A stretch of DNA of 64,000 bases from Vasconcelosia minhoensis LEGE 07310 (GCF_015207255.1 NZ_JADEXG010000005.1:62001-126000), one strand, 5' to 3'. Shown: positions 1 to 64,000, counted from the stretch's first letter. Numbers and translations are program-made. The notes: a model not told the origin generated them from the sequence alone.

Positions 1-660
1 GCCCTGGGGCGGGGCGACCGATTGTTTGGCCCAGGCCAGCCGCTGGATAATGTCAGCCGCGATCGCGTCCGGCTTAAGCTGATGCCGGTCAACCTGCCCA
101 TCGCCGACGTTCAAAAAGTCATCGCCGCGAATCCATTCCGCGTCTACATAGCCGCTCAGCGTTATGTCCTGAAAGCGATAGTCAAGGCCAAGGGAGTTAA
201 CAATCCGCGTTTGCTCTTGCTCACAGGCCAGCTCAGCCGCGCAGATGGCCTCCGGGTAGGCATCGCGAATTTGCGCGATCGCGCTTTCCCCGTAAGCAAT
301 CAGCTGCTTAACCGCGATCGTCTCCCCGACGGCGGCAAACTGCTGCGAGTCACCCGCCGTCAGCTCGGGCGTTTCTGGCGAATTCAGCTGGCTAAGCGTT
401 AGGGCCTTTTCAACCAGCAGCTGCGGCTCGACTGCGCCATAGGCCACCGCCAGTCCCGGTCGGCCCTGATGCCAGAGCCGTAGCGCCGTGCCCTCGGCCT
501 GCGAAGTCTCAATCTGCTTTAGCCGATTCGTCTCAAAAACCACCGGCTGGGTCAGACTTTCAGTTTGATAAACCTCCGCCGCCTCAGCTCCGGCCTGAGC
601 TGCCAGCGCTAAAAGCTGTTCGGGGGACAGCGAACTGGTTTGAGCGAGTTCTGGGCTCAT
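1..660 (-). CDS. TldD/PmbA family metalloprotease homologue, 5' part
   Basis: The start codon is at 658-660 and the frame stays open to the window edge, giving about 220 residues. The N-terminus resembles the TldD/PmbA family: an alanine-rich helix (LLALAAQAGAEAAEVY), then a segment ending ETNRLKQIETSQAEGTALRLW, typical of the family's first domain. Family members such as E. coli TldD and PmbA form a zinc protease that matures small peptides. The metal-binding region would lie beyond the window, so activity cannot be judged here. The start overlaps the stop of the upstream HHL1-like gene by ATGA, suggesting translational coupling. Several HIP1 sites lie inside the frame. Confidence 0.8.
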   Translation of the reverse strand, partial: MSPELAQTSSLSPEQLLALAAQAGAEAAEVYQTESLTQPVVFETNRLKQIETSQAEGTALRLWHQGRPGLAVAYGAVEPQLLVEKALTLSQLNSPETPELTAGDSQQFAAVGETIAVKQLIAYGESAIAQIRDAYPEAICAAELACEQEQTRIVNSLGLDYRFQDITLSGYVDAEWIRGDDFLNVGDGQVDRHQLKPDAIAADIIQRLAWAKQSVAPPQG

Positions 661-1094
661 GACTTTTGAGATTTAGAGCCAAATAGGGATGACATTTTCT
701 GGCCTACTTTGCCCCAGGCAGACTGAACGCCCTTTCCTAAGCCGGGCTCGACTGCCAGCTGAATCGGGTCGTCCTTAAACTCCTTCAGCCGATAGCCATA
801 CTCTAGTCGCTCTTGATTCTTTTTCAAAACGGGATAGAGACGAAAGGCCCCCTGGAGAAGATTATCCCGGCTGCCGAAGATGGCTCGGTTGATCTGGCTA
901 GAGCGCTTCACCGCAATCACGCCGACGGGGTACCACTGGGTCTGCCCCTGCACTCGGATATAAACCTCATAATCAGGCGTCCCATCGGACTTCATTTTCT
1001 CATACCGCTCCGTCGCTTTTACGCGCTCCTTCGAGCGCTTGGAGACCTTGGGCTGAGACTGCTTGGGTTTACCGAATCCGAGATTGTCAGACAT
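657..1094 (-). CDS. HHL1-like conserved cyanobacterial protein
   Basis: A 145-residue basic protein. The first 35 residues are lysine-rich (KRSKERVKATERYEKMKSDG), followed by a compact region (PDYEVYIRVQGQTQWYPVGVIAVKRSSQINRAIF) and a glycine-containing tail. This pattern matches the cyanobacterial and chloroplast family related to plant HHL1 (hypersensitive to high light 1), which in plants takes part in photosystem II repair. The assignment is from memory of the family, so function in this organism is inference. No signal peptide or membrane segment is evident. It is the first gene of a two-gene unit and its stop overlaps the start of the TldD/PmbA-like gene. Confidence 0.6.
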   Translation of the reverse strand: MSDNLGFGKPKQSQPKVSKRSKERVKATERYEKMKSDGTPDYEVYIRVQGQTQWYPVGVIAVKRSSQINRAIFGSRDNLLQGAFRLYPVLKKNQERLEYGYRLKEFKDDPIQLAVEPGLGKGVQSAWGKVGQKMSSLFGSKSQKS

Positions 1095-1212
1095 GTCAGT
1101 TGAACCGTGGAATTTATAAAAGTTTACTTTTTTCTCAGTATTTTGTATAGCGCTGCTGCCTTAGCGTAGCCAGGACATCTAATCAAAAATGATGCGCTAA
1201 GCTATCCAAAAG

Positions 1213-1902
1213 CTAGCAGGACCTATTCTGATGCTTGAGCCAACTAACTTTGTCCTCTTTCGCGTCCGCAGTCAGCGCTTCCGGCCCTCCAATGAGAAAA
1301 ATACGGTTCCCTGACGTTTCCAGCCGGGCGGCTGCTAGCACAAAGTCAGCCAGGGTTCGGTGTGAAATCCATGAAATAGGCCAATCCGGCTGAATGGGAT
1401 AGGCAAATACGCCCTCCTGGACGATTGCGGGTGCTGCCCAGGGCGCGGCCAGATTGTCCATATACACTGTGGGCTGGAGAGTGATGACGCTGATATTGCT
1501 AGCTTGGACGCGATCGCAGACAGCTCTGAGCACCTGAGATACGGGTCGGTCATCATCTTCAAAGATCTCAGCAGCGCTGTTGAACACAATTCGACGCACT
1601 TCAGCCTGTTCTGCCGCTTTAATAATCTGGTCTGCAAGCTGCTCGCGTGCACCAGGTCGATGGTCGATTGGGGAGGTGAAGACTACCACTTCTGCCTGGT
1701 CAAAAGCCCGAACTAGGCTGGCGACGTTTGTGAAATCGACAATGGCCGGTGCTGCACCCATAGATTGAATTTGCTGATGCTGTGCCGCGTTCCGAATTAG
1801 CCCTCGAACCTGATAACCCGCCTCAATGAGTCGATGGATAATGCTGCTGCCCTGAGCTCCTGTTGATCCAGTGACAACGGCGAGGGGAAGAGTATCAGTC
1901 AT
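1213..1902 (-). CDS. NmrA-like NAD(P)-binding protein
   Basis: About 229 residues from MTDTLPLAVVTGSTGAQGSS. The GSTGAQGSS glycine motif at the start is the dinucleotide-binding loop of atypical short-chain dehydrogenases of the NmrA/QOR2 type, with the sequence VVVFTSPIDHRPG following the fourth strand. I chose the internal Met at 1900-1902 because the dinucleotide-binding strand begins a few residues after it; an in-frame Met six codons upstream is possible. The protein is somewhat shorter than the usual 280-300 residues. Proteins of this type often act as quinone or aldehyde reductases or redox sensors, so the substrate is unknown. It is transcribed away from the HxlR gene, a common arrangement in which HxlR controls its neighbour. 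Confidence 0.75.
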   Translation of the reverse strand: MTDTLPLAVVTGSTGAQGSSIIHRLIEAGYQVRGLIRNAAQHQQIQSMGAAPAIVDFTNVASLVRAFDQAEVVVFTSPIDHRPGAREQLADQIIKAAEQAEVRRIVFNSAAEIFEDDDRPVSQVLRAVCDRVQASNISVITLQPTVYMDNLAAPWAAPAIVQEGVFAYPIQPDWPISWISHRTLADFVLAAARLETSGNRIFLIGGPEALTADAKEDKVSWLKHQNRSC

Positions 1903-1991
1903 GCCTATATGCCTACTCAATTGATATTGCCAATATTAAAATGTAGGCCTACAGGCAACCAGTACGCACATTTATCTCACGTAGTATCAAA
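1903..1991. promoter_or_regulatory. divergent NmrA/HxlR control region with palindrome
   Basis: The 89-bp gap between the divergent genes holds a perfect 12-bp palindrome, TGTAGGCCTACA, at 1942-1953. A further GTAGGC half-site reads on the minus strand at 1911-1916, close to the NmrA-like start. Repeated GTAGGC half-sites in a divergent gap next to a winged-helix regulator suggest an operator. That role is inferred, not shown. Confidence 0.45.
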
Positions 1992-2324
1992 ATGAATACC
2001 GTAAGCAGTCCTCAGAATAATGCTGAAGCGACTCCAGAAATTTGCGATCTACCCTGCCCGGTCGAGACGACCCTAAAGGTGATCGGTGGCAAATGGAAAG
2101 CGCTGATTTTGTTTCATCTCCAGTCTGGGCCAAAGCGATTCAACCAGCTCCGACGGCTGATTCCCTCGGTGACCCAGCGGATGATCACGATGCATCTGAG
2201 AGAGCTAGAGCGGGATGGCATTATCCATCGGCAGGTGTTTGATGTGGTGCCGCCCCATGTTGAATACTCGCTAACAGAGCTAGGCTGGACCATTACGCCA
2301 ATCCTGAACGCTATGGCAAAATGA
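1992..2324 (+). CDS. HxlR-family transcriptional regulator, C-terminally truncated
   Basis: A 110-residue winged-helix protein with the usual HxlR signatures: a cysteine near the N-terminus ([25 protein letters not shown]), the recognition region [31 protein letters not shown] and the wing [12 protein letters not shown]. HxlR regulators are dimers that often sense electrophiles or disulfide stress through the conserved Cys. The frame ends in AMAK where the family normally continues with Trp-Gly. The stop codon is TGA in the place of TGG, and reading on gives GKDYEAVCPQSQVTAD before the next stop at 2373-2375. The last helix helps dimerisation in relatives, so the product may be weakened but not necessarily dead. 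Confidence 0.85.
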
Positions 2325-2460
2325 GGCAAAGACTATGAGGCTGTCTGTCCTCAGAGCCAGGTTACGGCGGATTGAAATGGCTATCGACAAGGAATTGAGC
2401 GGTTAGCAGTCAAGTGGCTATAACAACATTGCATACATTTGCCTTAGTCTCTGCTTTCAA

Positions 2461-3390
2461 TTACTCAAACTGCTCCCAGTAAGCTGGATTTCCAAACCGT
2501 TCGGCAAGAAAATTAATAAATGCTTTAACTCTTAGCGAATGTCTGCGATTTGGCAGATAAAGTGCATAAATTTCTCTGTTTGTATCAGCTTGAGGGTGGA
2601 TTCGAAAGTCGGTTAACACCGCCTGTAACCGTCCTGCCCGAATATCCTCTCCGATCAGCCAAGTTGGCATTAAGATGAGTCCGCCGCCGTCTAAACATAC
2701 CTGACGTAACATCTCCGAATTGTTGGCCACCAAAGAGCCCTGTATGTGCACATCACACACTTCAGCCTCTCGCTGAAATCGCCAAGTATCGTACCCTGTA
2801 GAATATGCAAACAACAGGCAGTTGTGCTGCGCTAACTCATTCGGGTGTTTGGGTTTTCCATATTTCTCAAAGTAGGCTGGACTACCGCAGACCAAGCGAG
2901 TATAGGACGCTAGCTTACGAAGAATCAGATTGGCACCGGAGCGATCGAGATTGCCCATGCGAATCACTAAATCAAGATCCTCTTCCACCAGATTGGCCAA
3001 TCCATCACTCAGCCGCAGCTCAAGTTTGACGTCTGGATATTGAACCAGAAAGTCACTCAAAATTGGAGCAACGTGGAGCCGCCCAAACGCAACAGGCAGG
3101 CTCACTCGTAAAATCCCTTGAGGAACATCACCCTGTTCCATAACGCAGAGGTTGGCTTCTTCTATATCTTGTAAGATCTGCACCACCTTGGCGTAATATT
3201 TGTAACCCTGCGGCGTAAGTGTGATGCTTCGAGTAGAGCGGTTGAGTAGCTGAGTGTTCAACAGAGCTTCTAAAGCATTGACTTGACGGGTGACGGAAGA
3301 TACTGCCAGTTTCAATTGCCGTGCGGCTTCCGAGAAACCTCCTCCGTCCACTACTTTGACAAACGATCGCATTGCGGCAAGCTGATCCAT
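2461..3390 (-). CDS. LysR-family transcriptional regulator
   Basis: About 309 residues from MDQLAAMRSFVKVVDGGGFSEAARQL. The N-terminal winged helix-turn-helix (residues 5-60, SEAARQLKLAVSSVTRQVNALEALLNTQLLNRSTRSITLT) is canonical for LysR, followed by a LysR substrate-binding domain (PQGILRVSLPVAFGRLHVAPILSDFL and later). It resembles the AaeR/DmlR-like LysR subgroup. I chose this Met because an AGGAG lies 11 bases upstream and the family starts here; 22 upstream codons are open but unlike the family. It is divergent from the FrnE/flavoprotein operon, the classic layout for a LysR regulator and its target. Confidence 0.9.
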   Translation of the reverse strand: MDQLAAMRSFVKVVDGGGFSEAARQLKLAVSSVTRQVNALEALLNTQLLNRSTRSITLTPQGYKYYAKVVQILQDIEEANLCVMEQGDVPQGILRVSLPVAFGRLHVAPILSDFLVQYPDVKLELRLSDGLANLVEEDLDLVIRMGNLDRSGANLILRKLASYTRLVCGSPAYFEKYGKPKHPNELAQHNCLLFAYSTGYDTWRFQREAEVCDVHIQGSLVANNSEMLRQVCLDGGGLILMPTWLIGEDIRAGRLQAVLTDFRIHPQADTNREIYALYLPNRRHSLRVKAFINFLAERFGNPAYWEQFE

Positions 3391-3462
3391 TGCTTGAGCC
3401 ACTCCTAATTTTTGCAAAAAATGCAATAGACATTGGCATAAAAGGGATATTAACATTCTTTG

Positions 3463-3495
3463 TAAGTTGAATTAGGGTTGAACTGTCGCAACTTA
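3463..3495. promoter_or_regulatory. inverted repeat upstream of redox operon, possible LysR site
   Basis: TAAGTTG at 3463-3469 and CAACTTA at 3489-3495 form a 7-bp inverted repeat with a 19-bp spacer, ending 16 bp before the first gene of the operon and lying in the LysR-operon divergent gap. Spacing is longer than a classic LysR T-N11-A box, so the assignment is tentative. Confidence 0.35.
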
Positions 3496-3511
3496 GGCAG
3501 GGAAATCAATC

Positions 3512-4171
3512 ATGACATTAACGATCGGCCTTACCTCTGACTTTATTTGTCCCTGGTGCTGGGTCGCAGAAGCACGATTGCATCGAGCAATTGAGCAACT
3601 GCCTTCCATTGAAATTCATCAGGTTTGGTATCCGTTCGAGCTCAATCCAGATATGCCAGAAGCCGGTATGGATCGCAAAACCTACCGCAGCAATAAGTTT
3701 GGCAGTTGGGACTACTCGCAGCAGTTAGATGCAAAAACGATACAGGCTACTCAAGCCGACGGCATTGAGTTTCGGTATGACTTGATGAAATTGACGCCTA
3801 ACACCCTCAAAGCTCATCGCCTGACGTGGCTTGCTGACAAAAGTGGTAAAGCGACTGAGATGGTTAGACGAATTTTTCGGGCTTACTTCAGTGAGGGACA
3901 AGACATTGGCGATGTAGAAACGTTGGCTAGCCTAGCAGCTGAAACTGGCCTGGATGCTGAGCAGGCTCAAGCGTATCTTCTATCGAACACAGGAACTCAC
4001 GCAATTCGAGAATTAGAGCTGCAGGCAGCTGCCCAGAATGTCCATAGCGTTCCAACCATTCGCATCGGGAATGAAACTTTGTCTGGTGCACAGCCCATCG
4101 ATGTTCTAGTAGCCGCTTTGCAGAAAGCTGCCCATGAACTGAAGAGGGCAAATAGTAAATCTCATGTGTGA
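3512..4171 (+). CDS. DsbA/FrnE-like dithiol oxidoreductase
   Basis: A 219-residue protein of the DsbA-like thioredoxin family close to FrnE (PF01323). The CPWCW active-site motif sits at the end of the first strand (TSDFICPWCWVAE), the helical insertion contains the family pattern FRAYFSEGQDIGD, and the cis-Pro loop appears as HSVPTIRIG. No signal peptide is present, so it should act in the cytoplasm. FrnE proteins were first tied to polyketide biosynthesis and in Deinococcus act as cytosolic disulfide isomerases. Here it is the first gene of an operon; its end overlaps the next gene by 8 bp, supporting joint function with the flavoprotein that follows. Confidence 0.9.
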   Translation: MTLTIGLTSDFICPWCWVAEARLHRAIEQLPSIEIHQVWYPFELNPDMPEAGMDRKTYRSNKFGSWDYSQQLDAKTIQATQADGIEFRYDLMKLTPNTLKAHRLTWLADKSGKATEMVRRIFRAYFSEGQDIGDVETLASLAAETGLDAEQAQAYLLSNTGTHAIRELELQAAAQNVHSVPTIRIGNETLSGAQPIDVLVAALQKAAHELKRANSKSHV

Positions 4172-5471
4172 GGACCAGACCACTACGGCTATAAAACCTA
4201 TGACTCCCTCAAATTCACGTCCTGATCGAAAAGTCAAACTCTACGGCCAACCAAATTCAGCAGCAGCTTATGAAATCCGGGACTTTCTCAGCCGCAGCGT
4301 CGTCGAGTTTGACTGGATTGAACTGACCTGTGATGAAGACTGTCATCGTCAGCTAGGCTTTTCAAGCCTGAGCGAGATTCGCTTGCCGATTGTTGAATTT
4401 CCTGATAGCGATCGGCTTTTCGCTCCTACTCTTCAAGAAGTTGCCCAACGATTGGGCTGGATCACTCAGCCCAGATTCAAAGAGTATGACCTGTCGATCT
4501 ATGGTGCAGGTCCTGCCGGGTTAAGTGCAGCAGTCTATGCAGCGTCCGAAGGTATACGCACCGTTCTGATTGAGCGCCAGGCTGTTGGTGGGCAAGCGGG
4601 TACCAGTTCATTGATTGAAAACTATATGGGCTTTCCTGAAGGCATCAGTGGTGCCGACCTGGCAGAAAGAGCCCGTCAGCAGGCAGTCAAGTTTGGCATT
4701 GAAGTACTGCTTTTACGAGAGGGCGTTAAAGCCGAGTTCAAAAATAATCGGATTTATGTCGATATGGCAGATGGCAGCAAAATGATTGCTTGTGCCAATA
4801 TTTGCGCCACAGGGGTTGAATATCGACGGCTCAATCTTCCTAATGAAGACCGATTTCTTAATCTCGGATTGTTTTATGGTGCAGGTGCTAGCGAAGCCCC
4901 GATGTGTCAAAACGAGCACGTTTATGTAGTAGGCGGCGGTAACTCGGCAGGGCAAGCTGCGATGTATTTCTCTCGCTATGCTAAACAGGTGACGATGCTG
5001 GTTCGCGGGTGTAATCTGGCAGCTTCACTGTCGCAATATCTGCTTGAGAGGATTACTCAAACCAGCAATATTGAAGTGTTGTTTAATGCTCAAGTTGCCG
5101 ATCTCAGTGGAGATCAAACCCTGCGACGAATTACGATTGCTAATTCTCAAGATGGGTCAGAGCAACAAAGCGAAACCCAACGCCTGTTTATCTGCATCGG
5201 TGGCGCGCCCAACACAGAATGGGCAAAAGATACCCACATTATTCGAGATGATTCAGGCTATCTGATCACGGGATCAGATTTGCTTAAGGAGGGTCGTCTA
5301 CCCGCCTGTTGGAAATTGGAACGAGATCCTTTCTTTCTAGAAACCAGCGTTCCCGGTGCTTTTGCGGCTGGAGATGTTCGGCACGGCTCTGTAAAACGAG
5401 TAGCTTCAGCGGTTGGCGAAGGGGCAATGGCAGTCACATTTGTGCATAAATATCTGGAGGAGACGAGATGA
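4164..5471 (+). CDS. thioredoxin-reductase-like flavoprotein with N-terminal Trx-fold domain, no CxxC
   Basis: A 435-residue protein. Residues about 20-90 look like a glutaredoxin/thioredoxin-fold domain (KVKLYGQPNSAAAYEIRDFLSRS) without active cysteines. Residues about 105-430 are a pyridine nucleotide-disulfide reductase fold: FAD loop GAGPAGLSAA, GQAGTSSLIENYMGFPEGISG, NADPH loop VVGGGNSAGQAA and the C-terminal GAFAAGDVRHGSVKRVA. Where thioredoxin reductase has CATC this protein reads YGAGASEAPMC, so the redox pair is missing. This subgroup exists in other bacteria, often with regulatory domains, and its substrate is unknown. The start may be at 4164 or at the Met at 4200. It overlaps both neighbours, so the three genes are probably co-translated. 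Confidence 0.85.
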   Translation: MCEDQTTTAIKPMTPSNSRPDRKVKLYGQPNSAAAYEIRDFLSRSVVEFDWIELTCDEDCHRQLGFSSLSEIRLPIVEFPDSDRLFAPTLQEVAQRLGWITQPRFKEYDLSIYGAGPAGLSAAVYAASEGIRTVLIERQAVGGQAGTSSLIENYMGFPEGISGADLAERARQQAVKFGIEVLLLREGVKAEFKNNRIYVDMADGSKMIACANICATGVEYRRLNLPNEDRFLNLGLFYGAGASEAPMCQNEHVYVVGGGNSAGQAAMYFSRYAKQVTMLVRGCNLAASLSQYLLERITQTSNIEVLFNAQVADLSGDQTLRRITIANSQDGSEQQSETQRLFICIGGAPNTEWAKDTHIIRDDSGYLITGSDLLKEGRLPACWKLERDPFFLETSVPGAFAAGDVRHGSVKRVASAVGEGAMAVTFVHKYLEETR

Positions 5472-6619
5472 ACCCGATGTATAATCGCGCCATTGTCATC
5501 GGTGGCTCATTAGCTGGGCTATTCGCCGGAATACTACTGCGCTCTATCGGATGGCAGGTAGACATTTACGAACGGTCTCCTCATACGCTGGATAGTCGTG
5601 GTGGGGGCGTTGTGCTACAGCCAGACGTAGTCGAGGCATTTCGACGGGCAGGCATTCCTCAAGAAGCTTTAGGAGTAGTTGCCCATGAGCGCTACTACCT
5701 GAAGCGGGATGGCGGCATTCAGCGAATGCCGATGCGCCAAACCCTGACTTCTTGGAACCTGCTCTATGGTTGGATGCGACGGCATTTTCCGGACGAGCAT
5801 TATCAACAGGGAAAAGTACTGACGAATTTTCAACCAGAAGACAACAGCGTTACGGCAATTTTTGCCGATGGCACTCGCGAAAGGGGCAATTTATTGATCG
5901 GAGCTGATGGACCCGGCTCTACAGTTCGTCAATTGCTTTTGCCGACCTACACTCCTCAGTATGCTGGCTATGTGGGCTATCGAGGCTTGGTAGATGAGCA
6001 GGATTTAGACCCAGAAATAGCGGCGATTTTCACAGAGCACTTCGTGTTCTATCAATTTCCGAATTCTCACATCCTGCAATATCTAATTCCCGGAGAGAAT
6101 GAGTCGCTAGTGCTAGGGGAGCGTCGGTTTAACTGGGTGTGGTATGTCAACTATGACGAGGCGACAGAATTGCCCCGTATCCTGACCGATTTGAAGGGTA
6201 GGCGTCGCGACTATTCTATTCCACCTGGAATGATGGCTCCTAAAGTTGAACAAGAGATGCGGGCCTATGCCAGTCGGGTTCTGGTTTCTCCATTTCAAAA
6301 GCTGGTAGCAGCGACGAAGGAGCCGTTCGTACAGGCCATTTTAGATCTGGGTATACCGCAAATGGCGTTCGAGCGTATTGCACTGGTTGGGGATGCTGCC
6401 TTTATTCCGCGTCCCCATACTGCCGCTAGCACTTCAAAAGCGGCAGCCAACGCGATCGCACTTGCAGATGCCCTCATCAAACATAATCACGATGTTCCAG
6501 ATGCCTTGAAAGCTTGGGAAGGCAGTCAGCTGGCGCTAGGAATGCATCTCTGGCAGCGGGGTCAGAGCTTGGGTGAAAGCTCGCAGTTCATGCACGGCAC
6601 AGACCGAATAGAGGAGTAG
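5468..6619 (+). CDS. FAD-dependent aromatic-type monooxygenase
   Basis: A 383-residue group A flavin monooxygenase (PF01494 type). The FAD-binding motif GGSLAGLFAGILLRSIGWQVDIYERSP is at residues 10-37, the middle DG motif appears as LLIGADGPGSTVRQ, and the C-terminal FAD contact is RIALVGDAAFIPRPHTAAST. The last part (AASTSKAAANAIALADAL) resembles 2,6-dihydroxypyridine hydroxylase and similar enzymes. It should hydroxylate a small aromatic or heteroaromatic compound using NAD(P)H and oxygen. Its ATG overlaps the stop of the flavoprotein gene (ATGA). With the FrnE-like protein upstream, the operon could oxidise a quinone-like or aromatic substrate; that link is inference. Confidence 0.88.
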   Translation: MNPMYNRAIVIGGSLAGLFAGILLRSIGWQVDIYERSPHTLDSRGGGVVLQPDVVEAFRRAGIPQEALGVVAHERYYLKRDGGIQRMPMRQTLTSWNLLYGWMRRHFPDEHYQQGKVLTNFQPEDNSVTAIFADGTRERGNLLIGADGPGSTVRQLLLPTYTPQYAGYVGYRGLVDEQDLDPEIAAIFTEHFVFYQFPNSHILQYLIPGENESLVLGERRFNWVWYVNYDEATELPRILTDLKGRRRDYSIPPGMMAPKVEQEMRAYASRVLVSPFQKLVAATKEPFVQAILDLGIPQMAFERIALVGDAAFIPRPHTAASTSKAAANAIALADALIKHNHDVPDALKAWEGSQLALGMHLWQRGQSLGESSQFMHGTDRIEE

Positions 6620-6626
6620 CCGATTG

Positions 6627-6761
6627 GTACCACCCCATGTTGAACACTCGTTGACGGAGCTGGGCTAGACCATCACGCCAATGCTGAATACTATGACAAA
6701 GTGGGGCAAAGGGTATGAATCTGCCTATCCTCTAGGCTCTAGCTTTGCGGGGCGAGTGTAA
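6627..6761 (+). pseudogene. remnant of HxlR-family gene (C-terminal part)
   Basis: Translating from 6627 gives VPPHVEHSLTELG, then TAG, then TITPMLNTMTKWGKGYESAYPLGSSFAGRV and a stop. This matches the end of the HxlR protein at 1992-2324 position for position, and the DNA of 6626-6735 aligns with 2246-2355 with only scattered mismatches and no gaps. The remnant keeps the Trp codon (TGG) that is TGA in the intact-looking gene, but has TAG in place of the earlier Trp. No helix-turn-helix part is present. It is a broken duplicate, or the old tail of the gene displaced by an insertion. Confidence 0.75.
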
Positions 6762-6942
6762 ACAACGATTCTCCTAATCGGAGGTTCTCGAGGGTGAATA
6801 TGTGACTGAACCCCGTCGAGGTCGCTAATCGAAAAGTTTTGTACCTGCCGAGACCCTTAAGGCGTTCAATTTGGGCTGCATCAGGCTTAGCAGTATAATC
6901 GGAGCAAGTGACTTAGCTCACCACTTCCGGAAACTACAAGGG

Positions 6943-7509
6943 ATGAATATTCCAAAAGAGATTCGAACAGCGCGTTTGCTGCTGCGCTGGTGGCGACCTT
7001 CTGACCGAGCACCTTTCGCTGCAATGAATGCCAGCCCTCAAGTGAGGGAGTTTTTCCCAGACCTGCTAACTCAAGCAGAGAGCGATGCGTCAGTAGACCG
7101 CTTTGAAGCCCATTTCGCCCAGCATGGATTTGGATTTTGGGCGGTAGAGATTCCTAACGCTGCGCCATTTGCAGGATTTATCGGGTTGAAGATTCCCAGC
7201 TTTGAAGCACATTTTACGCCCTGCGTGGAAATCGGCTGGCGACTGGCTGAGCAATACTGGGGCAGAGGCTATGCGACTGAGGGAGCCCGGGCTGCTCTGA
7301 GGTTTGGCTTTGAGGTGTTGAAGCTGAAGCAAATTGTGTCTTTCGCGGTGCCGAACAATCTGCGATCGCGCCGCGTCATGGAAAAAATCGGCATGACTTA
7401 TAGCCCAGCGGACGACTTCTTGCATCCACTGATGCCAGCAGGGCATCCGCTCCAAGCACATGTACTGTACCGGATTAAGGCGGATGACTATGCTCGACAA
7501 ATCGGTTGA
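6943..7509 (+). CDS. GNAT-family N-acetyltransferase (RimJ/RimL-like)
   Basis: About 188 residues from MNIPKEIRTARLLLRWWRPSDRAPF, the standard opening of the RimJ/RimL branch (Acetyltransf_3). The acetyl-CoA-binding motif is EIGWRLAEQYWGRGYATEGARAALRFGFEVL, followed by the RSRRVMEKIGMTY motif that ends the fold. The start at 6943 was chosen because homologues begin there and a purine-rich AAGGG precedes it; the frame is open for another 24 codons upstream. Such enzymes acetylate small molecules or protein N-termini; the substrate cannot be told. It stands alone, upstream of a decayed region. Confidence 0.88.
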   Translation: MNIPKEIRTARLLLRWWRPSDRAPFAAMNASPQVREFFPDLLTQAESDASVDRFEAHFAQHGFGFWAVEIPNAAPFAGFIGLKIPSFEAHFTPCVEIGWRLAEQYWGRGYATEGARAALRFGFEVLKLKQIVSFAVPNNLRSRRVMEKIGMTYSPADDFLHPLMPAGHPLQAHVLYRIKADDYARQIG

Positions 7510-7562
7510 CCGGTCTTGCTGACTTTTATAATGGAGCTACTAGCGCTCAAGCGAGACCCACT

Positions 7563-7988
7563 ATGGTTGCGCCAGATCTCAAATCCGGCTTGCTGTCTAC
7601 TGAAGACCTGCCCTGCTCGGATGATACGCCGGTGGACAATGAGGAGCAAAACCTGCTGCCCAATCTGCTGCTGCTGGTCCTAGCCTACCTCTGGGCAGAG
7701 CGGATGGACTGGTATTTCGGGGTAGATATGGCGGTTTATCACACGACCGGAGTGAGCCCCAAGGTGCCTGTGGTGCAGATGGATTTCTCAGTTTGGGAGT
7801 TGCTCGCCGAAAGGGAGGCAAATCTCGTAGCAGCTATGCCGTCTGGGAAGAAGGGTGGCAGGTTCCCATCCTGACCCTAGAGATGGTTTCGCACCAGCCG
7901 GGTGAAGAATACGATACCAAGCTGGCGCTCTATGCCAGGCTAGGGGTTTTGTACTACGTGATATACAATCCTGAGTTTTGGCAGCGCG
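7563..7988 (+). pseudogene. Uma2-family endonuclease-like gene, frameshifted and truncated
   Basis: The first part reads MVAPDLKSGLLST...LAYLWAERMDWYFGVDMAVYHTTGVSPKVPVV. Near 7770 the frame must change: the next frame gives PDGFLSLGVARRKGGKSRSSYAVWEEGWQVPILTLEMVSHQPGEEYDTKLALYARLGVLYYVIYNPEFWQRD, which is the core of Uma2 (DUF820) proteins. The conserved catalytic-site-like residues (PDG, LE and the later lysine) are therefore split between frames. After NPEFWQRD, at 7977-7988, the similarity stops at a HIP1 sequence and unrelated sequence follows. Uma2 proteins are very abundant in cyanobacteria and have a restriction-endonuclease-like fold. Confidence 0.75.
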
Positions 7989-8129
7989 ATCGCGCTCATC
8001 ACCACTGCGAGCCAAGAGGACTCTCGCGGGCTAAATCGAATAGCCGCCCAGAGCAGCGGAAAAATCATCACATACTCAACCGGCGCGGTACCATCAAAGG
8101 CAATTAGACCAATGATGATCAGCTTGGAA
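7980..8129 (-). pseudogene. fragment of a MASE1-type membrane sensor domain
   Basis: On the minus strand this stretch reads LIIIGLIAFDGTAPVEYVMIFPLLWAAIRFSPRESSWLAVVMSAIALP without stops. It resembles part of MASE1, the integral membrane sensor domain of many cyanobacterial histidine kinases and diguanylate cyclases, where FPLLWAAIRFGPR-like segments are conserved. Both ends run into other gene scraps: Uma2 on the left at a HIP1 site and an IS5-type remnant on the right. No start codon or effector domain is present. It is about 50 residues, so the call rests on pattern recognition. Confidence 0.5.
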
Positions 8130-8360
8130 GCAAGTCTTCGAAGCCCTTAGCGAGGACAGTGGCAACGAATATCAGAGGATTGATGCCACCATCGTTTTCG
8201 GTTTACTACGATAAAACCCCCTACAAAGCGCGACATCTGATAGAGAACTTCTTCGCCAAATTGGAGCAATACCGGGCGATTGCAACGCGCTTATGATAAG
8301 CGAGCCATCAATTTTTTAGGGGCTGTTTATCTGGCCGCTTCTGTGGTTTGGCTTAATTGA
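8125..8360 (+). pseudogene. IS5-family transposase remnant with internal deletion
   Basis: From 8125 the sequence reads WKQVFEALSEDSGNEYQRIDATIV, the N-terminal part of IS5-family transposases up to the first catalytic Asp region. It then joins directly to YYDKTPYKARHLIENFFAKLEQYRAIATR, the C-terminal catalytic Glu region, so the middle of the DDE domain is missing. One extra base near 8293 shifts the frame, after which YDKRAINFLGAVYLAASVVWLN and a stop complete the usual IS5 ending. No terminal inverted repeats were found. This is a dead fossil of a mobile element. Confidence 0.8.
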
Positions 8361-8500
8361 TGATACGCCCTAGTAATCCTCAACCAGATACCCTGCAATT
8401 TATTCATCACAGACTTCGACAATACAGCCCCATGCATCCTGACTGCGGGTGCATAAAGACTGGTCACTCTCATTGGCTCACCGGTAGGGGGAGTAACGTC
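8361..8500. other. non-coding stretch between IS5 remnant and small exported ORF
   Basis: No convincing coding frame, structured RNA or terminator was recognised here. A short forward frame starting at 8357 has no protein-like character and was not accepted. Confidence 0.4.
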
Positions 8501-8641
8501 TTAGAGGTAAAAGGCTGTACAGGGTTGAGTACTATTACCTTGCCCAATCTCACAGTAGGTAGGACTAGTGTCATGCACTAGGTATTCAGGTTCATTAGCC
8601 AAGCTGGCGGTAGCCCAGAGTAAGCCCAGACTCGGTAACAC
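8501..8641 (-). CDS. possible small exported protein, start damaged
   Basis: The minus-strand frame reads RKLFSLVLPSLGLLWATASLANEPEYLVHDTSPTYCEIGQGNSTQPCTAFYL and ends at TAA 8501-8503. The opening is a good signal peptide with cleavage expected after ASLA, and the short mature part has two cysteines. In-frame ATG is absent: the only starts are a GTG at 8639-8641, which would shorten the signal peptide, or an ATG at 8659-8661 lying one base out of frame. The latter overlaps the stop of the upstream gene, so a one-base loss may have broken an original fused start. The protein is unknown to me. Confidence 0.35.
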   Translation of the reverse strand: MLPSLGLLWATASLANEPEYLVHDTSPTYCEIGQGNSTQPCTAFYL

Positions 8642-8657
8642 AAGACTAAATAGTTTT

Positions 8658-9128
8658 CTAGCATACTTCTACATAGTCTCCCCATTGATTACGACCGACT
8701 ACACAGGAGGGTCGGGTCATCCCCTCTATAACTGCGGCGGCGATCATCCCGGTGAAGAGCATGGCAGCTTCCTGCTCCTGAGCCGCTAGCCTCTCCTGCT
8801 CTTCCATATAGGCCCGGCGCTGCTCTGGTGTCATCGCATTCCACATTTCCCGACGCTGCTCGGCTTCCTGAAGCGCGATCGCGTTTGCGGTGCGTTCTCG
8901 CTCGGCCTGCAGCTCAATCGCCTGCTGCCGCTCTTCCATAGAAGCTTCGTGGACTTCCTGACGGCGCTCGCCTTCTCTGTGCTGCTCATATACCCGCCCG
9001 GCCTCTCCGGCACCTCGGATAGCTTCCCGAACACCGTCTAGAAAGCCAGCATGAGCGGGACCCTGTACTAAAATCACTGCCAGTGCACCTAGGCTAGCAG
9101 CAGCACGAGTTGTGAAGTAGGTTGACAT
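8658..9128 (-). CDS. hypothetical exported coiled-coil protein
   Basis: A 156-residue protein with a clear signal peptide (MSTYFTTRAAASLGALAVILVQGPAHA, cleavage after AHA). Residues about 40-125 are rich in Glu, Arg, Gln and Ala (ERRQEVHEASMEERQQAIELQAERERTANAIALQEAEQRREM), predicting a long helix or coiled coil. The C-terminus, MTRPSCVVGRNQWGDYVEVC, has two cysteines that could form a disulfide in the periplasm. I do not recognise the family. The next frame downstream on the same strand also appears exported and Cys-containing, so the two may form a small unit. Confidence 0.65.
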   Translation of the reverse strand: MSTYFTTRAAASLGALAVILVQGPAHAGFLDGVREAIRGAGEAGRVYEQHREGERRQEVHEASMEERQQAIELQAERERTANAIALQEAEQRREMWNAMTPEQRRAYMEEQERLAAQEQEAAMLFTGMIAAAVIEGMTRPSCVVGRNQWGDYVEVC

Positions 9129-9231
9129 GACAAAAGTTCCTCAGATAATAGCAGTAGACTTTGGCCTCGCTTGTAGATTAATACATCCAAAAAAGAGGGT
9201 CAAATTAAGATTTTATAAACATGTGACAGAA

Positions 9232-9384
9232 CTATGGAGCTAGGCGTGCCTTCCCATAACGCTTGTCCAGGCAGTACCTGGCAAGCTCAGGCATCCAGTC
9301 CTGGAAGAGCTCCAGCAGCTGCTCGCAGAGCCAGCGAATCTCCAGCTGGGCATCTGCCTTCGAGCATAGGTCTAGCACATGCAT
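9232..9384 (-). CDS. possible 50-residue protein or gene fragment
   Basis: A minus-strand frame from ATG 9382-9384 to TAG 9232-9234 reads MHVLDLCSKADAQLEIRWLCEQLLELFQDWMPELARY and ends CLDKRYGKARLAP. The amphipathic helical pattern and codon use look protein-like, but no ribosome-binding site is evident and I do not know the family. It could be the tail of a decayed gene. Confidence is low because of its size. Confidence 0.3.
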   Translation of the reverse strand: MHVLDLCSKADAQLEIRWLCEQLLELFQDWMPELARYCLDKRYGKARLAP

Positions 9385-9498
9385 CAGGCTGCTGAAAATT
9401 CAGTCAAAACACGGTTGACGCATTGAGAATATAGGCATTTTTACTAAAAACCATTTCAAATGCTTTAAATCAGACTGAGCAGTTTACTTTTAATGCTT

Positions 9499-9804
9499 CT
9501 AGACCCGCTCGTCAAAACAGGTGCGAAAGCTGCCGTACTTGATCCAATACTGATATAGGTTGTGGTGAGGGGTATGAAGGCTGGCCTTAGCGTGGTAAAG
9601 AACGACGCGGCGGTGGTTGCCAATCCAAATCTTTTTCAGCGGCTCGACCGAGATCAGCGTGCCTCCCAATGCCTTGACGCAAGCCTGATATTTTTCAACC
9701 GTAGAATATTCCACGGTTTCCAGGATAAAAAAACTGCCTGAGCAGATCAGATGGCGGCTACGGATCCAAGCCTGCATTTTTTTCTGGGCCTGGGGCGGCA
9801 GCAT
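9499..9804 (-). CDS. hypothetical protein, 101 residues
   Basis: The frame encodes MLPPQAQKKMQAWIRSRHLICSGSFFILETVEYSTVEKYQACVKALGGTLISVEPLKKIWIG and continues to SFRTCFDERV. There is no signal peptide or membrane segment; it has a mixed alpha/beta look and several aromatic residues near the end (HHNLYQYWIKYGSF). I do not recognise it. It has no obvious operon partner: the NblB-like gene upstream on the same strand ends 62 bp away, with a repeat-like sequence between (ctatccttcggggctacgca, around 9867). It may be a real small cyanobacterial protein, but no function is proposed. Confidence 0.5.
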   Translation of the reverse strand: MLPPQAQKKMQAWIRSRHLICSGSFFILETVEYSTVEKYQACVKALGGTLISVEPLKKIWIGNHRRVVLYHAKASLHTPHHNLYQYWIKYGSFRTCFDERV

Positions 9805-9866
9805 GGTTGGATGGGGTAGTCTGATTCTTCAACTATATTGGAGAATCAGACTTGTAGCGCCTTTCG

Positions 9867-10757
9867 CTATCCTTCGGGGCTACGCAGCGTTGAGACGACC
9901 TGAGCTACGACCTGCTGGACCGATCGGTCGGCATCTTGCAAGAGAGGCTCTAGGGCCGCAGCGGCGTTGGGATCGTTCAGCTTGCCCAGGGAGATTGCGG
10001 CGGCCTTGCGCACATCGGCATTTGTGTCGCGCAGGCAGGCGATCAGCGGCTGCTAGGCTGACTCATACTGGCGGCGGCCCAGGGTCTCCGCCGCCGCGGC
10101 CCGCACCTCCGGAGCCAAGTCATTTAGCGACTCAGTGAGGATTACCCGAGCCTTTGAGTTGGGCTGATGATGGGCCAGGGGCGCGATCGCGCTCATCACT
10201 GCCGCTCGTACCGGTGCTGCCGGATGGCTGACCAGGTTATAGAGCGGTTCAGCGATTTCACTGCTGAGATGACTCAGCACCCAGGTCGCCTGCCCCCTGG
10301 CTTCCTCATCGGCGGCGGCGGCGACAATCTGCTTTACAAGTGTCTGCGCCGCTGGTTCACCCATCCGCCCCAGGGCGCTAGCGGCAGCGCTGCGAGTCGC
10401 CCGGTCCTCATCGTGCAGCAGGGCTCGAATCAGCCCTGGAACGGCTTCAGCGTCGTCAATCTGGGCCAGTGCCTTACTACAGCAGCAGCGCACCGTCGGG
10501 TGGGGATGCTGGGCCAGACCATCGAGTAGAAACGGCGTTGGGGCTTCGCCAATTCTGCCGAAGGTGGCAATCAGCGACTGCCTGGCCGTCTGTCGCGAGT
10601 CGGCTAGGCAGTCGATTAGCTGCTCTAGCCGAGTAGAGGTGGGCTCAAATATCAGCAGTTCGATTTCTTCATTGACCAGCGCAATCAGTCGGTCAGTGCG
10701 GTGCTGTGCTTCTGACTCTGCCGCCGACGGCTGCGGAATGGCCCTATCCTCTATCAA
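9867..10757 (-). pseudogene. nblB: HEAT-repeat protein resembling NblB, interrupted by an amber codon
   Basis: The reading frame encodes 234 residues of HEAT repeats (HPTVRCCCSKALAQIDDAEAVPGLIRALLHDEDRATRSAAASALGRMGEPA, WVLSHLSSEIAEPLYNLVSHPAAPVRAAVMSAIAPL) and ends ETLGRRQYESA at TAG 10053-10055. The same frame continues without a break for 61 more residues, QPLIACLRDTNADVRKAAAISLGKLNDPNAAAALEPLLQD and onward, to TAG 9867-9869. The two parts together form a roughly 295-residue protein. The layout resembles NblB, a CpcE/F-like protein needed for phycobilisome degradation, and the neighbourhood is the phycocyanin locus. It may make a shortened active protein, or be lost. The NblB name rests on remembered similarity; other HEAT-repeat lyase-like proteins are possible. 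Confidence 0.65.
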
Positions 10758-11065
10758 AGCTAGACCTCAGAATGGGGAAGGCATGAGCTGCCCTCATTAT
10801 GGCTTTTCACGCCGGGCGATGGATATTGCCGAAATTTAAAATTTACCCAATCCGCAAAATTAACAGTTCGTTCTTAATACTGTGGCGGGTTGGGCGGAGC
10901 TGACTTTAGGCTGCTTCTAGATAGAGCAACCGGTTGGGCAGATTAGCCTGCAGACAGATCAGCGCCGGGCGGAGTTGCAGCTTTTAGGTAAATCATCTAG
11001 GCTGATTGTTAACAAATGTTTCATTGTGCTCGTATCGCTTGACTGAGTCAGGCAATATTTTACCT
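10758..11065. promoter_or_regulatory. divergent gap between NblB-like gene and cpcS
   Basis: About 300 bp between divergent genes, so it should hold both promoters. It contains a locally AT-rich block around 10837-10880 and repeated GGGCGGAG-like motifs (around 10897 and 10966). I could not assign a sigma-70 box or NtcA site with confidence. Confidence 0.3.
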
Positions 11066-11626
11066 ATGGGTTCAATATCTATGGCCTTTCCCCGCTCAAC
11101 TGCCCCCCATCCCTCTACAGATGAAGCGATCGCGCTTCAGTTCTTCCGACAGTCCGCTGGCGAATGGGAGTCCCAGCGTCGCTACTACACCCTCAAGAGC
11201 GGCGAAACCCAGGAAGTGGTCAGTCAGATTACGGTCGAGTTTTTAGAGCCGGGCCACGTCCATTTGTTAGCGCTGGCTGAAAAGCACAACCTCGAACCAG
11301 AGCAGCCGCTGCTGGGCGGAGCTAAAGTGGTCTGGGAAAGCAGCTATATTGCGACTCAGCGCAAGCCTTCTAAGGGGTCTACCGTATTTGGTGTGCGGGG
11401 CAGCATTCTGTATCGAGATCGCGGCTTTGCTACTGCTAAGCCCGTAACCGCCGACTATCAGTTCCGCGATGCGCAGACGATGGTACTAAAGACGGCCTAT
11501 GGCGATTCATCCTTTGAAGAAGAGCTGAAGCTGATCGGCAATCGCTACCGCACCCGACAAACCATCATCTCCCGGGCGGGTGAGGAAGTAATGATTGGGC
11601 AGTATTTAGAGAAACGGCTAGCTTAG
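11066..11626 (+). CDS. cpcS: CpcS/CpeS-type phycobiliprotein lyase
   Basis: About 186 residues from MGSISMAFPRST; a Met at 11081 is the alternative start. The body matches the CpcS/CpeS/CpcU lyase family, a ten-strand beta barrel of the fatty-acid-binding type: FFRQSAGEWESQRRYYTLKSGETQEVVSQITVEFL, then GVRGSILYRDRGFATAKPVTADYQF and a basic TRQTIISRAGEEVMIGQYLEKRL end. These enzymes attach phycocyanobilin to the Cys82-type site of phycobiliprotein beta subunits and the alpha subunit of allophycocyanin. It sits directly upstream of cpcBA on the same strand, which fits a role in modifying CpcB. The subgroup (S, T or U) is not certain, though S/U is favoured over CpcT. Confidence 0.8.
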   Translation: MGSISMAFPRSTAPHPSTDEAIALQFFRQSAGEWESQRRYYTLKSGETQEVVSQITVEFLEPGHVHLLALAEKHNLEPEQPLLGGAKVVWESSYIATQRKPSKGSTVFGVRGSILYRDRGFATAKPVTADYQFRDAQTMVLKTAYGDSSFEEELKLIGNRYRTRQTIISRAGEEVMIGQYLEKRLA

Positions 11627-12057
11627 AACCTTCATTGGCCGTCAGGTAGCTAAAAGCAACCTTATTCGTACGGTTTGGCGGCCTCTTAGGCCGAAATGCA
11701 GGAGACTGCCGCGCCGTGTACAATTTGTAATATTTATGTCCCCCGCTGGCGGTGTATAAATAGACCTGAAGGCCAGACTGACATGGGTCAATCAAATGCC
11801 CAAGTCCCCTGAGAGCGGGTTCTTGAGCCCATTTCAGGGGAGTGAATTTTTGTTAACTTTCTTAGATTTCTCCCGCTTCGGCTTTAATCTTTAAAACGGG
11901 CGGGTGAGTTTATCTAAGCACTAACTGGGAGCTTTCGAGCCCTCTGGTCAGTCTGTGCTCAGCCTCTCCAGCGTAGTCGTCCGCGACTGCGTAGTGGGCA
12001 GATTTGCCCATGTTCGAACTAATTAGATTCAGCGAATCAAATTTAGGAGATTAGATT
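11627..12057 (+). promoter_or_regulatory. cpc operon leader and promoter region with hairpin
   Basis: The 431-bp gap before cpcB is typical of the long cpc leader. A nested hairpin lies at 11806-11840: outer arms CCCCTGA (11806-11812) and TCAGGGG (11834-11840), inner arms GGG/CCC. It is followed by ATTTTTG, so it may end cpcS transcription or act in the leader. The ribosome-binding site AGGAG lies about 10 bp before the cpcB start. Confidence 0.5.
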
Positions 12058-12576
12058 ATGTTAGATGCGTTTGCTAAGGTTGTTTCCCAAGCAGATGCTC
12101 GGGGTGAGTACCTCAGCTCTTCCCAGCTCGATGCGCTATCAGCCATGATTTCCAATGGCAACAAGCGCATGGATACCGTCAACCGGATCACCAGCAATGC
12201 TTCCAGCATTGTGACCGACGCCGCTCGGTCACTGTTTGCTGAGCAGCCCCAGCTGATCCAGCCCGGTGGAAATGCTTACACCAACCGTCGTATGGCTGCT
12301 TGCCTACGCGACATGGAAATCATTCTGCGCTATGTCACCTACGCCATTTTCTCTGGCGATGCCAGCGTTCTCGACGATCGCTGCCTCAACGGTCTGCGTG
12401 AGACCTACGTGGCTCTAGGTACCCCTGGCTCCTCCGTCGCAGCTGGCGTGCAGAAGATGAAGGAAGCCGCGATCGCGCTTGCGAATGACCCCAACGGCAT
12501 CACCAAGGGTGACTGCAGTGACCTCATGTCTGAGGTCGGCGGCTACTTTGACCGGGCGGCTGCAGCCGTTTCGTAG
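12058..12576 (+). CDS. cpcB: C-phycocyanin beta subunit
   Basis: A 172-residue protein, the exact usual CpcB length. The bilin-binding Cys82 lies in [19 protein letters not shown] and the second, Cys153, in [14 protein letters not shown]; Asn72, the methylated residue of beta subunits, is present in PGGNAY. The N-terminus [21 protein letters not shown] is characteristic. CpcB pairs with CpcA to form the (alpha-beta)3 trimers of phycobilisome rods in the thylakoid-bound antenna. An AGGAG ribosome-binding site precedes the gene. Cys82 is probably loaded by a CpcS-type lyase and Cys153 by a CpcT-type enzyme; no CpcT was seen in this window. Confidence 0.96.
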
Positions 12577-12688
12577 GGTTCTGTTGGTGCTTTTAGCATC
12601 AATATGACATCGGCTAGCCAAGTCGCAGCAACGCGATGTTCGCTAGTGCTCTGTTCCATTGGTAAATTATCTGGGAGATATCCACAAA

Positions 12689-13177
12689 ATGAAAACTCCT
12701 TTGACTGAAGCAGTTTCTTCTGCTGATTCTCAAGGCCGTTTCCTTTCTTCGACTGAGATGCAAACCGCTTTCGGTCGTTTTCGTCAGGCTGAAGCCAGCC
12801 TGGAAGCTGCTCGCAAGCTGACTCAGAACGCTGACAGCTTGGCTAAGAACGCAGCTCAAGCCGTCTACAACAAGTTCCCTTACACCACTCAGATGCAAGG
12901 GCCTAACTACGCGGCTGACCAGCGCGGCAAAGATAAGTGTGTCCGTGACATCGGCTACTATCTGCGCATGGTGACCTACTGCCTAATCGTTGGCGGTACC
13001 GGCCCCATGGATGACTACCTGGTTTCGGGTCTGGCTGAAATTAACAGCACCTTTGACCTGTCTCCGAGCTGGTATGTCGAAGCGCTGAAGCACATCAAGA
13101 GCAACCACGGCCTGAGCGGCGACCCCGCAGTTGAGGCTAACTCTTACCTCGACTACGCGATTAACGTTCTCAGCTAA
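12689..13177 (+). CDS. cpcA: C-phycocyanin alpha subunit
   Basis: A 162-residue protein from [21 protein letters not shown], the usual CpcA start and length; the ten upstream in-frame codons are not conserved. The bilin-binding Cys84 is in [30 protein letters not shown], and the end, [11 protein letters not shown], is typical. Phycocyanobilin is attached by the CpcE/CpcF heterodimer encoded downstream. I considered phycoerythrocyanin (PecA), but PecA has RDIDHYLR and YCCVVGG, which are absent. A GGGAG site lies 5-10 bp before the ATG. It is 112 bp after cpcB in the same operon. No cpcC or cpcD linker gene follows. Confidence 0.96.
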
Positions 13178-13214
13178 ATTGGCCCCTTAGCCTCCGTGGT
13201 TAGAGCCCAATTTG

Positions 13215-13270
13215 ACCCAGAGAAGTATGCGATTACTGGAAGCCTCTAGTGATTGTTTGCCTCTCTGGGT
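13215..13270 (+). terminator. hairpin after cpcA, probable partial terminator
   Basis: ACCCAGAG at 13215-13222 pairs with CTCTGGGT at 13263-13270, with a second weaker stem between them and TTGTTATTGT after. A leaky terminator here would set a high cpcBA to cpcEF ratio, as in other cyanobacteria. Confidence 0.6.
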
Positions 13271-13311
13271 TTGTTATTGTGGGGCTGTGATTGTTTCAGT
13301 TTTGATGTTTC

Positions 13312-14160
13312 ATGTCTGATATTGCCGATGCGCCGCCGCTGACGATTGACCAGGCGATCGCGAATCTACAGCAGACCGACGACCCCGGCCTGCGCTACTA
13401 TGCCGCCTGGTGGATAGGCCGATTTCGGGTGAATCACCCCGACGCGATCGCGGCGCTACTGGCAGCGCTGGAAGACGAGCAGGATCGCTCCCCCGACGGT
13501 GGCTACCCACTGCGGCGAAATGCGGCCCGAGCCCTGGGCAAGCTCGACAGTTCTCTAGCCGTCCCGGCCCTGCTCAAATGCCTGGACTCCAGCGACTACT
13601 ATGTCCGCGAGGCGGCGGCCCAGTCGCTAGAAATGCTGGGCGACCCGGCGGCGGTGCCGGGTCTGCTGAATCTGCTGGCAGGGGGAGTAGAAGCCGCGAT
13701 CGCGGTGCCCGACAAGCCCCACCTGGTGCAGCCCTACAACGCGATTATCGAAGCGCTGGGAACGCTCGGCGATTGGCCCTTGGTACCTGAAATTATTCCC
13801 TTTCTCGACCATGACCAGCCCCAAGTGCGTAACGCGGCGGCGCGGGCGCTCTATCAGCTCACCGGCAAGCCTGAATATGCCGAAAGGCTAGTCGAGGTGC
13901 TGTACTGTCCCGACCTGCAGCTGCGGCGCTCTGCCCTGATGGACCTGGGGGCAGTGGGCTACGGGCCAGCGGCAGGCGCAATCGCCCGTACCCTGGCCGA
14001 AAACAGCATGAAGCTGATTGCGCTCAAGGGCGTTCTGGAGCGTCAGCTCTGCCCCGATGACTTTGAAGGCCGACTTGAGGACTATGCCAAACGTTTCGAC
14101 CCGCTGTCTCTATCGGCCCCGGCAATAGAGACCATGGCCCTGATGGACTCGCTGCTGTAG
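13312..14160 (+). CDS. cpcE: phycocyanobilin lyase subunit CpcE
   Basis: A 282-residue HEAT-repeat protein. The signature LRYYAAWWIGRFRVNHPDAIAALLAAL is at residues 28-54 and repeats follow (YPLRRNAARALGKLDSSLAVPALLKCL, YYVREAAAQSLEMLGDPAAVPGLLNLL, PQVRNAAARALYQL, LQLRRSALMDLGAVGYGPAA). CpcE and CpcF form the enzyme that joins phycocyanobilin to Cys84 of CpcA. The gene follows cpcA after the hairpin and is four bases ahead of cpcF, so the two are one transcript. The ATG at 13312 fits the family; no strong ribosome site precedes it. Sequence is GC-rich with several HIP1 sites. Confidence 0.93.
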   Translation: MSDIADAPPLTIDQAIANLQQTDDPGLRYYAAWWIGRFRVNHPDAIAALLAALEDEQDRSPDGGYPLRRNAARALGKLDSSLAVPALLKCLDSSDYYVREAAAQSLEMLGDPAAVPGLLNLLAGGVEAAIAVPDKPHLVQPYNAIIEALGTLGDWPLVPEIIPFLDHDQPQVRNAAARALYQLTGKPEYAERLVEVLYCPDLQLRRSALMDLGAVGYGPAAGAIARTLAENSMKLIALKGVLERQLCPDDFEGRLEDYAKRFDPLSLSAPAIETMALMDSLL

Positions 14161-14164
14161 CCCT

Positions 14165-14845
14165 ATGTCAGACCAGTCAGATCAGCTTCAAACCTGTCTC
14201 ACGGCAGTAGAACAGGCCGACTCAGCTGCCGGTCTGGCTGCTGCTGTGGCTGCCTTAGCCGCCCTCAAAGATGAACGGGCGGCTGAGATGCTGATCCAAA
14301 CGCTAGGATACAACAACCCCGGCGCGGCGGTCGCGGCGGTAGACGGCCTGATCAAGCTGGGTAGCCCAGTGGTGCCGCTGCTGCTAGCTCAGCTAGACAG
14401 TGATAATTACGGGGCGCGGGCCTGGGCGCTGCGAGCCTTGGCAGGCATCGGCGATCCGCGCGGGCTAACGCTGCTGCTGAAAACGGCCACCGATGATTTT
14501 GCGCTTAGCGTGCGGCGGGCGGCAACCCGTGGGCTCGGCATCATCCAGTGGGAAGCGCTGGAGCCGAAGGCACAGCAGGCGGCCCAGGCAGAGGTGAAGA
14601 CGGCGCTGCTGCAAGTCGTCCGCGACCCGGAATGGGTAGTGCGCTATGCCGGTATCGTGGCAGTTCAAGGGCTGGCTATGGCCGTTGACGACCACAGCAC
14701 AATCGCCGCGATCGAGGACTGCCTCCAAGAGCGTATTGCAGCGGACGAAGTCCTAGCCGTCAGGGCGCGGGCGCAGTGGGCTGTGCAGCAGCTGGCCCCA
14801 AAGTCAGCCCCAGAGCCCGCTTTAGACGAGCAAACCCCAGACTGA
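14165..14845 (+). CDS. cpcF: phycocyanobilin lyase subunit CpcF
   Basis: A 226-residue HEAT-repeat protein with the CpcF pattern: AAVAAVDGLIKLGSPVVPLLLAQLDSDNYGARAWALRALAGIGDPRGLTLLLKTA, then VRRAATRGLGIIQW and PEWVVRYAGIVAVQGLA, which is the family hallmark. It is the partner of CpcE in attaching bilin to CpcA. The gene starts four bases after the cpcE stop and its TGA is two bases before the next gene, PanE-like, so that gene may be cotranscribed. The C-terminal extension (SAPEPALDEQTPD) is variable in the family. Confidence 0.92.
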   Translation: MSDQSDQLQTCLTAVEQADSAAGLAAAVAALAALKDERAAEMLIQTLGYNNPGAAVAAVDGLIKLGSPVVPLLLAQLDSDNYGARAWALRALAGIGDPRGLTLLLKTATDDFALSVRRAATRGLGIIQWEALEPKAQQAAQAEVKTALLQVVRDPEWVVRYAGIVAVQGLAMAVDDHSTIAAIEDCLQERIAADEVLAVRARAQWAVQQLAPKSAPEPALDEQTPD

Positions 14846-14846
14846 C

Positions 14847-15827
14847 ATGTCAGCTCCCAGACGCTACGCCATCATCGGCACTGGTGCAATTGGCGGCTAT
14901 TACGGGGCGCGACTCCAGCAATCAGGCTGCGAAGTGCATTATTTACTCCGTAGCGACTATGACCCGGTCCGCCAGCAGGGACTACGGGTTGACTCGACAG
15001 CGGGGGACTTTATGCTGCCTCGGGTCAATGCCTATAGCAATCCAGCCGACATACCCCCAGTCGATGTCGTCATCATTGCGCTCAAAACCACTCAGAATGA
15101 TCGGCTAACCGAGCTGCTGCCGCCTTTACAGCCGGAGACGATCGTTCTAACGCTGCAAAATGGGCTGGGGATTGAGTCAGACATTGCCCGGCAGCTCCCC
15201 GGTCGGACTATTTTGGGAGGGCTTTGCTTTATCTGCTCAAACAAGATCGGCCCGGGCCACATTCGCCATTTGGACTATGGTCAGGTTTTGCTTGGGGCCT
15301 ATGATGCAAGCGGCCAGCCAGTAGGAATCACAGAAATCATGAGCGCGATCGCGCAGGACTTCAGCCAGGCCCAAATTCCTATAGACCTAACCGCCGACCT
15401 ATTTATGGCCCGCTGGCGCAAGCTGGTCTGGAACGTGCCCTACAATGGCCTGTCAGTGGTTCTGGATGCGACGACCGACGAGCTGATGGCCGATTCCGGC
15501 ACCCGCGCCCTGGTTGAAACGCTGATGGCCGAGGTGGTTGCTGCTGCCAATGCCTGGGGTGAGCAACGTTCTCCTGGACAGAATCGCACCCTGCCCCCGT
15601 CGCTGATTGCCGAAATGTTGACGACGACTGACCAGATGCAGCCCTACCGTACCAGTATGAAGCTGGACTATGACGAAGGTCGGCCGCTGGAAGTCGAAGT
15701 GATTTTAGGCAATCCGGTAAGTGCCGCTTTGCAAATGGGGGTTGCCGTACCACAGATGCAGATGCTCTATCAGCAGGTTCGGTTTTTAGATTCTCTAACC
15801 CATGGGCGGGGTTCGATTGCACCGTAG
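14847..15827 (+). CDS. panE: 2-dehydropantoate 2-reductase family protein
   Basis: A 326-residue ApbA/PanE-type reductase. The NADPH-binding loop is IGTGAIGGYYGARLQQSG at residues 10-27, the family KTTQNDRL and LQNGLG motifs follow, and the C-terminal domain has the catalytic Lys-containing WRKLVWNVPYNGLSVVL and later TSMKLDYDEGRPLEVEVILGNPV. It reduces 2-dehydropantoate to pantoate for coenzyme A synthesis, though many bacteria hold several paralogues with unclear substrates. It begins one base after the cpcF stop, so it is probably read from the cpc transcript; there is no known functional link to phycocyanin. The true panE of the organism could be elsewhere. Confidence 0.8.
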   Translation: MSAPRRYAIIGTGAIGGYYGARLQQSGCEVHYLLRSDYDPVRQQGLRVDSTAGDFMLPRVNAYSNPADIPPVDVVIIALKTTQNDRLTELLPPLQPETIVLTLQNGLGIESDIARQLPGRTILGGLCFICSNKIGPGHIRHLDYGQVLLGAYDASGQPVGITEIMSAIAQDFSQAQIPIDLTADLFMARWRKLVWNVPYNGLSVVLDATTDELMADSGTRALVETLMAEVVAAANAWGEQRSPGQNRTLPPSLIAEMLTTTDQMQPYRTSMKLDYDEGRPLEVEVILGNPVSAALQMGVAVPQMQMLYQQVRFLDSLTHGRGSIAP

Positions 15828-15998
15828 AAAGATAACGAAGCCCGAATCATTTTTCATAATCAATAATCAGGCTCAGTGCTCTTAGCCGCATGTCCCTTAT
15901 TGATTAAACAAATGAGAACCTCGATACAACCTAAATCCAGATGGTGGAGAAAGCCCGTAATCAATCGCCGGGCCTGGACTTGGGAAGATGCTAATAAC

Positions 15999-17660
15999 AT
16001 GCAGCGCAATGGGCAGTGGTGGCAGCACGCGGTGATTTACCAGATCTTTCCCCGCAGCTTTCAAGACAGTATGGGCAACGGCGTCGGTGACCTCAATGGG
16101 ATCATCAATCGGATGGACTATATCGTCTCGCTGGGCGTAGACGCGATTTGGCTCAGCCCCATTTTTGAATCGCCGATGGAAGATATGGGCTACGACGTCA
16201 CCGACATGCTGGATATCGACCCCCTGTTCGGCGATATGGAGGATTTTGACCGGCTGCTCGATGTCGCCCACACCATGGGGCTGAAGGTGCTGATCGATCA
16301 GGTGTGGAACCACACCTCTGACCAGCATCCCTGGTTCGTCGAAAGCCGCAAGAGTCGGGACAATGAAAAGGCAGACTGGTTTGTCTGGGCCGATGCCAAG
16401 CCCGATGGGTCGCCGCCGAATAATTGGCTTTCGGCCTTTATGGGCGAAAGTGCTTGGAAATGGGACGACGTGCGCGAGCAGTACTATTTCTACAATTTTT
16501 TACCCAGCCAGCCGGAGCTAAACTGGCACAATCCAGATGTGGTCAAGGCCATTCTCAACCGGGCTAAATTTTGGCTGGAGCGCGGGGTCGATGGCTTTCG
16601 GATGGACGCGGTGAACTTCTACCTTCATGACAAAGAGCTGCGTGACAATCCCATCCGCCCGGACAACGGCATCTTTCCCGATGGGGTCGATCCCGACAAC
16701 CCGATGGTGCAGCACATGTTCCAGTACAACTTTTGCCAGCCCGAAAATATTGAGGCGCTGAAGCCGATTCGCCAGCTGGTCGATCAGTACCCCGGCACGG
16801 TTACGCTAGGCGAGGTGACTCTCTGCGAGGACTCGATTGACTTGTCCAGTCAGTATGTGGAGGATGGCGATCGCCTGCATCTGGCCTACAACAGCGCGCT
16901 GCTGGTAGATGAGCCGCTCAGCGCCGAGCTGATGAGTAAGACCGTGGGGCGGGTGCAAGAGCACTTTCTCCAGGGAGGGCAGTGCTGGATGGTGGGGAAC
17001 CACGACTATGGGCGGCTTAGGTCGCGCTGGACCGGCAGCGACGCCGAGGGCTTTCCCTACCCAGATGAGTTCTATCGCATGAGCGCAGCGCTGTTGCTAT
17101 CTTTACCTGGGGCGCTGTGTCTCTATCAGGGCGATGAGCTGGGGCTGCCAGAGGCGAAAATTCCCAAAGATATCCCCGAAGATAAAATTCAGGATCCGTT
17201 TGGCAAAGCCCTTTACCCTAAGGTGCCGGGTCGGGATGGGTCTCGCACGCCTATGCCCTGGCAGGAAAATGCGCCCAATTCTGGATTTACAAAGGAAGGC
17301 GTGGAACCCTGGCTGCCGATTCCTAAAAAGCATCGGGCACTGGCAGTCGATGTCCAAAATGCCGACCCAGATTCGCTGCTGAATACCTGGCGGCGGCTGA
17401 TGCACTGGCGCAGGCAGCAGCCCGCCCTGATTTCTGGCCACTTTGAGCTGATGAAAGCAGAGGAGCCGGTATTCGTTTTTATTCGAGAGTACGCCGAGCA
17501 GCGGCTGCTGTGCGTCTTCAACATCAGCAACCAGCCGGTCAAATATGACCTGTCTGAGTTTGAGCGCTATGAGCCGACCGTCGGGCTGAGATTCTACTCA
17601 GAAGTTTGGGAAGATGTGCTGAAGCTGCCCAGCTACGGGGTATTTTTTGCTGATCTGTAG
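15999..17660 (+). CDS. GH13 alpha-glucosidase
   Basis: About 553 residues from MQRNGQWWQHAVIYQIFPRSFQDSMGNGVGDLNG, the standard opening of oligo-1,6-glucosidase-like GH13 enzymes. The barrel motifs are DQVWNHTSDQHPWF (region I), GVDGFRMDAVNF with the nucleophile Asp (region II), TLGEVTLCEDS with the acid/base Glu (region III) and MVGNHDYGRLRSRW with the stabilising Asp (region IV). It should release glucose from short alpha-glucosides such as maltose, isomaltose or sucrose in the cytoplasm. The open frame extends 41 codons upstream; the chosen Met fits the family and has a GGGAAG upstream. A close paralogue follows 59 bp downstream. Confidence 0.88.
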   Translation: MQRNGQWWQHAVIYQIFPRSFQDSMGNGVGDLNGIINRMDYIVSLGVDAIWLSPIFESPMEDMGYDVTDMLDIDPLFGDMEDFDRLLDVAHTMGLKVLIDQVWNHTSDQHPWFVESRKSRDNEKADWFVWADAKPDGSPPNNWLSAFMGESAWKWDDVREQYYFYNFLPSQPELNWHNPDVVKAILNRAKFWLERGVDGFRMDAVNFYLHDKELRDNPIRPDNGIFPDGVDPDNPMVQHMFQYNFCQPENIEALKPIRQLVDQYPGTVTLGEVTLCEDSIDLSSQYVEDGDRLHLAYNSALLVDEPLSAELMSKTVGRVQEHFLQGGQCWMVGNHDYGRLRSRWTGSDAEGFPYPDEFYRMSAALLLSLPGALCLYQGDELGLPEAKIPKDIPEDKIQDPFGKALYPKVPGRDGSRTPMPWQENAPNSGFTKEGVEPWLPIPKKHRALAVDVQNADPDSLLNTWRRLMHWRRQQPALISGHFELMKAEEPVFVFIREYAEQRLLCVFNISNQPVKYDLSEFERYEPTVGLRFYSEVWEDVLKLPSYGVFFADL

Positions 17661-17719
17661 CGTGCGATCGCCAAATAGGCTTGTAGAATGCTTGAGAAGC
17701 AGCCGTCAAGTCAGTAGGT

Positions 17720-19393
17720 ATGAATTCAACTTCTCAGCGCCCGCCGCTTTTACAATCTCAGGACTGGTGGCGCAGTGCCGTCATCTATCAGGTCTATCCC
17801 CGCAGCTTTCAAGACGCCAGCGGCGATGGTATTGGCGATCTCAAGGGGATTACGCAAAGGCTCGACTACATTGCAGCTCTTGGCGTCGATGCCATTTGGG
17901 TTTCGCCCTTTTTCAAGTCGCCGATGAAGGACTTCGGCTACGATATCTCCGACTACCGAGCCGTCGAGCCGATGTTCGGGACGCTGGCAGACTTTCAGGA
18001 ACTGCTAGCAGCAGCCCATCAGCGTCAGCTTAAAATTCTGATTGACCAGGTTTGGAACCATACCTCTGACCAGCATGCCTGGTTTGTCGAAAGCTGCCAG
18101 AGTCAGAACAATCCCAAAGCCGACTGGTACGTCTGGGCCGATGGCAAATCCGATGGCTCGCCGCCGACTAACTGGCAGTCGGCCTTTGGCGGCAGCGCCT
18201 GGACCTGGGAACCGCTACGGCAGCAGTACTACCTGCACAATTTTCTAGTCGAGCAGCCCGACTTGAACTGGCACAATCCAGAAGTGAGGGACGCGATCGC
18301 GCAGGAAGCCATTTTCTGGCTTGATATGGGCGTAGACGGCTTTCGGCTCGACGTAATTAATTTTCTGCTGCACGACCGCCAGCTGCGCGATAATCCCCTC
18401 CGCCCAGAGGACCATCCTCTTCCAGCAGGCGCGCGTGAGGGCGATCCCTTCTTCTTCCAAATCAATCAATACAACTTCGGTCGCCCCGAAACACTGGAGC
18501 TGCTGGGGTCAATCCGCCAGCTAATTGACCGCTATCCCGGCGCAACTCTGCTGGCCGAGATTAGCTCTGAAGAAGACTCCATCCTCACTTCTAGCCATTA
18601 TGTGCAGGGCGACGACCGGCTGCACATGGCCTATAATTCGTCGCTGATGACCGATGAGCCGCCCACCTATGAGAATCTGCGTCGGACGATTGAGCGGGTC
18701 GAGCAGCATTTTGGCGAGGGCGTGATCTGCTGGACAGCGGGAACCCACGATTTTCCCCGGCTGAAGTCCCGCTGGCAAAAGCACCAGCTGGGGAATGAGT
18801 TTGGCCAGGAAGCTTTTGACCACATGTTTGCGGCATTGCTAATTGCCCTACGCGGCAGCTGCTGCATCTATCAGGGCGACGAGCTAGGGCTGACCGAAGC
18901 CCAAATTCCCTTTGAAAAATTGCAGGACCCCTTTGGTATTGCCGGCTATCCAAATGTATTGGGTCGTGACGGCTGCCGCACCCCGATGCCTTGGCAGCAG
19001 ACGGCGGAAAACGCTGGGTTTACGACTGCCTCAGAGCCGTGGTTGCCGATTCCGAAAGAGCATCGGGCTCACGCTGTAGACCAGCAAGAGCAGATTCATG
19101 ACTCTCTATTGAACAAGTATCGCCGGCTGATCCATTGGCGCAGGCGGCAGCCCGCTTTACTGCGCGGCAAGCTGACGCTGATAGATACTGCAGAACCGCT
19201 GCTGGGTTTTATTCGCGAGAGTAAAGAGCAGACGCTGCTATGCCTGTTTAACCTTAGTTTGACACCGGCCTACTACGATCTTGCCGCCTATCCTGACTGT
19301 GTCTCAGCCTCTGATTCAGAATTCTCTCCCAGACGCTATGGGAACAAGATAGAGGTGCCAGGCTACGGAGTCTTCTTTGGCTGTATAGGATAG
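17720..19393 (+). CDS. GH13 alpha-glucosidase, tandem paralogue
   Basis: A 557-residue enzyme from MNSTSQRPPLLQSQDWWRSAVIYQVYPRSFQDASGDGIGDLKG, clearly related to its upstream neighbour, with the same order of GH13 motifs: IDQVWNHTSDQHAWF, GVDGFRLDVINF (nucleophile Asp), LLAEISSEEDS (acid/base Glu) and WTAGTHDFPRLKSRW. The last motif is THD where most GH13 enzymes have NHD, though the catalytic Asp is kept. This may change substrate preference or activity. It should act on short alpha-glucosides. The pair is a tandem duplication on one strand, with divergence large enough that it is not recent. Confidence 0.87.
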   Translation: MNSTSQRPPLLQSQDWWRSAVIYQVYPRSFQDASGDGIGDLKGITQRLDYIAALGVDAIWVSPFFKSPMKDFGYDISDYRAVEPMFGTLADFQELLAAAHQRQLKILIDQVWNHTSDQHAWFVESCQSQNNPKADWYVWADGKSDGSPPTNWQSAFGGSAWTWEPLRQQYYLHNFLVEQPDLNWHNPEVRDAIAQEAIFWLDMGVDGFRLDVINFLLHDRQLRDNPLRPEDHPLPAGAREGDPFFFQINQYNFGRPETLELLGSIRQLIDRYPGATLLAEISSEEDSILTSSHYVQGDDRLHMAYNSSLMTDEPPTYENLRRTIERVEQHFGEGVICWTAGTHDFPRLKSRWQKHQLGNEFGQEAFDHMFAALLIALRGSCCIYQGDELGLTEAQIPFEKLQDPFGIAGYPNVLGRDGCRTPMPWQQTAENAGFTTASEPWLPIPKEHRAHAVDQQEQIHDSLLNKYRRLIHWRRRQPALLRGKLTLIDTAEPLLGFIRESKEQTLLCLFNLSLTPAYYDLAAYPDCVSASDSEFSPRRYGNKIEVPGYGVFFGCIG

Positions 19394-19415
19394 ATACAGT
19401 CCTATCATTTGGCTT

Positions 19416-20192
19416 ATGTACTGGCGAGAAGTTGCAGGTAACTGGTTTTTAGTCCCTGAAAATCCAATCGCGATCGTTCATTTTTTGGGTGGGGCCTTTG
19501 TTGCGACGGCACCCCATCTGACCTATCGGTGGCTGCTGGAGGCGCTGTATCGCGAGGGCTACTGCGTGATTGCGACGCCGTTTGTGAATACGTTTGACCA
19601 TAGCGCGATCGCGGCTGAAGTCCAGACCACCTTCGAGCAGGGGCTGCTGTTTCTACGTAAGCAGGTTTTGGGCAATCGCTACTTGCCGATCTACGGTCTG
19701 GGCCACAGCATGGGTTGCAAGGTGCATCTGCTGGTCAACAGCCTTTACGACGTAGAGCGAGCGGGGAACATTTATCTGTCCTTTAACAACTATCCGGCCC
19801 GCAAATCGATTCCCTTACTAGAACAGTTTGTAGCCTTTGCGCCAACCTTCCAGTTGGAGTTCACCCCTTCGCCCGAGGAAACCCTAGCACTGATTGCCAA
19901 CCGCTACGGTGTCCGGCGCAATCTGCTGGTCAAGTTTCGCGACGACACGATTGACCAGACCCGGCCCCTAAGCGAGGTGCTCTGCCGCCGCTTTCCAGAC
20001 CTAACTACGGTGCAAATTCTGAAAGGCTCCCACACGACGCCGATTGCCCAGGATGTGGCCTGGAAAGCGCAGGATTCCTTTAGTCCGTTGGACGCCGTTG
20101 GCCAGTTTTTTAAGCAGGAATTCTATCGCGATCTGAATCAGCTGAAGCGGACCATTTTGCAATGGTTAGAGCCGTTCCCAGTAGAAGAGTAA
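19416..20192 (+). CDS. DUF1350 family alpha/beta hydrolase
   Basis: A 258-residue protein of the cyanobacterial and plastid DUF1350 family: IVHFLGGAFVATAPHLTYRWLLEALYREGYCVIATPFVNTFDHSAIA and the nucleophile-elbow-like YGLGHSMGCKVHLLVNSLY, a GxSxG motif. The C-terminus has ILKGSHTTPIAQD, where His could complete a catalytic triad. The fold is alpha/beta hydrolase, so it is a candidate lipase, esterase or thioesterase; the natural substrate is unknown. It lies 22 bp downstream of the second alpha-glucosidase on the same strand and may be cotranscribed with it. Confidence 0.85.
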   Translation: MYWREVAGNWFLVPENPIAIVHFLGGAFVATAPHLTYRWLLEALYREGYCVIATPFVNTFDHSAIAAEVQTTFEQGLLFLRKQVLGNRYLPIYGLGHSMGCKVHLLVNSLYDVERAGNIYLSFNNYPARKSIPLLEQFVAFAPTFQLEFTPSPEETLALIANRYGVRRNLLVKFRDDTIDQTRPLSEVLCRRFPDLTTVQILKGSHTTPIAQDVAWKAQDSFSPLDAVGQFFKQEFYRDLNQLKRTILQWLEPFPVEE

Positions 20193-20257
20193 ATAGCGCG
20201 ATCGCCAGGTCCCCGAGTCTCCAGCGACTCTGCCGTAGGCCCCAGTAACCGCCGTCC

Positions 20258-21448
20258 TTAAGTTTGAGGTTTCTCAAAGCTAGCCTGGGCTGCAACCCGT
20301 CTACCAAACCCATCAGTCAGTAAGGGACCGAGCAAACAGGTCAGCACAATGTAAGCCACAACGGCATTGAAGAGCGCTTCATTGATTAATCCAGCTTCCT
20401 GCCCAAACAGGGCAATCACTAACACCAATGCCGCTCTGGGAACAGTCAAGCTGAACATCGTCATGATTTCAGCTGGGGAATAGTGAAATAACTCGCCGGC
20501 AATCCAAGCCGCTAAAAGTTTTGCCCCTAGAGCTGCCACCACAAAAGCAAAAACAAAACCCAGATTGCCTGGATTGGTAACTAGAATGCTCGGATTTGAC
20601 AAAACCCCCACTGAAACCATAAAGGCTGGAATGAAGAGACTGTTGCCAACAAACTCTATTTGTTTCATCAATGGGCTGTTGATGGGGACCAGGCGATTTA
20701 AGGATAAGCCGGCAATGAAAGCCCCAACGATAGAATCAACTTCCAGTAAAAGGGTGGCAGAGGCTAATGCGAATAGGCAAGTTAGGACAAATCCAAATTG
20801 AGTGACCAGTGAGTCAGCCGATTTGTCGAACACAAATCGGCCTAGCTTTGGAATCAGCCAGAAGCTGATCATCACTAAGCAGGGTAGTAAAACGAGTAGC
20901 TTAATCCACAGCAAAATGCCGACGTTGCCCCTAGTGGTTGCCTGAACAATTGAGAGTCCTATTAGGGTTAGAATCGACGTCACCACAGTTCCGCCGACGG
21001 TCACCCCAATGACTTCCCGCTGAGCAATGCCTAGGCGAGTCATGATCGGATAAGCCATCAGGGTATGGGGAGAATAGAGAATCCCCACCAGTAAGGCGCT
21101 CAGCAGGCCATAGGCCATGATTTTGCCAAACCCAATGCCGACGGCCAGCGGGATCCCAAACGTCAGCAGTCCAAAAATCAGCGATCGCGCCCCCAATCGC
21201 CTAAAATCACTCAAATCCATCTGCATGCCTGCGATCAGCATGATATAGAGCAATCCAATTGTCTCTAGCAGAATCAGCTGAGCATCCCGTTCCAAAAGGC
21301 CTAATCCATTACTGCCAAAGACAGCACCTAGAATAATCAGCACTGCTAGGGGTGGAAGCCGCAGGCGAATGGCAATTACCGGCGCGACCTGAATGATTAG
21401 CAGGATTAAGCCAAAAACGTAAACTGGCCTGGTTAAGGGAAGGTCCAT
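20258..21448 (-). CDS. cation:proton antiporter (CPA2/KefB-NapA type)
   Basis: About 396 residues from MDLPLTRPVYVFGLILLIIQVAPVIAIRL, with around 12 hydrophobic segments spread through the length. The pattern (GLLYIMLIAGMQMDLSDFRR, EVDSIVGAFIAGLSLNRLVP, LFIPAFMVSVGVLSNP) is that of the Na+/H+ exchanger domain of CPA2 transporters (PF00999). No C-terminal TrkA-N nucleotide-binding domain follows, so it is a short form. It should exchange Na+ or K+ for protons in the plasma membrane. The start sits one base after the stop of the FHA-PrsW gene, so the two are translationally coupled and probably work together. Confidence 0.87.
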   Translation of the reverse strand: MDLPLTRPVYVFGLILLIIQVAPVIAIRLRLPPLAVLIILGAVFGSNGLGLLERDAQLILLETIGLLYIMLIAGMQMDLSDFRRLGARSLIFGLLTFGIPLAVGIGFGKIMAYGLLSALLVGILYSPHTLMAYPIMTRLGIAQREVIGVTVGGTVVTSILTLIGLSIVQATTRGNVGILLWIKLLVLLPCLVMISFWLIPKLGRFVFDKSADSLVTQFGFVLTCLFALASATLLLEVDSIVGAFIAGLSLNRLVPINSPLMKQIEFVGNSLFIPAFMVSVGVLSNPSILVTNPGNLGFVFAFVVAALGAKLLAAWIAGELFHYSPAEIMTMFSLTVPRAALVLVIALFGQEAGLINEALFNAVVAYIVLTCLLGPLLTDGFGRRVAAQASFEKPQT

Positions 21449-21449
21449 A

Positions 21450-22814
21450 TTAAATTCGGGCGGCAAAGTTCTGCGATCGCGAGGGAGAGAGTTCTCGGGC
21501 TTTGAGAATAGCGGCCACCAGGAAGGCATAGGCGATAACGCCGACAAACGCCAGACCTAACGGACCTAACGGACCTAGCGTGCTTGCGGTAGCATTCCAG
21601 AGGGCATGAACGGTCGCAGCGGTGAGATAGCCAATCCCGAGAATTCGCCAGCGCTTAGAAGGCTTGAGCACGCTTAAACCGATAAAGTAGCCGAAATAGC
21701 CGCTGTAAGCCATGTGGCCAGCGACTGACCCCAGAACGCGCGGGATTAGCAGCTGTAGTCCTGCCAGCTGGCCCGCTCCTGTTCCTGACATCGCGGCAAC
21801 CTGCTGAGCGACAGCTGGCACAAATTGCCCTAAAGTTTCCAGCCAGGTAAACCCCAGGGCCGCAGCGGCAGCTAATAAAATCCCATCTAAGGGCTCTACC
21901 ACACCAACGCGATCGCGCCAGTGCCAGCTCAAGCTTCTACCTATCCAACACAGTCCTAGAGCAGGCAGAGCTTTCAGCAGCTCCTCCATCAGCCCAGCTC
22001 CAAAAAAGTGGGCCACGAACTGAGAAATAAACCCAGCCTGTTCAACCCGCTCAGTATTTCCTGGCAACACGACTCGAAATATGTAAATAAAGAGACTGAG
22101 AGTCGGACCATAGTACAGAATTGCCATCGTTGCGATCGCCGACCCCATTAGAATCCACCAGGGTTTACGCTTTCCACAGAGCTGGTAGATAAAGAAAAAG
22201 CCCGCTCCTCCTAGGTAAGCTGCTAGCAGCAGGTTGAAAAGGGCCGGTGAGTCAGCCGCAACGAAGAGAAAGACAACGAAGATAACAGTAATAATTCCAG
22301 GAATCAAGTAGGCTTTTTGAACTAAATCTCGACGGGTAGAGACGACGAGAACCAGATGATTCCAGGTCAGCGCCGTTTCTGGCCGGGCAGAATCTAACCG
22401 GTTAAAACCAGCAGCGCTTTTACCAGGGAGCTTCTGATTATATGTCTGACATTCAAACACCAGCTCAGGACCGTTTTGGCCTCCCAGTGTAATGCGATCG
22501 CCGACTTGCAACGTTTGACAGTTCTGAACCCGCTGGCCATTGATAAATGTGCCATTGGCGCTATTCAGATCGCAAATCTGCCAGGTCGGGTACGCCTGAT
22601 TATTTTTATCCGTCTTTTGGGAGGGTCGAACAGCAGCATGACGGCGTGAAACTCTATCATACAAGCGAGAGTCAAAAATGATTTGACATTCCGGTTCTCG
22701 CCCAAGTATCAGTTCCTGAGTTTCAGACAAGATATGGTGCGGCTGGTCCATTCCCGCTAAACTCCCAGGCGAAACCGGTATAAGCAGCCCTTGATAACGA
22801 TGGCTTTCCGTCAT
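21450..22814 (-). CDS. FHA domain plus PrsW-type intramembrane protease
   Basis: A 454-residue fusion. Residues about 28-120 are an FHA domain, a phospho-threonine-binding module, with LILGREPECQI, SRRHAAVR and DLNSANGTFINGQRV. From about residue 165 come eight or so hydrophobic segments with the PrsW motifs EELLK (GLMEELLKALPALGLCW), H-x-x-Y (VAGHMAYSGYFGYFI) and the HALWNATAS near the end. PrsW is a glutamic-type membrane protease that cuts membrane-bound regulators; in Bacillus subtilis it cleaves anti-sigma-W. Here protease activity would be recruited to a phosphorylated protein. The antiporter gene follows directly. The next locus, on the other strand, has two more FHA proteins and a kinase. 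Confidence 0.88.
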   Translation of the reverse strand: MTESHRYQGLLIPVSPGSLAGMDQPHHILSETQELILGREPECQIIFDSRLYDRVSRRHAAVRPSQKTDKNNQAYPTWQICDLNSANGTFINGQRVQNCQTLQVGDRITLGGQNGPELVFECQTYNQKLPGKSAAGFNRLDSARPETALTWNHLVLVVSTRRDLVQKAYLIPGIITVIFVVFLFVAADSPALFNLLLAAYLGGAGFFFIYQLCGKRKPWWILMGSAIATMAILYYGPTLSLFIYIFRVVLPGNTERVEQAGFISQFVAHFFGAGLMEELLKALPALGLCWIGRSLSWHWRDRVGVVEPLDGILLAAAAALGFTWLETLGQFVPAVAQQVAAMSGTGAGQLAGLQLLIPRVLGSVAGHMAYSGYFGYFIGLSVLKPSKRWRILGIGYLTAATVHALWNATASTLGPLGPLGLAFVGVIAYAFLVAAILKARELSPSRSQNFAARI

Positions 22815-23236
22815 TTTGGATGGCTTCGGCGTTTGGTGAAAGTTAAAGATTAGATAGCGAAGGTAGGCACTATAGTTCAGGCACCATAGTTGGGGAGGAC
22901 AGCGATATCAGGCGATGAAATTATGGCGATAAAATTGTCAAGTTAACTTAAATCTTAGTTATTTGGTTATCCAGCTAAGTTAGCCATCCAGCTACGGATG
23001 TAGCCGCTGTTCATTCACGAGTTTTTGAACTCTTGTTAATCCTATGAAGCTCACCCTATGAAGCTCACCTTATAAAGTCAGGATATAGTAATTTAATAAT
23101 CGGAATATTTAAGTTTCTGTAAATATTATTTAAAGCGGCTAAGTATGCTTGACAAGCGCGAATGGGGAGAGCTGAAATAGGGGTATGTATGCGTTTTAGC
23201 GTATGCATCGAGGCTATCTCTTCAAGTAATCGCCCA
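22815..23236. promoter_or_regulatory. AT-rich divergent control region of the FHA island
   Basis: A 422-bp region between divergent FHA genes, notably richer in A+T than its surroundings. It contains a 14-bp tandem repeat, CCTATGAAGCTCAC, twice at 23041-23068 with a partial third copy after. Near 22914-22935 GCGATGAAATTATG and GCGATAAAATTG form another imperfect direct repeat. Both FHA operons must start here, so the repeats may be regulator sites. No known box was recognised. Confidence 0.4.
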
Positions 23237-23743
23237 ATGAATGAACTAATGTTACAGTGGCAAGAAGCCGGGCAGACTAAAACTCGGAGACTCTACCACC
23301 AGCAGCCCAGCAAACATCCAGGAACGATTCGCTTGGGTCGCGACCCGGCCCGTTGTGACATTCTTTTTCACGATCGCTCCGTGTCGGGACTGCATGTTGA
23401 GATTTACTTTAGCCCACAGCAGCAGCAGTTTTATCTGCGAAATTTGCGCCAAACCAATCCGCCATTGATCGACGGCCAACGGCTGTCTGCGGGAGAAGTT
23501 GCCTTGCGTTTAGGCACCATCATTCGTCTAGGCAAAGTAGAGGCAGTGGTTGACGCTATCCAAGTCAGTGGTCTAGTTAGGGGAGCCTATGGCCTGCGAT
23601 GCCCTAATCCTGAATGCGGTAAAGTGTCTCCTTACACCCATCAGCATTTGCAAGAGGGGTGCCCTATCTGTGGCTTTGCCCTGGATGCAGCCAAATCTAC
23701 TTTGATCACGTCTTCCTTACTCAGGAAGGACCCTGAGCAATGA
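23237..23743 (+). CDS. FHA domain protein with C-terminal zinc ribbon
   Basis: About 168 residues from MNELMLQWQEAGQTKTRRLYHQQPSKHPGTIRLGRD. The FHA core shows LGRDPARCDI, SVSGLHVEI and NPPLIDGQRLSAG. The C-terminal part has CPNPECGKVSPYTHQHLQEGCPIC, a CxxxxC...CxxC zinc ribbon. The frame is open for 25 codons upstream, but the chosen Met at 23237 leads straight into the domain. The protein has no enzyme domain, so it probably acts as an adaptor that links a phosphorylated partner to another protein or nucleic acid. Its stop overlaps the start of the FHA-flavoprotein gene (ATGA), and it is the first gene of a four-gene unit. Confidence 0.85.
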   Translation: MNELMLQWQEAGQTKTRRLYHQQPSKHPGTIRLGRDPARCDILFHDRSVSGLHVEIYFSPQQQQFYLRNLRQTNPPLIDGQRLSAGEVALRLGTIIRLGKVEAVVDAIQVSGLVRGAYGLRCPNPECGKVSPYTHQHLQEGCPICGFALDAAKSTLITSSLLRKDPEQ

Positions 23744-25692
23744 GATCGGGTACCTCACAAATTCGGCTCAGTTGGCAAGAACCCGCCACAGGCGAATTGC
23801 GGGAACCCTTGCTGACCTTACCCGTAGCCCTGGGACGGGTGCTCGACCAGATGCCAGCCCAGCTCCAAGGGCAACCGGTGTCGCGAATCGTTCTGGATAG
23901 TGGTCAGCTGTCTCGTTTTCACGCTCTGCTTACTCTAGAGCAAGGCAATTTGACTCTCACCGACCAAAACAGCACCAATGGGACTTGGATTAATGGTGTC
24001 CGTCAGACTCGCGGCATCCTCAATAGCGGCGATAGCTTCCAGATAGGACCCTACCGGATTGGGATAGTTGCGGCTGGAGCCAGGGCGGCCGCTCGGACCG
24101 TCCGCTCCAGTGAGGAGTCCTTTATCCAACTTGATGAACCGAATGAGCCTGAGCAGGCGCCTGAACGGGCCACCTCGAACTTTCCGCCTGCCTGCTTTCG
24201 ATCTCAGCAGGTGAGGGTTCAAGACCTCTATGCGACGGGCCTACCTGTCGAAGAAATTGACTATGCCGGTGTCGGTGCAGGTCTGGGCAGCTTTATCTGG
24301 GTCGATTATCTGAGAAACTTTGGCGTTAGCCGTCAGCAAATTAAAGTCGTTGGTTTAGAACTCGAGCCCTACGCCAAGTACCAGCGGCTGTGCCTAAATT
24401 CTCAGATTCCAGCCCACGAGCGGCTGCGGTCTAATTCAGATTCTTGCCCTGACAATCTTTGGGGTTGGCCGAGCTATGCCCTGCGGGAAGCCTGGCATGA
24501 CTTCCAAAAGGGAAGTATGGCTTCGGCTTGGCGTTATCTCTGGCAGGTGTTTGCTGAGCCGACCTTGGCCGAAACCTATACCCCTCGTGCCGGGAACGTA
24601 TTTGCCTCGATAGATCGGGAAGCGGCTCGCATTGGCTGGGAGCAAATGTACCAGTACGGCAGAGTCCAGGCGATTCGCAAAACCAATGATGGCCGCTATG
24701 CGATCGCCTATTCTCGGGGCCGAGGAGACCACGCTTTTTTAGTAACCCGCTATCTGCATCTCGCGACTGGCTATCCAGTCGTGAAATTTCTGCCCGATTT
24801 GCAGGAATACCGGGAACGAACCAACAATTTTAAATCAGTCGTCAATGCCTACGAAGCCCATGACCATGTCTACCAACAGCTAGAGCGTCAGGGAGGCACG
24901 GTGGTCATCCGAGGACGGGGCATCGTTGCCTCGCGAATTATTCAACGTCTCTATGAAGCCCGTCGGCGCAATCCCAATATTGCCCTACTACACTTAATGC
25001 GATCGCCCAAACCCCAGGGGAATAAGTTTGGGACGGCCCAGCGAACGGTTGAAAATCACTTTGAGTTTCAACCCTTTAACTGGCCAAAAGCCTGCTGGGG
25101 CGGCGAACTACGAGTTCAACTAGAGCAAGCTAGCCCGGAGCAGCGGCGCAGCCTGATCAGCGACTGGGGCGGGACTACCACGGCAGACCGGGGAGATTGG
25201 AAACAAATTGTACAGGAAGGTCTGAATCAGGGCTGGTATCAAATCAACTTTGGCGAGGTGATTCGGGTAGAACCAGACCCGCAGGGTCGGCCTACCACCT
25301 ATATCCGCGAAAAAGGACCGAAGGGAGAAATCAAACTGGATGCTGACTTTATTATTGATGCTACTGGGCTCGATGGCAAGGTGAAGTCCAGCCCACTCCT
25401 CAATGATTTAGTGACCCATTACAATCTACCCCTCAATCCCCTAGACCGGCTGGCGGTCACTAACCACTTTGAAGTTGCTGAGATGCGGAATGACCGGGGG
25501 CGCGTCTATGCAGCTGGAGCCATCACTTTCGGCGGTCCCTATGCTGCCGTGGATAGTTTTCTAGGTCTGCAGTACTCAGCGCTTTGGGCAGTGGATAGCT
25601 TAGCCGCTGCTCGCGCCCCCCGACTGAAGTCGCTCAAGGGATGGGCTTCCTACAAACAGTGGTTAAAGTGGGTGAGGAATCAAGCACCATGA
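23740..25692 (+). CDS. FHA domain fused to FAD/NAD(P)-dependent oxidoreductase
   Basis: A 650-residue fusion. FHA domain: residues about 25-115, with LGR at 31-33, SRFHA at 58-62 and NSTNGTWIN at 77-85, the phospho-threonine-binding residues. A linker of about 60 residues follows. The rest is a two-dinucleotide-binding-domain flavoprotein: GVGAGLG at 177-183 for FAD, GRGIVAS for NAD(P)H (TVVIRGRGIVASRIIQRLYEARR) and the DATGLDG motif late in the protein. This resembles the lysine/ornithine N-monooxygenase and flavin monooxygenase class, but the substrate is unknown. Its coding start overlaps the zinc-ribbon gene and its stop overlaps the membrane protein gene, so the operon is tightly coupled. 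Confidence 0.85.
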   Translation: MRSGTSQIRLSWQEPATGELREPLLTLPVALGRVLDQMPAQLQGQPVSRIVLDSGQLSRFHALLTLEQGNLTLTDQNSTNGTWINGVRQTRGILNSGDSFQIGPYRIGIVAAGARAAARTVRSSEESFIQLDEPNEPEQAPERATSNFPPACFRSQQVRVQDLYATGLPVEEIDYAGVGAGLGSFIWVDYLRNFGVSRQQIKVVGLELEPYAKYQRLCLNSQIPAHERLRSNSDSCPDNLWGWPSYALREAWHDFQKGSMASAWRYLWQVFAEPTLAETYTPRAGNVFASIDREAARIGWEQMYQYGRVQAIRKTNDGRYAIAYSRGRGDHAFLVTRYLHLATGYPVVKFLPDLQEYRERTNNFKSVVNAYEAHDHVYQQLERQGGTVVIRGRGIVASRIIQRLYEARRRNPNIALLHLMRSPKPQGNKFGTAQRTVENHFEFQPFNWPKACWGGELRVQLEQASPEQRRSLISDWGGTTTADRGDWKQIVQEGLNQGWYQINFGEVIRVEPDPQGRPTTYIREKGPKGEIKLDADFIIDATGLDGKVKSSPLLNDLVTHYNLPLNPLDRLAVTNHFEVAEMRNDRGRVYAAGAITFGGPYAAVDSFLGLQYSALWAVDSLAAARAPRLKSLKGWASYKQWLKWVRNQAP

Positions 25693-26108
25693 CACCAACT
25701 CTTCTAGGCCGTTGGCAAACTCGAATTCTATTATTCCAAACCGTAGGACTCTTGGTGACGTTGCTTTTCACCGAGGGAGTGATTGGGCCAGGAGGAGGTG
25801 TATTCCTCTGGGTACTGGAGTACCTTTTCATATTTGGTCTGGGTTGGGATGTCTTGTACAACTATCTCCAGAAATTTCGCTGGGATCGAGACTGGCCCGG
25901 CGCTTTGCAGCTTGCTGCTGGGGTTTGGGAAGCCTTCTTTATAGTGCTAGTGATTGGATTTTTTGGCCTGCCTGGCATTTTCTTCTTGGATTTGGGCTGG
26001 TTTTTGGTGCACTACAGTCTGGTCTGGCTCGCCATTTACATCGCCTCCCAGTCACTCATGAGAATTTTATTTCCCCGCTGGCGGTTTCGGGGGGGTGTGT
26101 GGCTTTAA
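25689..26108 (+). CDS. four-helix integral membrane protein of unknown function
   Basis: A 139-residue protein from MTPTLLGRWQTRILLFQTVGLLVTLLF. Hydrophobic stretches near residues 15-33, 40-55, 75-95 and 105-125 predict four membrane helices, with a basic C-terminus (RWRFRGGVWL) that should face the cytoplasm. The ATG overlaps the flavoprotein stop (ATGA) and the frame is open for 16 codons upstream. I do not recognise the family. Its place between an FHA-flavoprotein and a membrane-anchored Ser/Thr kinase suggests it helps to anchor or gate this signalling unit; that is inference. Confidence 0.8.
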   Translation: MTPTLLGRWQTRILLFQTVGLLVTLLFTEGVIGPGGGVFLWVLEYLFIFGLGWDVLYNYLQKFRWDRDWPGALQLAAGVWEAFFIVLVIGFFGLPGIFFLDLGWFLVHYSLVWLAIYIASQSLMRILFPRWRFRGGVWL

Positions 26109-26164
26109 AGCAAGGTTATTAGATATTTAAGGAACCGGAATTTAAGGAATTAGAGACGAAACCC

Positions 26165-28150
26165 ATGGAAACAACCCTACTAGGCAACCGCTATCAGGTC
26201 ATTCAAAGCCTCGGGAGTGGCGGCTTTGGCGAAACTTTCTTAGTCGAAGATACCCACATGCCGGCTCGTCCGCGTCGAGTCCTCAAGCGGCTGAAGCCCG
26301 TGACTGACAATCCCAAAGTTTATGAGGTTGTCCAAGAGCGATTTCAGCGGGAAGCCGCCATTTTAGAGAAAGTGGGCAGCATCCATCACCAGATTCCCAA
26401 CCTGTTTGCCTATTTTGCTGAGGGGGGTGAGCTCTATCTCGTGCAGGAGTGGGTTGAGGGTCAGACCCTGACCGAAATCGTGAACTCCGGAGGCGCGCTC
26501 CCTGAACAGCGGGTTGAGGAAATTCTGATATCACTTCTATCGGTGCTCAAATTTATCCACGCTGAGGGCATTATCCACCGGGATATCAAGCCTGACAATA
26601 TCTTGTATCAAACAGAACAGGGGAAACCTTTCCTAATTGATTTCGGAGCCGTCAAGGAAATTTTGGGAATTCACCTGGACTCGCAGGGAAATACCGCTAG
26701 CTCGATTGTGATTGGAACCAAGGGCTATATGCCATTAGAGCAGGCCAGCGGTCGTCCGGTTTTTTCTAGCGACCTCTACAGTTTAACGATGACGATGATC
26801 TATCTGCTGACTGGCAAGTGGCCTCAAGAGCTAATTGACCCGCGGAATGGGCAAGTCCAGTGGCGCTCTCATACGCTTGGCGTTAGCTCAAGGCTTGCCA
26901 ATGTCTTAGACAAGGGCCTCCAGCCTCATCCCCGCGATCGCTATGCTACGGCTCAGGACATGTTAGAGGCACTTCAGCCCAGCAAAAGCACGGTGCCGGA
27001 GACGGAAGTCAGCTCCTCGGGCCATCAAACGGTGCCGAAGACGGAAGTCAGCTCCTCGGGCCATCAAACGGTGCCGAAGACGGAAGTCAGCTCCTCGGGC
27101 TATCAAACGGTGCCGGAGACGGAAGTCAGCTCCTCAGGCAATTACAACGATGTCCACCGTCACGGTCAAAGCGGGTTTGGGCAGTCGGGCAGCTCTGAAT
27201 CTACTGGTCAGGTAGTGCCAGATGAGATTCGAGGCTGGAATTGGGGCGCATTTTTGCTATCTGGGATTTGGTGCTTGCCCAATCAGGTTTGGATTGGACT
27301 GCTCTCCTGGGTTCCCCCGGCTAGTTTTGTGATGCCGTTTGTGCTGGGCGCTAAAGGCAATGAGATGGCCTGGAAAAGCCGCCGTTGGAAGAGCGTTGAT
27401 GCGTTTAAATCTCACCAGAAGGGCTGGACGATTGCCGGTTTGGTTACGTCAGGCTCAGCATTTTTTATCTTCTTCATAATTGCGCTTAACGGCGGTATGC
27501 CAGAAGAGCCTCGGAATCAAGGGGGCACCACGCAGAGGGGACCTACTTTAACATCTCAGGGGAACTTGTCTGCCGAAGCAGTTGAATTATTTAATCAAGC
27601 CGTAGTCAAACAGGATGCCGGCAATTTTCGCGGTGCTATCGAGGATTATACCCGTTATCTTCAGCTTAATCCTGAAGATGCCGATGCTTACTTCAATCGG
27701 GGAAATGCCTACCTTGATCTAAATAGCCCGGTAACTGCTATCGAGAACTATACCAGAGCGATTCAACTTGATCCCGATTATGCTAATGCCTATTTCAATC
27801 AGGGTCTGGCCCATTATGATTTAAATAATCTCCAGGCCGCGGTTGAGAGCTTTAGCCGTTATCTTCAACTTGATTCCGATGATGCCGATGCCTATTTTCA
27901 CCGGGCTAATGCCTATGACGATCTGGGCAATCTGCAAGCTGCTATCGCAGACTACACCCAAACCATTCAGCTTGATTCTGCCTATGCCCCTGCTTTCTAC
28001 AACCGAGGTCTTGCTCATGTCGATCTGGGCAACACGTCAGCGGCACTTGACGATTTCGATATAGCGGCTGAGCTTTATATAGAGCAGGGGAATGAAGAAT
28101 ATTACTATGATGCGCTAGATAGAATCAACGAACTGGGAGGCTTCGATTAA
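26165..28150 (+). CDS. membrane-anchored serine/threonine protein kinase with TPR repeats
   Basis: A 661-residue protein. Kinase domain, residues about 1-275: glycine loop LGSGGFGETFLVED (16-29), Lys41 in RRVLKRLKP, HRD in IIHRDIKPDNIL, DFG in LIDFGAVKE and TKGYMPLEQASG in the activation segment. All catalytic residues are present, so it should be active. Then four 13-residue repeats of TVPETEVSSSGHQ type, a membrane section of about 100 residues (WNWGAFLLSGIWCLPNQVWIGLLSW, then FVMPFVLGAKG and WTIAGLVTSGSAFFIFFII) and a C-terminal run of about five TPRs. It is the only kinase of the island and follows two FHA-protein genes on the same strand. Confidence 0.9.
   Translation: METTLLGNRYQVIQSLGSGGFGETFLVEDTHMPARPRRVLKRLKPVTDNPKVYEVVQERFQREAAILEKVGSIHHQIPNLFAYFAEGGELYLVQEWVEGQTLTEIVNSGGALPEQRVEEILISLLSVLKFIHAEGIIHRDIKPDNILYQTEQGKPFLIDFGAVKEILGIHLDSQGNTASSIVIGTKGYMPLEQASGRPVFSSDLYSLTMTMIYLLTGKWPQELIDPRNGQVQWRSHTLGVSSRLANVLDKGLQPHPRDRYATAQDMLEALQPSKSTVPETEVSSSGHQTVPKTEVSSSGHQTVPKTEVSSSGYQTVPETEVSSSGNYNDVHRHGQSGFGQSGSSESTGQVVPDEIRGWNWGAFLLSGIWCLPNQVWIGLLSWVPPASFVMPFVLGAKGNEMAWKSRRWKSVDAFKSHQKGWTIAGLVTSGSAFFIFFIIALNGGMPEEPRNQGGTTQRGPTLTSQGNLSAEAVELFNQAVVKQDAGNFRGAIEDYTRYLQLNPEDADAYFNRGNAYLDLNSPVTAIENYTRAIQLDPDYANAYFNQGLAHYDLNNLQAAVESFSRYLQLDSDDADAYFHRANAYDDLGNLQAAIADYTQTIQLDSAYAPAFYNRGLAHVDLGNTSAALDDFDIAAELYIEQGNEEYYYDALDRINELGGFD
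26990..27145 (+). repeat. 39-bp tandem repeats in the kinase linker
   Basis: Four near-identical 39-bp units encode TVPETEVSSSGHQ, with small changes (TVPKTEV in two units, GYQ and GNY at the ends). The DNA is almost identical between units, so the array is young. Each unit carries Thr with Glu at +3 (TVPE), close to a phospho-Thr motif of the type read by FHA domains. Confidence 0.85.
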
Positions 28151-28166
28151 TTCAAAGGTAGCCATT

Positions 28167-28379
28167 TCAGCCATCGGGGAACTGCCAGCAGGATATGTAC
28201 TCGACTTTTTCACTGCCACAGCGGCAGGGAGCGCCAGCAGCAGACTCAACCCACTCATAGCCGCAGGTTTTGCAGTGGCAGAGGATGTTATAACGATTGG
28301 CTTCTGCGATCGCGGCCCGCCACTGCTGGAGTTCGTCTGGCCTCAGCTGCGGCGGGCGATCTGTCGGGGAGGAACTCAT
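28167..28379 (-). CDS. small zinc-ribbon protein, conserved hypothetical
   Basis: A 70-residue protein: MSSSPTDRPPQLRPDELQQWRAAIAEANRYNILCHCKTCGYEWVESAAGAPCRCGSEKVEYISCWQFPDG. The CHCKTCGYEW...CRCG pattern is a four-cysteine zinc ribbon in the last 40 residues, suggesting binding to DNA, RNA or protein. Its start overlaps the stop of the glutamate-cysteine ligase-like gene (ATGA), so the two are cotranslated. I know no function for it. Confidence 0.75.
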   Translation of the reverse strand: MSSSPTDRPPQLRPDELQQWRAAIAEANRYNILCHCKTCGYEWVESAAGAPCRCGSEKVEYISCWQFPDG

Positions 28380-29524
28380 GGCAAAGCTGGAAAGGGGTTT
28401 AGTTTATCCGTGACGCCAGCGGCGGTTTCTCGAATCAGAGAATCGACCACGGCAGCATGACTGCCGGTTTTCTCATAGGTTTGGCGCTGTCGCTGGGCGG
28501 CATTGCCCTGCCGAATGGTGCGTTTGACTAAGCTAGAAACTTCTTCCCAGTCTCCGTGCTGCTCCAGGGCCGGGCGCACTTTGACCAAGAGCTTTTGCAC
28601 CGCCTCGATCGCCGGTAGGGGCTGATCTGACTCAAAGTCTACCAGCTTGCCTTTAAGGCCATAGCGGGCGGCACACCAGATCGCGCCCCGCAGCATTTCT
28701 GATCGCACTTTAGGATAGGGGCGCTTAGCTTGCCAGTCCTGATAGCAGGTTTGGGCGATAGCGCGGCACAGCCCGGCCTGCATCACCGCTTCATCGACGG
28801 TAGCGCAGACATCGGCAACGCGAAACTCAATGGTGGGAAAGCGCTGAGATAGGCGAATATCCCAGTAGATTTTGGTCGGGTCGTCGGTGATTCCAGCCGC
28901 AATCATCTGATCAATCAGAGCGTTGTGCTCGTCGTAGCTGTCAAACAAGGGCGGTGGCCCGGCCGTGGGCAGGCGACACCAGAGCTCCATCCGGTAGCTG
29001 TTGTAGCCAGAGTCTTCGGCAACCCAGTAGGGAGAATTGGCGGAAAGCGCCAGCAGCACCGGCAGCCACAGCCGACTGCGGTTAACCACGGCCACGGCAG
29101 CCTCACGGTCGGCAATGCCCACATGGACGTGGCAGCCAAAGATAATCAGCTCTCGAATTAAATGCTGGAGATTGTCTTGCAGCTTGCGGTAGCGATCTTT
29201 GGGGGTGACCCGCTGGTCACGCCAGTCGGAAAAGGTATGGGTCCCGGCAGCCGCGATCGCGCTTCCTCGTTCCGTAGCCGCTTCGATCACACCTCGCCGG
29301 GCCGCTGACACCGCCTGCCTGACGTCTGCTAAGGATTCACATACATCGGTGGCAATTTCGACCTGGCAGCGGTGCATCTCTGGATGCACCAGCCTCTGCC
29401 CCGGGTCTACCTGCTCCGCCGCTGCGATCAGCTCACTGGCCCCACCCCGCAGCGATCGCGTTTGGGGATCGATCACCTGATATTCTTCTTCAACGCCTAG
29501 CGTGAAGGCTTCAGACTGGGTCAC
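28376..29524 (-). CDS. carboxylate-amine ligase, YbdK/GCS2 family
   Basis: A 382-residue enzyme with the family opening LGVEEEYQVIDPQTRSLRGGASELI and later MHRCQVEIATDVCESLADVRQAV, HVHVGIADREAAVAVVNRSRLWLPVLLALSANSPYW and RVADVCATVDEAV. This is the GCS2-type glutamate-cysteine ligase fold (PF04107), close to E. coli YbdK, which has weak glutamate-cysteine ligase activity. In cyanobacteria the main GshA is a related but different type, so this could be a second ligase that joins an amino acid to glutamate. The small zinc-ribbon gene follows it directly. Confidence 0.85.
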   Translation of the reverse strand: MTQSEAFTLGVEEEYQVIDPQTRSLRGGASELIAAAEQVDPGQRLVHPEMHRCQVEIATDVCESLADVRQAVSAARRGVIEAATERGSAIAAAGTHTFSDWRDQRVTPKDRYRKLQDNLQHLIRELIIFGCHVHVGIADREAAVAVVNRSRLWLPVLLALSANSPYWVAEDSGYNSYRMELWCRLPTAGPPPLFDSYDEHNALIDQMIAAGITDDPTKIYWDIRLSQRFPTIEFRVADVCATVDEAVMQAGLCRAIAQTCYQDWQAKRPYPKVRSEMLRGAIWCAARYGLKGKLVDFESDQPLPAIEAVQKLLVKVRPALEQHGDWEEVSSLVKRTIRQGNAAQRQRQTYEKTGSHAAVVDSLIRETAAGVTDKLNPFPALP

Positions 29525-29645
29525 AGCTGGCAGACCCTTGAGGTCTGATGAGGGATTAAGCTTTATTCTAGAGACAGTGCAAGCTGTTATGCCAGATCTG
29601 TGTGTTTTCTGCGGGTCTATAGATTACCCAAGGTAACTCAACCCT

Positions 29646-30218
29646 ATGACGACCGTTCTCAACCTGCAACCCCTGACTCGTAGCCTGACTAGAGAGCAGT
29701 TCGTATTTCTGTGCCAGAACAATCCCGACCTTCAGCTGGAGCGTTCCCCCCAGGGAGAGCTGGTGATCATGAGTCCAGTCGGGGGTGAGAGTGGTAATTG
29801 GGAAGCGAACTTAATCACCAAGGTCGGTATCTGGAATGAGCAGGCTCAGCTGGGCTATGTGTTTAGCTCGTCTACCCTATTCAGTCTGCCGAACGGAGGA
29901 GAGCGCTCTCCCGATCTGGCCTGGGTGACCAAACCCCGTTGGGAAGCTCTCAGTCCCGAAGCGCGGGCTGCTTTTCCACCCATTTGCCCTGACTTTGTCA
30001 TTGAGCTCCGCTCTCGCAGCGATCGCCTCCCGCCCCTGCAAGCCAAAATGCAGGAATACTTGGCTAGCGGACTCCGGCTGGGCTGGCTAATCAATCCCCA
30101 AGACCAGCAGGTGGAAATTTATCGACCCAACCAGACTGCTGAGGTTTTGACCTACCCCATAACGCTGTCAGGAGAAGCGGTCTTACCTGGCTTCGAGTTA
30201 ACCCTTCAGAAATCATGA
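29646..30218 (+). CDS. Uma2-family endonuclease-like protein
   Basis: A 190-residue DUF820/Uma2 protein, intact, with the restriction-endonuclease-like core: ELVIMSPVGGESGNWEANLI, then RSPDLAWVTKPRW (catalytic Asp), PDFVIELRSRSDRLPPLQAKMQEYLASGLRLGWLINPQ (Glu-x-Arg and Lys region). Family members are very numerous in cyanobacteria and their natural role is not settled. Its stop overlaps the start of the YrdC-like gene (ATGA), suggesting a shared transcript, perhaps by chance of insertion. Confidence 0.87.
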   Translation: MTTVLNLQPLTRSLTREQFVFLCQNNPDLQLERSPQGELVIMSPVGGESGNWEANLITKVGIWNEQAQLGYVFSSSTLFSLPNGGERSPDLAWVTKPRWEALSPEARAAFPPICPDFVIELRSRSDRLPPLQAKMQEYLASGLRLGWLINPQDQQVEIYRPNQTAEVLTYPITLSGEAVLPGFELTLQKS

Positions 30219-30838
30219 GCTGGATCTCCCTTGAGCAGCTGGTCAGTGCGGTCCAGTCACAGCAGGCGCTGATTAGCTTTCCGACCGATACGGTGCCCGC
30301 CCTTGCGGCGGCTCCGACCGCAGCTGAGCAGATTTACACCTTTAAGCAGCGACCGCCGGACAAGCCGCTGATTCTGATGGGGGCTAGCTTTGCCGATCTC
30401 TCTCTATATATAGCCGGTAGTGAGACCGAGCGGTTGGCCTGGCAGGCGGTGACCGCTCAGCACTGGCCTGGTCCGCTAACGCTGGTACTCCCAGCCAGCG
30501 ATCGCCTCCCCCCTGTAATGAACCCGACCCAGGACGAGACAATTGGCATCCGGGTGCCCAATCAGCCGCTGGCCCAAGCGCTGCTTAGCCAGACCGGGCC
30601 GTTGGCGACGACCAGCGTTAACCTTTCGGGTCAGCCGCCGCTCCAGTCATTGGCAGAGGTAGCGCAGCGGTTTCCCCAACTGCTAATGCTGTCTGAGGAC
30701 GCTATTCAGGCGCTTCAGGCCCGCTCCAATGTGGACTTAAGAACAGCAGCAGCAAAAGCTTCCGGGATTCCCTCTACCGTTGCAAAATGGACAGATGGCC
30801 AATGGCTCATTCTGCGACAGGGCGCGGTCAGACTCTGA
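30215..30838 (+). CDS. Sua5/YciO/YrdC-type threonylcarbamoyl-AMP synthase
   Basis: A 207-residue YrdC-domain protein: ALISFPTDTVPALAAAPTAAEQIYTFKQRPPDKPLILMGAS, then LTLVLPASDRLPPVMNPTQDETIGIRVPNQPLAQALL and ATTSVNLSGQPPL. These are the family motifs for making threonylcarbamoyl-AMP, the first step of the t6A37 tRNA modification. It lacks the C-terminal Sua5 domain, like TsaC. The ATG at 30215 overlaps the Uma2 stop. The genome may have another Sua5. Confidence 0.85.
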   Translation: MSWISLEQLVSAVQSQQALISFPTDTVPALAAAPTAAEQIYTFKQRPPDKPLILMGASFADLSLYIAGSETERLAWQAVTAQHWPGPLTLVLPASDRLPPVMNPTQDETIGIRVPNQPLAQALLSQTGPLATTSVNLSGQPPLQSLAEVAQRFPQLLMLSEDAIQALQARSNVDLRTAAAKASGIPSTVAKWTDGQWLILRQGAVRL

Positions 30839-30891
30839 ACCCGGTGGCCAGCCAATAGTCCATATCCCCTTACCGAGAGCAGGCTGACGCA

Positions 30892-31779
30892 GTGGATACT
30901 AATTTTGTGACTTTGCTAATTGGCGTGGCGACCGGCCTGGGGATCAGCTACATTTTGCGCCGTCCCACGGCAGAGAAAATTGAGCCGGCTCAGCCTGAAG
31001 TCGCACCGCCCGCGATCGCGCCACCCAGCCCGCCGCCGTCACTAGCCTATCAGCGGCTGGCGGATCTGGAGCGTTTCAAAAGTGGCTATCTGGCTCGCAC
31101 GGCCCACGAACTGCGATCGCCGATCAATAGCCTGATTAGCCTGCATCAGCTGATCCTCGAAGACCTCTGCGAAGGCCCAGAGGAGGAGCGCGAGTTTATT
31201 GCCCAGGGCAAAGATACCGCACTCAAAGTGCTGGCCCTGTTCGACACGATTATGGCGGTCTCTAAGCTGGACATCGGGCGCGAGCAGCCACAGCTTGAGC
31301 CAGTGCCCTTAGCTCCCATGCTGGCCGAAGTCAAAACCCTGACCGAGCATCAGGCCGCTAACCGCAGTCTGCATCTGACCATTGAGCAGCCCGATGAGTC
31401 AAAGACCGGTGAATCAAAGATCGTAACCGACCCAGCCTGGCTGAAGACGCTGCTGGTCAGCCTGGTGCAGGACGCGATCGCGAATTCCGCAGAGAATACG
31501 CTGCGGCTTTGGGTCGAGCCGCTGGATGACGGTGTGGGAATTTGCCTAGAGCGCGATCGCACTGCTGCCCAGCTTCAAAACGAACTTGCTGAAGTCGCCG
31601 ACGGCACGCTAAAGGAAGTCGAGCGCACCGCTGCCCCGGTTCAGCTTTCCACCGGCCTGGTACTGGCCACAGCTCAGCTGGCGCTGGAATATCTCAACGG
31701 TCAGCTAGAAATTTTGCCCCACTCAGCAGAAAACCACAGCATTGTGCGCTGTCGATTTGATACATCCACTGATAGATAA
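30892..31779 (+). CDS. sensor histidine kinase-like protein with degenerate ATPase domain
   Basis: A 295-residue protein starting at GTG 30892 (MDTNFVTLLIGVATGLGISYILRR). One N-terminal membrane helix is followed by a Pro-rich stretch (IEPAQPEVAPPAIAPPSPPPS), then a HisKA dimerisation domain with the H-box FKSGYLARTAHELRSPINSLISLHQLILEDL. The ATPase part is weak: the N-box reads LLVSLVQDAIANSAENTLRLWVEP without the usual Asn-rich pattern and the G boxes are hard to find. It may bind ATP poorly or act as a phosphotransfer scaffold. No response regulator gene is adjacent. Confidence 0.7.
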   Translation: MDTNFVTLLIGVATGLGISYILRRPTAEKIEPAQPEVAPPAIAPPSPPPSLAYQRLADLERFKSGYLARTAHELRSPINSLISLHQLILEDLCEGPEEEREFIAQGKDTALKVLALFDTIMAVSKLDIGREQPQLEPVPLAPMLAEVKTLTEHQAANRSLHLTIEQPDESKTGESKIVTDPAWLKTLLVSLVQDAIANSAENTLRLWVEPLDDGVGICLERDRTAAQLQNELAEVADGTLKEVERTAAPVQLSTGLVLATAQLALEYLNGQLEILPHSAENHSIVRCRFDTSTDR

Positions 31780-31791
31780 GGCTTCTGTCTA

Positions 31792-31814
31792 TACCCGACT
31801 AAAACAGTCGGGTA
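31792..31814 (+). terminator. intrinsic terminator after the histidine kinase gene
   Basis: TACCCGACT (31792-31800) pairs with AGTCGGGTA (31806-31814), a perfect 9-bp stem with a 5-base loop, then TGTTTGCTCTATTTT. Confidence 0.85.
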
Positions 31815-31937
31815 TGTTTGCTCTATTTTGTACCCCGTGCTACCATCAGCCAAGCTTGGGTAAAAGGTTCCTTCTGGGCGCTATCTGAGCGATTGGTAAC
31901 TGACTTACCCCGTTGTAGCTAGCAGAGATTAAAAAAG

Positions 31938-33248
31938 ATGACTCAGGCAGTTGATACTCCCAGAACCGCTTCTCGCCAGGCGACCTTTACCGGCCTAAAA
32001 TGCAAGGAATGTGGCGAAACCTATCAGCCTGAGGCTAAGCACGTTTGCGAAGATGTCTGCTTTGGGCCGTTAGAGGTGGCCTACGACTACGACGCGATTC
32101 GGCGGCAGGTCACCCGCGAAACGATTCAGGCCGGCCCCAACTCGATTTGGCGGTACCGGGCCTTTCTGCCGGTTGAGACTGATACGCCGATTGACGTAGG
32201 CACCGGCATGACGCCGCTGCTGTCGGCTCAGCGACTGGCCCGACGGCTGGGGCTAAAGCAGCTCTACATCAAAAATGACGCAGTCAATATGCCGACCCTG
32301 AGCTTTAAGGACCGGGTGGTGTCGGTGGCGCTGACCCGGGCGCGGGAGCTGGGCTTCACCACGGTTTCCTGTGCGAGTACGGGGAATCTGGCGAATTCGA
32401 CGGCTGCGATCGCGGCCCATGCCGGTCTAGAGTGCTGCGTTTTCATTCCTGCTGATCTGGAAGCCGGCAAAATTCTGGGAACGCTGATCTACGATCCGAC
32501 GGTAATGGCCGTCCAGGGCAATTACGACCAGGTCAACCGGCTCTGCTCTGAAGTCGCCAATACCAAAGGCTGGGGCTTCGTCAATATCAACCTGCGGCCC
32601 TACTATTCCGAGGGGTCTAAGACGCTCGGCTTTGAAGTCGCCGAGCAGCTAGGCTGGCAGCTGCCGGACCACATCGTCGCGCCGCTGGCATCCGGCTCAC
32701 TCTTCAGCAAAATTCACAAGGGCTTCCAAGAGTTTATCAAGGTCGGCCTGGTTGAAGACAAGCCAGTTCGGTTTAGCGGTGCCCAGGCTGAGGGCTGCTC
32801 GCCGATCTCTCAGGCCTTTAAGGAAGGGCGCGACTTCATCACGCCGGTTAAGCCCAACACCATTGCCAAGTCTATCGCGATTGGCAATCCAGCCGACGGC
32901 GTGTATGCCCTGGACATTGCCCGCAAGACCAACGGCACCATTGAAGACGTCACCGACGCTGAGATTATTGAGGGGATTAAGCTGCTGGCCGAAACTGAAG
33001 GCATTTTCACTGAGACGGCGGGCGGGACCACGATCGCGGTGCTGAAGAAGCTGGCTGAAGCCGGTAAAATCAACCCTGATGAAACGACGGTGGCCTACAT
33101 CACCGGCAATGGGCTGAAGACCCAGGAAGCCGTCAAGGGCTACATCGGCGAACCACTGACGATTGAGCCCAAGCTCAACAGCTTCGAGCGGGCCTGGGAG
33201 CGGGCCAATACGCTCAACCGCTTGGAGTGGCAGCAGACGTTGGTCTAG
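31938..33248 (+). CDS. thrC: threonine synthase
   Basis: A 436-residue PLP-dependent enzyme converting O-phosphohomoserine to threonine. It begins with a four-cysteine zinc-type segment (LKCKECGETYQPEAKHVCEDVCFG), as in cyanobacterial and plant-type enzymes. The PLP lysine is in TLSFKDRVVSVALTRARELG, the serine/glycine loop is CASTGNLANSTAAIAAHAG and the C-terminal phosphate loop GGTTIAVLKKL. The product should be cytosolic. A MoaD/ThiS sulfur-carrier gene follows 88 bp downstream, a linkage reported in other bacteria and worth noting. Confidence 0.94.
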   Translation: MTQAVDTPRTASRQATFTGLKCKECGETYQPEAKHVCEDVCFGPLEVAYDYDAIRRQVTRETIQAGPNSIWRYRAFLPVETDTPIDVGTGMTPLLSAQRLARRLGLKQLYIKNDAVNMPTLSFKDRVVSVALTRARELGFTTVSCASTGNLANSTAAIAAHAGLECCVFIPADLEAGKILGTLIYDPTVMAVQGNYDQVNRLCSEVANTKGWGFVNINLRPYYSEGSKTLGFEVAEQLGWQLPDHIVAPLASGSLFSKIHKGFQEFIKVGLVEDKPVRFSGAQAEGCSPISQAFKEGRDFITPVKPNTIAKSIAIGNPADGVYALDIARKTNGTIEDVTDAEIIEGIKLLAETEGIFTETAGGTTIAVLKKLAEAGKINPDETTVAYITGNGLKTQEAVKGYIGEPLTIEPKLNSFERAWERANTLNRLEWQQTLV

Positions 33249-33336
33249 TCAGTTTTAGGCGGTTGGTTCATCTGAGCTGACCGCTGATTCAGGCATTCAT
33301 TTACAAAACTACCGTTTAACGTTCTAAAACACCGCT

Positions 33337-33612
33337 ATGTCCGTCAAAGTTCTCATTCCCACCCCGCTGCAAAAATTCACCCAAAATCAGGCCGCGATTG
33401 AATCTAACGGCAGTAGCATCACCGAGCTGCTCAACGACCTAGAAAGCAATTTTCCTGGGATTAAGGCTCGGCTCTGCGATGAAAAGGGCGATCTGCGCCG
33501 CTTTATCAACTTCTATGTGAATAGCGAAGATATCCGATTCTTAGACGGTCAGGCAACGCCGCTCAAGGATGGCGATGAGGTCAGCATCGTTCCCGCTGTG
33601 GCCGGTGGCTGA
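33337..33612 (+). CDS. MoaD/ThiS-family ubiquitin-like protein
   Basis: A 91-residue beta-grasp protein: [46 protein letters not shown]...[17 protein letters not shown]. The C-terminal GG is the site that is adenylated and thiocarboxylated in MoaD, ThiS and CysO. Which of these roles applies is not clear: no moaE, thiG or cysM is adjacent, but thrC, a PLP fold-type II enzyme like the CysO partner CysM, lies immediately upstream. It could supply sulfur to an O-phosphohomoserine or O-phosphoserine-using step. That is inference. Confidence 0.88.
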
Positions 33613-33632
33613 GCCTAGATGGCTCAGACCGC

Positions 33633-34151
33633 CTAGACTTTGCTTTCCAAAGACTTGAGGTATTCGGTATTAACGCCCGACTCGCGAGTTAAGGCAATTT
33701 TTCCAGTCCGGGAGATCTCCCGAATACCAAAGCGGTTCAGCACCTGAACGATAGCGACCATTTTGCCCGGATCGCCGACCACTTCAACCGTCAGCGAATC
33801 CTCCGACACATCGACCACGCGAGCCCGAAAGATCTGAATCAGGCCCACCACCTCAGCCCGATTATTGCTGTTGGCGTTGACCTTGAGCAGCATCAGCTCG
33901 CGCTCGACGCAGGGCGTCTCGGTAATATCCTGCACCTTAAGGACGTTAACCAGCTTGTAGAGCTGCTTAGTCAGCTGCTCGATGACCCGATCATCCCCGG
34001 GCACCACCATCGTAATTCGTGAAATGCCGACCTGTTCGGCTGGGCCAACGGCCAGGCTCTCAATGTTAAACCCTCGCCGGGCAAAGAGTCCGGCAATCCG
34101 GGTGAGGACGCCTGCTTCATCTTCCACCAGGACTGAGATCGTGTGCTTCAT
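33633..34151 (-). CDS. ilvN: acetolactate synthase small (regulatory) subunit
   Basis: A 172-residue protein with an N-terminal ACT domain ([50 protein letters not shown]) and the family C-terminal part ([17 protein letters not shown]). It binds valine and activates the catalytic subunit (IlvB/IlvI) in branched-chain amino acid synthesis. The length is typical of IlvH/IlvN. It is convergent with the MoaD-like gene, 20 bp apart, and transcribed alone. Confidence 0.93.
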
Positions 34152-34386
34152 AACTCAAACTTGTGCGCGTAGTCTCTCATCTTAGCCTGCGGCCCTGAGT
34201 CTGTTAAGCCTTTTTCCAGCAGTCATGACCTCTGCTCTTTCCTGAAGGCTTGGCGCCAGCTAAATCGTATCAAATTGCAACGAAAACGGGTGAGATCGCG
34301 GCGGTTTGATTCTAATATTTAGGTAATTTTCAATGGGCTTTCAACCTTAGGTCGAAAGCTAAACTTGTCCTGTTGATTATTTGCCG

Positions 34387-34905
34387 ATGCGTAGCACTCG
34401 AAACGTTCCACCGATTAATCACAATATCAGAGTTCCACAGGTCCGGGTGATTGCAGCGGACGGTGAGCAGCTGGGAATCATGTCTCCCAAAGAGGCGATG
34501 GAGTTAGCCGATGAGCGGGGTTTGGACCTGGTCATGATCAGTGACAAGGCCGAGCCGCCGGTCTGCCGGATTATCGACTACGGCAAGTACAAGTTCGAGC
34601 AAGAGAAAAAGGCCCGTGAGGCCCGTAAGCGCCAGCACAACGCCGAACTCAAAGAAGTGAAAATGCGCTACAAAATTGACGACCACGATTACCATGTGCG
34701 CGTCAACCACGCCGAGCGGTTTCTCAAGAGCGGCGATAAGGTCAAGGCCACAGTCATGTTTCGGGGCCGAGAAATTCAGCATACCGATCTGGCTGAAAAG
34801 CTGCTTCAACGGATGGCCAAAGATCTGGAATCGGTCGGAGAAGTGCAGCAGCTTCCCAAGCGGGAAGGTCGCAATATGATTCTGCTGCTCTCACCTAAGA
34901 AATGA
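34387..34905 (+). CDS. infC: translation initiation factor IF-3
   Basis: A 172-residue protein from [52 protein letters not shown], the normal cyanobacterial IF-3 opening. The linker is rich in Lys/Arg/Glu ([26 protein letters not shown]) and the C-terminal domain has [23 protein letters not shown] and the end [14 protein letters not shown]. It binds the 30S subunit and sets start-codon fidelity. A TTG two codons upstream would give a slightly longer form; in many bacteria infC uses a rare start for self-control, which I could not confirm here. Confidence 0.93.
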
Positions 34906-34926
34906 AGCCGCTCTGGCCCCAACCGA

Positions 34927-37656
34927 CTAGGATGCCTTCTGCGAATCGTCGGCCTTGGTAGAGCGCTTGCGAGTCGTCTTTTTGGCAGTCGAGCTGCTTT
35001 TCTTAGCCGCCGTCGCCCGCTTAGTCGAAGTCTTTTTCGCCGTAGCCTTCTTCGCTGTGGTTTTCTTCGTCGTGGTGGACTTAGTGGACTTGCGCCGAGC
35101 GGGCTTTGACCCCGCCTTCTCGTCGATCAGCTGAACGGCCTCTTCTAGCGTTACCTCCTCAACTTTTTTGCCTTCAGGCACAGAGACGTTGGTTTTGCCG
35201 TGCTTTATGTAAGGGCCGTAGGGACCGTCGTAAATGTTGATGGGCTCCTCATCAGCAGGATGCTTACCCAGTTCCCGTAGGGGCGTCGCGGCCTTTTTGC
35301 CCCGACCGCGCTGCGCCTTGGGCTGAGCTAGCAGCTCCATTGCTCGCTCAAAGGTAATGGTCAGAACATCGTCGTCTCCCTTGAGCGAGCGATAGTCCTT
35401 ACCGTCTTTGCCCTGGTCATGGACGATGTAGGGGCCAAAGCGACCCAGGCTAGCCTTAATTTTTTTGTCAGTGTCTGGGTGCAGGCCCAGCGTTCTCGGT
35501 AGAGAAAGCAGACCTACGGCCATCTCCAGCGTCACATCCTCCGGCTTGACGCCCTTGGGTAAAGAAGTGCGCTTCGGCTTAGGCGTCTCCTCCGTCACGT
35601 CACCCAGCTGAACGTAGGGGCCATATTTGCCGATTAGTAGATAAATCGGCTCTCCGGTCTCGGGATGGAAGCCAACCTTATCGGGACCTTCAAGCTTTTG
35701 CTTCAGCAGCACCTCGACCTGCTCGTCATCCAGATCGGCGGGACTGACGCCGTCGGGGATCGATGCGGTCACGGGCTCATCCTGACCGTTGACGACCTCA
35801 ACGTAGGGACCATACTTACCGATGCGCACCTTAGCTGAGAGATCGGCTAGCGCTACGGTACGAGCCACGCTGGGATCAATCTGGTCTTCCCGGTGCTGTA
35901 CCTGCTGTTCTAGGCCGTCTTTGCCGGAATAGAATGTCTTGAGATAGGGTAGCCATTCTGCTTCCCCCGTCGAAATTTCGTCGAGCGTCTGCTCCATTCG
36001 GGCGGTAAAGCTGACGTCTACCAGGTCGGGGAAGTGCTTTTCAAGCAGTTCGGTCACCGCAAAGGCCGTAAACGTCGGCATCAGGCTATTGTTTACCAGC
36101 TGAGCGTAGTTGCGCTCGATAATCGTGCCAATCACCGTAGCGTAGGTGCTGGGGCGGCCTATCCCTTCCTTTTCCAGCGTTTTGACCAGGGTGGCTTCGG
36201 TGTAGCGAGCAGGCGGCTGGGTTTCATGACCAATCGCTTCTAGGTCTGAGCAGGTGGGGCTGTCGCCGACTTTCAGCGACGGCAGCGTCACCTCCTGGTC
36301 TTCAATCGCGGCGTCGGGATTGTCAGAGCCCTCCACGTAGGCCCGGAAGAAGCCTGGAAAATCAATCCGCTTGCCGGTTGCCTTGAAAGTCGCATCGTCA
36401 ACTTCAATCTGAACCGTAATGTGGGTCTGGCGGGCGTCGGCCATCTGGCTAGCGACGGTCCGCTTCCAGATCAGCTCGTAGAGACTGAGTTCCCGACCGG
36501 AGAGGTTGGTTTCCTGGGGTGTGCGAAAGATGCCGCCAGCGGGTCGAATGGCCTCGTGGGCCTCTTGAGCCCCCTTAGACTTGGTCGAATACTGGCGCGG
36601 CTTGGGGCTGAGGTATTCTGTGCCATACTTGGTCTCGACACAGCTGCGAGCAGCAGCCACCGCCTGCTTAGAGAGGCTGACCGAGTCGGTTCGCATGTAG
36701 GTGATGTAGCCCTTTTCGTAGAGGCCTTGGGCGGTCCGCATGGTATCGCGGGCCGACAGCCGCAGCTTGCGGTTAGCCTCCTGCTGGAGGGTAGAGGTGG
36801 TAAAGGGCGGAGCCGGCTTGCGGGTGGAAGGCCGCTCGTCGATATCGGTTACGGTCCAGGCGCTGGTCAGTAATCGCTGCTGGAGCGATCGCGCCTGTTC
36901 CTCATTCAGCAGCGTCACCTGACGGCCTGCGGTAATCTGGCCGGTGGCTTCATCAAAGTCGCTGCCGTTAGCGATGCGGGTGCCCGCTAGGCTCACTAGT
37001 TTGGCTTCAAAGGGGCTCTGCTGCTGGAGTAAGGTCGCCTTCAGATCCCAATAGCTGCCCCGCCGAAAGGCTCTGCGGGCCTTTTCTCGGTCAACCAGCA
37101 GCCGCACGGCCACCGACTGCACCCGACCAGCAGAGAGCCGCCAGGCAATTTTCTTCCACAGCAGCGGCGATAGGGTATAGCCCACCAGCCGGTCGAGAAT
37201 CCGCCGCGTTTCCTGGGCGTGGACGAGCTGCTCGTCGATATCCCGGCAGTTGTCCAGCGCCGCCCGAATGGCATCCTCGGTAATTTCGTGGAAAACCATT
37301 CGCTTGGTCGGTACCTTCGGCTTAAGAATTTGCAGCAGGTGCCAGCTAATGCTTTCGCCCTCGCGGTCTTCGTCCGTCGCCAGGACTAGCTCATCGGCGT
37401 TGGCTAGCGCTTCTTTTAGCAGCTTCACCACCTTCTTTTTATCCCTCGGGACCACGTAGAGCGGTTCGAAGTCAGCTTCTGTATTGACGCCCAGCTGAGC
37501 CCACTTTTCTTCCTTAACCTTAGCCGGGATCTCACTGGCCGACTTGGGCAGGTCGCGGACGTGACCCATCGACGCCTCTACCCGATAGTCACGGGGCAGA
37601 TAGTTGCGGATGGTCTTTGCCTTGGTGGGGGACTCAACAATGACGAGCTTGGACAT
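34927..37656 (-). CDS. topA: DNA topoisomerase I
   Basis: A 909-residue type IA topoisomerase. The Toprim motif is at the start ([21 protein letters not shown]), the active-site tyrosine is in [14 protein letters not shown], and the C-terminus has several topA zinc-less repeats ([71 protein letters not shown]). The tail is lysine/alanine/threonine-rich ([20 protein letters not shown]), a basic DNA-binding extension common in cyanobacteria and actinobacteria. It relaxes negative supercoils. The gene is convergent with infC, 21 bp apart. Confidence 0.95.
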
Positions 37657-38169
37657 ACGGCCAGAACGTTCTTAAACGAGGTGATGGGTGGGCGGCAGCC
37701 TGTCTGCTGCTAAGCGACGAAGGGTGACCTGAGCTTTCTCAACGCCCTCATTATTTATCAGGGAGCTCGAAATCAGCAGGACGAAACTATATCAAAGCAT
37801 TCCCAATCCCGAAGCAAGCTGCAACGGACGTTCAATTCGATTGCGGGCCGATCGCGGATGGGCGGAGCTTCTCTATTTATTCAGAGATAGATCAAAAAGG
37901 CAGAGTCCGTCCACCTTTTTTTTAGAAACTAGGTCTTTCATAGGTCATTCAACCGATGTACCCGTGGCAACCTGTATTCGCCACCATAGCGCCTTAGCCC
38001 CCTTTTTAGCGCTGTCTGACGAAATATCTGCATTAACTTTCTTTAATTGTGCCTATTGCTCAGATTGCAATAAAGACTTTTTCGAACTGGATTTTCTACC
38101 CAATCCCGTGGGGATTCGCAAAAATACACGGTAAGATTCCAAAGAAACCCCTACTTTAAGTCTTAGTCC
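37657..38169. other. 513-bp gap between topA and ndhB
   Basis: Both genes start from here, so two promoters must lie within it. The topA side carries a GC-rich stretch and the ndhB side is AT-rich (around 38030-38110, with CTGATTGCAATAAAGACTTTTT-like sequence). A 97-codon frame at 37841-38134 has no protein-like features and was rejected. No repeat or structured RNA was recognised. Confidence 0.5.
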
Positions 38170-39738
38170 ATGGACGTTGCCAATATCGCCGCTCAGCTGA
38201 ATGCGGGCAGAATTTTGCCAGAGGGTATTATCATTTTTACCCTGATTGTGATTTTAGTGGGCGACCTAATTGTGGGGCGGAGCTCGGCCCGCTGGACGCC
38301 CTATGCCGCGATCGCGGGTCTGCTCGCCGCCATCGGCGCGCTGTTTTACCAGTGGGGCGCAGTCAACCCAATTGCCTTCTTAGGCGAATTCAACGGCGAC
38401 GACCTGAGCGTGGTCTTTCGCGGCATCATTGCCCTATCAGCCGCGGTGACGGTGCCGATGTCGGTACGCTATCTGCAACAGTCGGGCACGCCGCTGGCGG
38501 AGTTTCTGGTGATTTTGCTGACGGCCACCCTAGGCGGAATGCTGCTTAGCGGCGCAGATGAGCTGGTCACCCTGTTTGTTTCGCTGGAAACGCTGAGTAT
38601 TTCGTCCTACCTGCTAACGGGCTACATGAAGCGCGATCCCCGCTCTAACGAGGCGGCCCTGAAGTATTTGCTGATTGGCGCGGCTAGCTCAGCCATTTTC
38701 CTCTACGGCACCTCGCTGCTCTACGGTCTTTCCGGTGGCCAAACCCAGCTCAGCGCGATCTCGACCAACCTGGCACAAAACAATACCGAAGCCCCGATTG
38801 GCCTGGTGATTGCCCTGGTGTTTGTGATCGCCGGGATCGCCTTCAAGATTGCGGCGGTTCCCTTTCACCAGTGGACGCCCGATGTCTACGAGGGATCGCC
38901 CACCCCAGTGGTGGCTTTTCTATCGGTGGGGTCTAAAGCCGCTGGGTTTGCGCTGGCAATTCGGCTGCTGGTAACGGCCTTCCCGCTGGTCTCGGAGCAG
39001 TGGCATTTTGTCTTTACGGCCCTCGCTATCCTGAGCATGGTGCTGGGCAACGTCGTGGCCCTGGCCCAGACCAGCATGAAGCGAATGCTGGCCTACTCCT
39101 CCATTGGCCAGGCTGGATTTGTCATGATCGGGCTGATTGTCAATACCGACGCGGGCTATGCCAGTATGCTCTTTTACCTGCTGGTCTACCTGTTCATGAA
39201 CCTGGGCGCGTTCACCTGCGTCATCCTATTCTCGCTGCGCACCGGCACCGATCAGATCAGCGAATACAGCGGCCTCTATCAAAAAGATCCGCTGCTGACC
39301 CTGGGACTGAGCATCTGTCTGCTTTCCCTGGGCGGAATTCCACCCCTGGCGGGCTTCTTCGGCAAAATCTACATTTTCTGGGCGGGCTGGCAGGCTGGGG
39401 CCTATGGCCTGGTCCTAGTCGGCCTGGTAACCAGCGTGATTTCAATCTACTACTACATCCGCGTCGTCAAGATGATGGTGGTTAAAGAGCTGCCAGAAAC
39501 GTCCAATGCGGTGAAGAACTATCCGCCCATTCGCTGGAATTTGCCGGGGATGAGACCGCTCCAGGTCGGGCTGATTGTCGCTGTAGTCGCGACTTCCCTC
39601 GCCGGTATCTTCTCAAATCCGCTATTTACCTTAGCTAATAGCTCAGTCGAACGGACCCCCATGCTGCAAAAGCTGGTCAATGTCTATCCGGCGGAAGTAG
39701 CTCAGATTGAAGAAATGCCTATCCGGCGCAGCGAGTAA
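38170..39738 (+). CDS. ndhB: NAD(P)H-quinone oxidoreductase subunit 2 (NDH-1)
   Basis: A 522-residue membrane protein with about 14 predicted helices, matching Ndh[35 protein letters not shown], then [45 protein letters not shown] and [32 protein letters not shown]. NdhB is a proton-pumping antiporter-like subunit of the thylakoid NDH-1 complexes that serve respiration and cyclic electron flow. The C-terminus overlaps the convergent trmB gene by 20 bp. No frameshift was seen. Confidence 0.95.
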
Positions 39739-40363
39739 ACAGGGCTCTATAAATCGGGTTGCCTTTTTCTAGGGTGACCCGTTCTCGATCGGTCTGGGCT
39801 GGCAGCGGATTTTCCGCCAGCCAGCCTTTTTCGCGCTGTTCAAAGCCGGCATGGCTGGCAAAGCGATCGCGCATCTCCACCGCCACTTCCTCAATGTCTG
39901 ACTGCAAGAGCACCCAGCCATCCGCAGGCAAAAATTCCGCTAGCACCTCGACCAGCTGGGGCTGCACCACCCGCCGCTTTTGATGACGCTGTTTAAACCA
40001 AGGATCGGGAAACTGAATGCTCACCTGCTGTAGTGGACAGGGAGGTTCCCAGCTTTCTAACAGCGGCCTGAGGGAGTTGTTCGCGTTGCAGAAGATGAAA
40101 TGCAGGTTGGAAAACCGGGCGCGATCTCGCCATGCCAGCGCCTGCTCAACCAGCGGCTGCCGAATTTCCAACCCCAAAAAATTCCACTCGGGTACCTGCT
40201 CCGCCATCTCGCGCAGAAAGTAGCCCTTGCCGCAGCCGATATCTAAATGCAGCGGCTGCTGGGGATTGGTGTAGACCTGCGACCAGTCCGGTGGCACCGC
40301 AGGCGTACGGTACTTTTCATTAAACGGATTGACGTGCTGACGGACGCGGCGAACGCGGGGCAA
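39719..40363 (-). CDS. trmB: tRNA (guanine-N7-)-methyltransferase
   Basis: A 214-residue SAM-dependent enzyme. The SAM motif is [34 protein letters not shown], then [13 protein letters not shown] and the family motif [33 protein letters not shown]. It makes m7G46 in tRNA. The gene overlaps the end of ndhB on the opposite strand by 20 bp. Length and N-terminus ([19 protein letters not shown]) fit cyanobacterial TrmB. Confidence 0.93.
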
Positions 40364-40471
40364 GGGTATCTCCTGATGAACAATCTTTAGTCAATTTGGC
40401 AAACCCGAGACCGGCGCAAAGCCAGCCGGCGTTTTGCGATACGATCAGAAGGCCAAATTTCAAGCGAGTTT

Positions 40472-41563
40472 ATGGGCAATACCTTCGGCCATCTTTTTCG
40501 GATTACCACCTTCGGCGAATCCCACGGCGGCGGCGTTGGCGTGGTGATCGACGGCTGCCCGCCCCAGCTCGAAATTTCTGAGGCCGAGATCCAGCAAGAC
40601 CTGGATCGTCGCCGCCCCGGCCAGAGCAAGATTACCACTCCGCGCAAGGAAACCGACACCTGCGAAATCGTTTCAGGCGTCTTCAACGGCAAAACCCTGG
40701 GCACACCCATCACTATCTTAGTTCGCAATAAGGACGCCCGCTCCCAGGACTACGATGAGATGGCGCTGAAATATCGCCCCTCCCACGCCGATGCCACCTA
40801 CGATGCCAAGTACGGCATTCGCAACTACCAGGGTGGCGGGCGGTCTTCGGCTCGGGAAACGATTGGCCGGGTGGCGGCGGGCGCGATCGCGAAAAAAATT
40901 CTGCACCAGGTGGCCGGGGTTGAGATCGTCGGCTATGTCAAGCGCATCCAGGATATCGAAGCCAGCCTCGACCCCAATCAGGTGACGCTGGCCGCAGTCG
41001 AAAGCAACATCGTCCGCTGCCCCAACGCTGACCTGGCCGAGCAGATGATCGAGCGGATCGAGCAAATCCGCAAGGAAGGTGACTCGATCGGCGGCATCGT
41101 TGAATGCGTCGCCCGTCAGGTGCCGAAAGGGCTGGGCTCCCCGGTGTTTGACAAGCTCGAAGCCGACCTGGCAAAGGGAGCGCTCTCCCTACCCGCCAGC
41201 AAAGGCTTTGAAATTGGCTCTGGCTTTGCCGGGACGCTGCTCACCGGCAGTCAGCACAACGACGAGTTCTACACCGACGCCAGCGGCAATCTGCGCACCC
41301 GGACCAACCGCTCCGGCGGTACTCAGGGCGGCATTTCCAACGGCGAAAATATTATTATTCGGGTTGCCTTTAAGCCTACGGCCACCATCCGCAAGGTGCA
41401 AAACACCGTCGATCAGCGCGGTCAGGCCACTCAGCTGGAGGGCAAAGGCCGTCACGATCCCTGCGTCGTCCCCCGAGCTGTCCCCATGGTAGAGGCGATG
41501 ATGGCGCTGGTGCTCTGCGACCACCTGCTGCGTCAGACCGCTCAGTGTGACGTGCTGAAATAA
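40472..41563 (+). CDS. aroC: chorismate synthase
   Basis: A 363-residue enzyme: [31 protein letters not shown] is the family opening, and the flavin-binding motifs [20 protein letters not shown] and [26 protein letters not shown] are present. It converts EPSP to chorismate, the last step of the shikimate pathway, and needs reduced FMN. The ATG sits at 40472, 108 bp from the trmB start on the other strand. A small cupin gene follows five bases after the stop. Confidence 0.96.
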
Positions 41564-41568
41564 GGCTC

Positions 41569-41910
41569 ATGAAGCTCACCCAACTAACCCAGCTCCCCGA
41601 AGAAGCCGTCTCCCACAATCCCGAAATCCGCAAGCGGGTGATGCTGCGCTCGGGTGACCTGCCTTACCTGACCAATTTTTCCCAGGCTCGGTTTGCGCCG
41701 GGTCAGGTTGCAACGGCCCACGCCCATACCGACATGTACGAAGTCTTCTTGGTCGAGTCCGGCAGCGGCACTATCCGCATTGACCAGCAGCCCTACCCGC
41801 TCACCCCTGGCGTCTGCGTTGCCGCTGAACCCGGCGAAGTCCACGAGGTCAGCAATACGGGCCAGGAGGTACTGGTCCTGACCTACTTTGGTATCCAGAC
41901 ATCTACTTAG
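41569..41910 (+). CDS. small cupin-domain protein
   Basis: A 113-residue single-cupin protein: MKLTQLTQLPEEAVSHNPEIRKRVMLRSGDLPYLTNFSQARFAPGQVATAHAHTDMYEVFLVESGSGTIRIDQQPYPLTPGVCVAAEPGEVHEVSN. The metal-binding motif is AHAHTDMYEVFLVESG and the second motif ends EPGEVHEVSN; the spacing is the usual cupin pattern. It has no fused domain. It begins five bases after aroC, so it may be co-expressed with it. Substrate unknown; the class includes sugar isomerases and sensors. Confidence 0.85.
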   Translation: MKLTQLTQLPEEAVSHNPEIRKRVMLRSGDLPYLTNFSQARFAPGQVATAHAHTDMYEVFLVESGSGTIRIDQQPYPLTPGVCVAAEPGEVHEVSNTGQEVLVLTYFGIQTST

Positions 41911-41929
41911 CTCTAGAACGGCCTATCTG

Positions 41930-43241
41930 ATGTCCAACCAAATCAAAACGCTACCCCCCGGCAATCTCGGCCTGTCTAGCCTTGGAGACAGCTTAGATTT
42001 TATCCGTGACAACGGCGGTTTTGCGGCCAAGCGCCATGCCCAATACGGCCCGGTTTTCAAAACTCGGCTATTTGGCCAGCCCATGGTTTTCGTGCGCGGC
42101 GCTGAGGCAAATCGCTTTATCCTCAGTCAGGAAAATCAGAGCGTTAGGGTCGATTGGCCATTCAGCGTCAAAGCTTTACTGGGACGGCGATCTCTGGCGC
42201 TCCAGGCTGGCGATGTCCAAAAACAGCGCCGCAAGCTGATGGCCCAGGCTTTTCAATCGAGGGCATTAGAAGGCTATATGCCAACGATGTATGCGATCGG
42301 AGAGCGGTACTTTGAGCGGTGGTGCCAGGTCAGAACGCTATCTTGGTATCCAGAGCTGCGGAAATATACTTTTGATATTGCTGGAAAGCTCTTGATAGGG
42401 CTAGACCATGCCGCAGAAACCGATTTGGGCCATTGGTTTGAAGAATGGTGTGGCGGATTGTTTTCACTGCTGCCGCTACGTCTACCTGGCAATCGGTTTA
42501 ATCGCGCCTATCGCTGTCGTGAGCAGCTGCTCTACGGTATAGAACAGCTGCTCACGACAGCGCCAAGAGCAGCCAAATCTGGGGCAAGATGCTCTGGGCA
42601 TTTTGCTAGAGGCTGAGGATGAATCCGGCCAGCGGCTTGGGATTGAAGAACTCAAAGATCAGCTTTTACTGCTGCTGTTTGCTGGGCACGAAACGCTGAC
42701 CTCAGCCCTAGCTTCCTTTTGCCTGCTGCTTGCTCAGCACCCAGAAGTCAAGGCAAAAGCAAGATGCGAACAGGCCCAGTTTCAGACAGCCGAACTCTCT
42801 TTGGAATCGCTCAAGCAGATGACCTACCTGGATAGCGTACTCAAAGAAGTACTGCGCCTGATAGCGCCGGTGGGCGGCGGCTTTCGAAAAGTGGCAAAGA
42901 CCTGCGAGCTAGGCGAGTATACGCTACCTGAAGGCTGGACCGTGCTGTATTCAATCAATCTTACACATCTGGACAGCGAGATTTTTCCCAATCCAGAGCG
43001 GTTTGAGCCGGAACGATTTCGCGATCGCAGCCCGGAACCCTTCAGCTATTTACCCTGCGGCGGCGGCGTCCGAGAATGCCTGGGCAAAGAATTCGCTCGC
43101 TTAGAGATGAAGCTCTTTGCCGCCCAGCTGCTGCGACAATACGACTGGGAACTGTTGCCCAACCAGGATTTAGAGCTGAAAACGATTCCCACGCCTCGAC
43201 CCAAAGACGGTCTCAAGGTTCGCATCTGGGAGTTGGAATAG
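41930..43241 (+). pseudogene. cytochrome P450 (CYP120-like), frameshifted
   Basis: Two frames together make a P450 of about 437 residues. Frame one, from ATG 41930, encodes the N-terminal half (LPPGNLGLSSLGDSLDFIRDNGGFAAKRHAQYGPVFKTRLFG). Frame two, covering 42562 to 43241, has QPNLGQDALGILLEAEDESGQRLGIEELKDQLLLLLFAGHETLTSALASF, ExxR (VLKEVLRL) and the haem loop. The shift is close to 42557 in the right arm of a perfect 18-bp inverted repeat. The haem loop reads PCGGGVRECLG, where the family has PFGGG, so a key Phe is Cys (TGC in place of TTC). The gene resembles cyanobacterial CYP120 enzymes acting on retinoids. It is almost surely inactive unless the frameshift is an assembly error. Confidence 0.85.
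42512..42562. repeat. perfect 18-bp inverted repeat at the P450 frameshift
   Basis: CGCTGTCGTGAGCAGCTG at 42512-42529 and CAGCTGCTCACGACAGCG at 42545-42562 are exact inverse complements, separated by 15 bases. The repeat lies inside coding sequence exactly where the P450 frame breaks. Confidence 0.9.
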
Positions 43242-43278
43242 TCCTATCGGCTTTCGGCAATAATAGAAATGATGGCGG

Positions 43279-43527
43279 TTACAGCCGACCCAACGCCTTC
43301 AGGTTTCGCAAATCCAGTTCAAAGTCTTCAACATCATAAGAGTAGAGGGGAATGTCTCGCTGCTTGAGAAGCTGGCGAAAATCACTGCTAGACATCTCCG
43401 CTAATTTACTCGCATAGCCTACCGTTAAGCGGCCTGTTTGAAATAGATACAAAGCAATCTCTTGGCGAAACTCACCCGGAGTCAGCTGAGACGCCTGTAA
43501 GATTTCGTCTGAGATACCAAAGCCCAT
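43279..43527 (-). CDS. UPF0175-family antitoxin-like protein
   Basis: About 82 residues from MGFGISDEILQASQLTPGEFRQEIALYLFQTGRLTVGYASKLAEMSSSDFRQLLKQRDIPLYSYDVEDFELDLRNLKALGRL. The GxxxSxxxLAxMSxxDFxxLL pattern is characteristic of UPF0175, a family of small DNA-binding proteins found as antitoxins or regulators. The frame continues upstream, but the family starts at this Met. The gene lies 28 bp after the ParE/RelE-type toxin on the same strand. UPF0175 normally pairs with a PIN-domain toxin, not with RelE, and no PIN gene is present. Confidence 0.8.
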   Translation of the reverse strand: MGFGISDEILQASQLTPGEFRQEIALYLFQTGRLTVGYASKLAEMSSSDFRQLLKQRDIPLYSYDVEDFELDLRNLKALGRL

Positions 43528-43555
43528 TTTGGATCTACTTTTCAGTCTTAAAAAC

Positions 43556-43894
43556 CTAAATACCACCTTCCATTTCATCAACGTCCTCCGGCGTTAGAGG
43601 TGCTTGAGCACCATGGCGGAGATATAAAATGTAAACCGTGGTAACTCGAATCGTAAAGAGCACTCGATATGCACTTTTAGCTTTTCCGTATAAGAGTTGC
43701 CGTACTTCTTCTGGAAAAATATCATGTTCAGTTGTTAAAGCACAGCGATGAGGCTTCTCTTTCAGAGTGGCAATAGTATTCATTAAGCCTCTAAACCAGC
43801 GATCGGCGAAATCAGGATTCCGCTCTCTGTACCAAAGATAGGCTTGTTCAATTTGAGCTTCCGCAATCGGAGTAATTTCAACCTGAAATGCCAT
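43556..43894 (-). CDS. ParE/RelE-type toxin
   Basis: A 112-residue protein of the RelE/ParE plasmid stabilisation family: MAFQVEITPIAEAQIEQAYLWYRERNPDFADRWFRGLMNTIATLKEKPHRC, a middle segment EVRQLLYGKAKSAYRVLFTIRVTTVYILYLRHGAQ. Family members bind ribosomes or gyrase and stop growth. No obvious truncation is seen. Its start overlaps by 17 bp the end of the upstream membrane/antitoxin-like gene, the usual antitoxin-then-toxin layout. Confidence 0.85.
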   Translation of the reverse strand: MAFQVEITPIAEAQIEQAYLWYRERNPDFADRWFRGLMNTIATLKEKPHRCALTTEHDIFPEEVRQLLYGKAKSAYRVLFTIRVTTVYILYLRHGAQAPLTPEDVDEMEGGI

Positions 43895-44528
43895 ACTTCT
43901 GCTGCATTTCTAAAGCAAAATCTTCAACCGGACGAGATTGCCTTGAATTGACCTCCTCAAAACCTTTTTGAATTCCTTCGATGGTTTCTAACCGATCTAT
44001 CAGCTGACGGAGTTTGACAGAATCAATTTTGTCAGGTTCTAGAAAAGTAACAAGTACCTCGGATTTAGCGCTAACATCTCGCGGCAGTCCAGTAGACTGG
44101 GCTTTTACGTTTTGACTAGCATCTCCGTTTTTTTGAGTTATAGCTATCTTCACAATATGTAGCCATTTAGCTAATTTACCAACTTCAAACCATGCAAAAA
44201 TAATTACCCCAGACAGGAAAAGCGTAATCCCAGAATTGAGAATAAATTTTAAGTTTTCAGCATTCCATGAAGATATCCATACTTGCACAATTACACCAAG
44301 TGTGGCGGAAATTGCGATTAGGATTTTCCAATCGTCGCTAGAATACTCAATATCCGTTTTGACAGTTTCTAAATCGTTTTTTTGGTAAGGAGAGAGTTTA
44401 GTCGCACATTCGTACTTTCTCTTCTTAAAACTCTTATTTTTGGATATATTACTGTTTTTTTCAAAAGTCTGTAAAACCTCTAAAATTTCCTCTTTACCAT
44501 TGGTATTGTCAACTATGCTTTCAGTCAT
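43878..44528 (-). CDS. membrane protein with C-terminal antitoxin-like domain
   Basis: A 216-residue protein. The first 65 residues are polar and Lys/Asn-rich. Two hydrophobic stretches follow (ILIAISATLGVIVQVWISSW and FILNSGITLFLSGVIIFAWF). The C-terminal ~65 residues (SEVLVTFLEPDKIDSVKLRQLIDRLETIEGIQKGFEEVNSRQSRPVEDFALEMQQKYGISG) look like the antitoxins that stand before RelE/ParE toxins in cyanobacteria: a helix, then RPVEDF and a KYGISG end. The next gene, a ParE/RelE toxin, overlaps its end. No in-frame Met precedes the antitoxin part, so the fusion is not a start-site error. The DNA is AT-rich compared with neighbours, a sign of transfer. Confidence 0.65.
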   Translation of the reverse strand: MTESIVDNTNGKEEILEVLQTFEKNSNISKNKSFKKRKYECATKLSPYQKNDLETVKTDIEYSSDDWKILIAISATLGVIVQVWISSWNAENLKFILNSGITLFLSGVIIFAWFEVGKLAKWLHIVKIAITQKNGDASQNVKAQSTGLPRDVSAKSEVLVTFLEPDKIDSVKLRQLIDRLETIEGIQKGFEEVNSRQSRPVEDFALEMQQKYGISG

Positions 44529-44609
44529 GACTTTGCGTTTGAATATATATGAACTTATGGTGCAGAAACTTTTTTGAGTGTCAAACGCCCTAATCTTGTA
44601 TTCGTTGAG

Positions 44610-44819
44610 TTAACTTTTCCATGAAGCACGTTCCCGGTTGATGTACGCTTGAGTATCGAGCCCTTGCCACAATTCTTTCCCTAATCTCTTTAGCTCCATG
44701 ATGCTACGCTTCGGATTAAGCTGCATCCGGTGACGCGCCGCTAATTCTTCCAAGAGCTGAAGTTTCTCGTCTGAAGCAAGATTTTCAATCTGGCGGCGGA
44801 TATCCTGATAGGTTGCCAT
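44610..44819 (-). CDS. orphan small antitoxin-like protein
   Basis: A 69-residue protein: MATYQDIRRQIENLASDEKLQLLEELAARHRMQLNPKRSIMELKRLGKELWQGLDTQAYINRERASWKS. The C-terminal part (IMELKRLGKELWQGLDTQAYINRERASW) is typical of cyanobacterial antitoxins that pair with a VapC/PIN toxin. No PIN gene is next to it in the window, so it is an orphan. It stands just upstream of the membrane antitoxin-toxin unit, making a small toxin-antitoxin cluster. Confidence 0.65.
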   Translation of the reverse strand: MATYQDIRRQIENLASDEKLQLLEELAARHRMQLNPKRSIMELKRLGKELWQGLDTQAYINRERASWKS

Positions 44820-44894
44820 AGTCCCTAACCGATGTTTCTACTGTCGATCATGCCACATGCCTATAGACTCAGCACCTTCCTTTTAGTCCAGCCT

Positions 44895-46412
44895 TCAGGT
44901 CGCGGCATCGGGCTCTACCCAGTGAAATTTCATGCGCTCTTGGGGGCGGGGGCCATGGGGCTTTTGGGTGCCTTCTAAAATTTGCATCCGTTGGGAAATT
45001 TCTGGCCGGTCTCCGGGTAGAGCCCATACGGCTTCTGTCAGCTCGACCGGTGGCGAATCCGGCAGAGTTTGCCAGACCTGCCATTTCCGAAAGCCCTCCG
45101 GCACATCCCACAGGATTAACTGAATTTTGGACCAGGTATTGAGGGGCTGGTCATTGAGCAGTGATCCAATGACGCCGATACCGCCGACACCGTGTTCATC
45201 CTTTAGCCGCCGAGCGATCGCGCTAGCCTGCTGCCACCACCGTTCGCGCTGCTGCGCATCCTGCTGCTGTTCGCGGGCTAGCCGTCGCAGGACCCGCACC
45301 CATTCATAGCCCGGCATGAGTTTGACGGTTTCTACCAGGCCCAGGCTCATCAGTAATAGCGCGATCGCGTTTCGAGTCCCAGTCACGCCACCAACCAGTG
45401 GGAAAGGCCCCCCTTCCAGCTTTGTCTCAGGGCACCAGGCAATAAACTGCTCGGGACTAATCGGCTGAGGTGCTAGTCCCACTACGGGCGCAAAGGGCAG
45501 GCTGCCGTAACTTAGCTCTGCGCCAGGTTCCTTTCGCAGCTGCCACTGGCGGGGCTGGTTAACGCAGGTAAAGGCAGACAACTTTTGTAAATAGGGCGAT
45601 CGGCTTTCTTCATAGGCCAGCCAAAAGATGCTTGGGCTGAAGCTCAAATTCGCAACACCCCGATAGCAGCCGTCGGGGTCAAGGCGGCCAGACTGATATC
45701 CGTCCGGTGTCCATTGCCAAAACTGAAACTGCTTTAAAGCCGGATCGACTATCCAATAGTGCGCGACTTGAGCTCTTTCGTATAGGTTCCGCCTGATCTG
45801 CTGATCGACTGTGCTCTGCTCGGGCAGGCCGATCTCGATAATCAGGTGAGCCGCGACCTCGGTGTAATAGTCATGGGAAATGTTCTGGGATAGCTGCTCA
45901 GCCGTCAGCAGGAAAATATCCGGGATCAGCAGGTCCTGTCCGAGCTGCATACCGTAGTTTGGCCCAAAACGGCTGCCCAGGTAGCTACGGCTGAGCGCAG
46001 AAGAGAGCGCCTGAATCAGGTAGTCGCGAATCCAGCGGTGCTCTCCAACGTACTTTGAGCCGAGGGGCGGGTGGGTTTCGTCGCGATAGATGGCTGATAG
46101 CGGCAGAGACTCGGCCCAAAGGAGCCAGTCTGCCTCAGTTTGGCAGGATACGCTATAGCCTAGCCGCAGGGCTTCCCACCAGCGATCGAGCGGGGCAAAG
46201 GCAATGGCGCTTTCCAACCCCCAGCCAATCAGCGCCTCCTTTAGCAGCCAGCGGCTGCCGTCCAAAGTCCCGCCGACCAGAAATTGACCGTTGACCAGCT
46301 CCAGCCGAAATTCGGGCCATTGGCAAAACTGTAGGTCGATCGCCTGGGAAAAGCAGTGATTTTCTAATTCCTCCCGGGGTGAACGGTCAGGCGGCTGACT
46401 GGGCATAGGCAT
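44895..46412 (-). CDS. large Uma2-domain protein with extra N- and C-terminal domains
   Basis: About 505 residues from MPMPSQPPDRSPREELENHC. Residues about 25-115 form an unknown N-terminal segment (LVNGQFLVGGTLDGSRWLLKEALIGWGLESAIAFAPLDRWWEALRLG). Residues about 120-285 form a Uma2-like core (EHRWIRDYLIQALSSALS, LGQDLLIPDIFLLTAEQL, AAHLIIEIGLPEQSTVDQQIRRNLYERAQVAHYWIVDPA). The C-terminal part contains GVGGIGVIGSLLNDQPLNTWSKIQLILWDVPEG, a pattern like a nucleotidyltransferase motif. Typical Uma2 proteins have 190-240 residues, so this is a multidomain version. Function unknown. Confidence 0.7.
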   Translation of the reverse strand: MPMPSQPPDRSPREELENHCFSQAIDLQFCQWPEFRLELVNGQFLVGGTLDGSRWLLKEALIGWGLESAIAFAPLDRWWEALRLGYSVSCQTEADWLLWAESLPLSAIYRDETHPPLGSKYVGEHRWIRDYLIQALSSALSRSYLGSRFGPNYGMQLGQDLLIPDIFLLTAEQLSQNISHDYYTEVAAHLIIEIGLPEQSTVDQQIRRNLYERAQVAHYWIVDPALKQFQFWQWTPDGYQSGRLDPDGCYRGVANLSFSPSIFWLAYEESRSPYLQKLSAFTCVNQPRQWQLRKEPGAELSYGSLPFAPVVGLAPQPISPEQFIAWCPETKLEGGPFPLVGGVTGTRNAIALLLMSLGLVETVKLMPGYEWVRVLRRLAREQQQDAQQRERWWQQASAIARRLKDEHGVGGIGVIGSLLNDQPLNTWSKIQLILWDVPEGFRKWQVWQTLPDSPPVELTEAVWALPGDRPEISQRMQILEGTQKPHGPRPQERMKFHWVEPDAAT

Positions 46413-46473
46413 CACAGGTACTAGCAATAGAAATGGCGGTCGTCACCCATTGAAACCTGGCCTGAAGATGGCC

Positions 46474-47128
46474 TTAGCGATTTGCAAACCATACCGCATA
46501 GAGCTGAACAGGTTTGTAATTGGAAGACTGTTTGTCCATTGCTGCCAAATCGCAGAGGGGGAAATCATATCTCATACGCTCATGTCTGATGTTAGCAAGC
46601 ACACCATATAGATCATCAACGTCCGTGATTCCCTGCACCGTGACCCGATCGCCACTACGGATCCCGCCTCGCTCTTGCCATTCGGTCACTTCTGCCGCAA
46701 AAGGAAATTTCAAAACCTTTTCCAGATGAGCCATCCACGCTCCGAGTACAGCCCATTCATTATTGGGGTCAGCGCCAGACAGTATCTTCTGAATCTCTCT
46801 GCTTTCTTCACCCAAATGATCCCAGGCGTGTTGCATCTCAATTTGGCTAGTGGCCTGAGCGACTTCTTTCTCAGAGTCCCTGGGAGTGGCTAACTCTACA
46901 TCTGTCGCTAGAAGGTTCATCTTTCGCCATTCCAGCCCTTCTTCTTCACAGTCAGCAATCATTGAATCTGGCATCTTTTTAAGCGACAGGCTGTCCCAAC
47001 TAACACAGATAATCTCTTCTTCCAAAACCTCAGACACTCTACCCTGCCAGCCACCGATATTGACACCAAAATCAGGGTCTTGGACAATTGGGCTTAACAA
47101 CAACAGAATCACCTACTTTAATAGTCAT
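46474..47128 (-). pseudogene. conserved cyanobacterial SH3-like protein, frameshifted near its start
   Basis: The long frame (46474-47112) starts oddly with a hydrophobic MILLLLSPI. Upstream, an ATG at 47126-47128 in another frame reads MTIKVGDSVVVKPN. Removing one base at about 47086-47089 joins this to VQDPDFGVNIGGWQGRVSEVLEEEIICVSWDSLSLKKMPDSMIADCEEEGLEWRKM, giving a natural beta-barrel start of KOW/SH3 type. So the gene carries a one-base insertion in its first 50 bases. A shortened protein could still start inside. The rest includes HAWDHLGEESREIQKILSG and RRGGIRSGDRVTVQGITD-like segments. I know it as a conserved cyanobacterial family of unknown function. Confidence 0.65.
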
Positions 47129-47307
47129 CTTAAGCCCTGCCGTCTATCTGCTTTACCACCGACTTCAGCTGATGCATAGCCTGATCAACTCCCGCACGCT
47201 TGTTACATCTTCAAACTGCCATGTCCTAGATTCTAGAGCGCTTTGCTATATCATGGGGGAGCTAGCCCGATCGCATGTTCTAGTCTCACCCCTTCTCGCC
47301 TGTCCCA

Positions 47308-48897
47308 ATGACCGTTAGCTCTTCGGTGCCGCAGCTGCGTCCTTATCAGATTGACCTGATCAATGACCTGTACCGTCAGCTCAACCAGGGACATCGAAAG
47401 ATTGCCATCGTGGCCGGGACAGGGGCGGGTAAAACCATTATTAGCGGTCAGATCTGCGCCCATGCCGAGGCGGCAGGGCATCGGCTGATGTTTTTGGTGC
47501 ATCTCGACGTGCTGGTGGGGCAGACCTACGAAAAGATGAAGGCGTTTGGGCTCAGGTGTGGCTTCATCAAGGCGGGGTGGGAAGAAAACCGGGACGCGCC
47601 GATTCAGATTGCCAGCATTCAGACCATGGCCAAGCGGCGCTGGTGGCAGAAGTGGCCTGCGGACGTGGTGTTTTATGACGAGGGGCATATTACCCTATTC
47701 AGTCAGGTCGGCAAAAAGGTGCTGCGCCAGACCCATCCCAACGCCGTGCATTTAGCGATGACGGCGACGCCGCTGCGGTTGGGCAAAGAGCAGCTGGGCG
47801 ACTATCTGGATACGCTGGTGGCCTCACCGGTGCCCAGCACCCTACAGCAGATGGGCTACCTCTCGACCATGAAGTACTACAGTATGCCGCTGGACAGCAT
47901 GGCCGATCTGAAGCCCGTGCGCACCGTGCGCGGCGACTACGACGAGAAAGACTTGAAAACCGCCTGCGATCGCCCCGAGCTGGTCGAAAAAATCGTTCAG
48001 GAATGGCAGCGGCTCACCCCCGGCAAGCGCTCCATTGCCTTCTGCGTCGATATTGAGCACGCCCACCACGTCGCCGCTGCCTTTCGTCAGGCTGGCATTA
48101 CTGCCGAGACTGTAGACGGTAATACGCCGATTAAAGAACGGCGACAGCTCTACGACGCCCTGGGGGCGGGTGAGCTGTCGCTGCTGACCTCCTGTAACGT
48201 GATTAGCATTGGCTTTGACGAGCCCAGCGTCGAAGTAGGGCTGATGCTGCGGCCCACCAAGTCCAGCGCTATGCACTTTCAGCAGCTGGGGCGAGTCATG
48301 CGAATTTCGCCCCAAACCGGCAAAGAATGCGGCATCATTCTGGACCAGGCGGGCAATCTCCAGCGGCTGGGCTTCCCTGAAGACATTGAGGAATATACGC
48401 TGCCGACGCGTAACCAGTCCTCCTCAGGCGGCGGCGCCGCGCCAACCAAGCCCTGCCCCGCCTGTGGCCGCATCGTCTATGCCTTTATCGTCAAATGTCC
48501 CGACTGCGGCCATCAGTGGATTCAAGACCGGCCTATCTTCGTCGAAGACATGGTGGAAATTTACTCTAACGACCAGGCCCGGCAGATTAAGGATATTCCC
48601 ACTCTGATCCAGCTGTTTCACGGTCATCGACGGCGGGCCTTTAAGCAGGGCTACGCGCCGACCTGGGCCGAGCGGGCGTTTTTTGAACAGTGCGATCGCG
48701 TGCCCCGCCCCGAATGGACCCACGGTTCCCTCTTCGGCTCGCGTCCGACTATGGAAGAGCAGCGTTTGATTCTGGCCTATTTGCAAAACAGCGCCCGGCG
48801 GCTGGGTAAGAGGGCCGACTGGGTCGTGCGCGAGTTTGAGCGCGAAGTAGGGCCAGGCAGCTGGGAAAGCGTGGCTCAGTTGCAAAAATCTAGATAA
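47308..48897 (+). CDS. DEAD/DEAH-box superfamily 2 helicase with zinc ribbon
   Basis: A 529-residue helicase related to the SSL2/RAD25 and type III restriction group. Motif I is AGTGAGKTIISGQ, motif II DEGH (FYDEGHITLFSQ), motif III MTATPLR, motif VI QQLGRVMRISP. After the two RecA domains come CPACGRIVYAFIVKCPDCGHQW, a four-cysteine zinc ribbon, and a C-terminal region of about 120 residues (HRRRAFKQGYAPTWAERAFFEQCD). It should remodel or unwind nucleic acid. It is an isolated gene with no methylase or nuclease partner next to it, so a restriction role is not supported. Confidence 0.88.
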   Translation: MTVSSSVPQLRPYQIDLINDLYRQLNQGHRKIAIVAGTGAGKTIISGQICAHAEAAGHRLMFLVHLDVLVGQTYEKMKAFGLRCGFIKAGWEENRDAPIQIASIQTMAKRRWWQKWPADVVFYDEGHITLFSQVGKKVLRQTHPNAVHLAMTATPLRLGKEQLGDYLDTLVASPVPSTLQQMGYLSTMKYYSMPLDSMADLKPVRTVRGDYDEKDLKTACDRPELVEKIVQEWQRLTPGKRSIAFCVDIEHAHHVAAAFRQAGITAETVDGNTPIKERRQLYDALGAGELSLLTSCNVISIGFDEPSVEVGLMLRPTKSSAMHFQQLGRVMRISPQTGKECGIILDQAGNLQRLGFPEDIEEYTLPTRNQSSSGGGAAPTKPCPACGRIVYAFIVKCPDCGHQWIQDRPIFVEDMVEIYSNDQARQIKDIPTLIQLFHGHRRRAFKQGYAPTWAERAFFEQCDRVPRPEWTHGSLFGSRPTMEEQRLILAYLQNSARRLGKRADWVVREFEREVGPGSWESVAQLQKSR

Positions 48898-48905
48898 ATT
48901 GGGAA

Positions 48906-49301
48906 TTAATCTGGCCTTTTGGCTTCTAGCTCAGCCAGGGTTTGGAGGACGAGCTGTTTGGCCTGGAGTTTCCAGCCGCGTCGTTGTACCGCGATCGCGG
49001 CTGCCCCACCTACCACTGTCGCCACAAAATCTACCGGCTGCCGAAAGGAAATACCGAACAGCAGCCCCAGCCCGGCAATGCCCCAAAACGGGAGGGCGAT
49101 TGTCTGGCGCTGGTCGGCGATTAGCTTGTTGACAAAATCTGTTGGCATCTCTGCTTCGAGGTCGGCCTTGGCCTGTTTTTGCTGCGCCGGAGGCACCATC
49201 ACCCCAATTTTCTGCCGCAGCTTCTCAATCTTCCGCGCATCCGTACTGTACTCCGCTAGCTGATCCTCCGCCAGCATCACCATCTGCTCAGCCTTCGTCA
49301 T
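48906..49301 (-). CDS. hypothetical protein with one or two membrane helices
   Basis: A 131-residue protein: MTKAEQMVMLAEDQLAEYSTDARKIEKLRQKIGVMVPPAQQKQAKADLEAEMPTDFVNKLIADQRQTIALPFWGIAGLGLLFGISFRQPVDFVATVVGGAAAIAVQRRGWKLQAKQLVLQTLAELEAKRPD. A helical polar first half is followed by two hydrophobic stretches (LPFWGIAGLGLLFGISF and FVATVVGGAAAIAVQ). I do not know the family. It is convergent with the helicase gene and is followed upstream by repeat sequences and era. Confidence 0.65.
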   Translation of the reverse strand: MTKAEQMVMLAEDQLAEYSTDARKIEKLRQKIGVMVPPAQQKQAKADLEAEMPTDFVNKLIADQRQTIALPFWGIAGLGLLFGISFRQPVDFVATVVGGAAAIAVQRRGWKLQAKQLVLQTLAELEAKRPD

Positions 49302-49344
49302 CCCACCTTCCTCCCTATCCCAAAACCCATTTCTTAAACCCTAT

Positions 49345-49429
49345 CATCCCTGACGCGACGCTTCGCGAACACCTTATGAGGGCATGGCAACCATGCCCCT
49401 ACCCATCACCCGATCACCCGATCACTCCC
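49345..49429. repeat. dispersed intergenic repeat with hairpin
   Basis: The gap contains GACGCTTCGCGAACACC at about 49357-49373, then a palindromic hairpin GGGCATGG-CAA-CCATGCCC at 49380-49398, then simple CCCATCACCCGATCACC-like sequence. The same elements recur in opposite orientation at 52060-52116 and in part at 60204-60244. Confidence 0.75.
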
Positions 49430-50395
49430 CTACTCATCCACCCGATACCCAAACTCCGCCAGATGCATCCGCGACTGCCGCCATCGGGGCTGCACTTTTA
49501 CAAAAATCTCCAGATACACCTTCCCGGCAATCAGCTTCTGCATCTGCTCACGGGCGGCGCTGCTGATGGTTTTCATCATGCTGCCCTGCTTGCCAATTAG
49601 AATTCCTTTCTGCGAATCGCGCTCCACGTGAACCGTCGCCAGGATGCGGGTGATTTTTTCATCCTCTTCAACCCGGTCGATTGCGATCGCGACCGAATGG
49701 GGCACCTCTTCGCGAGTATTCAGCAGCACCTGTTCGCGAATCAGCTCACCCATGATGAAACGCTCGGGCTGGTCGGTAATTAGGTCGGGCGGGTAGTAGT
49801 AGGGACCGACCTCTAGCCGCTCGATCAGCATTCTTTGCAGTGATTTCAGGCCGTCACCGGTCAGGGCAGAGAACTTTACAACTGGCCAGCCGTGAGCCTG
49901 GGCCAGGGTCTCGTAGCTCTGGCCAATCAGCGCTACTTTGTCGGGCTCAGTCGGCTGCTGGTCAATCTTATTCACGCCGAGGACGACGGGCACGTCGCTT
50001 TTGCTGACCAAGTTGGCAATAAAGGCATCGCCCCGACCCGCTGGCGTGGAGCCATCTACCACGAACAGCGTCACATCAACAGAGCTGATGGCCATCTGCG
50101 CATTTTTCACCAGCACCCGGCCCAGCTCATGGTGCGGCTTATGGATGCCGGGCGTATCGACAAAGATAATCTGCGCCTGGGGCGTCGAGAGAATACCCCG
50201 CAGCCGATTGCGGGTGGTTTGGGCAACGGGGGAGGTAATCGCGACTTTTTCGCCGACAAGATAGTTCATCAGCGTCGATTTGCCCACGTTAGGGCGACCG
50301 ACGATGCCGACGAAGCCAGAGCGAAACCCTTTCGGCGGGGTAGGAATGGTTGACCCCAAGTAGGCGTCTACGATACTAGAAGAATCTTGCGGCAT
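49430..50395 (-). CDS. era: GTPase Era
   Basis: A 321-residue protein: GTPase domain with G1 GRPNVGKSTLMNYLVGEKVAITS, G3 DTPGI, G4 NKID, and a C-terminal KH domain (RILATVHVERDSQKGILIGKQGSMMKTISSAAREQMQKLI). Era binds 16S rRNA near its 3' end in 30S assembly. The N-terminal extension of about 20 residues is usual in cyanobacteria. The ATG at 50393-50395 is three bases from the yjbQ stop, and both genes lie on one strand, so they form an operon. Confidence 0.95.
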   Translation of the reverse strand: MPQDSSSIVDAYLGSTIPTPPKGFRSGFVGIVGRPNVGKSTLMNYLVGEKVAITSPVAQTTRNRLRGILSTPQAQIIFVDTPGIHKPHHELGRVLVKNAQMAISSVDVTLFVVDGSTPAGRGDAFIANLVSKSDVPVVLGVNKIDQQPTEPDKVALIGQSYETLAQAHGWPVVKFSALTGDGLKSLQRMLIERLEVGPYYYPPDLITDQPERFIMGELIREQVLLNTREEVPHSVAIAIDRVEEDEKITRILATVHVERDSQKGILIGKQGSMMKTISSAAREQMQKLIAGKVYLEIFVKVQPRWRQSRMHLAEFGYRVDE

Positions 50396-50398
50396 AGA

Positions 50399-50830
50399 CT
50401 AATGGCCGGTAATGTGAACAACGATTTCGCGGGTATGACTGCGCTGACGATGCTCCCAGACATAAATTCCCTGCCAGGTTCCCAGCGCGAGCCGACCGTT
50501 CATAATCGGGATTTGCTCAGACGTATGGGTCAAGGCAGTCCGGATATGGGCGGGCATATCGTCGGGGCCTTCGGTACTGTGGCGATAGTCTCTCCCTTCG
50601 GGTACCAGCTGGGAGAAGAAGTTTTCCATATCCTTCAGCACATCCGGATCGGCATTTTCCTGAATCACCAGGCTGGCTGACGTATGGCGCAGGAAAATAC
50701 TGCAAAGTCCAGTCTGGACGCCGCTTTCCTTGACGGCTTCCTGCACCTGGTTTGTGAAGCGGCCTAGGGATTTGCCTTCGGTACGGAGCCGGATCGTGGT
50801 TTGGTAGTGGGTGGGAGTTGTGGTGGTCAT
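50399..50830 (-). CDS. yjbQ: YjbQ/UPF0047 family protein
   Basis: A 143-residue protein of the UPF0047 family: MTTTTPTHYQTTIRLRTEGKSLGRFTNQVQEAVKESGVQTGLCSIFLRHTSASLVIQENADPDV, then MPAHIRTALTHTSEQIPIMNGRLALGTWQGIYVWEHRQRSHTREIVVHITGH. Conserved histidines and the LGTWQGI motif are present. In E. coli YjbQ has weak thiamine-phosphate synthase-like activity; its real role is not settled. It is the first gene of an operon with era. Confidence 0.88.
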   Translation of the reverse strand: MTTTTPTHYQTTIRLRTEGKSLGRFTNQVQEAVKESGVQTGLCSIFLRHTSASLVIQENADPDVLKDMENFFSQLVPEGRDYRHSTEGPDDMPAHIRTALTHTSEQIPIMNGRLALGTWQGIYVWEHRQRSHTREIVVHITGH

Positions 50831-50932
50831 GGGTGGTTGGAGAGGGAAGAGGGAAGAGGGGTAGGTAGTGGGTTGACTTCTTATAGGATAGGTCAGGTGC
50901 TGGAGTGACTGACGGATCGATTGGTTTGAGGG

Positions 50933-52006
50933 TCATGATAGGAGGTAATCGATGACGGCTTGGGCGATCGCGTTTCCTCCATCCTTGGCAATCTGCCGAT
51001 CGGTCTGCGGCGGCTGCAAAGGTTCTTGTAAAAACGACCAGTCTCCGGCGAAGAATGCTTCTGCGTCTAGGATCTGATGCCGGGTAACCTGCTGCATTCC
51101 GGCAACCAGGACGGCGGCTTCGGCGAAATCCTGACGGGGTATTGTGACGATGCCTTTATCCAGGCGGCAGGCTTCGGCAAAGGTGCTGTAGCCGGGCTTG
51201 GAGACGACGCGATCGCAGATCGGCATCCAGTCCACCGGGCGCATTCGGCGGTCGGTCACCTTGTAAAGATTGGGCAGGTCTGGGGCCTGGTGGTCAAAGG
51301 TAATAAACTGCCAGTCTGGAAATTTAGCCAGGCTGTCGTAGGGAATTTGAGCCAGCCCTAGTCCACCAAAGGTCAGCAGGACGGTGCGCTCAGGCGGCTG
51401 CTCCGGCAGCAGGCGCGATCTCAGCTCTGCTTCAGAATAGGCCGGGTTTCCTCCCGTCAGCCCGACATCAGTAACGTGGGGAAAGGCCGACATTGGTTCG
51501 TGGAAGGGCAGGCGAAATAAGCGATCGCACTGGCTGAAGCAGTCGGCAATCCAGTCGGCAATCTCGGCAAAGCCGCCGCCCCAGGGTCGATAGATGAAGT
51601 CCCAGCCAAAGTTGCTCATCATCCAGCAGGGAATATCGGCAGTGTGCGCGATCGCGGTTGCCAGGGGCGGAATATCGGCCAGCACCAGGTCAACGCCAGC
51701 GGATTGCAGAAAGGCGGCTTCCTCTGCCACTAGCTCATCTTGATTGGCGCGGATTTGCTCCAGCTTCTCCAGCGTCGCGGCCTTATCCATGTTCAGGCTG
51801 TCGCTCTGGATGACGCCAACGTCAAAGCTGCGGGGTCTCAGAGTGAAGGACCGGAGCAGGTAGGACTTCAGCAGCCATTCGGGGGCCGTGGTGGCAATGA
51901 TTAATTCTAGATCGGGGCAGCGCTCTTGAATCCTGGCGGCGGTGGCAGCGGCGCGGGTGGCATGGCCGAAGCCGTGGTTGGTGATGGCGAGGTAGAGGGT
52001 GGGCAT
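50933..52006 (-). CDS. glycosyltransferase-like (GT1/MurG-type) protein
   Basis: A 357-residue protein with the opening MPTLYLAITNHGFGHATRAAATAARIQERCPDLELIIATTAPEWLLKSYLL, where GFGHATR is the loop seen in many nucleotide-sugar transferases and related enzymes. Later it has VLLTFGGLGLAQIPYDSL and VVSKPGYSTFAEACRLDKGIVTIPRQDFAEAAVLVAGM, which matches the C-terminal nucleotide-binding half of the family. Donor and acceptor are unknown. A related fold is the N-terminal part of plant L-arabinokinase. It stands upstream of the yjbQ-era unit on the same strand, 102 bp from it. Confidence 0.75.
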   Translation of the reverse strand: MPTLYLAITNHGFGHATRAAATAARIQERCPDLELIIATTAPEWLLKSYLLRSFTLRPRSFDVGVIQSDSLNMDKAATLEKLEQIRANQDELVAEEAAFLQSAGVDLVLADIPPLATAIAHTADIPCWMMSNFGWDFIYRPWGGGFAEIADWIADCFSQCDRLFRLPFHEPMSAFPHVTDVGLTGGNPAYSEAELRSRLLPEQPPERTVLLTFGGLGLAQIPYDSLAKFPDWQFITFDHQAPDLPNLYKVTDRRMRPVDWMPICDRVVSKPGYSTFAEACRLDKGIVTIPRQDFAEAAVLVAGMQQVTRHQILDAEAFFAGDWSFLQEPLQPPQTDRQIAKDGGNAIAQAVIDYLLS

Positions 52007-52218
52007 GGGGAGGGGAAGGTAGTGGGTGGTGGGTGGTGGCTGAAGTGGGAGGTGTTCGCGCAGCGTCGCCGTAGGCGTTAGGGGTAATGGGGTAGGGGCA
52101 TGGTTGCCATGCCCCTGTGCAGTGGCGCGTTAAGGGTAGATGGGGTGATGGGTGAGCAATAGAAAAGGCTCATCCTTGTCGGATGAGCCTTTTATAGCAG
52201 AGGCTATTGAGCGGCTAG
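52007..52218. repeat. dispersed repeat block between glycosyltransferase and ftsH
   Basis: At 52060-52083 lies GTGTTCGCGCAGCGTCGCCGTAGGCGTT-like sequence and at 52095-52115 a hairpin GGGGCATGG-TTG-CCATGCCCC. Both elements are shared with 49345-49429. G-rich repeats of GGTAGTGGGTGG type fill the first 50 bases. Confidence 0.7.
52163..52193 (-). terminator. intrinsic terminator of ftsH
   Basis: AAAAGGCTCATCC (52163-52175) pairs with GGATGAGCCTTTT (52181-52193) through a 5-base loop. Read on the minus strand the hairpin is followed by a T-run, so it ends ftsH transcription. Confidence 0.9.
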
Positions 52219-54108
52219 CTAGAGCTGAGGGACGAAGCGCTCTTTTTCGGGGACGTGGGTGTGTTCTGCAACGATTTGGCGCAGCTCGTCACCGTCGATT
52301 GACTCGCGCTCGATCAGCAGATCGACCAGCCGGTCGATCACTTCGCGGTTGTCTTGCATGATTTGCTTAGCTTTGTCATAGCAGTGCTCGACGATGGAGC
52401 GCACTTGCGAGTCAATTCGCGTGGCAATTTCTTCGGAATATTCTGAAGAGCGCGACATCCAGTCACCGCCCAGGAAGACTTCGCCCTGCTGGCTCTCTAG
52501 CGAGAGCGGCCCCAGGTCGGACATGCCAAACCGGGTAACCATCTGCCGGGCCATCTGGGTTACCTGCTGGAGGTCGTTACCGGCCCCAGTGGTGACTTCG
52601 GCATCGCCAAAGATGATGTCTTCCGCAGCCCGACCGCCCAGCGCGCCGGTAATCCGGGCGAGGATCTGCGATCGCGAAATTAGCATTTGCTCTTCGCTGG
52701 GGGTAAACCAGGTTAAGCCCTGGGCCTGACCGCGGGGAATCAGCGTTACCTTCTGTACGGGGTCGTGGTCTTTCACCAGCGTACCGATGATGGCATGGCC
52801 AATCTCATGGTAGGCAATCAGACGCTTACTCTTGCCGTCTACCAGCGGCGTGCCTTCCATCCCGGCGACGACGCGGTCAATCGCAGCGTCTACCTCTAGC
52901 ATGGTGATGGCTTCTTTACGGCGGCGGGCGGTGAGGATGGCGGCCTCGTTCAGCAGGTTAGCCAGGTCAGCGCCGGTAAAGCCAGGCGTGCGCCGGGCAA
53001 CCATGTCTAGCGAAATCTGGTCGTCTAGCTTCTTATTGCGAGCATGGACTTCCAAGATTTCCAGCCGACCCTTCATATCCGGCGGGTCTACCGTCACCTG
53101 ACGGTCAAACCGACCCGGTCGCATTAAGGCAGAGTCGAGCACATCGGCCCGGTTGGTCGCCGCAATCACGATAATGCCGGTGTTGCCTTCAAAGCCGTCC
53201 ATTTCGGTCAGCAGCTGATTCAGGGTTTGCTCCCGCTCATCATTGCCGCCGCCGATACCGGCCCCACGCGACCGGCCAACCGCATCGATCTCATCGATAA
53301 AGATGATGCAGGGCGCGTTTTCCTTGGCTTTCTTAAACAGGTCGCGTACCCGAGAGGCCCCGACGCCGACAAACATTTCGACGAATTCAGACCCGGAGAT
53401 GCTGAAGAAAGGCGTCCCGGCTTCACCCGCGATCGCTTTTGCTAGCAGCGTCTTACCGGTTCCTGGCGGGCCGATCAGCAGTACCCCTTTAGGAATGCGA
53501 GCCCCAACGGCGGTAAAGCGCTCCGGCTTTTTCAAGAACGTGACGACTTCCTGAAGTTCTTCCTTGGCTTCTTCAATCCCAGCGACATCGTCAAACATGA
53601 TGCCGGTATTCGCCTCCATCATGAAGCGGGCCTTGGACTTACCAAAGTTCATCGCCTGGCCGGGACCGCCGCCAACCCCGTTGGAGCGCCGGAAAAGGAA
53701 GAACAGGCCGCCAATCAGCAGGAAGGGAAACAGCAGGTTACCCAGGATGCCCAGCAGCGCCCCATCATTGCGCGGTGGATGGGAGTCTAGGTTGACGTTG
53801 GAGCCTCTGAGCTGCTCAACCAGTTCGGGCGCATTCCCCGGCAGCTCTACACGCCAGCGCTGAATCCGATTGTCAATCTGCGGATCAACTGCTTCAATAA
53901 TCGCCGTCCGGCCGCCGTCGTAGAGGTCCACCGAGGTGACCCGCCCGGCCTCCAAATAGTCTAGAAAGCGACCGTAGGTCATGCGCGTGCTAGCGGTATT
54001 GCGCCCCATATCGGTCGGGCCACTACCCACGGAGCTCTGCCAGAAGAAAAACCCAATCACTAATAGCGGCAATGTCCACAGGAGGACGACTCGCCAAGAA
54101 AACTTCAT
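52219..54108 (-). CDS. ftsH: ATP-dependent membrane protease FtsH
   Basis: A 629-residue protease. Two membrane helices (residues 7-24 and about 115-135, [24 protein letters not shown]), a periplasmic or lumenal loop between, AAA domain with Walker [19 protein letters not shown], Walker [13 protein letters not shown] and the [25 protein letters not shown], then the zinc protease motif HEIGH. It forms hexamers in the thylakoid or plasma membrane and degrades damaged photosystem II D1 and misassembled proteins. Cyanobacteria have up to four FtsH; which one this is cannot be told. A strong terminator follows. Confidence 0.95.
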
Positions 54109-54280
54109 AACTCAGTAGCCTCTGTACGTTTAATCAATTTACTTCAACTCCAGCGAACCAGCGCTCCGCTGGCCGCGCTCACTTTTTATGAGAATAATCT
54201 TTACTAAATTTAACGTAATTTTCCCGTTAGGGACAACAAATGTAAAATAGAGCACCTATAGCCCTGCTTCGGGATCTGGT

Positions 54281-55738
54281 TTAGGAAACCGAACGGCCCA
54301 CCGAGATCGCGCCTTCCAGCCGCTTCCGGTCGTATCCGCGCCGGTGCAAAATCAGCCAGGATTCCACCAGGTCAGGCCCCTGCATTGTGCCCATCAGCGC
54401 TGCCCGCAGCGATTTCATAATCAGCCCTTTCTTCACGCCCTGGGCCTTCGTCACCTGGTTAATTAAGGCTTTGGCGTCCTCTGTGGTTGTCAGACCGGAG
54501 CTGTCTTCCAGTGCAGATTTCACCGCTGTCATCAGCTCTGGCACGCCTTCCAATGAAAGCTGCTTTTGGGCAGCATCGTCGTAGTCTACAGTCGGGGTGA
54601 AGTAGAACCGGCTGAGCTCGATGCAGTCCTTGAGCCGGGTGAGGCTGGGGCCAATCATCGCCGCTAGGGGCAGCAGCCAGTCGCGATCGCGCTCCAGCTC
54701 AAAGTCATAGTCGGCGGACTTAAGATAGGGCACGATCATCTCCAGCAGCTGCGCCGGCGGCGTCTCATGCAGATATTGGCTGTTAATCCAGTCCAGCTTA
54801 TCCCAGTCGAACTTAGCCCCGGCCTTGTTCACCCGGTCAAAGCTAAAGTGCTCAGCCGCTTCGGCCAGGGTAAACAGCTCCTGCGTATTCGGTGGCGACC
54901 AGCCCAGCAGGGTCATATAGTTAGCCAGCGCCTCAGCGGTAAAGCCCATGGACTGGAAATCTGAAATCGAGGTGACGCCGTCACGCTTGGACAGCTTTTG
55001 ACCCGAGCTGTTCAAAATTAGCGGCGTATGGGCAAATTTGGGGATATCTACGTCCAGGGCTTCGTAGAGCAAAATCTGCTTGGGCGTATTGCCGATGTGG
55101 TCTTCGCCGCGAATCACGTGGGTAATCTGCATATCGGCGTCATCCACCACCACCACAAAGTTATAGAGCGGCTGCCCGACTTCGCCCGGTGCGGCGGCTC
55201 GCGCCAGCACCATATCGCCGCCCAGGTCGCTGCCCTGCCACTGCACCGGGCCGCGCACCAGGTCGTTCCAGGTAATGGTGCGATCGCGATCAAGCTTGAA
55301 GCGAATCACTGCCGATCGGCCCTCGGCCTCGAAGGCGGCAATCTGCGCTGGCGTCAGGTCACGGTGCTGATTGTTATAGCGGGGCGCTTCGCTGCGGGCC
55401 TGCTGCGCCTCTCGCATGGCGCTCAGCTCCTCAGGGGTTTCGTAAGCCCGATAGGCCAGACCTCGATCGAGCAGGGACTGAATCTGCTGACGGTATAGGT
55501 CCATCCGCTGGGACTGGTAGAACGGTCCTTCATCCCAGTTCAGACCGAGCCATTTCAGCCCGTCCAGGATATTTTGCGTATATTCCGGTCGCGATCTCGC
55601 CTGGTCAGTATCCTCTATCCGCAGGATGAACTCTCCCCCCAGGTGGCGGGCATAGAGCCAGTTAAAAACCGCCGTACGAGCGGTACCAATATGTAGACTG
55701 CCAGTGGGACTGGGAGCGAGTCGAACGCGAACAGGCAT
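54281..55738 (-). CDS. gltX: glutamyl-tRNA synthetase
   Basis: A 485-residue class I synthetase. The HIGH-type motif is [26 protein letters not shown] and the KMSKS-type motif is [17 protein letters not shown]. The anticodon-binding part ([57 protein letters not shown]) is typical of cyanobacterial GluRS. In these organisms it can also charge tRNA-Gln, and Glu-tRNA is the precursor of 5-aminolevulinate, hence of bilins and chlorophyll. It is on the same strand as ftsH, 172 bp upstream. Confidence 0.95.
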
Positions 55739-55842
55739 GGGTTTTTCAGCAGGAGTGAGCAGACAGGCGCCCGCAGTTAGGAACCTGTATTGAAGTCAAA
55801 GCCTATTGTAGCGACCGGCCGTCCGCAGAGGGTAAAGGACGC

Positions 55843-56127
55843 TTAGGATTCGACCTGGACCCCCCGCCAAAAGGCAATATAGCCTTTGATGTTGCTCGCT
55901 GCTTCCTTGGGGTCTGGGTAATACCAGGCGGCGTCCGGATTTTTCTCGCCGTTGACTTCCAGGGTGTAATAGCTAGCAGTTCCTTTCCAAGGACAAAAAG
56001 ACTGCTTATCGCTGGGCTTGAAATACGCCGAAGCGATTGCATCCGGTGGAAAATATTGATTGCCTTCCACCACCTCGCACCGATCGCTCTCGGCTAAAAT
56101 AGCGCCATTCCAGATTGCTTTTGGCAT
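55843..56127 (-). CDS. DUF427 family protein
   Basis: About 94 residues from MPKAIWNGAILAESDRCEVVEGNQYFPPDAIASAYFKPSDKQSFCPWKGTASYYTLEVNGEKNPDAAWYYPDPKEAASNIKGYIAFWRGVQVES. This matches DUF427 (beta-sandwich) with the conserved CPWKGTASYY and IKGYIAFWRG segments. The frame continues 16 codons upstream, but the family starts at this Met. No function is established for the family. Confidence 0.88.
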   Translation of the reverse strand: MPKAIWNGAILAESDRCEVVEGNQYFPPDAIASAYFKPSDKQSFCPWKGTASYYTLEVNGEKNPDAAWYYPDPKEAASNIKGYIAFWRGVQVES

Positions 56128-56282
56128 ATGACAGGTCCCGATTAATCCGCTTCTAAAATGGTAACCACCTGCCACCCTAAAACCTGTCCCTTATATCAAG
56201 ATTTTCTGCAAACTTGCTGAGCTACGCTAATCAATGCTGGACAATCAGCAATAGGGGACTACAGCACCTGAAGGAGGAATCC

Positions 56283-58244
56283 ATGTCAGCCCTACGCGCG
56301 ACCCTACATCCTGAAGAACAAGCCAACCTCAGTCGCGCCGCTGACTACAGCTCTGTGCAGGCCATCCCAGAAATTTGGCCGCTGGCGGCGCAGCAGTTCG
56401 GCCATGTCGTCGCGCTGCACGATCCCCACAGCAGCCCGCCGGTAAAAATCACCTACGCCGAGCTGGCTCAGCAGATTGCTCAGTTTGCGGCGGCCTTGCA
56501 GTCTCTGGGCGTTCGGCCCGGCGAAAAAATTGCGCTGATTGCCGATAATTGTCCTCGCTGGCTGGTTGCCGATCAGGGCATCATGACCGCCGGGGGCGTC
56601 GATGCCGTCCGCGGGACGCAGGCGGATGTAAGAGAACTTCAGTTCATTATCGACCATAGCGATAGTATTGCCCTGGTGGTGCAGGACCAGGCCACCCTGG
56701 ACCAGTTAGCATGCCATTTAGACTTAGCCAGACTGCGGTTTGCGATCTTACTGACCGACGAGGCACTGCCGTCAGAGACGCCGCTCAAGGTGCTGAACTT
56801 TTCTGAGCTGATGGCGCTGGGCGATCGCGCCCCTATGCCCGTCAGCTTTAGCCGAGACGATCTGGCCACGCTGATGTTTACCTCGGGCACCTCGGGCATG
56901 CCCAAGGGGGTAATGCTCAGCCAGGGTAACCTGCTGTCGCAAATTTCTGGCGCTTGCAGCGTCGTCACCATCCGCCCGAGCGAAAAGGTGATGAGCATTC
57001 TACCGATCTGGCATGCCTACGAGCGCTCGTTTGAGTATTTTGTCCTATCCCAGGGCTGCACCCAAATTTATACAAACATTCGCCAGATTAAAAAAGATCT
57101 GAAAACCTATCAGCCCAAATATATGGTGGCGGTACCCCGGCTGTGGGAGTCAATCTACGAAGGCGTGCAGAAGCAGTTTCGCGAGCAGCCCGCCAGTCGG
57201 CAGAAGCTGGTCCGGTTTTTTCTGAAGCAGAGCGATCGCTATATCAAAGCTAGGCGCACCCTAAATCGTTTGAACCTCGATGATCTTTCTCAATCACCGC
57301 TCAAGACCCTCACCGCTGGCCTCCAGGCGGCGGTCCTCTGGCCGCTCCATCAGCTCGGCGATCGGCTGGTCTATCGCAAAGTGCGAGAGGCAATGGGCGG
57401 CCAGGTCGTCTTTCTGGTCAGCGGCGGCGGCTCCATTGCTGACTATTTGGAAGACTTCTACGAAATCGTCGGTATTCCCATTCTAGGCGGCTATGGCCTG
57501 ACCGAAACTTCGCCGATTACCCACGTGCGTCGGCCCTGGCGCAACCTCCGGGGCGCAGATGGTGAAGCGCTACCGGGGACCGAAACCGCGGTCGTCCATC
57601 CCGAAACCCACCAGCCGTTACCGGTAGGGCAGCAGGGCTTAGTGCTGATTCGCGGGCCGCAGGTGATGCAGGGCTACTACAAAAATCCGGAGGCGACCCA
57701 CAAAGCGATCAGCTCGACCGGCTGGTTTGATACCGGCGACCTGGGCAAGGTCACGCCTGCGGGCGACCTGATTATCACAGGTCGAGCCAAAGACACTATC
57801 GTCCTCACCAATGGCGAAAATATTGAGCCCCAGCCGATTGAGAATGCCTGCGTCCGCAGTCCCTACGTCGATCAGGTGATGCTGGTTGGCCAGGATCAGA
57901 AAACGCTGGGAGCGCTGGTCGTGCCAAACTTTGAGGCGCTGGAGCAGTGGGCGCAGGAGCAGGGGTTTAAGCTGGAGCGTCCTGGCCAGCCAGGCTCAGA
58001 GAAACCTCAGTCAGGAAAGCCGATCAGCTTGGACTGCTCACCCGTACAGGCCCTTTTCCGCCAGGAGCTGAATCGCGAGGTAAAAAATCGTCCCGGCTAC
58101 CGAGCGGACGACCGGATTGGGCCATTCACCTTGCTAGATGAGCCCTTCACGAATGAAAATGGGCTGCTGACTCAGACATTAAAAATTCGCCGTCCGGTAG
58201 TGACGGAGAAGTATCGCGATAGAATCGACGCGATGTTTAACTGA
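56283..58244 (+). CDS. aas: long-chain acyl-CoA/acyl-ACP synthetase
   Basis: A 653-residue ANL-superfamily enzyme from MSALRATLHPEEQANLSRAADYSSVQ, preceded by a near-perfect ribosome site AAGGAGG seven bases before. Motifs: TLMFTSGTSGMPKGVMLSQGNLL (phosphate loop), GGYGLTETSPITHVRRPW, GWFDTGDLGKVTPAGDLIITGRAKDTIVLTNGENIEPQPIE. Cyanobacteria use one such enzyme as acyl-ACP synthetase (Aas) to recycle free fatty acids; naming follows that. It begins on the opposite strand to the DUF427 gene. Confidence 0.85.
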   Translation: MSALRATLHPEEQANLSRAADYSSVQAIPEIWPLAAQQFGHVVALHDPHSSPPVKITYAELAQQIAQFAAALQSLGVRPGEKIALIADNCPRWLVADQGIMTAGGVDAVRGTQADVRELQFIIDHSDSIALVVQDQATLDQLACHLDLARLRFAILLTDEALPSETPLKVLNFSELMALGDRAPMPVSFSRDDLATLMFTSGTSGMPKGVMLSQGNLLSQISGACSVVTIRPSEKVMSILPIWHAYERSFEYFVLSQGCTQIYTNIRQIKKDLKTYQPKYMVAVPRLWESIYEGVQKQFREQPASRQKLVRFFLKQSDRYIKARRTLNRLNLDDLSQSPLKTLTAGLQAAVLWPLHQLGDRLVYRKVREAMGGQVVFLVSGGGSIADYLEDFYEIVGIPILGGYGLTETSPITHVRRPWRNLRGADGEALPGTETAVVHPETHQPLPVGQQGLVLIRGPQVMQGYYKNPEATHKAISSTGWFDTGDLGKVTPAGDLIITGRAKDTIVLTNGENIEPQPIENACVRSPYVDQVMLVGQDQKTLGALVVPNFEALEQWAQEQGFKLERPGQPGSEKPQSGKPISLDCSPVQALFRQELNREVKNRPGYRADDRIGPFTLLDEPFTNENGLLTQTLKIRRPVVTEKYRDRIDAMFN

Positions 58245-58323
58245 CATCCTGGCCAATCAACATCAAGAACCAAGCCTCCTTTGGGAGGCCATAACCGCAA
58301 AGTCCTTCATTGAATCGTTTTCT

Positions 58324-58773
58324 ATGGATGTTCCACAGTCTCAGCTCCTGCTCAAACGCGTCATCAATATCAAAGCCGTGGTGACGCCGCTCTGGAAAGA
58401 AGAGGCGCAAAAGCAGCTGCAAAACCAGCTCAACCAGATTGACGGGCGGCTTCAGCAGCTCGAAATGCAGGGCCAGCGGATGGTGTCCGAAATTCAAAAG
58501 CAGGGCACTGACCCTAGCGACCCAGCCGTATCGCAGCAGATTAGCAGCGTCCAGGGCAAGCTAAATCAGGACAAGGGGCAGCAGCTCCAGCAAAAAAATC
58601 AGCTTTTACAGCAGCTGCAGCAGGTGCAGACCCTAGAGCTAAACAAAGAAGTCAGCCAGGGCCAGATCGACGGCTTCTTTCGAGTTGCCGTCGGGGATAA
58701 CATGATTCGCAAGCTCCAGGTTGAGATTCTGCTGCGCGATGGCGTCGTCGAAGAAATTCGCGGCGAGCTCTAA
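58324..58773 (+). CDS. YlqD family protein
   Basis: A 149-residue coiled-coil protein: MDVPQSQLLLKRVINIKAVVTPLWKEEAQKQLQNQLNQIDGRLQQLEMQGQRMVSEIQKQG, glutamine-rich in the middle (QISSVQGKLNQDKGQQLQQKNQLLQQLQQVQTLELNKEVSQGQIDGFFRVAVGDNMIRKLQVEILLRDGVVEEIRGEL). The C-terminal GDNMIRKLQVEILLRDG matches the YlqD family. Function unknown. It lies on the same strand between the synthetase and the E2 genes. Confidence 0.85.
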   Translation: MDVPQSQLLLKRVINIKAVVTPLWKEEAQKQLQNQLNQIDGRLQQLEMQGQRMVSEIQKQGTDPSDPAVSQQISSVQGKLNQDKGQQLQQKNQLLQQLQQVQTLELNKEVSQGQIDGFFRVAVGDNMIRKLQVEILLRDGVVEEIRGEL

Positions 58774-58849
58774 TCGATCGGCTCAGGCGATACAATATGG
58801 TGCTGCCAACTATTGTTTACTTATAGTCATTACGGTCTCGGAAGTCACC

Positions 58850-60199
58850 ATGATTCGCGAAGTCTTTATGCCCGCTCTCAGCTCTACCATGACCGAGGGA
58901 AAGGTGGTGTCTTGGGTGAAAGCGCCCGGCGACCGGGTCGAAAAGGGCGAAACGGTGGTGATCGTCGAATCTGACAAGGCTGATATGGACGTGGAGTCCT
59001 TCTATGAGGGCTTCCTGGCTTCAATTGTGGTGGAAGCCGGAGATACCGCGCCGGTGGGAGAGGCGATCGCGCTTTTAGCCGAGACCGAAGCCGAAATTGA
59101 AGCAGCCCAGCAGCAGGCCGCTCAATCTGCTGAACAGTCCTCAAAGTCCCCCTCAAAAGACCTGGGGACACCCGCTCCCGCTGCCGCTACGGCGGGTGAC
59201 GAATCCGTGACGGCAACGGCAGTGGCTGCGCCAGCTGAAACCGCCGAGCAAAACGGGGGGGCGTCTGGAAAGCGCGATCGCACCATCGCCTCACCCCGGG
59301 CCAAAAAACTGGCTAAGCAGCTCAAGGTCAACCTTGACAGCCTTCAGGGCAGCGGTCCCTACGGTCGGATTGTCGCTGCCGATGTCGAACAGGCGGCGGG
59401 CAAGTCCACCGCTTCTCCTGCCCCTGCCAAGCCCTCAGGCGACGTTCCTACGGCTACCCCCATGCATGTCGCTGCGGCCTCTGCTGAACCCCGTCCGCCG
59501 GTTCCTACCCCTGCCCCCGCCGCTCCCGGTCAGGTCGTTGCCCTGAATACGCTTCAGCAGGCCGTTGTTCGCAATATGGAGGCCAGCCTGTCGGTGCCGG
59601 TCTTCCGCGTCGGCTATACAATCACCACCGATGGCTTAGACCAGCTCTATCAGCAGATTAAGCCTAAGGGCGTCACCATGACGGCGCTGCTGGCTAAAGC
59701 TGTCGCCGTCACCCTCAAACAGCATCCGATCGTCAATGCCAGCTATACACCCCAGGGCATTCAATACAGCGGCAATGTCAATATTGCCGTTGCCGTGGCG
59801 ATGGATGACGGCGGCCTGATTACGCCGGTGCTGCGTGGCGCGGATCAGATGGATATCTATTCGCTTTCGCGGCTGTGGAAAGATTTGGTGAAGCGATCGC
59901 GCAGTAAGCAGCTTCAGCCGGAGGAATACAATTCTGGTACCTTTACCCTGTCGAACCTGGGCATGTTTGGCGTCGATCGCTTCGATGCGATTTTACCCCC
60001 GGGGCAGGGCGCAATTTTAGCGATTGGCGGCTCCCAGCCTCAGGTTGTGGCGATGCCCAATGGTCTGATGGGCGTTCGCCGTCAGATGCAGGTGAATATG
60101 ACCTGTGACCATCGGATTATTTATGGCGCTAATGGGGCTGCCTTTTTGAAGGACCTGGCTGAGCTGATTGAGGGGGATGCGCAGTCTTTGACGCTGTGA
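58850..60199 (+). CDS. pdhC: dihydrolipoyllysine acetyltransferase (E2) of pyruvate dehydrogenase
   Basis: A 449-residue enzyme from MIREVFMPALSSTMTEGKVVSWVKAPGDRVEKGETVVIVESDKADMDVES, the lipoyl domain with Lys46 in SDKAD. A Pro/Ala-rich linker follows, then the E3-binding domain (IASPRAKKLAKQLKVNLDSLQGSGPYGRIVAADVE), another linker and the catalytic domain with the His motif MTCDHRIIYGANGAAFL. It transfers the acetyl group to CoA in the pyruvate dehydrogenase complex. The upstream frame is open, but homologues start here. The E1 and E3 genes are not in the window. Confidence 0.92.
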   Translation: MIREVFMPALSSTMTEGKVVSWVKAPGDRVEKGETVVIVESDKADMDVESFYEGFLASIVVEAGDTAPVGEAIALLAETEAEIEAAQQQAAQSAEQSSKSPSKDLGTPAPAAATAGDESVTATAVAAPAETAEQNGGASGKRDRTIASPRAKKLAKQLKVNLDSLQGSGPYGRIVAADVEQAAGKSTASPAPAKPSGDVPTATPMHVAAASAEPRPPVPTPAPAAPGQVVALNTLQQAVVRNMEASLSVPVFRVGYTITTDGLDQLYQQIKPKGVTMTALLAKAVAVTLKQHPIVNASYTPQGIQYSGNVNIAVAVAMDDGGLITPVLRGADQMDIYSLSRLWKDLVKRSRSKQLQPEEYNSGTFTLSNLGMFGVDRFDAILPPGQGAILAIGGSQPQVVAMPNGLMGVRRQMQVNMTCDHRIIYGANGAAFLKDLAELIEGDAQSLTL

Positions 60200-60245
60200 T
60201 CGGGTGTTCGCGAAGCGTAGGCGTTAGGGGTGATGGGGTGATGGG
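60200..60245. repeat. partial copy of the dispersed repeat
   Basis: GTGTTCGCGAAGCGTAGGCGTTAGGGGTGATGGGGTGATGGG-like sequence, sharing the TTCGCG...AGGCGTTAGGGGT core with 52060-52090. The hairpin element is missing here. It fills the gap between two convergent genes. Confidence 0.7.
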
Positions 60246-61799
60246 TTAGGAGCTTTCGTAGTCGCCGCCTGAGCCGTACATTAGGGCATCGCGCCAGCGC
60301 TCGAAAAAATATTGGGTCTCCTCAGGTAGATGTTTGGCCTGGCTCTGGAGCGCCTGGGTTAGCGGATTTAGGGCGCTGTAGGCGGCCAGTCCGGCGTAGT
60401 GACCGGTCCAGCTGACGACGGCGGGAATGCCGACCTGGGGCAGGATTTTGGCGACCAGGGCGGGGTGATGGGTGGAGGTGCGCAGCAGGGTTTTGGCCAG
60501 GGCGGGGAACTGAACGACGTCCTGAAGAAACGGTTGGAGCACCTCGTCACCTAGGGCGGCCATGTCTTGGAAGATGGTGGAGAGCAGCTGGTTAATCTGA
60601 TTCTCAGGCAATTTCTGATCCACGCTGACGCTCATCGCTTTTTGAAATAGCCAGGTAACCGACAGATTCGGCTGGTAGGGCTGGAGCCAGCTCAGCGATC
60701 GCGCCCCGAGTAAATCGTGCTGTAAAGCCTGATCGACCCCCCGGGTCAGCCGCTCCAGGTGGCGGATCATTGCCCCGAAGCCGCCGAAGCTGAGCGGTGA
60801 CTGGCTGCCGCTGCTGTCGCCAATGGGCAGCGTGCGGCCCCAGGGATAGCTGAGCGGGCTGTCCTGGTAGCAGGGGAAGAAGCCAAACAGAGCCCGCTGA
60901 AACGTCAGCTGGTCGAGCGACACCTGCTGATATTCCGTCAGCAGCTTGAGATAATCCTCAAACAGCGCTGCCAAGCTAGGCCGACTGGGATGGGCGTCCA
61001 GATAGGTAAACAAATAGGTGGTGCGGCCATCCCGGGCGGGAAAGGCTTCCCAAAAGTACTGGCACTGGTTTTGGATGGGCGTGAAGGTGGCGATCAGGTC
61101 TCCCGTATCGTTTTGGTCATAGCCAGTGGCACAGGTGCCGACAACCAGGCAAACGGCGTCTGGGGTCTGTCCCTGGCGGGCCTGCTGCACCAGGGGCGAG
61201 AAATGCCCCATCGCATCGACCAGCAGCCGCGTCTGGAGAGTCTGCTGGCCCGCCTCTACCCGGACGCCGTCAGGATGTACCGTCGCTGACTTAAAAGGGG
61301 TTTCTTCTAGTAGCTCGCCCCCCGCAGCCAGGAATTTTTGCTTCAGCAGATCGAGCAGCATAACCGGGTCAACGCCGATGTTGAGCACGTCTTTCACCCA
61401 AACCGGGTCGCCGCCGTGGAAGCAAATACGGGCCGGATTGTATTGGGTCGCGATCGTGCTTTCCAATTCCGCCTCGGTCAGCAGTCCCAACTTCACAAAG
61501 GTCTGAAGCTCCTGCCGCGAAATATTCCACTCCTGCGCCCGTCCCCGCAGCTTGCCTCGCTCAACTAGGGCGACTCGCCAGCCCCGCTGCGCCAGACCCG
61601 CCGCCAGTAAAATACCGAGCGTTCCGCCAACAACGACGACATCATAGGCCGCTATGTCGGTGGGTTCAGCGCAGGTTTGAATGACCTCTGGGCCAGAGCG
61701 CGTCCCTTCCCGGTAAGCTCGCCACAAACCGTCGGCTTTTTGCAATCCTTTCAGGGGATTGCCGGGAATCTGAGTTAAGACCTGTTCGACCAGAGACAT
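60246..61799 (-). CDS. cruP: lycopene cyclase-like FAD protein CruP
   Basis: About 517 residues from MSLVEQVLTQIPGNPLKGLQKADGLWRAYREG. The FAD motif is AYDVVVVGGTLGILLAAGLAQRGWRVALVERGKLRG and the C-terminal FAD contact is LPIGDSSGSQSPLSFGGFGAMIRHL, typical of the CruA/CruP carotenoid cyclase group. CruP, found in cyanobacteria and plants, is a CruA paralogue linked to control of photo-oxidative stress; cyclase activity is not clear in all species. I assign CruP, not CruA, from overall pattern. The GTG two codons upstream is an alternative start. Confidence 0.8.
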   Translation of the reverse strand: MSLVEQVLTQIPGNPLKGLQKADGLWRAYREGTRSGPEVIQTCAEPTDIAAYDVVVVGGTLGILLAAGLAQRGWRVALVERGKLRGRAQEWNISRQELQTFVKLGLLTEAELESTIATQYNPARICFHGGDPVWVKDVLNIGVDPVMLLDLLKQKFLAAGGELLEETPFKSATVHPDGVRVEAGQQTLQTRLLVDAMGHFSPLVQQARQGQTPDAVCLVVGTCATGYDQNDTGDLIATFTPIQNQCQYFWEAFPARDGRTTYLFTYLDAHPSRPSLAALFEDYLKLLTEYQQVSLDQLTFQRALFGFFPCYQDSPLSYPWGRTLPIGDSSGSQSPLSFGGFGAMIRHLERLTRGVDQALQHDLLGARSLSWLQPYQPNLSVTWLFQKAMSVSVDQKLPENQINQLLSTIFQDMAALGDEVLQPFLQDVVQFPALAKTLLRTSTHHPALVAKILPQVGIPAVVSWTGHYAGLAAYSALNPLTQALQSQAKHLPEETQYFFERWRDALMYGSGGDYESS

Positions 61800-61862
61800 G
61801 ATCACTTTATGGAAAAAAAGCGAATTTGTACGGAGGAGGACAAAAGCCTTTCCGAGAGATTA

Positions 61863-61950
61863 TTGACACATTGGATACAGACCTGCCATATTCCCTAGCG
61901 ATGAGCCAAAGGCGGCTGTGTTTCTACCCTAAAACACAGCCGCTGTTTTA
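61863..61950 (+). promoter_or_regulatory. possible promoter followed by hairpin, small RNA candidate
   Basis: TTGACA at 61863-61868 with CATATT about 18 bases on, then a perfect hairpin of GCGGCTGTGTTT (61912-61923) with AAACACAGCCGC (61932-61943), followed by TGTTTTAC. No gene follows on the plus strand. The gap 61800-62183 holds no coding frame that I accept. Confidence 0.35.
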
Positions 61951-62183
61951 CAACCCTTCAGAAGATATAGAACCAGTGGCAGTCCCAAGCTAATTCATCT
62001 AGCATTCTCCAACTCTTGAGAGTAACCCGTTTCGTTGGGACAAGAGCGGCTTTCAGAACATTCATTTTGTAAATTGGTTCACTGCAAAAAATCAGGGGCG
62101 TTTCAGATTCTCACCGATAGGCCAGTCCTGAATCGTTCAACCGCATCAAAGTAGCAGTTGTTCATAACCGTAGAAGCTGCTGC

Positions 62184-62513
62184 TCACATGCGGGCAAGCG
62201 CTCCTACCTTAGTCCGCTTGTCGGCATCCAAGCCGTCGAGCTCGTCGAGCTGTAGCCAGCCTTCCCGGACTAACCTGGCAAAGACAAAAATGAGATTTGA
62301 ATAGCGATAGTCGTACTTGCCATCGATGTCATGTCGTTTGGCACTTAAGAAATCGTGCAGCCGCCACATATCTTCGGGAGCCGCGATCGCACCTCCCCTT
62401 TCACGAACTTCGGCCATCAAGGCATTGAGCTCCCGTTCGTGAGCTTTATCAAAAGCGCCTTGGGCGACTTTTTTTTCCGCCTTGGACCACTTAACATCAC
62501 TAGCTTGAATCAT
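62184..62513 (-). CDS. frp: fluorescence recovery protein
   Basis: About 109 residues from MIQASDVKWSKAEKKVAQGAFDKAHERELNALMAEVRERGGAIAAPEDMWRLHDFLSAKRHDIDGKYDYRYSNLIFVFARLVREGWLQLDELDGLDADKRTKVGALARM. The WRLHDFLSAKRHDIDGKYDYRYSNLIFVFARLVREGWL segment is the FRP signature. FRP is a thylakoid-side helical dimer that detaches active OCP from phycobilisomes and speeds its return to the orange form. A longer frame starts at 62567, but a TATAAT box overlaps that start, and FRP of Synechocystis is known to begin at an internal Met; I choose 62513. Confidence 0.9.
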   Translation of the reverse strand: MIQASDVKWSKAEKKVAQGAFDKAHERELNALMAEVRERGGAIAAPEDMWRLHDFLSAKRHDIDGKYDYRYSNLIFVFARLVREGWLQLDELDGLDADKRTKVGALARM

Positions 62514-62535
62514 TACAGTCAAAATTTTCTGAGTC

Positions 62536-62571
62536 GTTACCCGGGCAAAAGCACCCGTTTGTAACATTATA
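62536..62571 (-). promoter_or_regulatory. frp promoter -10 box and leader hairpin
   Basis: On the minus strand TATAAT is at 62571-62566, so transcription should begin a few bases on, around 62560. The leader can fold, with GTTAC/GTAAC arms and a CGGG/CCCG stem between about 62564 and 62536. Frp therefore seems to have its own promoter separate from ocp. Confidence 0.5.
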
Positions 62572-62642
62572 ATAAGCTCTGTCTCATAATTCTAATGATT
62601 AATCTTAAATTTTTCTAGAGAAAGGATTATTTAGCAAAAGAA

Positions 62643-62666
62643 AGGCGCTTCCTCAAGAAAGCGCCT
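62643..62666 (-). terminator. terminator between ocp and frp
   Basis: Arms AGGCGCTT (62643-62650) and AAGCGCCT (62659-62666) with an 8-base loop. On the minus strand the stem is followed by TTCTTTTGC, giving a plausible intrinsic terminator after ocp. Confidence 0.75.
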
Positions 62667-62708
62667 CCAAATCAGCTGACGGATGAATCAGACTCAGCCG
62701 CAGAGCTT

Positions 62709-63668
62709 CTAGCGGGCTAGGTTTAGCAGCTCCTTAGGAGAAGCCAGCAGGTCAATCGCGACAAAGAAAACCTTGTTGTCGGGATTGAGTAAAAACCGCC
62801 AGGCCATGTTCATGCCAACTCCGGCCCCAAACCAGGGCGTCTGCACTTTGCCGGTGACTTTAACCTGGGTATAGCCATCATCCGCCGGTTCAGCAACGCC
62901 TTGCTTAGGCATGAGCTTAAGATTTTGGCATTCTTCTCTAAAGAATCGCAGGACGGCGTCGCGGCCTACGATTGGCTTCTGGAACGGCGGCTGAATAGCG
63001 CCATCAGGCGCGAATAGCTCAATCAGCGCATCGAAGTCATTGGCATTGAGGTAGTTCATATAGCTGAGAATGGTTGGATTATCAACCCCTTCAATGCTGA
63101 CTTGAGTCCGCTGCGACATATCCTTGGGAACTTCAACCGGTTCAGAAACTCGCTTGTCGCTGCTCAGCTTGCTCCGATCGAATCCCATATCAACCACCGC
63201 GTTCCGCAGGACGGTGATTTGCTGACCGGGGTCGAGCTGCCTAATCGCTTGCAGCACGGCTGAGGCATTAGCAGAGAGCTTATACCCCTCGGGGATGGGT
63301 GCGACAATTCCCTGCTCCATCCACTGTCCCAGCTGATACCAAAATCCGAGCTTGATATTGGCAGACCAGGAGGCATAGGTGCGGCCAATCGGCGTATCAG
63401 CCCGGTTGGCTAGGTCGCACATCACCTGCGACTGCTCCTGAAAAGACATTTGCTTAACCTGATTCATAGTGGCTTCAGCGAACTGCATGTTTGCCGCGCC
63501 CGGTGCCGCAACGGTAATGTTGGTACCCATTTCAAGATAGGCAAACCAGATTAGGGCCAGCTGGTCCTCAGCGTTCAGCTGGGTAAAACGCGCAATCGTC
63601 GCGGGCACCACATCAGCCGCAAGCGTTTCAGGAAAAATTCCTCGCGCAGAATCGATCGTAAATGGCAT
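62709..63668 (-). CDS. ocp: orange carotenoid protein
   Basis: A 319-residue OCP from MPFTIDSARGIFPETLAADVVPATIARFTQLN, with the N-terminal helical domain (carotenoid and quenching part) and the C-terminal NTF2-like domain (SIEGVDNPTILSYMNYLNANDFDALIELF). Key residues are in place: Tyr44 (WFAYLEMG), Trp110 (GFW), Arg155 (LRNAVVD), the equivalent of Tyr201 at residue 203, and of Trp288 at residue 290 (VQTPWFGAG). It binds a ketocarotenoid, converts under blue light and quenches phycobilisome energy. With frp next to it, this is the OCP1-type arrangement. An AAGGAG site precedes the chosen ATG; a Met three codons upstream is less likely. Confidence 0.96.
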   Translation of the reverse strand: MPFTIDSARGIFPETLAADVVPATIARFTQLNAEDQLALIWFAYLEMGTNITVAAPGAANMQFAEATMNQVKQMSFQEQSQVMCDLANRADTPIGRTYASWSANIKLGFWYQLGQWMEQGIVAPIPEGYKLSANASAVLQAIRQLDPGQQITVLRNAVVDMGFDRSKLSSDKRVSEPVEVPKDMSQRTQVSIEGVDNPTILSYMNYLNANDFDALIELFAPDGAIQPPFQKPIVGRDAVLRFFREECQNLKLMPKQGVAEPADDGYTQVKVTGKVQTPWFGAGVGMNMAWRFLLNPDNKVFFVAIDLLASPKELLNLAR

Positions 63669-64000
63669 ATTACACACTCCTTATAATACAAGGCCATAGC
63701 TCGCGCGAATGCGCATTTGCGCGGAACTAAAAACCCAACTTTCATTCTCCAGATTATCACGCAATGTAAATAAAAGTTAAAATTTCTTGCATATTGATTA
63801 CTCATGTAATAGTTTTAATGGCCCTATCTATTCGCCAATTCCCAGGTCTGAGACGCTGTGCCGAGACTATGGCGAGCCGACAAACCAGGGAAACGAAACT
63901 GGGCAAGTTCAGCTGGGGTCAGCGAGAATAAGGGGGAGCTGACGTTTCTGCCGCGATCGCGATGCCTGCCAATCCCCTGACCAAACTGACCCAACGAGCG
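63669..64000. other. ocp upstream region and unresolved window end
   Basis: 63669-63830 is AT-rich and must hold the ocp promoter, with a hairpin-forming GCGCAAATGCGC-like sequence. From about 63830 the sequence becomes GC-rich again. Two minus-strand frames (to stops near 63824 and 63927) and a short plus-strand frame from ATG 63962 are open at the edge, and I cannot tell which, if any, is a gene. Confidence 0.4.

Follow-up and report, generated by a model that had tools for sequence, protein, structure and literature searches.

A conserved pair of an FHA-flavoprotein and a four-helix membrane protein as the core of a candidate phospho-controlled redox module in cyanobacteria

Hanks-type kinases and FHA proteins are numerous in cyanobacteria, and few of their targets are known. 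OdhI and GarA are FHA proteins that control metabolic enzymes under Ser/Thr kinases. In the KefC/KefF and KefB/KefG systems, a CPA2 K+/H+ exchanger is accompanied by an ancillary flavoprotein oxidoreductase, and the flavoprotein genes overlap their neighbours by a few bases (PMC10224563). Here, we compare with these systems a locus of Vasconcelosia minhoensis LEGE 07310, located in a stretch of 64,000 nucleotides that we call the window (GCF_015207255.1 NZ_JADEXG010000005.1:62001-126000). The likeness to OdhI and GarA lies in an FHA domain as a probable phospho-switch on redox metabolism; however, the FHA domain is fused to the enzyme in the present system, and the NCBIfam OdhI model gave a score of 34 against a cut-off of 200. 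The likeness to Kef lies in a flavoprotein oxidoreductase encoded together with a CPA2 antiporter. Unlike KefF, a ~20-kDa ancillary quinone reductase of a different fold, the present flavoprotein combines two dinucleotide-binding domains in its model with an FHA domain, has a four-TM partner and gave no KefF-like family match by sequence. The present short antiporter also differs from the Kef exchangers in lacking the C-terminal RCK/KTN domain: the ORFs of its group span 392-467 aa, and the two antiporters scanned carry PF00999 only.

The island occupies positions 20258-28150 of the window and comprises six ORFs arranged as two divergent operons. On the minus strand lie an accessory short CPA2-type cation:proton antiporter of 396 aa (20258..21448; PF00999, E=2.5e-46; no RCK/TrkA domain) and FHA-PrsW, an N-terminal FHA domain joined to a PrsW-type membrane protease domain (21450..22814; PF00498, E=2.9e-17; PF13367, E=1.3e-34), with a 1-base gap (21449) between the two genes. 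An intergenic region (22815..23236) separates the operons. The plus-strand operon begins with FHA-Zn, a protein with an FHA domain and a zinc ribbon of C-terminal Cys pairs, C-x4-C ... C-x2-C (23237..23743; PF00498, E=5.3e-13), whose start is likely the ATG at 23237 rather than 23162. It is followed by the FHA-flavoprotein (23740..25692; FHA, E=3.8e-14), in which the FHA domain (~aa 1-111) is connected by a linker to a two-dinucleotide-binding-domain flavoprotein (~aa 168-629), and by an orphan four-TM membrane protein of 139 aa with helices at residues 8-28, 38-61, 70-92 and 102-127 (25689..26108). ATGA overlaps join FHA-Zn to the FHA-flavoprotein (23740-23743) and the latter to the membrane protein (25689-25692). 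The last gene, starting 56 bp past the membrane-protein gene, encodes an accessory Ser/Thr kinase with hydrophobic segments and TPRs (26165..28150; PF00069, E=2.3e-33). The six genes in two divergent operons, the ATGA junctions and the one-base gap described in an earlier, sequence-only reading of this DNA were thus all found as claimed. Just upstream of the island, at 15876-19393, two tandem related alpha-amylase-like genes of glycoside hydrolase type were assigned by eye.

The island is poorer in GC (51.2%) than the window as a whole (54.7%), and its GC3 of 0.51-0.56 falls short of the 0.65-0.66 in the two flanking genes. Among the genomes searched of the same family (f1), the core of FHA-flavoprotein and membrane protein was found in the window's genome only. 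The low GC and GC3 together with this absence from other searched members of the family suggest that the island was likely gained here by horizontal acquisition. In the tree, the window's flavoprotein groups with those of Acaryochloris relatives and Picosynechococcus (support 100/99).

Of 390 cyanobacterial genomes, 93 encode the FHA-flavoprotein; they belong to 49 of 159 genera. A separate search for the membrane protein also returned 93 of the 390 genomes, and these were the same 93 without a single discordant case. Because the two genes, their order and their co-occurrence are kept across 22 cyanobacterial families, the core arrangement is more than chance. The sampled genomes are related, so that nominal P values for the co-occurrence overstate independence, but the pattern is still seen in the 22 families. 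For 83 of the 99 flavoprotein copies, a membrane-protein gene lies within 10 kb (73 of these within 1.5 kb); for the remaining copies, the two genes share a contig but are far apart in 5 cases and sit on separate contigs in 11. In four genomes (G381, G207, G343 and G127), the sole copies of the two core genes share a contig but are separated by 0.5-2.6 Mb, and linkage alone therefore cannot account for the match of the two sets. Six genomes (G142, G209, G215, G224, G298 and G386) carry two flavoprotein and two membrane-protein copies.

In a scan of genome contigs, the best 80 of the 317 relatives were all cyanobacterial. Plasmid searches gave only Nonomuraea gerenzanensis (L087, 9935-11868), where a 39%-identical flavoprotein is encoded without an FHA domain; its gene overlaps a membrane-protein gene (TTGA) whose product keeps the motifs of the family. 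Since this overlapping pair occurs without FHA, the unit is the flavoprotein/membrane-protein pair, and the FHA fusion is a trait of its cyanobacterial form. Searches of phage genomes and PHROG families returned no homologues. An apparent FHA-less flavoprotein in one cyanobacterial locus (L025) is a frameshift.

The sequence-only reading had labelled the flavoprotein an FAD/NAD(P) oxidoreductase. Profile searches do not back this label, as the region of ~500 aa matched nothing in Pfam or NCBIfam; support for it comes from the AlphaFold model. The model, built from 48 homologues with a moderate mean pLDDT of 73, shows the FHA domain, a disordered linker and a two-dinucleotide-binding-domain fold. 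The top Foldseek matches were SidA/PvdA N-hydroxylases (SidA, E=1.4e-16). With VIA-align, YpdA ranked best (Z 21.4 over 311 residues, rmsd 3.7), and the first ranks held YpdA, thioredoxin reductases, FNR2 and FMO-like enzymes with Z of 21-19 over ~300 residues. Both Rossmann motifs, GxGxxS and GxGxxA, are present. Together, Foldseek, VIA and the motifs support placing the modelled protein among flavoproteins with FAD and NAD(P) Rossmann domains. The overall fold and the two motifs are common to SidA/PvdA, to FMO/thioredoxin-reductase-type flavoproteins and to the FHA-flavoprotein, whereas the latter has ~10-18% identity to them, no Pfam match, no conserved Cys, an FHA fusion and an obligatory membrane partner. 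Sequence searches against the PDB yielded nothing credible, and Pfam at E<=10 over six members gave stray weak matches in single members (Trp_halogenase, E=0.002, in 1/6). No SidA/PvdA profile matched, either in Pfam at this threshold or in NCBIfam. No Cys is invariant among 8 diverse homologues including that of Nonomuraea, and disulfide-reductase chemistry was rejected because the redox-active Cys pair of thioredoxin/disulfide reductases is not conserved.

The four helices first proposed for the membrane protein are supported by its model (pLDDT 81). It matched nothing in Pfam or NCBIfam, and no PDB entry matched its fold: Foldseek reached E=4.8 at best, and the highest VIA score (Z 5.7) was for a helical stretch. 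The invariant residues are concentrated at both termini and in the loop that joins helices 2 and 3. In the four-TM model, the conserved charged residues fall on one membrane face, presumably cytoplasmic by the positive-inside rule, and this face is a plausible docking face. We considered a heme-binding membrane protein; the sole well conserved His (H108) is missing in Nonomuraea and in one further locus (L080). In several Nostocaceae (L115-L117, L012 and L121), a GDSL-like lipase/esterase gene, recognised by eye, precedes the membrane-protein gene.

The FHA domain of the flavoprotein keeps G32, R33, R59, H61 and N85 in 47 of 47 readable rows and S58, N80 and G81 in 46, retaining the GR, SxxH and NG residues of a phosphothreonine-binding surface. 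A loss of binding residues in most homologues, which the sequence-only reading had named as counting against its proposal, was thus not found. FHA-Zn retains GR and SxLH and has a third motif of the NPPxVDG type, and its Cys pairs are conserved in most members and degenerate in one subtype. Where the contig extends far enough, its gene almost always precedes that of the flavoprotein, in one genus (L088) at a distance of ~5 kb; in one Nostocaceae clade (L102 and L103), FHA-Zn was not found in the core neighbourhood.

With a PF00069 Pkinase domain and the motifs HRDIKPDN and DFG, the window's kinase is of the Hanks type. A kinase gene immediately follows the core in the window (family f1), in Picosynechococcus (f37; L021 and L109) and in family f29 (L101), and flanks the core in family f27 (L099). 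Among the own-genome kinases compared, these core-linked kinases have the window's kinase or its 73% paralogue as their best match, and they differ in their C-terminal parts, which by eye are TPR, WD40-like or other. A kinase partnership, as first suggested, is borne out to the extent that kinases of a single subfamily are found beside the core in four families. The 73%-identical paralogue itself (L152, G000:C37:15000-27475, 2041-7272) is divergent to a fusion of two FHA domains with an ABC transporter (ABC_tran and ABC2_membrane), a second pairing of FHA and kinase in the same genome. FHA-PrsW shares the PF13367 domain with Bacillus subtilis PrsW, the site-1 protease of RsiW, but differs from it by the FHA fusion; it matches the Pfam PrsW domain, and its score with the NCBIfam PrsW equivalog, 19.3 bits, is far short of the required 225. 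The divergent arrangement of its gene is found in Acaryochloris relatives and the window. FHA-PrsW was rejected as a module-specific part because it occurs in 213 of 390 genomes, mostly elsewhere in the genome, and many such genomes have no core.

The short antiporters form a group with at least 49% identity, whereas longer CPA2 proteins do not exceed 41%, which leaves a clear gap. This group was found in 17 of 276 genomes, and all 17 carry the core, as do ~78 of the 276. Counted by family, the association is 7/7 families against 22/43, with a modest P of ~0.005. In families f15 and f27 and in Aphanothece, the short antiporter gene immediately follows the membrane-protein gene, with gaps of 0 to ~85 bp. 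Neighbour counts made after the fact place other CPA2 antiporters close to the membrane-protein gene in Nostocaceae, families f10 and f34 and Microcoleus. A genome of family f15 (G224; L149, 2803-16856) carries within 15 kb the membrane protein, the antiporter, the flavoprotein, FHA-Zn, a PP2C phosphatase, kinases that carry RDD, FHA or MORN in one case each, and FHA-PrsW, in an order unlike that of the window. As the f15 cluster and the window gather similar parts in differing order, two unrelated lineages have assembled nearly the same set. The antiporter partnership put forward earlier is strengthened by this cluster and by the confinement of the group to core-carrying genomes. The claim of a phospho-signalling system stood in part: the core is conserved and apparently undescribed, as we found no description of such a module in the open-licence literature, but the six genes do not form a fixed operon. 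Likewise, the proposed co-occurrence across cyanobacteria is constant for flavoprotein and membrane protein, but not for the mostly unlinked FHA-PrsW or the kinase, whose adjacency is the minority state.

We tentatively read the island, with nearly an even chance of being right, as one version of a cyanobacterial module for phospho-controlled membrane redox, built on an FHA-NAD(P)H/FAD-flavoprotein and a dedicated four-helix protein. The membrane protein would hold the flavoprotein at the membrane via its conserved, probably cytoplasmic, face. A Hanks-type kinase, linked here and unlinked elsewhere, would make phosphothreonine, and the FHA domains of the flavoprotein and FHA-Zn would bind it, so that phosphorylation could control assembly or activity. 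The output would most likely be redox control of a membrane process and, in lineages with a linked CPA2 antiporter, might be cation/proton exchange by a KefF-on-KefC logic. The best-supported part is a membrane-docked, FHA-controlled flavin redox enzyme, to which the co-occurrence, the fold and the conserved residues point; genomic association suggests that the antiporter may be an output. The physical complex, phosphate-dependent binding, the substrate and antiporter gating are what we infer beyond this. The whole reading is weakened because most lineages have neither kinase nor antiporter adjacent to the core and most core-positive genomes are without the short antiporter; the Nostocaceae clade without FHA-Zn and the fold difference from KefF also count against it.

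Since the closest Foldseek matches are N-hydroxylating monooxygenases, the flavoprotein may simply be a biosynthetic enzyme. This main rival, to which we give an appreciable if smaller chance, sees in the core a biosynthetic or detoxifying enzyme, namely a class-B-like flavin monooxygenase or reductase. The four-TM protein would present its lipophilic substrate (e.g., a lipid, quinone or carotenoid), FHA would give coarse phospho-regulation, and the antiporter and PrsW linkages would be incidental. The FMO-type enzymes in the VIA ranking and the lack of a conserved catalytic Cys, which speaks against disulfide chemistry, fit such an enzyme, as does the FHA-less Nonomuraea pair, in whose inspected surroundings neither a kinase nor an antiporter could be made out by eye. 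However, the restriction of the short antiporter group to core-positive genomes, the CPA2 genes near the membrane-protein gene in several lineages and the wealth of phospho-signalling genes in the f15 cluster are not what it would lead one to expect.

A core of two or three genes could also function alone, with kinase, FHA-PrsW and antiporter as chance neighbours here, among the ~19 kinases and 9 antiporters of this genome. FHA-PrsW is indeed common and usually unlinked, and kinase and antiporter are adjacent in a minority of cases, as would suit this explanation, but we consider it improbable given the same kinase subfamily beside the core in four families, the antiporter exclusivity of 17/17 and the differently ordered, near-complete set in f15. 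PD-T4-6 kinase models recognise the kinase (E=1.6e-95), and the patchy distribution and probable horizontal acquisition here would also suit an anti-phage or stress defence module with a defence-type Ser/Thr kinase. Yet the PD-T4-6 models probably match such kinase domains in general; PADLOC gave no match for the FHA-flavoprotein, the membrane protein, FHA-Zn or FHA-PrsW, phage homologues were absent from our searches, and presence is stable within many lineages, all of which makes a defence role very improbable.

Returning to the phospho-controlled redox module, two unnamed protein families, one of them an FHA-fused enzyme, co-occur without exception in our sample, and the core is a concrete candidate for a phospho-regulated membrane target. 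A bolder version, which we regard as rather unlikely, would make the pair a membrane redox complex of a new, phospho-gated class that senses NAD(P)H redox state jointly with Ser/Thr phosphorylation and drives or gates cation/proton antiport in cyanobacteria, derived from an older FHA-less pair also present in actinomycetes. The module is present in the tractable genera Picosynechococcus, Nostoc and Anabaena. If the link to the antiporter is true, kinase signalling in phototrophs would be tied to redox state and to ion/pH homeostasis.
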